From positions 1 to 36,261 of IMG/VR virus record IMGVR_UViG_3300035698_016685: a DNA stretch of 36,261 nucleotides; one strand, given 5' to 3'. Below the pieces are notes generated by a model. That model had not been told where the DNA came from. It was given only the letters and a program-made list of their open reading frames with translations, and made no database searches. The position numbers and the translations under genes were made by a program. This document shows positions 1 to 36,261 of this stretch, piece by piece (the stretch's first letter is position 1; each line of letters begins with the position of its first letter). Origin of the DNA: a virus.

Positions 1-1
1 T

Positions 2-106
2 ACCAACAGTTTTTGAGTTCACCCTAAGCCGACCATTTCTAAAAACTGACCAACCTGTCTTTTTTGACGAAATATCAAACGCCAAAACAACATCTCTTTT
101 GTCCAT
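2..106 (-). CDS. RuvC-like Holliday junction resolvase, N-terminal part only
   Basis: This gene is cut by the left window edge and only about 35 codons are visible. The ATG is at 104-106 and an in-frame TAA lies just upstream. The start of the protein reads as a beta strand with an acidic residue, LAFDISSKKTGWSVF, with Asp at residue 11. This matches the first strand of RuvC-family resolvases, in which an Asp, a Ser/Thr and a TGW/TGY motif hold the first catalytic metal ligand. Such enzymes cut four-way junctions during phage recombination and before packaging. It is the last visible gene of the replication block. A consensus TTGACA lies upstream, but there is no Shine-Dalgarno sequence. The family call rests on this short motif. 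Other RNase H-fold nucleases are possible. Confidence 0.6.
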   Translation of the reverse strand, partial: MDKRDVVLAFDISSKKTGWSVFRNGRLRVNSKTVG

Positions 107-109
107 AAA

Positions 110-122
110 GTATTAATAATAC
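110..122. promoter_or_regulatory. 13-bp perfect palindrome over the -10 region, possible operator
   Basis: GTATTA-A-TAATAC is a perfect inverted repeat with a one-base centre. It lies 3 bases upstream of the ATG of the RuvC-like gene and covers the possible -10 hexamers. Its position fits a repressor or activator site, but the tract is AT-rich and could be palindromic by chance. Confidence 0.35.
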
Positions 123-146
123 AAAATTTCCTATTTGTTTTGTCAA
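116..146 (-). promoter_or_regulatory. Candidate sigma70 promoter for the RuvC-like gene
   Basis: On the minus strand a perfect -35 hexamer TTGACA (141-146) overlaps the TGA stop of the dnaJ-like gene. The -10 could be TGTATT (118-123) with a 17-base spacer, or the better hexamer TATTAT (116-121) with a 19-base spacer. The ATG at 104-106 is so close that the transcript would have a very short leader or none, consistent with the missing Shine-Dalgarno sequence. Confidence 0.5.
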
Positions 147-862
147 GCAGAGAATATCCTTTCTAAAGAAGCAAGGTCCTCCTCAGAAAAGTCAGCTGCT
201 TTTGGTATAGAAATCACAGTCTCTACTACCAAAGCCCCAGGTGGACCACCGTGTGTACCAGGGTACCCACCGGAATCAACACCGAAGCGCTGCCCCGTCT
301 CTGTTCCTGGAGGAAAATCTATAACAGCAGTCATTTTTTTTTCGTAGAAACCGGCCCCAGCACACTTCTCGCAAGGAACCCCGCCAACTTCATTACCATC
401 ACCACCACAAACTCTACAGGTAGACGACATCATAACGTGACCATTCACATTTACAACGACTCCCTTACCGCCACACGACTTGCACGTCCTGGAACATTCT
501 ACGCACCTGTGTCTTATAGAGTACTCCATCGTCCTTTTTGCCCCCACAATAGCCTCGTAAATAGATAAGTCAGCACGGAGACCAACAGACCTACCACGCA
601 TGGGGACATCTCGCCTAACACCACCAAAACCAAACCCTGGTGGAAAACCAAGTCCAGGACCAAACGGAGAGTCGTACTCCTTACGCTTACCTTCGTTTGA
701 CAAAACCTCGTAGGCAGCTGTCACTTCCTTAAACTTATCCTCAGCGCCCGGCTCTTTATTTCTGTCAGGGTGGTATTTCAAAGCCAAGTTTCTATACGCA
801 GCCTTTACTTCTGCAGTCGTTGCTGTTTTCTCTACCCCCAGAGTAGCGTAAAAATCACTCAT
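143..862 (-). CDS. DnaJ-like co-chaperone, shortened
   Basis: This is a 239-residue Hsp40-type protein. Residues 1-65 form a J domain with the diagnostic HPD at 31-33, which stimulates the ATPase of DnaK. A Gly/Phe-rich linker follows (about 66-84), with several GFG-type repeats. Residues 95-120 and 172-220 look like substrate-binding C-terminal domain I. Inserted in it is a zinc region with cysteines at 120, 123, 127, 130, 149, 152, 164 and 167, including the CxxCxGxG units CKSCGGKG, CRVCGGDG and CEKCAGAG. Bacterial DnaJ has about 375 residues, so C-terminal domain II and the dimerisation end are missing. The gene overlaps the ssb-like gene by 8 bases, which implies translational coupling. 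DnaJ normally helps lambda-type phages remodel the replication initiation complex. A similar role here is inference. Confidence 0.9.
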   Translation of the reverse strand: MSDFYATLGVEKTATTAEVKAAYRNLALKYHPDRNKEPGAEDKFKEVTAAYEVLSNEGKRKEYDSPFGPGLGFPPGFGFGGVRRDVPMRGRSVGLRADLSIYEAIVGAKRTMEYSIRHRCVECSRTCKSCGGKGVVVNVNGHVMMSSTCRVCGGDGNEVGGVPCEKCAGAGFYEKKMTAVIDFPPGTETGQRFGVDSGGYPGTHGGPPGALVVETVISIPKAADFSEEDLASLERIFSA

Positions 863-1193
863 CTATCACCACAAAGTTTGAAATAAGAACATCTGACCAG
901 TACTTCTTCTGCGAGGAACCACACGAACGGCACTTACCGTCGTAAGAACGTTCCTGTAAATAACCGTGAATCTTGACTGTAGACCCTGGGTTAACTTCTC
1001 CTAACCTTTCTGCCAAATCAAACCACGCGACAATCTTGACGTCAGTGTTAGTACTAGTTTTTGTGCCGTCGTCAAAAAAATACTCAGCAGGAACTGACAG
1101 CTTTGCAGAAAACTTAGCAAACCCAGCACCAACCTCGCTTAGCTTCGGGTACCTCAACTTACCTATAAGCTCAACACTGTTCTTCCCTAACAT
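855..1193 (-). CDS. Single-stranded DNA-binding (SSB-like) OB-fold protein
   Basis: This 112-residue protein begins like bacterial SSB or PriB. A short lead to a VELIGKL strand is followed by a glycine-containing turn, a FAKFSAKLSV strand, a variable loop, a VKIVAWFDLAERLGE segment and a PGSTVKIHGYLQ strand, which together are the typical order of an SSB OB fold. It lacks the long disordered tail and acidic DDIPF-type tip of cellular SSB and ends in VVIDE. A CRSC pair in the last third is unusual. The start is supported by AAGGTAGG in the tail of the primase gene upstream. Its position between primase and dnaJ-like genes fits coating of single strands at the phage fork. PriB-like primosome protein is the main alternative. 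Confidence 0.75.
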   Translation of the reverse strand: MLGKNSVELIGKLRYPKLSEVGAGFAKFSAKLSVPAEYFFDDGTKTSTNTDVKIVAWFDLAERLGEVNPGSTVKIHGYLQERSYDGKCRSCGSSQKKYWSDVLISNFVVIDE

Positions 1194-1200
1194 AGTTTAC

Positions 1201-2235
1201 CTACCTTCCAACGAGTTCACTTACAGACTCCTCTATAATGCTTCCTAGAACTGCTGGCAAAAAATCATCTGGGGACATCCCAAAAAACTCATCGTACAGC
1301 GGCACAGACAAAGACCTCATATACTTACTAACTACTGGAAAAGAATACTCCACACCTTTATTACCGGCTTCGTCGCCGTCCAGCATAAGAATACATTTAG
1401 TAAAACCAGCATTGGCTAACAACATCGCTTGTGGCTCCAAAACAACTGAACCCATCGCAGCCACAACATTAATGAACCCAGCTTCGTGAACGGCCCAGGC
1501 AGCCTTAAACCCTTCCACAACAATCACACAATCGTCAAATGCTGGACCAACCAAGATAGCATTGTTAAGATTATAAACAATAGAGTGCTTTTTAAAATCC
1601 TTCAGCAGCAAATAACGAGGATCCTTATTGCAATCCGTGCGACGGGCACTTACACTTACTAGCCTCCCGTCTTGGTCCCTGATTGGGATTGTGGCCCTTT
1701 CTACACCGAAGCTGTCAACCATACTACCAAGCTCAAAAAACCGTTGAGCAGCAGGAGAGACCCCTATGGAAGTGAAATAAGAGCACTCCCGGGAGACGAA
1801 CTCGTCAACAACTTCCTGCCCTATATCCGGCAATGGTTTTTTATTTAGCCTACTAACTTCCCTAACACTTTCTGATATGTGTTTTTTCCTAGCGTACTTT
1901 TCTCTGGCCTCCTTCATACTACCGTCAGTTTCTGTTATACCAACGAACTCAGCCAAAAACGCTACAGCTTGCTTAAAACCTATACCCTTTACTTTCATAA
2001 CTAGAGCGAAGACGTCGTTATCTACCTGACCACCAGTAAACTCACATTTATGAGAGTAGCAGCTAAATCTTTTGGTATCAAGTTTCATCCTAAAAGCTGT
2101 TGGGTTGTCCCCGCCGTGAATCGCACACGGTGCTCTAAGCTCGTGAGAGTGTCTTATTTTTATGTCAAACCCTAAAAACTCCAACAAACTCGCGGGGTCC
2201 ACAGCATCTTTTACCGCTTCCTTAAACTCTTCCAT
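1201..2235 (-). CDS. DnaG-type DNA primase with CHC2 zinc finger and TOPRIM domain
   Basis: This 344-residue protein would make RNA primers for lagging-strand synthesis. The N-terminus has a CHC2-type zinc-binding module with Cys37, His40, Cys59 and Cys64, close to the spacing in bacterial DnaG. A middle region of the RNA polymerase domain type follows. The TOPRIM fold starts at VIVVEGFKAAW (about 237-247, catalytic Glu241) and continues to the metal-binding LMLDGDEAG motif (about 283-291, Asp286 and Asp288). It is shorter than bacterial DnaG (about 580-650 residues) and lacks a C-terminal helicase or helicase-binding domain, so it is a separate primase rather than a gp4-like fusion. The start has GGAG in the end of the upstream lipoprotein gene. 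The DnaB-type helicase is encoded four genes upstream. Confidence 0.92.
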   Translation of the reverse strand: MEEFKEAVKDAVDPASLLEFLGFDIKIRHSHELRAPCAIHGGDNPTAFRMKLDTKRFSCYSHKCEFTGGQVDNDVFALVMKVKGIGFKQAVAFLAEFVGITETDGSMKEAREKYARKKHISESVREVSRLNKKPLPDIGQEVVDEFVSRECSYFTSIGVSPAAQRFFELGSMVDSFGVERATIPIRDQDGRLVSVSARRTDCNKDPRYLLLKDFKKHSIVYNLNNAILVGPAFDDCVIVVEGFKAAWAVHEAGFINVVAAMGSVVLEPQAMLLANAGFTKCILMLDGDEAGNKGVEYSFPVVSKYMRSLSVPLYDEFFGMSPDDFLPAVLGSIIEESVSELVGR

Positions 2236-2236
2236 A

Positions 2237-2530
2237 CTACTCCACTGGCTGCGTAGCTGGTACAGGTTTCTCGCACCTGGTACGGGCCATCTTTATCCAC
2301 AAAACCATTCTATCAATGGTGGAAATAAGTTTCGGAAACTCGTCTTTGCTAAAACAAACAAGTCCGTCAGGGCAGCCCATCTTTACCAAGTCTGGGAACT
2401 CTAGTAAAACTTTAGGAGGAAGCTTGCAAGACTTGTACACCGGTACTATCTTAGGTGGCGGGCAAGTCTTGCAACACCCTGAAACAAGTAAAAAACTAGA
2501 CAAAACCAATAAAACTAATACTTTTTTCAT
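2237..2530 (-). CDS. Small outer-membrane lipoprotein, probable o-spanin (Rz1-like)
   Basis: This 97-residue protein has a lysine-start signal peptide with a hydrophobic core (residues 4-16) and a lipobox LVSGC, so Cys19 would be lipidated after signal peptidase II cleavage. A Pro/Cys-rich stretch follows (CCKTCPPPK), then a soluble region with two more cysteines. The start codon overlaps the end of the upstream membrane-anchored coiled-coil gene in an ATGA junction, the paired arrangement expected of two-component spanins, which fuse inner and outer membranes at lysis. It is longer than classical Rz1 (about 60 residues) and only locally proline-rich. Spanin function is therefore inferred from lipobox plus context. 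An unrelated phage lipoprotein, for instance for superinfection exclusion, is possible. A spanin would imply a Gram-negative host. Confidence 0.6.
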   Translation of the reverse strand: MKKVLVLLVLSSFLLVSGCCKTCPPPKIVPVYKSCKLPPKVLLEFPDLVKMGCPDGLVCFSKDEFPKLISTIDRMVLWIKMARTRCEKPVPATQPVE

Positions 2531-2826
2531 ATCTCCGTCCCGTTTAGCTCAGACTTTACATACTCATATAAAACCTCTGGGTCAACGTTATCTGCTATAA
2601 AGTCTCTCATTTTTATTACCTCGGCAGCTAACAAATCTCTCTCGGACTCTACTTGTGTTAAATTTGAAAGCACTTCGTCTACCCTTACAACATTGTTATC
2701 TGCTATTATCTTATACTCAGCCGCTTTAGTTTCTGCAGCGTATCGCTTCTTCCGTTCTAATAACGCCCAAATCATCATACCTAATCCTAACGAAAGCCCT
2801 GCCACAATAAATATAGCATACCACAT
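2527..2826 (-). CDS. Membrane-anchored coiled-coil protein, probable i-spanin (Rz-like)
   Basis: This 99-residue protein has one N-terminal transmembrane segment (about residues 2-23) followed by basic residues (ERKKR). The rest is a charged, Ala/Glu/Leu-rich helix with coiled-coil character (about 28-80). This is the design of inner-membrane spanins such as Rz: N-in anchor and periplasmic helices that meet the outer-membrane lipoprotein. The start is fixed by AAGGAG 7 bases upstream of the ATG. Its last codons overlap the start of the lipoprotein gene (ATGA). About 120 bases of gene-free DNA with a promoter-like sequence lie upstream. The sequence itself is not diagnostic, so the assignment depends on topology and on the partner gene. 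Confidence 0.6.
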   Translation of the reverse strand: MWYAIFIVAGLSLGLGMMIWALLERKKRYAAETKAAEYKIIADNNVVRVDEVLSNLTQVESERDLLAAEVIKMRDFIADNVDPEVLYEYVKSELNGTEI

Positions 2827-2879
2827 TTGGTATCTCCTTGAGGCAAAACTATTTTTCCTCGCTTATAACTACACAGGTT

Positions 2880-2907
2880 ATTATAAAAATCACCCTCGCG
2901 CAAACAA
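2880..2907 (-). promoter_or_regulatory. Candidate promoter upstream of the spanin-primase-dnaJ genes
   Basis: The second-longest gene-free stretch (2827-2946) holds a perfect -10 hexamer TATAAT on the minus strand (2880-2885). A partial -35, TTGTTT (2902-2907), lies 16 bases further upstream. A start here would give a leader of about 45 bases before the i-spanin-like gene, whose ribosome-binding site is strong. It could let the lysis and primase genes be expressed apart from the clamp-helicase genes. The -35 is weak. Confidence 0.45.
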
Positions 2908-2946
2908 CCTTTGAAAACACACGGATAATCCTTATTCTACAACGTG

Positions 2947-3339
2947 CTACTTAACAAAAACAACAGCCACCTTGAACAGAACCTCACCAATCTTCTCTAT
3001 CTCTTCCTTAGGAAGCTGTGCTAGCTGAGGAATAACAGTACGTTGTTCCTCGATGAAAGCAAATACTTCTTCTCTGCAATCTCCCCACGTCGGGTTAGTA
3101 GGATCCTTGGCCCACTCGGGGATTTTTTCAACAAGACGACCAACAACCAGAACTACGTCATGAGCATCAAGCTTAGCAGTATCATCAGGTAAAAATGCAG
3201 CTACTGCCTCCATAACCTTGGAAGCGGCCATAAAGTAAGGGTCAACAGCAGTGCCCTTTGCAAACTTGAAATACAGAAAAGTTAGAGCCCCAAGAACCAA
3301 AACGACTCCGCCAGAAATAAGATAAAAGTACCATTCCAT
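2947..3339 (-). CDS. Single-span membrane protein of unknown function
   Basis: This 130-residue protein has one clear transmembrane segment (about residues 4-27, with an LVLGALTFLYF core) followed by Lys and a soluble domain of about 100 residues rich in short helices. The soluble part has an acidic stretch, a single Cys and a hydrophobic C-terminal segment (FKVAVVFVK) that may touch the membrane. The start is well supported by AGGAG 6 bases before the ATG. It lies between the helicase gene and the spanin-like pair, so a holin, antiholin or other lysis-related role is possible. It does not show the two or three close helices of most holins, so this is only a contextual guess. I do not recognise its family. 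Confidence 0.75.
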   Translation of the reverse strand: MEWYFYLISGGVVLVLGALTFLYFKFAKGTAVDPYFMAASKVMEAVAAFLPDDTAKLDAHDVVLVVGRLVEKIPEWAKDPTNPTWGDCREEVFAFIEEQRTVIPQLAQLPKEEIEKIGEVLFKVAVVFVK

Positions 3340-3364
3340 TTGTTTCTCCTATAGTGTTTGTCTA

Positions 3365-4807
3365 CTAAAAATCATCGGTTTCTTCGTCCCCAAATTTACC
3401 GTCTGCGCGAGGTGTTGGGAACAACGCTTCAGAAAATCTAAGATACTTCTTATACATAACTAGATTTATACCTTCGAAAAAAGAACCGCCACCTCTTGTC
3501 TCTAATATCTGTAATCTATGACTACCATACTGCTTGTAATAATCCAACTCATTAGTAATCCCCATCTCTTCCATACCTTTGGCAACTTCGTCTTTAGATT
3601 TACGGCAAAGGCCAAGAAGGTTATTACAGTATCTAAGAAGTCTGTCAGAGTCAGCTATCATGCCAGGCTGTAAATGGCTTTTGCCTTCCCCAACACGACC
3701 TATCTGGGCAGCGCTAACTACTGGAATATTTAAGATACCGCCAAGGTCCTTCAGTGTTGAAGTAATAACACCAAGAAGCTGGTGCTCTTTAGCATCCCCT
3801 AGGTTAGCCGCGTCTGGAAGTTTTATATAGTCAAAGAATAGCGCCCCTATCTTGTGCTTTACATGGTAGGTGCGGGCCAAGCCAACAACCTTGTCCTGTG
3901 AAACACCTGGCATATAAATGTGAAAAAACTTTCCTGACTCTACTACTTCTGCAGCTTTAAAAACGGCTGCCATATCCTTATCGGACTTAGCAAAAGCGCC
4001 GCTCTTTATATCATCTTCCTCAACGTTTGACAACTGAGCCAAAATCCTGGTCCTCACCTCGGAAGTTGTCATCTCAGTATCTATATACAAAACCGGGATG
4101 CCTTCCATATACGCCATATGTGTGGCCCAGCAGTTAAGTAAACAACTCTTACCAACTTTGGGCCTAGCTGCTACGATAGTCAAGGAACCAGGGGCTAGCC
4201 CGTGAACTCTCTTGTCAAACGTTGAGCAACCTGTCTTTGTTCCACGAATACCGTCTTCCGGGGCGTTCTCCACAAGGTCAGTTAGAAACCCTTTTATGTC
4301 ATCCCCAATATTTACAGCGTCCTCAACTCTAGTAGTTCGAGCCACAACGTCTGACAGCCTTGCCTCTGACAAAGTCAATAACTCCGACACAGACTTCATA
4401 GTCTGCCCGGATGCATTACCTTTTACTTCATCGCTAAGGTCAACCAAGTTATCAAACAAATACTTTTTAGTGCTATTCTCCAAAACAAACTTTACATAGC
4501 TATCTATGTTGTCTTGCATAACGGGAGTATCAAACACAGCTGTTATATACTCTACCCCGCCTGCTTGCTCAAGCATCTCCATAGACCTTGCGTGTACAAG
4601 CACTGAGGATATATCAAAAGAAACAACCGAGCTATTTCGATACAAGCTAGACAGGCAAATAAATAAGCTCCTGTTATGTGGTACTACAAAATCAAACTCC
4701 TTCACAATGTCGGAGATAGCAATAATAGACTCAGGGACATTAACTATTGCGGAAAGCAACAGCCTTTCTGTACCTACATCTTCAAAAACATTAGTATTAG
4801 CTACCAT
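3365..4807 (-). CDS. dnaB: DnaB-type replicative DNA helicase
   Basis: This 480-residue protein would be the hexameric 5'-3' helicase of the phage fork. The N-terminal domain (about 5-115) begins with ERLLLSAI and includes a GGVEYITAV segment typical of the DnaB N-terminal helical domain. The RecA-like motor follows a linker. It starts with TGCSTFDKRVHGLAPGSLT and contains Walker A ARPKVGKS (214-221), IDTEM with the likely catalytic Glu245, Walker B-like FFDY (324-327) and VVSAAQIGR with Gln368. Length and order match bacterial DnaB. The usual Arg-finger region lies within the last 60 residues. The acidic tail ending EETDDF may contact a partner. The start is 6 bases after the stop of the 155-residue unknown gene and has only a poor Shine-Dalgarno sequence. 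No helicase-loader gene is recognisable nearby. Confidence 0.93.
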   Translation of the reverse strand: MVANTNVFEDVGTERLLLSAIVNVPESIIAISDIVKEFDFVVPHNRSLFICLSSLYRNSSVVSFDISSVLVHARSMEMLEQAGGVEYITAVFDTPVMQDNIDSYVKFVLENSTKKYLFDNLVDLSDEVKGNASGQTMKSVSELLTLSEARLSDVVARTTRVEDAVNIGDDIKGFLTDLVENAPEDGIRGTKTGCSTFDKRVHGLAPGSLTIVAARPKVGKSCLLNCWATHMAYMEGIPVLYIDTEMTTSEVRTRILAQLSNVEEDDIKSGAFAKSDKDMAAVFKAAEVVESGKFFHIYMPGVSQDKVVGLARTYHVKHKIGALFFDYIKLPDAANLGDAKEHQLLGVITSTLKDLGGILNIPVVSAAQIGRVGEGKSHLQPGMIADSDRLLRYCNNLLGLCRKSKDEVAKGMEEMGITNELDYYKQYGSHRLQILETRGGGSFFEGINLVMYKKYLRFSEALFPTPRADGKFGDEETDDF

Positions 4808-4813
4808 ATCGTA

Positions 4814-5281
4814 TTATACCTGACCAACCCGTCTGGATTGTTCTCTTTTATACGCGTTCAAGTACTCCACTATAGACCCATACATACCGTCCAGGATAGC
4901 TAGCTGACTATCAAACACTTCCTTCTGGAAAAGAAGCTCCGATAACTCCTCGGAGTCAGCAGTAACTCTTGCTTTCTTTTCCTTCAGCGGTACGTTTGTC
5001 TTCCACGACATGGTCCTGATAGCAAACATAGACTTTCTGTCATACTCACTCTCTACCTCTATCTTCTGCACGGTTATTTCGTTTTCACTATACTTCATAC
5101 TCACCAGGTACTGGCCAAGGACCACTATAAACTTGGACAGGTCCACCAAGTCTAGAGAGTCTAGCTCATCCGCGTCAAAAGACAGAACCCTTTCTATCAC
5201 ATCCTCATTAGGTTTACACACGTCAAACATAAACTTAGTAGCTATCTCAGACACTGCCAAAGCAACTTTCGACCTAATCAT
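4814..5281 (-). CDS. Unknown protein between nuclease and helicase genes
   Basis: This 155-residue protein was not recognised. It appears largely alpha-helical. The N-terminal half contains an acidic leucine-rich stretch (DADELDSLDLVDLSKF, about 35-50). The middle has a basic KEKKAR segment, and the C-terminal third is a long Glu/Leu-rich helix ending in a basic tail (KREQSRRVGQV). No transmembrane segment, zinc site or nucleotide-binding motif is visible. Its ATG overlaps the end of the nuclease gene and its stop is 6 bases from the dnaB start, so it should be made together with the helicase. A helicase accessory or loader, or a recombination mediator for RecA, would fit the position. That is a guess from context. 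Confidence 0.8.
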   Translation of the reverse strand: MIRSKVALAVSEIATKFMFDVCKPNEDVIERVLSFDADELDSLDLVDLSKFIVVLGQYLVSMKYSENEITVQKIEVESEYDRKSMFAIRTMSWKTNVPLKEKKARVTADSEELSELLFQKEVFDSQLAILDGMYGSIVEYLNAYKREQSRRVGQV

Positions 5282-5621
5282 TATCCAAATCCCCGTCTAT
5301 AATATCGAACACGTCTTTTGGTGATAGTGGTAAATCAGACTCTCTAACTTCCACCAACCTAACACCTACACCAGCGGCCCATTCTTTTTTTAGCGAGTCA
5401 CGTCTCTTACTGGCCTTATATCCAGAGGCATCCCCGTGAAAATGACGAACAAACTTATCGTGCTGTATGCCCTGTACTTCTACTGCAACTAGTAGCTCCG
5501 GTAAATAAAAATCAAAGAACAGCTTGGAACCTTTATACTGTACGTAATGCTCCTTCCACACCTTGTAATACGGTAGAGCAACAACCAGGTCAGCCAGAAC
5601 TTTGTCCGAAAGATTACTCAT
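5274..5621 (-). CDS. Small PD-(D/E)XK-like nuclease
   Basis: From the ATG at 5619-5621 this protein has 115 residues. A GTG at 5634-5636 would add five and overlap the recA stop. Neither start has a good Shine-Dalgarno sequence. The core reads as a restriction-endonuclease fold: FFDFYLP with an Asp (residue 37 from the ATG), then VAVEVQGIQH with a Glu-x-Gln (48-50), a histidine-containing loop, a KRRDSLKK helix and a GVRLVEVRESDL strand. This resembles the order D...ExQ/ExK...RD-K...strand of Vsr-like and phage PD-(D/E)XK nucleases. Gln in place of the usual Lys occurs in some members. It lies between recA and the unknown/helicase genes, so a role in processing recombination or replication intermediates is likely. 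A homing-type role is less likely because it is embedded in the operon. Confidence 0.65.
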   Translation of the reverse strand: MSNLSDKVLADLVVALPYYKVWKEHYVQYKGSKLFFDFYLPELLVAVEVQGIQHDKFVRHFHGDASGYKASKRRDSLKKEWAAGVGVRLVEVRESDLPLSPKDVFDIIDGDLDND

Positions 5622-5623
5622 AC

Positions 5624-6673
5624 TTATGCTTGCCACAAAATCTTTGAGATATCCTTACTAAGTTTGTTGTGTACCTTCTTTTCGTCCTTGAGCATTGCCT
5701 TAAACTTTTCCACCCCTTGTATCTTAATCTCGTCGTACACCAACCAAGACCCCTCTTTAGAAACCAGGCCGGTGGCCACGCCCAAAGATAGCAGCTCTCC
5801 AAGAACATCGTAACCAACCCCGTAGATCAAATCTACCTCAGCTTCCCTCCAGGGTTTCTTGAGTTTGTTCTTTATAATCTGGAACTTAGTAGTGTGCCCG
5901 ATGGCTTCTCCATTAGCATCCATAATTCTTTGCTTCTTAGTGGCGCCGCCAGACACCTTTATTCGCAAGTCAGCAAAAAAGGGAATAGCCTTACCGCCAG
6001 GAGTTGTATCAGGATTACCATACCCACCTATCTTGTGCCGGATTTGGTTGATGAGCAAAAACAAAGTATTGGTTTTACTGCAAGTTGGCTTCAGACTACG
6101 GCACATTTTGCCCATCAAGCGAGCGTGCAGCCCCATAAACTGGGTATCCATATCACCATCAAACTCAGCAAAAGGAACTAAAGCAGCAACACTGTCTATA
6201 ACTGCCATGGAAAATGCCCCTGTCTTTATTAGTATTTCCGCAGCGGTTAGGTTTTCCTCAGCAGTATCCATATCAACAATGAGAACTCTGCTTATATCCA
6301 CCCCCATCTTTTCCATCAAATCTGGATCCAAAGACTTCTCTGCGTCAACAAAAAGCACATCTTCGGTATATTTTTTAAGGGCTTCTGCCATGTAGCTAAT
6401 GGCTAAAGTAGTCTTGCCAGAGGACTCCTCACCGATTATTTCTACCATTTTACCACGAGGCGCTCCTGGAAGCCCTACAGCAAAGTCAAGCCCAGGGCTA
6501 CCTGAAGAAATAAGATCAACCTTTCTTTTACTGTGATCACTCATGTAATGGACTGCTGGCTTTCCAAACTTCTTCTTCAAGGCGGCTGTTGCCAACTTCA
6601 CTGCTTTAGCATTGGTGTCACTGCTACTCTGTTCTACTACTACTAGCTCTTCAATCTTTTTCTTTGCTGGCAC
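5624..6673 (-). CDS. recA: RecA-type recombinase
   Basis: This 349-residue protein would form filaments on single-stranded DNA and drive strand exchange. It follows bacterial RecA rather than T4 UvsX. After a Lys-rich leader it has ISSGSPGLDFAVGLPG (about 55-70), Walker A GEESSGKT (81-88), FVDAEKSLDP with Glu112, Walker B-like MAVIDSVAALVP (156-167), and the DNA-binding loop region NQIRHKIGGYGNPDTTPGG (209-227), including the conserved Gln210. The C-terminal domain is present. Length equals that of cellular RecA (about 350). The start is GTG at 6671-6673, with AGGGTGG upstream. It overlaps the end of the 193-residue gene by 23 bases. Replacement of the usual EHALDP by EKSLDP marks it as a divergent phage copy. 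Confidence 0.95.
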   Translation of the reverse strand: MPAKKKIEELVVVEQSSSDTNAKAVKLATAALKKKFGKPAVHYMSDHSKRKVDLISSGSPGLDFAVGLPGAPRGKMVEIIGEESSGKTTLAISYMAEALKKYTEDVLFVDAEKSLDPDLMEKMGVDISRVLIVDMDTAEENLTAAEILIKTGAFSMAVIDSVAALVPFAEFDGDMDTQFMGLHARLMGKMCRSLKPTCSKTNTLFLLINQIRHKIGGYGNPDTTPGGKAIPFFADLRIKVSGGATKKQRIMDANGEAIGHTTKFQIIKNKLKKPWREAEVDLIYGVGYDVLGELLSLGVATGLVSKEGSWLVYDEIKIQGVEKFKAMLKDEKKVHNKLSKDISKILWQA

Positions 6674-7232
6674 TCTTCACCACCCTGTCATACATAGTAT
6701 TGAGTTTATCTAATATCTTGTCTTCGTCGTCTTCTAGTAATACGAGATTTCTCTCCATCCTATCTCTAAATATCTTCTCTGCCTCGGCAGACTCACCATT
6801 CAATATCGCTATTGCTCTATCTACAATCCACTTTTGTGTTAACACTGTAGTAGACATCACTGGGTTGTCTAAACACAAAGCTGATTCGTTCTCTAACAAT
6901 GCCTTTATTATTGTTTCACACTCTGCTATTGCTCTTTTCTTTGACACTCCCTGGCTTTCTCTTGACTTTACAAATATTGAAACGTTAGACCTATCGTTTT
7001 TTACTGACTTAGCTGGTTGTATTTCACGATTCCTATTGCACGCATACATTTTCGCGTAAAAAAAATTTACCAAGTCATTTATGTTAGAACAAACGGCTAA
7101 GCCTTTAGTAGACACCGCAGGCATTACCAGAAACCCGTTTTCCTGTAGCACTTCTTTGCTACGCTCCAGCTGAGCTTTAGCTGCCAGCTCATCAAAACCT
7201 AGGTTCTTTTGTTTACCTTTTTTTACCATCAC
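6651..7232 (-). CDS. Unknown helical protein between clamp and recA genes
   Basis: This 193-residue protein was not recognised. It starts with a basic leader (VKKGKQK) and a Lys/Glu-rich helical segment (about 12-30). The middle has a hydrophobic stretch with a NFFYAKMYACNRNREI segment. A basic SKKRAIAECETIIKALL helix follows, and the C-terminal 50 residues are a highly charged helix (FRDRMERN, EDDEDKILDKL). No membrane segment, zinc finger or nucleotide-binding loop is apparent. GTG at 7230-7232 and ATG at 7227-7229 are adjacent possible starts. The gene abuts the clamp stop codon and overlaps recA. The location between sliding clamp and recombinase suggests a replication or recombination accessory protein, possibly a helicase loader, but the sequence gives no direct evidence. 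Confidence 0.8.
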   Translation of the reverse strand: MMVKKGKQKNLGFDELAAKAQLERSKEVLQENGFLVMPAVSTKGLAVCSNINDLVNFFYAKMYACNRNREIQPAKSVKNDRSNVSIFVKSRESQGVSKKRAIAECETIIKALLENESALCLDNPVMSTTVLTQKWIVDRAIAILNGESAEAEKIFRDRMERNLVLLEDDEDKILDKLNTMYDRVVKSASKEKD

Positions 7233-8378
7233 CTAACCATTTAGTGGCATAAGAACAGATTTAAACTTTACTCCCTCACTTAGAAAACCCTTATCGCACG
7301 AGAAAAAAACCGGGTCCTCAGATCCAGAAAAACCAACGTGAACTCTGGTGCCAGGAACAACCTTCAATGAAGCAATAAGTAAATGCATATTAAAGCTTAC
7401 AGAAAATTCTCCGGTGAAGGATACCTCCACTCCGTCATTTACCGCTAACTCAGTCTTAACACAAAGAACTTTATCGGAGAAATCCAGCGTAACTCTATCG
7501 TCATCCAAATGGCCAAAATTTACATTTCTAATATTGTCTATCAGTACAGCCTTGTCGACAATGGCCTCCTTCTCCGGGGGAGTTAAAAAATCTGAGTAAT
7601 TCGGAAAACTATCGCTGTGGATAACACCACCAACTAAAACACCAGGAGACGATACCCAAAAGATATTCTCAGATACCCTTACCACTACGTCTGAGTGAAT
7701 ATCAATAGATTTTGCTGCCTTAGTGGCAAACTTTACTGGAACAACTGCGTCAAAAGAAACGGACTCGTCAACACTAGCTATATATTCTGACAGTTTAACT
7801 GAATCAGTAGCTGCGGCTTTTAGCTTCCCGTCAGCTGCTGACAAATAAATGCCACGTTGGGGACCACTGTTTGTATCCGACGACACAGCATAGCTAGTTC
7901 TTTCTATAGCCTCTCGAAAAAGTATCCCTGGGATAGTGAATTGCTCAAGGTCTTTGAGCTCTGGAATGGTAGGAAACAACTCGAAGTTTAAAAGAGGAAT
8001 TGTACGTTTATGTTTAACAACCTTTCCTGTTTTGCCATACGATGTCTTTGCTTTTATAACCAAACACCCTTTTGTTGGGGTTGCTTGAATATCAACATAT
8101 TCAGTACCAACGCCTCCCTCATCCGCAGGAGAAAAAGAGTTGACAACTCCAGAAAACATCCCAGAGTTTACAACTGCTTGGCCTGGCTCCGACACAGACA
8201 GCGGTGGAACAGAAGCCTTAACAATGGTGTCAGTGCCGACAGCACTGAAAATAGCCCTGTTTTCTGACACCTCCATAAGTATACCACCACTTTCCTGAGA
8301 CATGCTCTTAGAAGGAACAACATCTCCAAGAAGGGAAGCCACTTTTTTCAAATTTAGTGCTGACACAGAAAACTTCAT
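7233..8378 (-). CDS. dnaN: DNA polymerase III beta sliding clamp
   Basis: This 381-residue protein would form the ring that tethers DNA polymerase to the template. The length is that of bacterial DnaN (about 366-380), with three repeated domains. The N-terminus MKFSVSALNLKKVASLL matches domain I. Domain II contains LFREAIERTSYAVSSD and the following GIYLSAADGKLKAAATD. A DSFPNYSDF segment opens domain III's neighbourhood, and the C-terminus VLMPLNG parallels the MPMR end of cellular clamps, which lines the partner-binding pocket. The start at 8376-8378 is chosen because GGAGG lies 8 bases upstream. An open frame running upstream to 8540 would cross a promoter and overlap the neighbouring gene. 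It is the first gene of the replication block. Confidence 0.93.
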   Translation of the reverse strand: MKFSVSALNLKKVASLLGDVVPSKSMSQESGGILMEVSENRAIFSAVGTDTIVKASVPPLSVSEPGQAVVNSGMFSGVVNSFSPADEGGVGTEYVDIQATPTKGCLVIKAKTSYGKTGKVVKHKRTIPLLNFELFPTIPELKDLEQFTIPGILFREAIERTSYAVSSDTNSGPQRGIYLSAADGKLKAAATDSVKLSEYIASVDESVSFDAVVPVKFATKAAKSIDIHSDVVVRVSENIFWVSSPGVLVGGVIHSDSFPNYSDFLTPPEKEAIVDKAVLIDNIRNVNFGHLDDDRVTLDFSDKVLCVKTELAVNDGVEVSFTGEFSVSFNMHLLIASLKVVPGTRVHVGFSGSEDPVFFSCDKGFLSEGVKFKSVLMPLNG

Positions 8379-8386
8379 TACAACAA

Positions 8387-8391
8387 CCTCC
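8387..8391 (-). promoter_or_regulatory. Strong ribosome-binding site fixing the dnaN start
   Basis: GGAGG on the minus strand is 8 bases before the ATG at 8376-8378. It decides between this start and the longer open frame that would begin at 8540. Confidence 0.85.
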
Positions 8392-8439
8392 AAACAAAAT
8401 AACGGAATAAAAAAACACGCTGGCTTACTTACGCTTCTA

Positions 8440-8468
8440 TTTATACTAAAAATATACTGGATTGTAAA
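8440..8468 (-). promoter_or_regulatory. Strong sigma70-like promoter for the replication operon
   Basis: In the 119-base gap between the 918-residue structural gene and dnaN, the minus strand has TTTACA (8463-8468), a spacer of exactly 17 bases, and TATAAA (8440-8445). Each hexamer differs from consensus at one position. Transcription would start near 8433 and leave a leader of about 55 bases to the dnaN ATG. This is the best promoter in the window and separates the tail genes from the replication genes. The -10 followed by TA also reads TATAAATA, the core of T4-type late promoters, but the -35 and spacing favour host sigma70. Confidence 0.75.
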
Positions 8469-8497
8469 GAAGTTTTTTTTCGCTGGGAAATAAATCT

Positions 8498-11254
8498 CTA
8501 AACACCTGCAATAGCAGCAGAAAACTCCCCTTCTCCCCAACCAAATAAATTGGAAGAAATAGCAGACGACTGGAAGTTCACAGGATTTATACTAGTTCTA
8601 ATCCCAGAGAAAGTACCAACCACTGAAATAAGAGCAGATATATCAGGAAGATTAGTAACTACTGCTATTTTACTTTGAAGACTCGACACCTTATCTATAG
8701 CAGAAGACACTAAGTTACCCCCTACATCAAGATGTCCTCCTGTTGCTGTTATAGAAGCAGAGCAGTCAGAAGCAATCATAGAGGATAGCAACATCAAAGA
8801 AAACCTGACTGCCTCATCAAAAGAATCAAAATCTGTTATGTTATTTATGTACCTTTCTCTATTAGTGGGAGCAGAGTCATAGAATGAACCAACAGTATCT
8901 ATAGTTCTAACAAGCACTGACCACGCCTCTCCTGAAGAGGAATATAGAGTAGAGTTAAGAGAATCAAAAATGTAAGAATCTACACCAGTACCAAATAACA
9001 CTTCGGCAGTTTTCTGTATATAGGGGTTCCTCACATTTACCAGCAGAACACTCTCCGCCGAAGAAATAAAAGTAGGTTTGTATCTAGAAACAGCGATAGT
9101 GGTCGTTATGTCAGAGATATGGTGCATACCTTGTATAGAGGAAGGTACGTCAGCAGAGTTATTCCTAGACCACCCAGTAATAGACACACCAAGGGCCCCA
9201 GAGTCTCTTGTAGCAGCTCTAAAAAATAATGTAAGCATCTTGTACCGTACTCTGGTTAGGCCGTGTATAGAAGCTCCTAGGTCTCCATAATCCCTTAGTG
9301 AGACTATAGACGCTGATACATTAGTCTCAGACAGCAAAGCCCCTACTATAGACGCAGAGACATTTTTGAGGCTGCTGGGTAGAGAGCACGAGTAAGAAGG
9401 ATTAAAGTTTATAGAAGCACCAAAATTAGAAAATGGTTTAGTGTAAATATCCAGTATCTCTTTTCCTATAAACCCAACATAACCATTTATCGTTGCTTGT
9501 ATTGTTTCTACTTTTCCAGCTACGACCACTGAAGAATATAAATCCCCGAACCCTCCGGAAGCTGATACAGTTGCTGATATATAATCGATTACAAAACTAT
9601 TTATGTTAGTAAGTAAGCTCTTCATATGTGAAGAATCAAAGACAAACACAAAGGCAGACATGTCTGATTGAGCCAAAGCCTTCACACTTACTGACATATC
9701 CAAAGCATCCCAACCCGATAGTGAAGAATGCAAATCTGGCAGGGGATGATAATTTCTAAAAGAGTCAACTTTTCTAGACACCGCTGTAGTATCAAAGACA
9801 ACCATACCGGCAGAAGTAGCAAGAAACTGCCTAACAAAGTTAGTAGTATAAGCATACCCAGCACCAATATCGGCGCCAGTCTGTGCTGCAGTCAACGATT
9901 TTATACTAGCTGAAAACCCCTCTACATACCCTATAGGTGTTACAGAAACAGAAAGACTTTTGAACAACACAAAGTTTAACTGAGCTCTGGACAAAGAAAT
10001 AACAGGGGTTACACCAAAAACAAAACAGGTGGTATCATCTGAGGAAGAAGCAACATTAAGTCCACGTATAGCTGCTCTCATACCAGACATAGGCATAGCA
10101 ACAGCGCTAATGGCTGAGGAAAGGTCAGGAAAATTTCCAAATATAGGCTCTATAGAAACAATTGACAAACCAGCAGCAAAAAAAGATGCCGTAAATCTAC
10201 TGTCTGTAAAGCCACTACCAAAGCTTCCTATATTTATAGTCTTTCCACTTGTGTGGGTACTAATTATAGGCCTAACAACTGCGACAAAATCTGAGGAAGA
10301 CGCGAATGTAGCAGTTATTTTAGACAAAATGTCTTTATTTCCAGACCCTATACTCTTTATTACTGCCCGAAAACTAGATACAAAGTTACTAGTAATACTA
10401 GACGTAATGTTATAATTGGCATAGCTTTCTATTGTCGCCAAAAAATCTCTAGGGGAATCAACCCTAATACTCGCGTGTATAGTTGAAGTTCCGGGGGACC
10501 TTGTATTAACCGACGCTAAAAAACCAGAGAAACCACCGGCCGGAGTTATTATAGCTGAGATACTAGCAGGACTTCCTGGTGCAACTACACGTAACCAACC
10601 AGTCATATTACGACCAGCAACAGAAAACAAGTATGCTGTAATATCCTCTGGGTAATGGCCTCCAAAATAAGCACCAAGCGCTGAGAACGGCACGGGCCCT
10701 ATGGAAGCAGAAATCTGACTTCCAACAGCGACAATGGCAGCAGTAAGGTTATACGGAACACTTGAAACCAAGGAAGCAGACAAATTTTGTATCAACACAG
10801 CAGTAACAGACGCCGCCAGAGTGCCAAAAACTACAGACTCTATAGTGCACTCTAAATCTACATAACCTATTCCTAGCCCACTAATACTAGATATAAAGTC
10901 TTCGACAGCCCAGCTTGTAATGCTAGCCGAAATATCAGGGGTCGCACTTATATTTACAAGTGTTTTTACAAAAGATATTCCTGAGTAGAAAGTACCAATA
11001 GACACCCCGTCGTAATATTCAGTTGTTGTGTGTCCTCTGGTGTGGTTATCCCTTGGTACATCCCCTGCGTCAAAATACGTAGCTATATAGGTACCAGGGT
11101 CTGGGTACACTGTAGAAACTTCTATAACACCAGCACTTGGTGTAGCGCTGTATGAAGCTATTAAACTCCTAGCCTCACTTAACGTGTATGTAAGAGTAGT
11201 AGACGATGCAGAGCCCCAGTCGTCCACTCCCCAAGATGAGTATCCCCAAGTCAT
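8498..11254 (-). CDS. Virion protein of short Ala/Ser/Ile repeats (beta-solenoid-like)
   Basis: This 918-residue protein is almost entirely composed of degenerate short repeats around the core [DN]-[LI]-[ST]-[AS]-[AS]-[IVL], for example DISASI, NLSASL, NLTAAI, QISASI, DLSSAI, NVSASI and DLGASI. Neighbouring copies are often 11-20 residues apart. Alternating small and aliphatic residues suggest repeated beta strands, as in a beta-solenoid or a stack of small sandwiches. The N-terminus is distinct and aromatic (MTWGYSSWGVDDWG). There are almost no charged clusters, no signal peptide and no catalytic motif. It is the last gene of the tail cluster. The ATG at 11252-11254 lacks a Shine-Dalgarno sequence. 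A fibrous tail or decoration protein is likely. The exact role is unknown. Confidence 0.8.
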   Translation of the reverse strand: MTWGYSSWGVDDWGSASSTTLTYTLSEARSLIASYSATPSAGVIEVSTVYPDPGTYIATYFDAGDVPRDNHTRGHTTTEYYDGVSIGTFYSGISFVKTLVNISATPDISASITSWAVEDFISSISGLGIGYVDLECTIESVVFGTLAASVTAVLIQNLSASLVSSVPYNLTAAIVAVGSQISASIGPVPFSALGAYFGGHYPEDITAYLFSVAGRNMTGWLRVVAPGSPASISAIITPAGGFSGFLASVNTRSPGTSTIHASIRVDSPRDFLATIESYANYNITSSITSNFVSSFRAVIKSIGSGNKDILSKITATFASSSDFVAVVRPIISTHTSGKTINIGSFGSGFTDSRFTASFFAAGLSIVSIEPIFGNFPDLSSAISAVAMPMSGMRAAIRGLNVASSSDDTTCFVFGVTPVISLSRAQLNFVLFKSLSVSVTPIGYVEGFSASIKSLTAAQTGADIGAGYAYTTNFVRQFLATSAGMVVFDTTAVSRKVDSFRNYHPLPDLHSSLSGWDALDMSVSVKALAQSDMSAFVFVFDSSHMKSLLTNINSFVIDYISATVSASGGFGDLYSSVVVAGKVETIQATINGYVGFIGKEILDIYTKPFSNFGASINFNPSYSCSLPSSLKNVSASIVGALLSETNVSASIVSLRDYGDLGASIHGLTRVRYKMLTLFFRAATRDSGALGVSITGWSRNNSADVPSSIQGMHHISDITTTIAVSRYKPTFISSAESVLLVNVRNPYIQKTAEVLFGTGVDSYIFDSLNSTLYSSSGEAWSVLVRTIDTVGSFYDSAPTNRERYINNITDFDSFDEAVRFSLMLLSSMIASDCSASITATGGHLDVGGNLVSSAIDKVSSLQSKIAVVTNLPDISALISVVGTFSGIRTSINPVNFQSSAISSNLFGWGEGEFSAAIAGV

Positions 11255-11279
11255 TCGTTATATAGTTATCCCAACAACT

Positions 11280-12158
11280 TTAGAGGTTAGTTACTCTAAA
11301 CCAGTGAACGTGTGCTATAAGAAGATCCGAAGAGGTACCAGCGTCAGTCCAAAACATCAACCCCACTTTACTAGGAGTCCAAGCGTCAGTACCATAATCA
11401 TACTGTGTCCATTTCTGCTCGGCCCACCGCTTGCCATCGTAACTTATCCCAGGATGAAAAGTGTCCGTGGCACTATCGTTTCTGATACCCATAATAATTG
11501 TCTGCCCAGCAACGTAATTTGGAAGTGTGTCTGTATCCCACCACGCCCACGCATCCCCAATACGATAATCCATTGAAAAACCAGAATTGTACACATCGCC
11601 AGAATGCCTGTAAACGAAGTCAAACAAGTTGCTAATATCCTCAGAACCATCATGTAAAATTATACCGACTCTGTTGTTGGCTTCCTTTACCCAAGCGGAA
11701 ACTTGTATGGAAACCCTCCAGTCAGTATCTATGTCTGGAATATCCTGTTCCATAACATGGCAGTTAGTTTCTAACGCCATCCCGCCCCCATCCCCAGTAA
11801 TAGTTATGTTAAACATACCATTTTCTACTGCGTACTCCTCCCCAGTGGCATTTGGTACACCTGCACAATTCCAAGACCACTTCGCATCCAACGACGTACC
11901 TGAAAACTCATCATCATACGTTCCTGGGGAACTGGGTGGAAAAGTTTGTACTGTATTCTCTACCCCTGACATTGTGGCTGCAAGGCTTCCTGGCTCCTTT
12001 ATATCTGACCCCACAAAAGTCTCGAGTTGTATAATAGCATCCCTAGCTGCTAATATCTGCGAGGCCCTAGTTATATCAGTTCCATTCACCACATCTGGCA
12101 TTTCTATTTCAGAATCCAAACTTATCGGATAGTTCGTAGTCCAGTCTTTAATTGACAT
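11280..12158 (-). CDS. Tail protein with concanavalin-like C-terminal domain
   Basis: This 292-residue protein has two parts. The first 65 residues look like a virion-attachment leader with a helix (RASQILAARDAIIQLETFVGS), a pattern common at the start of phage tail proteins. After a Pro/Ser linker, residues 80-292 begin DDEFSGTSLDAKWSW, as in concanavalin-fold domains of the DUF1349 and beta-xylosidase C-terminal type. They continue with DWRVSIQVSAW, RVGIILHDGSEDI and a C-terminal VGLMFWTDAG strand. Such domains bind carbohydrates and are usually not catalytic alone. The start is supported by GGGAG 9 bases upstream. It lies 15 bases after the 270-residue gene. A receptor- or glycan-binding tail component is the best reading. 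Confidence 0.75.
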   Translation of the reverse strand: MSIKDWTTNYPISLDSEIEMPDVVNGTDITRASQILAARDAIIQLETFVGSDIKEPGSLAATMSGVENTVQTFPPSSPGTYDDEFSGTSLDAKWSWNCAGVPNATGEEYAVENGMFNITITGDGGGMALETNCHVMEQDIPDIDTDWRVSIQVSAWVKEANNRVGIILHDGSEDISNLFDFVYRHSGDVYNSGFSMDYRIGDAWAWWDTDTLPNYVAGQTIIMGIRNDSATDTFHPGISYDGKRWAEQKWTQYDYGTDAWTPSKVGLMFWTDAGTSSDLLIAHVHWFRVTNL

Positions 12159-12173
12159 AATATTATTCTCCCA

Positions 12174-12986
12174 TCAATAAACAGGCCCGTACATATAGGA
12201 TGTTTGCTGAATTCCTACTAAAGAAAATGAGTAGTAAGTTCCGGAATCAACAGTGTAAGGCCTACCAGCACCTCCTGCAGAATCTGGAATTTTAAACACA
12301 CCTTTAGGAAAACCTCGGACTTCCTGCTGGCTACTAGGACTTTTTAAATACAGTATCGGTCGTATCCCACCAAGTTTAGCTGTTCTAGCAGAATCACCAT
12401 ACTCCGCAGAGTAGGTCAACCAAGTAGAATACGAGTAGACAGTCCCAGAAACAGCCCGCATCACCACAGACGAATCGTCTACCCAGCCACTAGTATTAGT
12501 ACTAGTCCCGAACACAGCCAACGGTATAGGGTCATTCTCTCCAGCATAGACAGAGTCTATCAAACCAATATACCCATGGTAATACCCAGCACTGTCTTCA
12601 GACTCCAGCACAATTTTTAAACAATCTGAATCAGCTATCGCCCAGTACTGAAACTCATTTTCAGGGCATTTTATTTCCGAGTAGGAGAAATCATGTATCT
12701 CTCCTGAATACGTAGTGCCTGACACAGTAACAGCACAATCATCATAACCGTACAAACCAAGTGTATCGGGGGTACCAGACAGCCTAACACAAAACGTACC
12801 TGTAACTGTAGTACCACTAGAAGTAGTGGTACTGTATTCTGACGACAGCACATAATCCTTTGTTACAGCGGTATCTTCTATTGTTTGGGCTAACCCCCAG
12901 CCGACTGTGCTCACCATAAAGTTCTTTATGAAATACGCCAGGTACGTTCCTGTACTGGCATACGAATTAAGAAGCTTCGCAGACAT
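12174..12986 (-). CDS. Virion structural protein, paralogue of the next upstream gene
   Basis: This 270-residue protein has Ser/Thr/Tyr/Gly-rich, beta-type composition and no signal peptide or enzymatic motif. It shows the same order of landmarks as the 277-residue protein encoded immediately upstream: FMVSTVGWG near residue 30, a WAIADSDCLKIV strand, HGYIGLIDSVYAGENDPIPLAVFG in the middle (given here as a landmark region of about residues 137-160), VVMRAVSG, and a closing FSLVGIQQTSYMYGP. The pair probably arose by tandem duplication. The start is set by GGAGG 8 bases before the ATG, placed in the last codons of the upstream gene. The gene also contains a perfect 10-bp hairpin at 12810-12833. 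A tail or baseplate decoration role is inferred from the location. Confidence 0.75.
   Translation of the reverse strand: MSAKLLNSYASTGTYLAYFIKNFMVSTVGWGLAQTIEDTAVTKDYVLSSEYSTTTSSGTTVTGTFCVRLSGTPDTLGLYGYDDCAVTVSGTTYSGEIHDFSYSEIKCPENEFQYWAIADSDCLKIVLESEDSAGYYHGYIGLIDSVYAGENDPIPLAVFGTSTNTSGWVDDSSVVMRAVSGTVYSYSTWLTYSAEYGDSARTAKLGGIRPILYLKSPSSQQEVRGFPKGVFKIPDSAGGAGRPYTVDSGTYYSFSLVGIQQTSYMYGPVY
12810..12833. repeat. Perfect 10-bp inverted repeat with 4-base loop inside a coding region
   Basis: AGTACCACTA and TAGTGGTACT flank GAAG. Two wobble pairs and one more Watson-Crick pair could extend the stem. In the 270-residue protein it encodes a Thr/Ser-rich stretch, so codon repetition may explain it, but the perfect pairing is unusual. 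Confidence 0.6.
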
Positions 12987-12989
12987 GTG

Positions 12990-13823
12990 CTAAACCTCCT
13001 CGTATGGACCGAATAAAAATGTAGTATCATCGGAATTGTTGTGTTTTACAGTGCAAAATGTCCCCGACACTGTTGGGCCACTATAAACTACTGTATCCCC
13101 GGAAAAAAAACTTATGCCGCCCACCTGCTTGACCCCCCTTAGCTCCGCCCTAATTTCATTATTAGCCCCCCCTGAGTTCATGAGGGCTATGGACATACCG
13201 AAGTACGACTCGTCTCGTGGTTGTGGAGCACCATACTTCACTAAGGACTGGTAATTCTCAGCAGTGTAGTACTGCCCCGCATTGTCAGGCCCATACATCA
13301 TTACCCTATTGCAAGAGAAATCGTAAGATGAGTCTGATTGTCCAACCAAACAAACTGGGTAAGCGTCCTCTAATGTTTCGTAATAGGAGTCGCCGTAACC
13401 TATAGAAGATGCGTACAAACTACCCGGACCATCAAAAGGATTCTCAGAAATGACCCACAAAACATTTTTATTCCCTATTAATTTATAATACGACGTACCA
13501 GAAGCTGCTCCTGGATTTGACGTTTCCTCGTACCCAGTAATATGACCAGAATAGGAGGAACCTCCAGAAGCATAATAAGAATATGCGTGATTAAATAGTG
13601 TACCTGAGACAGCCTGCAGCCTATAGTAGATACCGTCGTAAAGATTTCCAGCTTCACCACCCACATTGTAATACACTCTGTCGATGTTAGACACACCACT
13701 AGATATGGTGTGTTGTCTTGCCCACCCCAACACTGAGACCAAAAAAACATCCACTTTATTAGATAAATCGTAAGCGTCAGTAGTTGTTCCGCTAGTTAGC
13801 GTGTACATCTCATTTATTACCAT
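12990..13823 (-). CDS. Virion structural protein, paralogue of the next downstream gene
   Basis: This 277-residue protein is beta-rich, with many Ser, Gly and Tyr residues. Landmarks shared with the downstream 270-residue protein include VFLVSVLGWA near residue 28, a YYKLIGNKNVLWVI strand, an ASSIGYGDSYYETLEDAYPV region with the same spacing as the IGLIDSVYAGENDPIP region there, CLVGQSDSS, RVMMYGPDN, and a closing TFLFGPYEEV. No catalytic motif is seen. The ATG at 13821-13823 has GGAG 8 bases upstream. The gene ends with GAGGAGGTTTAG, which doubles as the ribosome-binding site of the next gene and couples the two. The position among the giant genes suggests a tail or baseplate component. Confidence 0.75.
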   Translation of the reverse strand: MVINEMYTLTSGTTTDAYDLSNKVDVFLVSVLGWARQHTISSGVSNIDRVYYNVGGEAGNLYDGIYYRLQAVSGTLFNHAYSYYASGGSSYSGHITGYEETSNPGAASGTSYYKLIGNKNVLWVISENPFDGPGSLYASSIGYGDSYYETLEDAYPVCLVGQSDSSYDFSCNRVMMYGPDNAGQYYTAENYQSLVKYGAPQPRDESYFGMSIALMNSGGANNEIRAELRGVKQVGGISFFSGDTVVYSGPTVSGTFCTVKHNNSDDTTFLFGPYEEV

Positions 13824-13845
13824 ATAGTGATCTCCGAAGTACTGT

Positions 13846-16800
13846 CTACATCAAGGAAACGTCATTAACAGCGTCTCCCCCTATAGCGTGGTCGCTTGAA
13901 GAATTATAAAAATCCAACACACTCTTACTAGACGTATCCACTACATTAACTCCCCCAATAAAACTCTTAGAGTCAACTGAAAACTCTGTTACTCCTGGCT
14001 CACATTTTACATATACCCATTCCGAAGTGGATAGAGACTTTAACCTGAAGGACCTTTCTTGATTGTAGAAAAACATGGTACCTGGGTACACATAAGTACC
14101 GTCGGACGTGTCTCTAGTAGCAACAATACTAGTTATATTGTCATAAGTTCCTAAATAAACAAACCCAGGAAAAACCTCATTTACTGATCCCTTCCCATTG
14201 GCGAGTCTATTATCACAAACGTCAATGGTTGTGGCCCCGGTTTCTGTAGACCCGCTGTGTGTAGTATCAATAGACACTGCTGTAATGTTGTTTGTCAAGT
14301 ACCCATCATAAGACGGCAGATCTGTAGCCAACCCCGAGTGGTACACAGTATACGGGGCATTTGTAGAGTTTGTGCTAACATTTCTTCCGGGGCAATAATA
14401 AAGACACTTGGTACCAGAAGCCACAGCAGGAACCCACTCAACGTAGTCATCAGTATTACCAAGAGACGTAGAGGCGTAAATAACGCTGCCAAACCAAGAG
14501 TGAGGGGAATACATAAACTCAGCACTGTCAGTATCCTGTGTTACCCTAACCCAAGAGGAACCACTTATAGTTGTGCCATTGCCCTCGTGAAAAGAAGCGT
14601 CCAAAATCTCTACTGGCTCAGAAGATAGGCTTATATTACCAAAAGAGACTGATCTATTATACGAATGATAAACATTTGGAAGACTAGTGTATAGTTTAGT
14701 TACAGCTGGGGTAGCCATGTCCCCTACATACACGCCCATTTGGCCAGTACCACTATTTTTTACCACCCTGTAAACACTGTTTACAGACCAATCGTGTTCT
14801 ATTGCATCTACAAAGCCATCAGACATGCTCCAAGGATTATTTCCAGTCCAAAGGCCTATTTTTTTTACCTCGCCGTCAAGTAAAGCACATAGGTTAACTT
14901 CTTTCTCGCCATCCCTTACTCTACACAAAGACAAAACATAGGGGCAATTAGAAACAGTGGCAGAGGTTACAGAAACTTTGGTTTCATATATATAAGAGGA
15001 AGCTGGTGTCAATTCTGATAAAGTACGATCGTAATAATAATCAGCATTATACTCCTGGTTTTTTGTTATAACCAAAGAATTAGTACCAGACTTCACTGCA
15101 ACAGGTGCTACACCTGAGTTAAAATCAACAGAGAAGTTTTTAAACTCCATGGTATTCCAAATGTCCTCGCCCTCGTCTCCCAATACCCCTATTTCTATAA
15201 ACATATCGTCTAACGCTGTTGACAAAGTTTCTGAACCAACACTTGTTCCGTCAATAGAAAAAGAAAGAGTTGCAGTTGCTGCGTTATAAGAAATATCCCA
15301 GGTTCTAAAAGAAGAATCCCAGGAACCATCACCTGGTAAGGCAGCAATATAACTTGTAGACAAATAGTCCGTAGTAGAACTACCATCCCTTTTTACTAAA
15401 GAGTATCTGTGGGGGTACGAGGTAGAATCTGACGCACATGCGTAGATACCACTATTGCCCCTACTAAAATGACGAGCTGGGGAGATACCAGTACCAAAAG
15501 CACAACCTGTTGCTATAGATCCCTGCCCTACCCCAAACACGTGGTACACAGAGTAATTACTATTAGAAATCTCTGGGTTTCTGACAGCAAGAGAAGCAGT
15601 AAAACTAGCTGCTGGTATTGCTTTTCTAGAACTAACACCACCTAACCTGGTGTAATTGTCATACGGCCCCGTATTACAAGAAACCCTAGTAGCAAGACTA
15701 CCATCGGCAGACGACGAAACATAGCCACCATACGTCCACGGTGTGCCAACAGCACTACCAGAGGCAGTAGTGTACCAATGCCCGTAGTCTAAAGAAGAAA
15801 AATCAAAGCCCTCGTTTACAACAACAGAATCGGGACCTCGCCAGGAAAACATTCCGTACTTGGACGAAGTTGGTAACCTTCCAGCATCAAAGGTGGTAGT
15901 ATCATAAGACACACCCTTTACACTAGGGAAAGAAAACTCTAAAAATTCCCCGCTAGCCCCAGTGTGCACAAATAACTTCTCTTTTTCTGGCACATTAAGG
16001 AGGTGGGTATGCAAAGACGTGCCACCTGGAACTGGAAATCTATTTGTCCACGCGCCAGTACAAATATCGTACTGGTACAATATACCGTCATTCCCATTTG
16101 TCATAAAAATAGAGTTCAAAGAAGAAACACACTCTATTGTTGTGGCTTTCCAGTAATCAGAGGGGTCTAAAGTAAACGGAGGGTCTTCCAACAAAATCCA
16201 GCTATTTGTAGCAAGACTCAACCTATAAAACTTATTGTGACGAGCAGAGTAAATAGAATCATTTGTTTCGCAGTATACAAAAGATTGGTTTCTGTCCAAA
16301 TTAACCAACGCATCTGCTACAGTACCATCCTCCACAGGTGGGTTGTGAAAAACTAAACCATTCACAGAAGTAGCCCCAGAATGGTCAGCAGCCCAGTTAC
16401 CAGAAATAGGATCTAATATCCAAAAAGCATCTCCAGTAGCCCACCACAGCACAGAATTAACGAACCGCGTAAGGTAAATTAGTCCGTCATACCAACTATA
16501 CGTGGGAACGCCAAAAAGAGGACAATGTGACCCGCCACTGCCCTTGAAATAATAAAAACCATCGTCCCTAGTACCGTAGCTCATGGCACCTAAACTACGT
16601 TCTACCGAATACGTAAGCACAGCCTCCGGAAGCCTTCTGGCACGTAGCTCGACTACCTTTGAAGCAACACTATACTTAGAAAAACCAATTTCTGAAGTCA
16701 AAATATAAGTAATGGCACTGTCTTTACAACTAACAAACTGTGGTTGTCCGTATTCATCAGTTGAAGTGCTAATATCTTTTTGAACATATAATGACGGCCA

Positions 16801-19800
16801 GTAAGGAAATCCGTTCGGGTCAATATACTTTGGAGTAGCTAAAGCCGACGACAACTCCCCAGCAAATCTCCACATATTAGAAGAAAAATCATACTGCACT
16901 GGGTAGGAATAGAACGTCCCAGCAGTTTCACTAGTAAGCTCAGCAGAAGAAACCGCCCCGAGCAATCTGTCGTAAACAGTATCGTAAAAAAACGTGGCCC
17001 AAGAATCACCAGAGGTAAAGATAAGCTCTTTTGTTACTGGTAAACGTCTCCACTTATATATTTGGGAAGAAGTACCTGTGTAAACAAGACCAGAAGCCCT
17101 AACAAAATTCGGGTCGTTACTAACTGACACAACAGCCTCAGAAGTTCCGAGCAGAATGGGAAAATCAGATAAACCACCGACTATGGAATACGTATCTGAA
17201 ACCTTAGGGCTTACCAAACCACTATACACTCTGCAATCAAAAACATCTAAATTACTGTTGCTATTGCTTATAAAAGAAACAAATCCGGCCCTAGTGTGTG
17301 ATATAGTATCCCTTAGTTCAAAAATCTTTGCAGAATCGGCGTATACATCCACACCACTAACAGATGTAAAGTGCAATGATAGTGTACTTGGAGTTCCTAT
17401 GTCTGCTGCAGCACAGTCCTGTAGTAACACAGTACTATATGTAACACTAGAACTTAGATAAACAGGACCTACACTGTCGTACACTGACTCAAATCTACCT
17501 GTTCTTATTTCCCCCCCATTCCAAGTACAATAATACCCGGAGCCACTTGTTACTGTTCCATTAGTTTCCCAAACCTCATTGAAACCAACGCCAACAACCC
17601 CTGAGGAGGAGGTTCTAAGTCTACTTGAAACAACTTTTCCAACAGCGTAAGAACTTTCTGTAGTCCTCAAACAAGAGATATCTGTTAACAAGTGTGTACC
17701 GAACGGGCCAGAGTAAGCTGACTCACCAACCACACCACCGTGTCCGTATATTGCCCCACTTTGCTTTAACACACCACTAGCCACAGTCCAACTAGATGAG
17801 CCTACTGCTCCAGGCATATCCGTAACAGCCCAGGACAACGGCACTGCTGCAGAAGTAAAAGAAAAATCTTGCAAATATAACGGCTTACTAAAACTCGTTA
17901 TAGAAACACCAGTTCCTGTTCCAGCAGCAACACTAATGTCAGTATAACCACCCAATACAGTAGAACTCACAGTAGCATCGTGCATAATACCTGACGGCAC
18001 AGGTTTAAACGTAGAACTATCTAAATACTGGTGATTTTTTCCTGTTCCAGAGTAAGTAACAGAAAAATCCCTAACATGGGCCTCTAGAAAATCCTTACCA
18101 CTAACTGTAGTGGAAGGCCAGAACTGAGCGTCAAAACCTATTGACAACTCTTCCATATTGGAATCCGTGTAGGCCAGGTTAGTAGACCCCACGTGAACGC
18201 CATCTATATAAGACGACACCGAAGAGGCTTCTGGGTTGTAAAATAGCTCCCACTTTCTGAAGGGCTCATCCGGAGTGCCCTCAGTGCCACTAAAAGAAGT
18301 TTCTACAGCACTTTTGTAAGGGCTTCCACTAGCCCCCCACAGGTACTCGGAGTAACATAAACCAGCAGTATCTACACCAAGGGCAGGTCCGTCCTTATAG
18401 CAAACAGCATACTTTCTGTTACCGTTAGTATAATCGTAATCGTGGAAGTCGATGGAAAAATCTTTTACCATACCAACAATACTAGAGCTTTCATCGGTAG
18501 ACCCACCAGCAATGTATATATACGTAGTACTGTCTTTCCACTCAGAAATAGTGTTAGTACCAACAAAATCTCCGTCCACAAATGCAGACATTGTCTTTGT
18601 GTCTTGCTCGTAGTGAATCTCCACATATCTCCAAACGGAGTCTTCTTCAGTGGCATCCCCTGTAAAAAATGGTAAATTCGTGGCTGAGTAAGACCAAGTA
18701 TCTGGTGGGTTAGAGTACTCAACAACTCTATATATGCCTTGCTTGTATACATCACTTCTAACTGCCTCAAATGCTAGCAAGCTTGTTACACCGTACGTAA
18801 AATCATTTTTATTAGATAAACCTATTTTAAAAGAAGAAAACGTATCAGGAGCATCATTAATATTATAACTGTACGGACGAAATTTCAGCCTAAGAATAAA
18901 ACTGTGGTTATAAACAGAGTAATACGAGGAAAAAGGGCTATCGGAGAGCTGAAGATTTACTCTACCCCCAATACCAAGGCCAATACCGTACTGTGTAGTT
19001 GTGCACGAGTTTGTATAGTATCTAGAAATATCAGTACCCCTATCTATATTATAAAAGTTAGGGGCACCGTCTAAAAAATCATCGGAATACACAGGACCGG
19101 GAGAAGATATACTATTCCTGGCCGACATATAAACACCACGGTAATCTGAAACAGCAGAGTTAACATTAACGGAGGGCTCACCGTTAAAAACACCAAACCT
19201 TATCTCCCCTGGAGAAGAATCTGGCCAATTCCTCAATCTAACATAAGCCTGTGCTTTAAATGGCCTGTCAGCTACGCCTTTGGACAAAAGAACAGACGCG
19301 CGCTGGCCAGCTTGGCCAATGTAGCCCACAGACCCAGATATAACAGCGTATGTGCCACTAGTCGTTACCTGAAAATTAGCACCGCCATCCACCAATACTT
19401 TAGTTTGATCGTAAGAACCATTGAATACCTCTGAAAAATCTTGTACGTCTTGGTGTAAAACGTAGTCAACATCAAAATCATCCGCCCCTACAGAATAAAA
19501 ATCATAGAGAATGCCTACTTTACCGAAACCATCAGTGCCTCCTGAGAACAACACCTCACCGTTATCAGTAGTTCCAACGGACGATACAGGATTTCTGAAT
19601 TTGCTACTATATATAGTTCCACTTACTAAGGATTCCGCCCCAGACATACTTCCTAGAACAACATAATCATCACCTGTGAACTGAACGTCTTTTATAACAG
19701 ACACACTTGACAACACTTTATCCCTTAGCTGGTATTCTGCTGCGGAGCTTACAGTTATCCACTGAGGAGTTACCCCGTAATAATCAGTAACTCCAGCATT

Positions 19801-21240
19801 ATCAGTTCCAAAGTTTCTGTTCACAATTCCGTGTAATCTTTGTAAACCAGTTGTTGTGTATTTATCAACTAGGTCATTTGTAAAATCTATGATGTAGAGC
19901 CCAGTGGAAGAAACCAAGTAAATTTTACCATTAGCACATGTTACAGAAGAAGGTGGTAGAGATATAGCATTGCCACTCCCATAAAAAAATCTCATCCATA
20001 AGGTTGGGGAGTCAGGTAACCCAGTGGAACTGTTGATGCTTGAGACATCAAGAATAGACAAGGAGGCGCTATCTGAAACTACAACAGCTTTATCAGGAAA
20101 AGCATACTTCATGCCGCGCGTTGAAGAAAAGCCCTCATCGTACCACGAAGGAAATTTGGAGCATCGGCTGACCCAACCGTAAGCATAAGCTCTATGAGAA
20201 GTTACATCTAACGAAGATCCGACGAACCTAAATCTAATAACATGGTTTCCAGTATAAGAGGACGTGTCAACTCCTATAGAACCACCAGACCAAAAAACGT
20301 TGCTTCCTGTTTGCTGCTGTGGATCCTCAGAGTCAAACACAACATCAGAGTCTATAAGAACCTTAAAGTAATTTTCTACCTCATCTGTACTAAAATAACC
20401 ACCTATAGTAAAGAATACTTTATCTACCCCAGTAGTATCTACTGTTCTTGAAAGCTCCGCATAATCAGTTGCCACGGTGTTAAAAAAGTCATTAGGGTAC
20501 AGCATTACTACATCTCTTAGTGGAGCCTTAAATACACCAAACTCAGAAAAGCCTGTCTGAGCGCCACCCCAGTTCTCCAAAATATCTACTTTTATATATC
20601 TAAAGAATTTATCACCGACATGGTGGTAAATTGGAACCACTTCTCCAGACGTTGTGGTAGACCCAGAGATGACAGTCTCGTACAAGGTATCGTCGTTAGA
20701 CGCTGTAATCATATAGTCTTTTGGTGAATTTCCAATATCCGCTAAACCTGACAAACTGTACTGTACTCCAGCCCATTTGAGGTACACTGAATCAAAACTC
20801 CTGGATTGTCCTAAATCAAACTTTGCCCAGGCATGGTTTCCAGACGTGGTGGTCCATGGGTATATTGTATAGTCAGAGCCACTGTTATAACAAAGCCACT
20901 TAGTTAGATTTACAGCTGTGTGTGTGTACTCGTAAGAACTGCTCTCTGATGTAGCAACAGTATATCTTCGTACCAAGTCATTATCACGGTTAAGCAACGA
21001 GTAATTTGCGCAAACGGAGAAGTTCCCCTCTACGGTTGACGAGGAAGAATCCGCCCACCCACCAGCTAAAGCACCATTACTTGTTGTTGCTGGTATATCT
21101 GTTACCCCAGAGTATGTTTTTGTCCACGAGTTTTCAGCAGAGGAGTCGTAGTAAGTGGTAACAAACACATTATTAGACAACAACGGGTAATTGCCAACAT
21201 TGTCCGTATATAATCTGTCAATGTTTAGTGTGTATGTCAT
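13846..21240 (-). CDS. Giant multi-domain virion protein (discoidin, propeller and concanavalin modules)
   Basis: At 2464 residues this is the largest product here. The leader MTYTLNIDRLYTDNVGN resembles that of the 755-residue protein. Approximate modules in order are: discoidin/F5-8 type C-like (105-240, with AWAKFDLGQSRSFDSVYL and FFRYIKVDIL); a LVIVD-like propeller segment (378-450, SLSILDVSS and GKIYLVSSTGLYIIDF); four or five jelly-roll modules near 713-937, 950-1067, 1117-1343, 1808-2038 and perhaps 2052-2223, with repeated FVDGDFVGTN-, YIDGVHVGS- and SIDGTSVGSE-type strands; and a Kelch-like propeller between about 1393 and 1780 (KFYRLSLATNSWILLEDPP). No catalytic residues stand out. 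GAGG precedes the start by 10 bases. It is probably a long tail fibre or adhesin that binds surface glycans. Confidence 0.85.
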   Translation of the reverse strand: MTYTLNIDRLYTDNVGNYPLLSNNVFVTTYYDSSAENSWTKTYSGVTDIPATTSNGALAGGWADSSSSTVEGNFSVCANYSLLNRDNDLVRRYTVATSESSSYEYTHTAVNLTKWLCYNSGSDYTIYPWTTTSGNHAWAKFDLGQSRSFDSVYLKWAGVQYSLSGLADIGNSPKDYMITASNDDTLYETVISGSTTTSGEVVPIYHHVGDKFFRYIKVDILENWGGAQTGFSEFGVFKAPLRDVVMLYPNDFFNTVATDYAELSRTVDTTGVDKVFFTIGGYFSTDEVENYFKVLIDSDVVFDSEDPQQQTGSNVFWSGGSIGVDTSSYTGNHVIRFRFVGSSLDVTSHRAYAYGWVSRCSKFPSWYDEGFSSTRGMKYAFPDKAVVVSDSASLSILDVSSINSSTGLPDSPTLWMRFFYGSGNAISLPPSSVTCANGKIYLVSSTGLYIIDFTNDLVDKYTTTGLQRLHGIVNRNFGTDNAGVTDYYGVTPQWITVSSAAEYQLRDKVLSSVSVIKDVQFTGDDYVVLGSMSGAESLVSGTIYSSKFRNPVSSVGTTDNGEVLFSGGTDGFGKVGILYDFYSVGADDFDVDYVLHQDVQDFSEVFNGSYDQTKVLVDGGANFQVTTSGTYAVISGSVGYIGQAGQRASVLLSKGVADRPFKAQAYVRLRNWPDSSPGEIRFGVFNGEPSVNVNSAVSDYRGVYMSARNSISSPGPVYSDDFLDGAPNFYNIDRGTDISRYYTNSCTTTQYGIGLGIGGRVNLQLSDSPFSSYYSVYNHSFILRLKFRPYSYNINDAPDTFSSFKIGLSNKNDFTYGVTSLLAFEAVRSDVYKQGIYRVVEYSNPPDTWSYSATNLPFFTGDATEEDSVWRYVEIHYEQDTKTMSAFVDGDFVGTNTISEWKDSTTYIYIAGGSTDESSSIVGMVKDFSIDFHDYDYTNGNRKYAVCYKDGPALGVDTAGLCYSEYLWGASGSPYKSAVETSFSGTEGTPDEPFRKWELFYNPEASSVSSYIDGVHVGSTNLAYTDSNMEELSIGFDAQFWPSTTVSGKDFLEAHVRDFSVTYSGTGKNHQYLDSSTFKPVPSGIMHDATVSSTVLGGYTDISVAAGTGTGVSITSFSKPLYLQDFSFTSAAVPLSWAVTDMPGAVGSSSWTVASGVLKQSGAIYGHGGVVGESAYSGPFGTHLLTDISCLRTTESSYAVGKVVSSRLRTSSSGVVGVGFNEVWETNGTVTSGSGYYCTWNGGEIRTGRFESVYDSVGPVYLSSSVTYSTVLLQDCAAADIGTPSTLSLHFTSVSGVDVYADSAKIFELRDTISHTRAGFVSFISNSNSNLDVFDCRVYSGLVSPKVSDTYSIVGGLSDFPILLGTSEAVVSVSNDPNFVRASGLVYTGTSSQIYKWRRLPVTKELIFTSGDSWATFFYDTVYDRLLGAVSSAELTSETAGTFYSYPVQYDFSSNMWRFAGELSSALATPKYIDPNGFPYWPSLYVQKDISTSTDEYGQPQFVSCKDSAITYILTSEIGFSKYSVASKVVELRARRLPEAVLTYSVERSLGAMSYGTRDDGFYYFKGSGGSHCPLFGVPTYSWYDGLIYLTRFVNSVLWWATGDAFWILDPISGNWAADHSGATSVNGLVFHNPPVEDGTVADALVNLDRNQSFVYCETNDSIYSARHNKFYRLSLATNSWILLEDPPFTLDPSDYWKATTIECVSSLNSIFMTNGNDGILYQYDICTGAWTNRFPVPGGTSLHTHLLNVPEKEKLFVHTGASGEFLEFSFPSVKGVSYDTTTFDAGRLPTSSKYGMFSWRGPDSVVVNEGFDFSSLDYGHWYTTASGSAVGTPWTYGGYVSSSADGSLATRVSCNTGPYDNYTRLGGVSSRKAIPAASFTASLAVRNPEISNSNYSVYHVFGVGQGSIATGCAFGTGISPARHFSRGNSGIYACASDSTSYPHRYSLVKRDGSSTTDYLSTSYIAALPGDGSWDSSFRTWDISYNAATATLSFSIDGTSVGSETLSTALDDMFIEIGVLGDEGEDIWNTMEFKNFSVDFNSGVAPVAVKSGTNSLVITKNQEYNADYYYDRTLSELTPASSYIYETKVSVTSATVSNCPYVLSLCRVRDGEKEVNLCALLDGEVKKIGLWTGNNPWSMSDGFVDAIEHDWSVNSVYRVVKNSGTGQMGVYVGDMATPAVTKLYTSLPNVYHSYNRSVSFGNISLSSEPVEILDASFHEGNGTTISGSSWVRVTQDTDSAEFMYSPHSWFGSVIYASTSLGNTDDYVEWVPAVASGTKCLYYCPGRNVSTNSTNAPYTVYHSGLATDLPSYDGYLTNNITAVSIDTTHSGSTETGATTIDVCDNRLANGKGSVNEVFPGFVYLGTYDNITSIVATRDTSDGTYVYPGTMFFYNQERSFRLKSLSTSEWVYVKCEPGVTEFSVDSKSFIGGVNVVDTSSKSVLDFYNSSSDHAIGGDAVNDVSLM

Positions 21241-21252
21241 AACTATTAGGCC

Positions 21253-22440
21253 TCACTCCTGGAAGAACGATAAAATTCCTGCTATTTGTCCAGCAACGTA
21301 TGAGTCAAAATCAGAGGAAATATATAATGTACCTGACCCACCAGCACTAACTCCGCTCACAGTGGTTGCTTCTTCTAAACCAAGAGAGCTCATAATGGCT
21401 GACTCTCCCAAAACCGATGTTGTAAACTCAACACTAAACTGACAAAAGTTACCACGACCAGGTGGCCCGGGTAGTATTGAGTAATTTGTAATAGGCGTGT
21501 AGGCAAGAGAGCCATACAGAGGCCCCCACAAAGGGTCAGTAAGGTCAGGTCCTTGCCCTGATACCCAAGAGCCTATGGGTGTATCACTGAAAACACGTAT
21601 ACCTATTGTGCTACTGCTATCTGTACTGACAGAATAATCTACGTATGCGTTGGCTGTGCTATGGACAGACCAAAAAACCCTTGCAGGACCCATATCAGAA
21701 ATGTCTATTATTGGGCTGGTGTAAAATCCCGTACCACTGGACGAATCCAAAACCAAGCTTGTGCCACTAACAACTACCCCTGAAAGTAAGCCTAACGACC
21801 AAGAATACTGGTCTGGATATCTAAACCCTCGTGCCAGTTTAGCAACGAAGGGGCCCACTAATGAAGAGGAGATACGTACTCCCTCGTCATACTCCGTATC
21901 TTCGTTCGTCTCAATAAAACAATGTATATCTTTTTCGTAATCAGTAGCATTATATACAAGAAGCTCTGATATCCCCGCGTCTGGGCTTGTGTCTACAGAA
22001 TACCCAGAAGGGTTAACTGTAAGTTCGTCTGATTTTGACGTAACTTCTACTTCGTAAGCTAGCGAAAACGGACCAGTGGGAGAGTGCAAAATTCGTAACT
22101 TGGTAGGCCACAGCTCGAAATCCTCCAGCTCCCCTGATACTGACGTGTACCCCGTATGGTCAACAGTGGAGAAGTCTGACCAAACATTACCGTCTTGGGA
22201 ATACTGTATAGTTATTACTGACTCTTCTGTGTAGTAATATCTGACTTCAGAAATCTTGTACCGCGAAAAAAAATCAACCTCGAGTCCTATAGTTCCAGAA
22301 ACAGTAACTGGTTCAGAATCCGTCAACCTGTTAACAAATTTAGCTAGGTCTTCCTCAGAAAGATTGATATCACCTAAACCTGAGTTACTAACTAAAGTTG
22401 GTGCTAAATTATGAACTATCATTTCTATAGAAACCGCCAT
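21253..22440 (-). CDS. Virion protein with discoidin-like N-terminal module
   Basis: This 395-residue protein overlaps the end of the 755-residue gene by 32 bases. An internal ATG at 22420-22422 would shorten it by six residues and reduce the overlap to 14. Residues 45-130 look like a discoidin or carbohydrate-binding module (FFSRYKISEVRYYYTEESVI, TKLRILHSPTGPF). The same order of elements occurs at the N-terminus of the 1734-residue protein (LDVYQVRYYHTDIV, TRFIRIIHSVSPG). A second module follows with LLVYNATDYEKDIHCFIE and SSSLVGPFVAKLARG, which parallels the SIPVYNDYATPVDIKVC and FISTSESGTYYG region of the larger protein. The C-terminus ends in DFDSYVAGQIAGILSFFQE, possibly an oligomerisation helix. 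It appears to be a short member of the tail-fibre module family. Confidence 0.8.
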   Translation of the reverse strand: MAVSIEMIVHNLAPTLVSNSGLGDINLSEEDLAKFVNRLTDSEPVTVSGTIGLEVDFFSRYKISEVRYYYTEESVITIQYSQDGNVWSDFSTVDHTGYTSVSGELEDFELWPTKLRILHSPTGPFSLAYEVEVTSKSDELTVNPSGYSVDTSPDAGISELLVYNATDYEKDIHCFIETNEDTEYDEGVRISSSLVGPFVAKLARGFRYPDQYSWSLGLLSGVVVSGTSLVLDSSSGTGFYTSPIIDISDMGPARVFWSVHSTANAYVDYSVSTDSSSTIGIRVFSDTPIGSWVSGQGPDLTDPLWGPLYGSLAYTPITNYSILPGPPGRGNFCQFSVEFTTSVLGESAIMSSLGLEEATTVSGVSAGGSGTLYISSDFDSYVAGQIAGILSFFQE

Positions 22441-24676
22441 TATTTATAGTAGAGTCTTCGTTTATAGCAGCAGTACTAGTAAAAAAATCTGCGGTGTCTC
22501 TGGTTAAATCTACTACACCGTACCCGTCAGATTTTACGTAATGTACCTTTTTATTTTCTGAGCTAAACTCTAAAAAGACACTTTTGACTTCTCTCTCAGA
22601 ACCACCCAAAGAACTAAATTCAGCAGAAGAATCGTATGTCCTTATATTAGATATTAAAAATCTCTCATCGGGAATGTAAATGACTATTGTTTCTTCAATC
22701 TTCTCTAAACCAATGTATAAATTATGTAGTCCAGAGTAAGCTGATACATCTATTGACTCTGATGTATATATTTCCTCTTCCAATGGTTCCAGCCCAGTGT
22801 AATACCCAACTATTACATCGTCAACCCTCAGACTTAACTTCATGGAACCGTCCCACCAACGGTCCTCCAGGTCCTGTGCCCCTACGATCTTAACGTCATA
22901 GTATAGTCTATCTACACTAGTAAGATCCACATTCTGGTACACACCAGAAAAAGTACCCACTGGTATCTCCGTTACTTCACCATTTCCTGTGATAAACTCT
23001 AAACTTCTAGAAGACCCTGTTGCCCAACTAGAAACTGTTGAGGTGGAACAGGCAAAGATCCAACTAGAGCTGTAAGACAACCAAGAGGAAGCACCAAGAT
23101 TATTAGAAAAAGTAGGGTCATCTATTGGGTTATCTACAGTAACCACGCCGTATGTTTTACTATACACACTATCTTCTGGTGGGTCTAAAAAAACCGTTAC
23201 TCCGTCACCAGTAGCTAATGCTATTTGGTCATTACCATGGTATTCTACCGAGTCCATCCCCAGTATTACAGAGGACGCCAATGAGTATGGAAACGTATCC
23301 TTATCATAAAAACCTGTTCTACTAAAAGTAGTGCCGGAGAACGTTATAAAATGTTCTATATTACTATAGTAAGACAAATCTCCGTTGTTGTTATAGTCAT
23401 AACCGCCCCAATAAAACTTTCCTGAATCTGCTATGAAAGAAGTCATAGAAGGATAAAAACCCTCACTATTATTTATAACCTTAGTTTGGTCAACTATAAC
23501 ACTTATCCCACTTGTTGTAGCAACAGAAACGTATTCGTGCCCATTCAACTCTTTACAAAAAACATTATTGGTATCATCACTTATAAGGGGCGCTACGGAC
23601 TCTTGCGAACTGAATGATAAAATACTATTACGAGTAGACAACCCAGAGGTAGAACGCAGTAAAGAACCACCACTATACCTAAAAACAGCGTCTTCTACGA
23701 AATCCAAAATGAACAAACCGTCAGATGTGGACAAATATACCTTACCATTTATTGCCGAAACATCACAACTAGCATCTGTAAACGCTTTAGAATCCCCAAG
23801 TATAAATCTAGCCCAAAGTGACATATCATTATGGTCAACAATGGACATACCAACGTCGTCTACTAACAATATAGTCTTTTCAGGAAAAGTCTGCGCGGGG
23901 CCCCTATACTCTGAGATAAACGAAGTAGGGGATGTAAGAGTACCTACAACACTAAAAAAAGAAGCAGAAGAAGAAAAAGTGTTCCTTTGTTTAGTCTCAA
24001 CGCCTATTGATACAGAAGCATCTTCTTCCCACTCTACACCAGTTACCTCCCCTAGTAAAGTGGAACCAGCATAGCAACTAATAGTAGAACCAGTCCTACT
24101 AATAGTAAACTTTCCAGGATTGCTAACCGCTACGCTACTCGATAAAGCAGACCAACCAAAATAAATCGGATTTGCTCCTGCAGTGTAGAGTGCTTGGTAA
24201 GACGTAGTTGTGTCTCCGTAGTTAACAACTTTTGCTACCCTAAGATTGTAATCTGAAGCTAGTGTAACATTCATACCAAAAGATGTGGCTGACCTGTATT
24301 CGTCATTAAAAATGGAGTCGGAAATGCCAAGAGATATAGAAAAATCTCCTGATAAGCTCCACAGTGTATCCGAATCTAGATATAGCTTACCGCTAGCATC
24401 TGTAACTGAAAATGATACCCCTTCTCCGTCGACATCTATGGAGTGTTGGCCCACTATGGTTGAGTTTACAGACCACCTACTTGTGTCTATGGATAAATAA
24501 AACGGATCGTTTGGTAGTGTTGGCTCAAGAAACCAAGAAGCCGTACCTACATTACCAGCCCTGTCCCAAGACTCTCCTGAGGCGTCATAAAACTTTATTA
24601 GCCTAGTATTGTCAGAAAATACTATTTTATTATTGTTACCGTCCCTATAGGATGAATCATATAAAGTATAGCTCAC
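22409..24676 (-). CDS. Large virion protein with concanavalin-like and propeller modules
   Basis: This 755-residue protein starts with GTG (24674-24676) three bases after the TGA of the 1734-residue gene, whose end supplies GGGTGA. Its leader SYTLYDSSYRDGNNN resembles that of the 2464-residue protein. Residues 70-245 form a jelly-roll module (SGKLYLDSDTLWSLSGDFSI, STISCYAGSTLLGEV). Residues about 265-340 match the propeller segment of the 2464-residue protein almost motif for motif: MSIVDHNDMSLWARF, GKVYLSTSDGLFILDF and LSTRN. Further blades contain short VATTSGISVIVD-type repeats. Residues 540-680 form another beta-sandwich (SVDRLYYDVKIVG, GLHNLYIGLEKIEE). A tail-fibre or adhesin subunit is likely. 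No enzymatic motif was found. Confidence 0.82.
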   Translation of the reverse strand: MSYTLYDSSYRDGNNNKIVFSDNTRLIKFYDASGESWDRAGNVGTASWFLEPTLPNDPFYLSIDTSRWSVNSTIVGQHSIDVDGEGVSFSVTDASGKLYLDSDTLWSLSGDFSISLGISDSIFNDEYRSATSFGMNVTLASDYNLRVAKVVNYGDTTTSYQALYTAGANPIYFGWSALSSSVAVSNPGKFTISRTGSTISCYAGSTLLGEVTGVEWEEDASVSIGVETKQRNTFSSSASFFSVVGTLTSPTSFISEYRGPAQTFPEKTILLVDDVGMSIVDHNDMSLWARFILGDSKAFTDASCDVSAINGKVYLSTSDGLFILDFVEDAVFRYSGGSLLRSTSGLSTRNSILSFSSQESVAPLISDDTNNVFCKELNGHEYVSVATTSGISVIVDQTKVINNSEGFYPSMTSFIADSGKFYWGGYDYNNNGDLSYYSNIEHFITFSGTTFSRTGFYDKDTFPYSLASSVILGMDSVEYHGNDQIALATGDGVTVFLDPPEDSVYSKTYGVVTVDNPIDDPTFSNNLGASSWLSYSSSWIFACSTSTVSSWATGSSRSLEFITGNGEVTEIPVGTFSGVYQNVDLTSVDRLYYDVKIVGAQDLEDRWWDGSMKLSLRVDDVIVGYYTGLEPLEEEIYTSESIDVSAYSGLHNLYIGLEKIEETIVIYIPDERFLISNIRTYDSSAEFSSLGGSEREVKSVFLEFSSENKKVHYVKSDGYGVVDLTRDTADFFTSTAAINEDSTINNGGFYRNDSS

Positions 24677-24679
24677 TTG

Positions 24680-27600
24680 TCACCCGTTATGGATTTTTAT
24701 TTTCGCGCCAGAAAAAAACGTGTTAGGAACAACAGTGTTCCTATTACTAATCATTGACATACGTCCTATACCGTTAGCATCTAACAAACTTTGTCCACTA
24801 GACATAATATGAACTGGAACAGACCATGAAGTACCACCACTTGAATAACAATATAGAATCCTATTTATACCCTCAGCATCAGTACCAACATACCACATTT
24901 TATATGTGGAGGCGTCAAGTATTACACTTGGGTAATGTGCTGATACAATGTCGTAATACCCGAAGTAACCAGTAGGAATCACCACCTTATGAGAATCCCA
25001 GACAACACCGTCAACAGAGGAACAACGTATTATACTAGATTTATAACCAGAGTCAAGTCCGGAGTACCACATAGTATACACACCTGCTTCTGAATCGTAT
25101 AGTACAGACGGAGCATAAGAAGACAACTCGTCAGGGTACCCTACCATGGTGACAGTCTTTACGTCAATAGCAAGGCTAAACCCTACCCAAGACAATCCGT
25201 CAACAGACTCACTAAATAATATACGCCTAAACCCATCTGCTAAACAGGAGCCTGTGTACCACATGAGGTATTCAGAACTTCCTTTACGAACTACACAGCA
25301 ATGGCCTGCCGCGGCAGTATCATAAATACCATTAGAACCAAGAGGAACTACTTCATTGGTAGTTTGCCAATCATACCCATCAGACGAAGTAGTGTAATGC
25401 AGCGAACCACTTGCGACTGTACTGTAAGTTTCGCCATGGCCTTGTGTTACCCACATATCATAACTGGAAACATTATTTTTTATTACACTTGGACTTACAA
25501 AAGAAGTATAAGAAGAACCAGAAAGTGTTGAAGCAAGAACATTACTAGAGTAACCAACAGCTATACCGTCAGTAGAAGTAACAAAAAAAGAGGACCATCC
25601 AAAAGCATTTCCAAAATCTTTTAAACCACAATACCAACCTTCGTAAGAGGCTACAGTAGACACGCCAACTTTAACGTAAATATCGTCCGTCCCCGAGACA
25701 GGGACTTGACGTATGGTCTGTGGGATGATAACTGAAGCCTTTTTAAGCTCTGGTGTAACACTAGTGTCTTGGTCCGCCCATAAACTAACCGAAAACTGTA
25801 CATATCTATCCTGAGACATGGCTTCTCCGTAGTCTGCCACGTCTACCCAAGGCGCCTCTGTAGTTATATTACCCCCGCAACCCCAAACTTGATCGTATTT
25901 AGAAGGCAAGAAACCGTGTTCCCACGCATCTTGCACTACTTTGGTACGACGAAAAGAGGCATTTCCCACATTAACCACACCGGAGTACACGTACCCGTTG
26001 TAAAACCACGGAGCAGCAAAAGTTAGAGCCCTGTCCAAAGGATAGGCACCGCCTCCGTACGTCCACTCTAGTCTTTCAGAAGACAAAGAAGAAACAACAG
26101 AATGAATAATAGACTCTGAAATAGTATCAAATACAGAAGGAGTAGCGTTAGCAGAGTAATAACCAGGCAAAATTAGAATAACATCACCACACAAAATAGG
26201 GCAAGCAAATTCTCCTATATGGTTGGGTATTTCATCTACAGTCCTCCACGTATTAAAAGGTATATCATAAACATCAACATACCTATTAGCAATACTTGTA
26301 GAAATGTCATACCCGCCAAATATGTAGACAGAGCTACCCTTTAACACAGGCCATAGCTGCGTTCTGTTTTCGTAACCATGTAGCGGCATTTGCGCTAAAG
26401 ATGGGTCCCAATTGCCACTTTCAGGATCCATTACAATCGTAGTGCCGTCCTTACAAAAAAAATACAGGTCTTCACCATAACCTACCATACCGCCATACTC
26501 GGCTTCCTCTGGCCAACTTACTCCTAAGTATCTCCAACCAGTTATATCATAACTATCCGGGGTTATAGTATACCTGACAATACGTTTGCTGTCTGTATTG
26601 CCCATAAGAGCTGCTGCATATAGATCACCATTGTCTAACACTACACAGTGGTTGGACAATGTTGGGGCTGCTCTCAAGTTCTCACCTGGTAGAGCCATAA
26701 AATCAAGTACGCTCCAGCAGCCAGTTACGTGGTCGTAAGAAATTGGCCTGTAGCTCGCGTCTATTGGTAATATATATACCTTAGACTCAGCTACTACCCC
26801 AATTTGTGGCCAATTATTGTACTGATCTAGGGGGTCGCCTGCATCTGCTCCAAATTCATACTCTGTACCTAACAACGGCGTAACCCAAGGCAACCAATTA
26901 AGATATTTATAATCAGATTTGTTTACGGGGGCGGAGCTAAGAGAGCGTACCAAAACGGTCCCAGAAGTTGTGGGACCCATTTTTAAATCTGTAAACAAAC
27001 GTTCTGTGTTTAACCCTTCTTCAGTGTCAAAAACAGGTGAGGTCAAAAATCCGTATAACTTAGCAGTAAACACTGACATAGACCCTATATTCATTACATC
27101 AACCTCGGACACACGGTCACTGGAAAGTGCCTCAAGTACAATAACCCTTATAGCCTCAGTTTCCACTGCGGTATCGAACTCAACGTACAAGGATGACTGC
27201 AAATGTACCTCGCATGACCCGTGAATACCCCAGGGCCCAGCCCACCTAAAATCATTTTTTGCTACCACATCCTCAGGCATGAACCAGAATTCCGTAGGCA
27301 TGCCAAGACAGTCATTATAGGAAAATGCCACGTCAGTGTAGTACTCGCCATCATTGTTGTCTATAAAAAACTGCCTATATGTGGTGTAGTCTCCACTAAC
27401 ACCACCGTAAGGTTGCTCGATAACTGGTACGTCTGCCCAATCTTCCTCTATAAGAGGGTCTCCACCAAACACTAAATATTGCACCTTGAACTTATTTATT
27501 AGGCCCTTAGAGGCCGCTACATTTAAACCAGAGCCCCAAGACAAGTGTACAGCCTTTACAGTACACCTACCTGGAAGTCTGCGCCATACCGCAGTTGGAA

Positions 27601-29884
27601 GTACAAAATTCCACAAAACAGCTTCAAAATTGCTGATATTGTCTACTTCTGTATCCCTACTCAAAAACACATTGTACCCTCTACCGTTTTCGGCCGCAAT
27701 CGGTACACGACCATAAACAAAAGAATTGGATACGTCGTAATCATATCCTCTAATTAGTAATGAAGGATCCCTGACCCTGGCAACTTCAAAAACTGCTTTG
27801 TCTATACCAATTGCCCCAACACTTCCGTATTGTTTAGTATTAAAAGTTTCGCACCTACTCCACGGAACTTCTCCACTAACAAGTGGTGTTGGATAAGAAA
27901 AAATAGGTGCATAGTAATCCTCCGTAATACCAAATTCCCTGATGCCAAGGGCAGATAAGGCAGCTTCCCCATCGCCTGGTACCCCGCCGATAGTAGAAAA
28001 ATATACCTTTACTGAGGAAGCTCCAGATATAGTTGTTGGTACTCCGTAAGAATCCATAAATCTATAAGAAGTAATCTCATCACCACCAGTGCCAACAGTG
28101 TACAACACAGGATTGCCACCGTCTACACTCACACTAATGCTCTCAACGTAATAAGACAAGTACTTAGTAATACCGGACCCTGATATATTTGTAATATAGT
28201 GGTTGCCACTAGAGTAGTCAAACGAAGGATTTGTTATAAAAAATCCTGTTATATCAGGAGAATCCTCTAAACTAAACTCTATCCAATCGTTCTGGGCTAC
28301 TTCGTAACCACTTACCCACTCAGTATCAGTGTTATCTAGTAGTTTTTCCGGGCCGTGGTAGCCTGTATCTAAAGAACTGTAAGAAGTAGCAGACGCTTTA
28401 TTAAGTAGAGACACATTTCTTTGTACAAACAACTCTTCAGTACTTATACTAAAATCTTTAAACACCAGCTCACCACCAGCATCGTTGTCTACGTCAGCTC
28501 CTATGAATATTCTACACCCAGCATCTGGTGAATTGGTGAAACGGTAACTTCCTATTTCTATGGCGTCAATATAGCAACGAACAACTTTATCTACGTGATC
28601 CCAAGTTAAAATTATGTCCCTAAAATCTGCAAGCTGTGTGTAATCTCCGTTTTCAACACCTGGTCCTGATATAATTTCCTGGAGCTCAGAGAATGTTTTA
28701 GTGCCAGATTGGCTCCAGCTGGTTCTAAAGTCATTATCTTCCATTCCAGCGCCATCTGTGTACATAACGTTGTAATCTAATTCTGTACTTGCTATTACAA
28801 ACGCAACACCGGATCGGCCAAACCGAGTGGAGTAGCCCTCATCTTTGTAAGGCCAACTATAATTTCTAGACACTGAGGGTAACGGAGTAGTATTTGAAAA
28901 ACCAAAAGAAAAGTCAAACCCACCATTATAACTAGTGTAACTATCCAACAGTTTTACTTTAACACGTAACGTAAAACTTTGATTGGCTGTAAACGTTTGA
29001 GAACTCAGCAGCCCGTAAAATCTAGCAGACAACGGGCTCATTGGCGCGGAACGTTGCTTACTGGACGCCCTTATACTAATACCCTCAGCTGTGACACTTA
29101 AAGACCCCTGGCCCATTCCTTGGAGTACTTCCCATTGTTCAGAAATATCCAGAATAGACAAGTAGGAAAAAGAATCATCAACTAAAGACAGTACCTCATT
29201 AGCAGGGACTGAGAACCCAAAATCATTTATACCGTAGTAAGTGCCGGATTCAGAAGTGCTTATAAAAATATAACCATCTTCCTCATTTCCTGTGGGGGCT
29301 TGACAAACTTTTATGTCTACTGGTGTAGCATAATCATTGTATACAGGAATAGAGGTACAGGACGACGAGGTATAAGCCACAGGACCATTTAGTAACCGTA
29401 AATAGTCAGTCTCTTCTGAAAGAGATGCTCCAAAACCAATCTTGTCATTCTCAACACCATCTATTACTACCTGGTGTATACTCTCTGATTGACCAGGGGA
29501 CACTGAATGAATGATACGTATAAATCTAGTGTCTCCTACCACTTCAGACACACTATAACCAGAAGCAGTGGTAAACGCCATTTCTCCTAAATTGTTGTTA
29601 TCTAACCCGTACAAAAAAGTAACGCCAGATGCAACAATATCTGTATGGTAATATCTAACTTGATAAACATCCAACGTCTGACCCCAATGTGCCTCGAAAG
29701 CAACTACTGACCCTGACACAGTGGCGCCTGAGATTGTAGTGACTACAGACGAAAGGTCGCCATCATATAGGTTTACTAGCTCGGATGCCAATAGTTGCTT
29801 CGTAACCATACCGGTAGAATAGACAGGGACATTGTATATATTGCCCTCTTTAATTACATTGTAATCAGCTAGTTTTACCATCAT
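24680..29884 (-). CDS. Giant tail protein with C-terminal glycosidase-like five-bladed propeller
   Basis: This 1734-residue protein overlaps the upstream giant gene by an ATGA junction, with GAGG 5 bases before the start. Modules in order are: discoidin-like (about 20-160); jelly-roll (250-480, RDIILTWDHVDKVVRCYIDA); a second discoidin-like domain (495-600, LLDNTDTEWVSGY and WIEFSLEDSPDITGFFI); mixed beta domains; and a Kelch-like propeller (1026-1243, KVYILPIDASY, YIFGGYD, NTWRTVDEIP). The end (about 1411-1694) has four blades of the type PSV-...-Y-MWY(S/T/V)G-...-RI/II-...-S.DG..W. This is the signature of the five-bladed propeller superfamily of GH43, GH62, GH32 and GH130. A glycan-binding or polysaccharide-cleaving tail protein is inferred. 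The acidic catalytic triad was not confirmed by eye. Confidence 0.85.
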   Translation of the reverse strand: MMVKLADYNVIKEGNIYNVPVYSTGMVTKQLLASELVNLYDGDLSSVVTTISGATVSGSVVAFEAHWGQTLDVYQVRYYHTDIVASGVTFLYGLDNNNLGEMAFTTASGYSVSEVVGDTRFIRIIHSVSPGQSESIHQVVIDGVENDKIGFGASLSEETDYLRLLNGPVAYTSSSCTSIPVYNDYATPVDIKVCQAPTGNEEDGYIFISTSESGTYYGINDFGFSVPANEVLSLVDDSFSYLSILDISEQWEVLQGMGQGSLSVTAEGISIRASSKQRSAPMSPLSARFYGLLSSQTFTANQSFTLRVKVKLLDSYTSYNGGFDFSFGFSNTTPLPSVSRNYSWPYKDEGYSTRFGRSGVAFVIASTELDYNVMYTDGAGMEDNDFRTSWSQSGTKTFSELQEIISGPGVENGDYTQLADFRDIILTWDHVDKVVRCYIDAIEIGSYRFTNSPDAGCRIFIGADVDNDAGGELVFKDFSISTEELFVQRNVSLLNKASATSYSSLDTGYHGPEKLLDNTDTEWVSGYEVAQNDWIEFSLEDSPDITGFFITNPSFDYSSGNHYITNISGSGITKYLSYYVESISVSVDGGNPVLYTVGTGGDEITSYRFMDSYGVPTTISGASSVKVYFSTIGGVPGDGEAALSALGIREFGITEDYYAPIFSYPTPLVSGEVPWSRCETFNTKQYGSVGAIGIDKAVFEVARVRDPSLLIRGYDYDVSNSFVYGRVPIAAENGRGYNVFLSRDTEVDNISNFEAVLWNFVLPTAVWRRLPGRCTVKAVHLSWGSGLNVAASKGLINKFKVQYLVFGGDPLIEEDWADVPVIEQPYGGVSGDYTTYRQFFIDNNDGEYYTDVAFSYNDCLGMPTEFWFMPEDVVAKNDFRWAGPWGIHGSCEVHLQSSLYVEFDTAVETEAIRVIVLEALSSDRVSEVDVMNIGSMSVFTAKLYGFLTSPVFDTEEGLNTERLFTDLKMGPTTSGTVLVRSLSSAPVNKSDYKYLNWLPWVTPLLGTEYEFGADAGDPLDQYNNWPQIGVVAESKVYILPIDASYRPISYDHVTGCWSVLDFMALPGENLRAAPTLSNHCVVLDNGDLYAAALMGNTDSKRIVRYTITPDSYDITGWRYLGVSWPEEAEYGGMVGYGEDLYFFCKDGTTIVMDPESGNWDPSLAQMPLHGYENRTQLWPVLKGSSVYIFGGYDISTSIANRYVDVYDIPFNTWRTVDEIPNHIGEFACPILCGDVILILPGYYSANATPSVFDTISESIIHSVVSSLSSERLEWTYGGGAYPLDRALTFAAPWFYNGYVYSGVVNVGNASFRRTKVVQDAWEHGFLPSKYDQVWGCGGNITTEAPWVDVADYGEAMSQDRYVQFSVSLWADQDTSVTPELKKASVIIPQTIRQVPVSGTDDIYVKVGVSTVASYEGWYCGLKDFGNAFGWSSFFVTSTDGIAVGYSSNVLASTLSGSSYTSFVSPSVIKNNVSSYDMWVTQGHGETYSTVASGSLHYTTSSDGYDWQTTNEVVPLGSNGIYDTAAAGHCCVVRKGSSEYLMWYTGSCLADGFRRILFSESVDGLSWVGFSLAIDVKTVTMVGYPDELSSYAPSVLYDSEAGVYTMWYSGLDSGYKSSIIRCSSVDGVVWDSHKVVIPTGYFGYYDIVSAHYPSVILDASTYKMWYVGTDAEGINRILYCYSSGGTSWSVPVHIMSSGQSLLDANGIGRMSMISNRNTVVPNTFFSGAKIKIHNG

Positions 29885-32800
29885 ATAAACCTCGATATCT
29901 CTACCTTAGTTTTTCTATTCTTTTCACCATCCACAGTACTTGTTATTTCATCCTTCCCGCGGACAAAAAAATTAAACAAAGCATCAGGGTATACGTCTCT
30001 AACTAGTAAAGGAAGACTAGACGAACCGTAACCAAAAAAGTTAGTTCCATCTAGAGATAACTCAACCATATCCCTGGATTTTTTTGTGGAAAGAGTAAAA
30101 GAATCTGACAAAGAGGATGAGAAATCTCGTCTAGGGTAGTTATAAACCCTAAGGTTGTCAATAACACCGTCGAGGCCAGATACGTCTTTAGTTGCAAAAC
30201 CTGACCACGACTTTCCACCCACCATAAGAAAGACGTCCCTATGCATACTAAGAGAAAACTCTTCCTGCAAAGTAGCTTTGTAAACAGAAGAAGAAAGTTG
30301 GCCATTTATGTATATGTCCACAACAGTGGGCCTATCTAAACTAAAATCCCAGACTAACGCGAAATGGACCCTACTACCAGCGACTATAGAAACCTCAGAA
30401 TCATCTGAGTGGGTGATGATATTTTTTCCGTTACTAATAAAAACCCGGAGGCCATTAGTAGTCATCAACACATCCATAAGGTAATCGTGCTGGTTCATAA
30501 ATCTAAATAAAGAATGAGCGCGCAAATCAGAACATGAGTTACACCCATTGTCTCTTGACCAGTCGGGATTTAGAAAAAACTCGATAGCACCAGAAATGGG
30601 ATTAAACTCTGACATTGGGAACTTCAGGTACTCCTCAGAGGATAGGTACAAACCACTGGGAGTTTCGTCAGAGTACAACAGCCTAAGAATCTCTAGGCCA
30701 TCTATTTTTACTGTAAACGTAGAGTTATTTTCTACCCCTCTAAACCTAAATTCAAAGTTTGTGAATCTGCTGCGGCGCATAGAGGAAAGAGTAGAACCAG
30801 ACAAATTTCTAGTAAATCTGGGCTCACCAACCTTATTGTCAGCAATAAAAGGCAACAATATTACATTCCAACCATCCACAAGGCTATCTGAAAAATCTGC
30901 TAGGTCCCACACAAAAAAGTTGTCAGTGTCGTCAGAAAAACTATTGTTATTAAACGTTTTACTGCCCCACGTATCTCTCCCAAGTTTGATGTAGCTGTAA
31001 CCAGTGTCTATTTGCGTGACATCACTAATGTAAACGCACACACCCAAAGCATCTCTAGGAGAAAGACTATTATCGTAACCTAAAAATTCTTGAAGTTTTA
31101 TATAATCACTAAGTCCCTGGCCTGAATTACTTGAATACTCAAGTGCAACGCAACCACCTACATAATCACAGTAGTCGGAGTCTAGATAAACACTACCAGC
31201 ATTTCTGGATGACCATGCCCTAGTAGAGGAGTAAAAAGATTTTGACAATGAAGAATTCTTGTCAACAAAAACAGCTATCTCATCGCAAGTTTCTTTAACC
31301 AGTACCCATTTATCAGAACCCGACGGTGGATCTCCAAAAGCGCGCCAACGGACTTTAGCTGGTACATCAGTACTATCTCCGGAGAATGCTATGTTTTGAT
31401 TAGTAAGAGCTGAACTGAGGCTGGTACACTCAGATAACTTGTCATCTATCTCGTCGTAACAATTATACGGCCCAGCAATCACCCTTTGTACATCAAAAAA
31501 AGCACCTAGGTTTACACAGTGATAATAAAAGGTATCAGCTACAACCCAGCTCTCCGGAGTATAAGACCTATCACCTGAACCACCATTTGTAAGCCTTTGC
31601 TCTGAAACCCAAGAAAAACCAGCATCGTAATTACATTGGCTGGTTACTTCTAGCACAGCAGAAATATAACCTAAAGTATTGATACCAGAGGCTCCAACTT
31701 CTGCCGACTGGTTGTGTAATTTTATCCACCTTGACTCAGAAGAATAATTAAGAACCCAACTACCCACAGGTATCAACGCTGGGTCACTAACATCATACGA
31801 AGAATACCACACACTATCATTCCATCCATCATCTCCGTAAACACTGGTGGCTTTAAATAGCTTTACTACTGAAAAGTCAAACTTACCACCACAATCAACA
31901 GCCACATACGTTTTTGGTTCAATAGGAAAAAGCGGATTTTCGTTAGTTACGTACTTAGCTACAGAAGGTATCAGTATATTGTTATCTATGGACAACCAAT
32001 TTTCGCCATCGTACGACACAAAACACGGAGAATTTTTGAGAAAAAAAGAATCCATTACATATGCTGGGGCCCCTAAAGCAGCATTACCGTACGAAAAAGA
32101 AAAGTTATCTCTTCTGTAAGATATGCCTCCTGAGCCAACCTCAGAGTTTTCTACTTCATTATCTGAGCCCAAGGTATTCCACAAAATGCAACGTTCTTCC
32201 TTATTGTCCTCGTCAGAAATATTTATGGAAAAACTACAAACAGAAGCAGAATTATTTTTTACTGGTACTACCGCGTAACCTTCCTGGGGATTATTTACTG
32301 GCGCACCGAGCATAATATCTTCTGGAGACAATGTAGCAGCTCTACTCTCTGTACGACCTAAAGATGCAGATACGGAACTAACACTAAGAAGACTAGTAGG
32401 CAATACTTTAAATTTTATGCTGGAAATAGGGTACCCTATAGTAAAACCAATGTCAGTTATTGATATCTCATTTACGTCAGTGTGCTCTAAATAGTTTACA
32501 CCATCTACAGAAGTGAACACCTCAAAGTTATCAGAAACATTTGTAACTGGGTGTGCAAACGCGTACACCTCAATCTCTTGTATTTTGGAGTCGATAAAAA
32601 TAGGGAAGTCAGTTAAAGTATCAGCATAAAAATTGGTGGACTCCACAGTTCTTTCCAAATACCCTCTATACCTTATCGACCTAGCTTTTACTGGGTCGAA
32701 CTTAAAATCTATTGTTCTATACTCAGTCTGCACGTACTCAGAATGGTAATCCCCAATCACTATATTAGCTGGATTAGAATAAAAATATCTTGAAGAGTCA

Positions 32801-34863
32801 GCTAAAGTATTATCAAGACTAACACTGCTAAATGTAGAAACTACTGGCTCCCATGCACGAACAGTGTCTGATAGATTTGTTGAGTACGGCCTATCTATGG
32901 AAAAACTTTTAATATTTTTATTTTCCGCGAAAAAAATAGTAACTCTACTAATATCAAAAAGTACACCAGTATTTGGAGCAAAATCAAGTATCAAGCCAGC
33001 CTCAGTAAAATCATACTTTGCGTCAGTTTGGTCCCACTGCGGATAAGCAGAATTAGACACACCGTTAGTGTCGAGCTTTTCTCCGTCAACCACGTACTCA
33101 ACTCCTGTCCATTCAGGGGCTTTTACGCCGTCACTGTCATACCCAGTGTAGCCTGTTACGTAAGGACCACCTAAAATACCCCCAGACTTTAGTTTAGTTA
33201 ATGGTATGTACTCTTCTAGTACTGCCTCAGTTGCTCGGATACTAAAAACCTCAATGGGCTCCGGGGAGTCAAAATTAATCTGCACTACTGCTGAATCAGC
33301 TCTTTCGGATCCCCTACAAAATATAGGAAGTCCGTGATCTCCATCACCACTAAGTGCCACAGAATAAATGCTTCCTAATAGATTACCAGCATACTCCACA
33401 TATGAAAAGTTTCCAACATTAACATCGTTACCTGTGTGTATTTTTACATCGTATAAACCTAGTAAATCTCCTCGTTGTACCCTAATAACACACTCTACTT
33501 CAAATATCTTATCTTCATTGGAGTCTAACGTACTTCCTATATTAACACCGTCTATGTAATGTATACTACCATCTAAACGTTGTCTATATATTCTAAACTC
33601 AGAAGTTGTATTTGCATCTCCGGAGAAAAAAGCCTTTACTAACACACCGTTGTCAGTTACTGGGTTATTATAATCAATAAACGTTTTATTAAAAAAGTCT
33701 ACTTTAGTGGTATAAGCTAACCCTATATCAGGGTCCTTATTAACAAAAAGGAAATCTTCTCGGCCCGCCTGCACAACGTACTTATGGGGGTCAACGTAAA
33801 ACACGTCAGAAACAGTGGTTGAGCCACTATCATAGAATCTGTCTAGCTCATATCTTGAAAGTTTAAACGATGCCTCTGGTTCATACCTAGACGCTGCCTC
33901 CTCCCCAACATAAGAAACATAGGTTGCTTCCTCAGAGGCTGAGAAAAAACCAAGGGCAAAACCACACGAGCGAGAAACTGGTTCTGATAAAACAATAGTA
34001 GACGAAGATGACCTTGTGTCTGCCTCTATCACTAACGAGAAATCCTCTACGTAGCAAAGAGCGTAAGTGTACCCACCAATACCTACTATATTTAATTTAG
34101 CTTCTACGTCTTTTGCTATTGTGGACAAAGTAGAATTTACAACAGGATCCAGCATTATAGCCTGGTCACCAAAAGAGTTTATATTAACTATTATCTTATC
34201 ATTAACATTCTCTTGTATCGTTATACCAGAAAATAACTGAGTACCAACAACCTTGGAACCAGCACCAACAAACGGGCAGGGGTGCTCAAAAAGCGCGAAG
34301 TGGCTGCAACCAGGAGTATTAAATCTTGTAGAACACGAAAAAACAGAATCAGAGACCACCTTGATACTTTTTACAAACACCTTTTGCCCGGAGTCACCAT
34401 CAATAAAAGGAAACAGTTTAAGCCTAACTACAGTACCAATCCATTCCTGGTCTTGCGACATATCTATAGTGTACGTTCTATAACTATTATCTGCGGTAAC
34501 TGTAAACTCAGCAACCTTACTGACATCCCAGGCGACATCATCAGACACCATATACTGTATTTTGGCTTTTGTTGGAACAACATGGCCATTGCCAGGGTCA
34601 AGCCTCATACTTATTTTTATTTTAGCGTGTGACCCAGCAGAGACCTCCATATTATTAGCTTCTGTAGTTATATAACAAGAAGGAGCAGTAGATACCATAA
34701 AATAATAACCATTGGCTACAAGCCTAGCTGTGACTCCACCGTAGACAGTGTAGTTTCTAAACTCATCTTCCTGGTCCCAATACACAGAAAAAGCTTCGTT
34801 AGTGTCGAACTTACAAGAAGTACTATTATGTATACTGGCATTTCTTAGTGGGTTTATAGCCAT
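29881..34863 (-). CDS. Giant virion protein with carbohydrate-binding-like and LamG-like modules
   Basis: This 1660-residue protein begins with MAINPLRNASIHNSTS. An N-terminal beta-sandwich (about 60-170, SAGSHAKIKISMRL, TVVRLKLFPFIDG) resembles carbohydrate-binding modules. Several discoidin-like segments follow (for example PISSIKFKVLPTSLLS, FDVQRVIAGPYNCYDE). Near 900 lies a VPVKNNSASVCSFSINI segment similar to the post-discoidin modules of the 1734- and 395-residue proteins. Residues 1408-1580 form a LamG/concanavalin domain (LYLSSEEYLKFPMSEF, VHFALVWDF, VDIYINGQLSS, GLDGVIDNLRVYNYPRRDF), the most clearly recognisable part. The ATG lacks a close Shine-Dalgarno sequence; GGGAG is 18 bases away. 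It is the first intact gene of the adhesion cluster after the broken zinc-ribbon gene. Confidence 0.83.
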   Translation of the reverse strand: MAINPLRNASIHNSTSCKFDTNEAFSVYWDQEDEFRNYTVYGGVTARLVANGYYFMVSTAPSCYITTEANNMEVSAGSHAKIKISMRLDPGNGHVVPTKAKIQYMVSDDVAWDVSKVAEFTVTADNSYRTYTIDMSQDQEWIGTVVRLKLFPFIDGDSGQKVFVKSIKVVSDSVFSCSTRFNTPGCSHFALFEHPCPFVGAGSKVVGTQLFSGITIQENVNDKIIVNINSFGDQAIMLDPVVNSTLSTIAKDVEAKLNIVGIGGYTYALCYVEDFSLVIEADTRSSSSTIVLSEPVSRSCGFALGFFSASEEATYVSYVGEEAASRYEPEASFKLSRYELDRFYDSGSTTVSDVFYVDPHKYVVQAGREDFLFVNKDPDIGLAYTTKVDFFNKTFIDYNNPVTDNGVLVKAFFSGDANTTSEFRIYRQRLDGSIHYIDGVNIGSTLDSNEDKIFEVECVIRVQRGDLLGLYDVKIHTGNDVNVGNFSYVEYAGNLLGSIYSVALSGDGDHGLPIFCRGSERADSAVVQINFDSPEPIEVFSIRATEAVLEEYIPLTKLKSGGILGGPYVTGYTGYDSDGVKAPEWTGVEYVVDGEKLDTNGVSNSAYPQWDQTDAKYDFTEAGLILDFAPNTGVLFDISRVTIFFAENKNIKSFSIDRPYSTNLSDTVRAWEPVVSTFSSVSLDNTLADSSRYFYSNPANIVIGDYHSEYVQTEYRTIDFKFDPVKARSIRYRGYLERTVESTNFYADTLTDFPIFIDSKIQEIEVYAFAHPVTNVSDNFEVFTSVDGVNYLEHTDVNEISITDIGFTIGYPISSIKFKVLPTSLLSVSSVSASLGRTESRAATLSPEDIMLGAPVNNPQEGYAVVPVKNNSASVCSFSINISDEDNKEERCILWNTLGSDNEVENSEVGSGGISYRRDNFSFSYGNAALGAPAYVMDSFFLKNSPCFVSYDGENWLSIDNNILIPSVAKYVTNENPLFPIEPKTYVAVDCGGKFDFSVVKLFKATSVYGDDGWNDSVWYSSYDVSDPALIPVGSWVLNYSSESRWIKLHNQSAEVGASGINTLGYISAVLEVTSQCNYDAGFSWVSEQRLTNGGSGDRSYTPESWVVADTFYYHCVNLGAFFDVQRVIAGPYNCYDEIDDKLSECTSLSSALTNQNIAFSGDSTDVPAKVRWRAFGDPPSGSDKWVLVKETCDEIAVFVDKNSSLSKSFYSSTRAWSSRNAGSVYLDSDYCDYVGGCVALEYSSNSGQGLSDYIKLQEFLGYDNSLSPRDALGVCVYISDVTQIDTGYSYIKLGRDTWGSKTFNNNSFSDDTDNFFVWDLADFSDSLVDGWNVILLPFIADNKVGEPRFTRNLSGSTLSSMRRSRFTNFEFRFRGVENNSTFTVKIDGLEILRLLYSDETPSGLYLSSEEYLKFPMSEFNPISGAIEFFLNPDWSRDNGCNSCSDLRAHSLFRFMNQHDYLMDVLMTTNGLRVFISNGKNIITHSDDSEVSIVAGSRVHFALVWDFSLDRPTVVDIYINGQLSSSVYKATLQEEFSLSMHRDVFLMVGGKSWSGFATKDVSGLDGVIDNLRVYNYPRRDFSSSLSDSFTLSTKKSRDMVELSLDGTNFFGYGSSSLPLLVRDVYPDALFNFFVRGKDEITSTVDGEKNRKTKVEISRFI

Positions 34864-34866
34864 AAT

Positions 34867-35254
34867 TTATTTAAAATCACTCTCCCAAATAATGTTAAGG
34901 TTATAACCTCTTTGCCGCAATAAAAAAGGCGTTCTATTGTCTCGTCAAACAGTTGACCAAAGGTTTTTTTGTTCACTAGCCTGTTCTTGTCAGTGGCAAC
35001 TTTTCCAGCGCACGCAGGGCAACACCTGGGATTCTTTTTATTTGTTCTATGACCAACTGAATCTAGCCATGGGTACCTACAAACTTTACAAACCCACCAA
35101 GGCATTTTATCACTTCCAAAAGAAACCTCTTCAGGTGTTGCTGGATGCTTAGGATTTTTTTCGCGGCAAAAAAATTCTTTTCAAAATCCCACTCTTCACA
35201 CAATTTTGGATGTAAAATAGAAAGTCTATTTTTGTCTGTCAACGGTATTCCCAC
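34867..35254 (-). pseudogene. Frameshifted zinc-ribbon (DUF4379-like) homing-endonuclease-like gene
   Basis: Three reading frames together spell one protein. Frame one (start GTG, 35252-35254) gives DKNRLSILHPKLCEEWDFEKN, the conserved opening of DUF4379 zinc ribbons. After the T7 run at 35168-35174 the match continues in the -1 frame: REKNPKHPATPEEVSFGS, then WWVCKVC and CCPAC, the zinc ligands. It goes on to KTFGQLFDETIERLFY. Near 34920 a second -1 shift is needed to reach RGYNLNIIWESDFK and a TAA at 34867-34869, a C-terminal pattern found in phage Vsr/homing-type nucleases. Adding one T at each place gives a continuous frame. The catalytic middle of such enzymes appears to be absent. It fits a decayed freestanding homing endonuclease lying between structural genes. 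Sequencing deletions or programmed slippage at the first site are the alternatives. Confidence 0.7.
35154..35175. repeat. A/T hairpin containing a T7 slippery run
   Basis: An inverted repeat of eight bases (ATTTTTTT and AAAAAAAT) surrounds CGCGGC. On the coding strand its first arm is in phase as T_TTT_TTT, a perfect -1 slippery heptamer, exactly where the zinc-ribbon gene changes frame. Confidence 0.6.
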
Positions 35255-36261
35255 TATCTCTTTCCAAAACGCTTATACCCATTTATAACTGTTTCGTCGC
35301 CAATAGGCCAACTTTTAGTTTGTGGAAATAACACCAGCTCCTCTAACCAACCACGCGGAACTCCCCCTGGTGAATACGCCATAGCCTCTCCTATTCTTGT
35401 TGGTATTCCTACAGACATTACTCCACCTGTGTACGTGGCCGGATTGTCCCAATACTCCTCATTCTCTATATAAAATGACTGGTCTTTCAAGTCAACACCT
35501 ACTACACTGCTGGGAGGAGGCCATGTCCTACAGGAAACGTATTCAGGTGGGCTGTCTCCAAAAAGCTCCTCACCTAAATGACGCCCAATCTTATTCATTA
35601 TGACCGCAGTACACGTCCAATTAAAAACTGGGTTACCCAAGTGCATTAGGTGCCCTAGACCCTGCCAAATCGGTATCTTGTGGATTTTTCCGTCGTAATA
35701 CTCATTTGAATACCTAGAACTGCAACCATACCCTGGATGTCGCATGACCTTATCCAACGAAGCAAACGAGGATTCCAATACCAGAGTCCAAGAAGGCATA
35801 ACAGGAATACCAACAGTATCCTGAAAAAAACTTATTTCGTCTGGGTGCCAGTACGACTCATAGGTGGTTACTGCTTTTTGTCCTAGTACATCGTGAGCCT
35901 CTCTAAATAAACAGTTCTGTAATCCCTCGTCCCTAATACCTGGTTGTACTGCGTTTGCGCAAGCACTAACCTCGTCTGTTGCCACTGTGTCTGACCATGA
36001 CGCACCAGCAGCCTTTGCTCCTATAGGATCAGATACATGTTCTTTTGTTACCAGCGTTTGCGATTTTGTTCTAATATTAATAGGACCGGGAACGTAGCTA
36101 AACCCAGAGGATGCTGTAACAATACCAGCTACGTCTGTAACTGGGGCATTCGGAAAATCAAAAACCGTTCCTGTAGGATCCATAAAGTTGAAAGTAAGAA
36201 CAACATCTCTGGCAGTACGACCAAGCCACTTTAAATCTTGTACTTCCACATCCTTTCCAGA
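35254..36261 (-). CDS. Unknown probable virion protein, probably 5' truncated by the window edge
   Basis: At least 331 residues are visible from a GTG at 36247-36249. The frame stays open to the edge (Ser-Gly-Lys-Asp precede), and no properly spaced Shine-Dalgarno sequence serves this GTG, so the true start is probably outside. The protein was not recognised. It contains LTFNFMDPTGTVFDFPNAP at the start, a YGCSSRYSNEYYDGKIHKIP region, many Trp and Pro residues, and an RTWPPPSS stretch. There is no signal peptide, membrane helix or catalytic motif that I can name. Its stop TAG shares a base with the GTG of the broken zinc-ribbon gene. A structural role is suggested only by its position directly upstream of the giant tail genes. 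Confidence 0.75.
   Translation of the reverse strand, partial: SGKDVEVQDLKWLGRTARDVVLTFNFMDPTGTVFDFPNAPVTDVAGIVTASSGFSYVPGPINIRTKSQTLVTKEHVSDPIGAKAAGASWSDTVATDEVSACANAVQPGIRDEGLQNCLFREAHDVLGQKAVTTYESYWHPDEISFFQDTVGIPVMPSWTLVLESSFASLDKVMRHPGYGCSSRYSNEYYDGKIHKIPIWQGLGHLMHLGNPVFNWTCTAVIMNKIGRHLGEELFGDSPPEYVSCRTWPPPSSVVGVDLKDQSFYIENEEYWDNPATYTGGVMSVGIPTRIGEAMAYSPGGVPRGWLEELVLFPQTKSWPIGDETVINGYKRFGKR

Follow-up and report, generated by a model that had tools for sequence, protein, structure and literature searches.

A predicted five-bladed propeller of the GH130/GH117/GH43 superfamily, lacking acids at the catalytic position, at the end of a giant viral protein: a probable binding module

The stretch of DNA analyzed here (hereafter the window) corresponds to an entire IMG/VR virus record (36,261 bases), in which the minus strand carries all genes of substance. 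A replication module occupies its left part, with genes for a primase, a DnaB helicase, a UvsX-like recombinase, and a polymerase processivity factor. The products of its middle and right parts are very large and poorly annotated proteins (755, 1734, 1660, and 2464 amino acids), several of which include lectin-like domains. The protein of interest is the 1734-aa product P0001, and LamG, discoidin-like, and lectin-like domains were found in the proteins adjoining it. Specifically, a LamG-type domain was detected in the 1660-aa protein (30130-30492, minus strand; E=1.5e-6), an L-type lectin match in the 2464-aa protein (13846-21240, minus strand), and weak discoidin-like matches both in the latter and in P0001 itself (28220-28390, minus strand). 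Together, these matches probably mark a whole cluster of sugar-binding proteins. The 2464-aa protein also shares a segment of ~100 aa (residues 371-476) with residues 254-350 of the protein at 22409-24676 (minus strand; 34% identity, E~1e-12), and the repeats of the form NGKIYLVSSTGLYIIDF within this segment may represent a further propeller-type repeat, common to two neighboring giant proteins. Upstream of the giant structural genes, an 83-aa ORF (34854-35105, minus strand) resembles a DUF4379-like treble-clef zinc finger (E=2.9e-5).

P0001 belongs to a cluster of genes on one strand, separated from one adjoining gene by 3 bp and overlapping the other by 4 bp. No PHROG tail match and no family match pointing to a tail role was obtained for it, its first 800 residues had zero relatives in a scan of viral contigs, and tblastn against INPHARED phages returned nothing for the propeller domain, the remainder of the protein, or a 918-aa neighbor. 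A Kelch_3 match (26225-26338, minus strand; E=4e-5), upstream of the region described below, probably reflects an additional propeller of a different type.

Five related blade repeats of ~60 aa each lie within the last ~320 residues of P0001. A first-pass annotation, made from the sequence alone, had described four motif repeats between positions 24800 and 25650, each followed by an S.DG..W segment. All four motifs are indeed present on the minus strand, but the S.DG..W segment is exact after only the first three (SSDGYDW, SVDGLSW, and SVDGVVW) and reads SSGGTSW after the fourth, and just upstream of the four clear repeats there is a fifth, degenerate in sequence (YEGWYCG...TSTDGIAV, residues 1412-1444). 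The region is the same, with core strands extending slightly further than first given. The features are as follows:

24680..29884, minus strand: P0001, 1734-aa ORF, giant structural-type protein with the propeller at its C-terminus
24746..25645, minus strand: five-bladed beta-propeller, core strands, residues 1414-1713 (AlphaFold2, Foldseek, strand map)
25535..25645, minus strand: strands b-d of blade 5, from the degenerate WYCG repeat, pairing with the C-terminal strand in the velcro closure (HMM, AlphaFold2, strand map)
25346..25504, minus strand: blade 1, strand 1 beginning FVSPSV; MWVTQ at residue 1477, position 25456 (motif, HMM, AlphaFold2, strand map)
25166..25312, minus strand: blade 2, strand 1 beginning AGHCCV; MWYTG at residue 1541, position 25264 (motif, HMM, AlphaFold2, strand map)
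24977..25123, minus strand: blade 3, strand 1 beginning SYAPSV; MWYSG at residue 1605, position 25072 (motif, HMM, AlphaFold2, strand map)
24809..24943, minus strand: blade 4, strand 1 beginning AHYPSV; MWYVG at residue 1663, position 24898 (motif, HMM, AlphaFold2, strand map)
24746..24769, minus strand: blade 5, strand a, IGRMSMIS, ring closure with the N-terminal strands (AlphaFold2, strand map)
24683..24745, minus strand: C-terminal tail NRNTVVPNTFFSGAKIKIHNG past the propeller, low confidence (AlphaFold2 pLDDT about 30-40)

We evaluated these repeats with an HMM built from the repeats of a distant relative (L002), itself found by a single-protein scan of viral contigs and carrying dozens of such ~60-aa units. 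This HMM recovered all five repeats of P0001 (E=1.9e-29 for the protein), compared to a best value of 0.38 across 200 shuffles and none below 0.29 in the other reading frames of the window, and the possibility that the repeats are an artefact of one long ORF was rejected on the latter ground. Blade-to-blade alignments made without the HMM and evaluated against shuffles gave p about 0.001 for pairs 2-3, 2-4, and 3-4, and p of 0.004-0.014 for blade 1 against blades 2-4, with the degenerate fifth blade weak when taken alone (p 0.03-0.18). The motif MWYxG by itself is no evidence of relatedness, since nearly all of the 30 stretches matching the pattern YRMWYxG were chance occurrences, except in one giant relative; only HMM-scored loci were thus counted as relatives.

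When modeled with an alignment of eighteen sequences of five-blade units, AlphaFold2 predicted one closed five-bladed propeller (pLDDT 77.7, pTM 0.82; model m0573f9c63c8d); with nine sequences, the corresponding values were pLDDT 66.6 and pTM 0.74. The predicted strand order is 3 + 4x4 + 1, i.e., three strands, four complete blades, and one final strand. Blade 5 would therefore be composite, with strands b-d provided by the N-terminal degenerate repeat and strand a by the C-terminal IGRMSMIS, which lines up with the corresponding blade-5 strand in relatives including L012. Velcro closure of this type is usual in propellers, and a four-bladed or open propeller was rejected because the predicted strand order closes the fifth blade. 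Relatives provided independent support for a five-bladed unit: many include exactly five repeats, one (L016) includes ten, and two from metagenome-assembled genomes (MAGs) include fifteen.

The best PDB matches of this model in Foldseek were GH130 enzymes (beta-1,2-mannobiose phosphorylase 7fip, and 9fj8), BT_0996, GH159 (7zei), GH117, and GH43, all with probability 1.00 and with moderate TM-scores of 0.5-0.6. At the sequence level, a family profile (A3) searched against PDB sequences matched GH130 (1.1e-15 and 3.3e-15), GH117 (4e-14), GH43 (1e-8), and GH32 (3e-6). This similarity to characterized members was seen only through the family profile: the single window sequence had no direct match in Pfam, PHROGs, NCBIfam, or PDB sequences, a phmmer search of the propeller domain against PDB returned a chance match only, and neither PF04041 nor any NCBIfam model was above cut-off for P0001, although the arrays of relatives L002 and L056 did pass PF04041. 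An Asp-box/BNR sialidase was also considered, as S.DG..W is Asp-box-like, but rejected given that the best matches are GH130/GH117/GH43 and that the P. gingivalis sialidase matches at an rmsd of ~15 Å; tachylectin was absent among the best 50 Foldseek matches and among the sequence matches. The first-pass annotation had proposed a five-bladed glycosidase-like propeller, to be checked by comparing a predicted structure with GH43 and GH130 folds, and this comparison bears the proposal out. As judged from the predicted structure and profile matches, the C-terminus of P0001 belongs to the GH43/62/32/68/117/130 superfamily of five-bladed propellers.

Next, we evaluated whether the catalytic acids of this superfamily are present. 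In the GH130 enzyme BT3780, either substitution, E141Q or D142N, abolishes activity, and D142 is invariant across GH130 (PMC4599007). In the HMM alignment, the corresponding motifs LEDPR (9fj8) and VEDPR (7fip) coincide with the point where strand 1 of a blade begins, i.e., columns 18-19 of the repeat model. P0001 reads VS, GH, YA, and HY at these columns in blades 1-4, and GR in blade 5 (via the alignment to the fifth blade of L012), so that none of its five blades carries an Asp or Glu there. The Glu-Asp of the GH130 EDPR motif is hence missing from every blade. The dyad residues of GH43 enzymes are likewise located where strand 1 begins, in two of the blades. An Asp/Glu dyad is conserved in GH43 structures from all subfamilies, and even a distant GH43-like endo-xylanase retains both residues, base and acid, in their canonical places (PMC11022575). 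In P0001, a GH43-type Asp base and Glu acid are missing at columns 18-19 in every blade. This column-based test can detect acids when present: the viral relative L019 (239-4438, plus strand) reads YDP, HDV, and EDA, and its propeller, which retains acids at several catalytic-type positions, is a candidate active enzyme within the same module family.

Across the 134 distinct blades of the family, the E18+D19 combination was found once. Columns 18 and 19 displayed entropies of 3.58 and 3.78 bits, compared to 1.05, 0.58, and 0.39 bits for columns 22, 33, and 35, and columns 18, 19, and 36 were the most variable within the strand 1-2 region, beside near-invariant structural columns. Loops on the presumed active-site face were also more variable than those on the opposite face (mean entropy of 3.24 vs 1.92 bits, p=1.5e-4), with faces assigned from propeller topology rather than from model coordinates. 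This variability supports, without proving, a diversification of binding, as relaxed constraint after loss of function would lead to the same pattern. Taken together, these results speak against the first-pass suggestion of a depolymerase and favor its second option, a propeller turned into a binding module, which it had tied to the lack of an acidic pair in the funnel. At the sequence level no such pair occurs at columns 18-19, although acids from loops, e.g., D191/E192 of the domain, may reach the funnel.

Several relatives carry the propeller on proteins with recognizable tail, baseplate, or tropism functions. In L012, a tail-assembly domain (phrog_1082, E=3e-63) is followed by a Thr/Ser linker, five blades, and a C-terminal stretch that appears LamG-like by eye, and the gene is flanked by a tape-measure gene and a baseplate-hub/BR0599 gene. 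The ten blades of L016 are carried by a baseplate-wedge-like protein, L039 is a propeller protein with a major-tropism-determinant N-terminal domain (Mtd_N), and L036 combines DUF2341, a propeller, and LamG in one protein. By analogy with the tail, baseplate, and tropism relatives, the P0001 product is probably part of the virion; the first-pass placement of the propeller on a phage tail protein is supported by L012, L016, and L039, and extends to P0001 by inference. A single 223-kb contig (IMGVR_UViG_3300033141_006329) encodes two propeller proteins, L039 and L050, whose blades closely resemble each other, the differences being mainly confined to a few positions. A Caudoviricetes genome assigned to the archaeal Methanofastidiosa encodes a weaker relative (L014, BK063668.1) of about five repeats. 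On groundwater MAG contigs assigned to Nitrospinota (L056:3159-5954) and Deltaproteobacteria (L057:4896-7616), the fifteen blades form three propellers each.

The most extreme relative is a 5681-codon ORF (G001; IMGVR_UViG_3300037498_000121, 37135-54177, minus strand), listed together with loci L002, L043, L045, and L059, which encodes ~70 GH130-like blades in tandem five-bladed propellers. It includes 74 repeats at a domain E-value ≤1, of which 67 score above 15 bits. The similarity between its repeats peaks at a lag of 5 (p=0.0006), and blades of a shortened, closing type appear at intervals of exactly five repeats (4165, 4464, 4767, and 5066). This array is unusually large for propellers in a phage protein. 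The non-blade flanks of the same ORF appear LamG-like by eye.

Overall, the explanation we consider probable is that P0001 ends in a complete five-bladed propeller akin to GH130, GH117, and GH43 in which the active site has been erased, and whose funnel face binds but does not cut a ligand, likely a host glycan, as part of host recognition by the virion. Under this scenario, the propeller would descend from, or share a common ancestor with, the GH130/GH117/GH43 glycosidase superfamily; its catalytic site would have been erased; the funnel face would retain the capacity to bind a ligand without cleaving it, most likely a host surface glycan; and the domain would operate in the host-recognition apparatus of the virion, located distally on a giant structural-type protein. 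A binding module is favored because the catalytic residues are gone, the domain occupies the distal end of such a protein, and lectin-like domains surround it. For P0001, we infer that the protein is present in virions, that the ligand is a glycan, and that binding contributes to adsorption. A broader possibility, which we consider plausible yet would not bet on, is that tailed phages, along with at least one archaea-assigned virus, have made the GH130-type propeller a general receptor-binding scaffold, in which the frame is kept, each blade diversifies at the former catalytic position and in the loops of that face, and duplication of whole propellers yields up to ~14 of them (~70 blades) per protein.

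Alternatively, the propeller could be a spacer or subunit-contact domain without a ligand of its own, helping to build a long tail fibre or baseplate appendage. The tandem blades of the giant relative could act as such a length module, and the funnel positions appear unconstrained; yet a single C-terminal propeller adds little length to P0001, related propellers are found on receptor-binding-type proteins (Mtd_N in L039), and the combination of conserved structural columns with one variable face fits binding diversification better, which makes this alternative unlikely. Propellers often bind proteins, and no sugar-specific residue signature can be defined in the P0001 propeller, so that the module could instead recognize a protein ligand such as an S-layer, pilus, or outer-membrane protein; however, both the carbohydrate-active ancestry of the superfamily and the co-occurring LamG, discoidin-like, and lectin-like domains point to sugars, and we regard a protein ligand as rather improbable. 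Finally, it is very unlikely that the propeller is an active depolymerase or glycosidase cleaving capsule or exopolysaccharide with non-canonical funnel acids: the fold is common to GH130, GH117, GH43, and GH32 enzymes, phage endosialidases are propeller enzymes (PMC4901313), and L019 suggests that the family may include active members, but acids are absent from columns 18-19 of all P0001 blades and rarely paired elsewhere in the family, the dyad is kept across GH43 even in the distant endo-xylanase (PMC11022575), and the C-terminal fusion is like that of tail binding modules.

If the binding-module interpretation is correct, an enzyme fold has been repeatedly repurposed as a phage receptor-binding module, which would aid host-range prediction and supply glycan binders. 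Annotation pipelines would leave P0001 blank and might label its relatives "GH130 mannoside phosphorylase", both of which are misleading. Comparing the acid-retaining propeller of L019 with the acid-free one of P0001 would provide a direct test of a transition from cutting to gripping.

Among known systems, GH130 enzymes (Teth514_1788 9fj8, beta-1,2-mannobiose phosphorylase 7fip, and BT3780) are the best sequence and fold matches, and are similarly five-bladed with the signature yYMmYTG...S.D...W. Unlike these enzymes, P0001 includes neither the EDPR Glu-Asp nor any blade-specific active-site motif, and its propeller is a C-terminal module of a phage structural-type protein. It likewise shares fold and blade motif with GH117, GH43, and GH32 enzymes, but without their DP/E-type catalytic acids. 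The clearest structural precedent, by analogy, for the P0001 propeller as a binding module would be Gp45 of Staphylococcus phage phi11, a tail-tip receptor-binding protein with a five-bladed platform propeller, a sugar-sized cavity, and DALI neighbors that are mostly carbohydrate-degrading enzymes (PMC4901313), enzyme-fold neighbors also being found for the P0001 propeller. Gp45 is a trimer of ~640 aa with a mid-protein propeller, whereas the propeller of P0001 forms the C-terminus of a 1734-aa protein, and Gp45 structures were absent among the PDB matches of the family profile up to E=10. The giant ORF belongs to the same blade family as P0001, but displays runs of propellers where P0001 has one. 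Phage receptor-binding propellers are thus already known as a kind, and no description of this family of MWYxG/GH130-like blades serving as a phage tail module was found in the literature searched, outside of which most subscription papers fall. What is new here is that the former active site is erased and variable, that the module recurs across tail, baseplate, and tropism proteins of different kinds, and that the giant relative carries so extreme an array.
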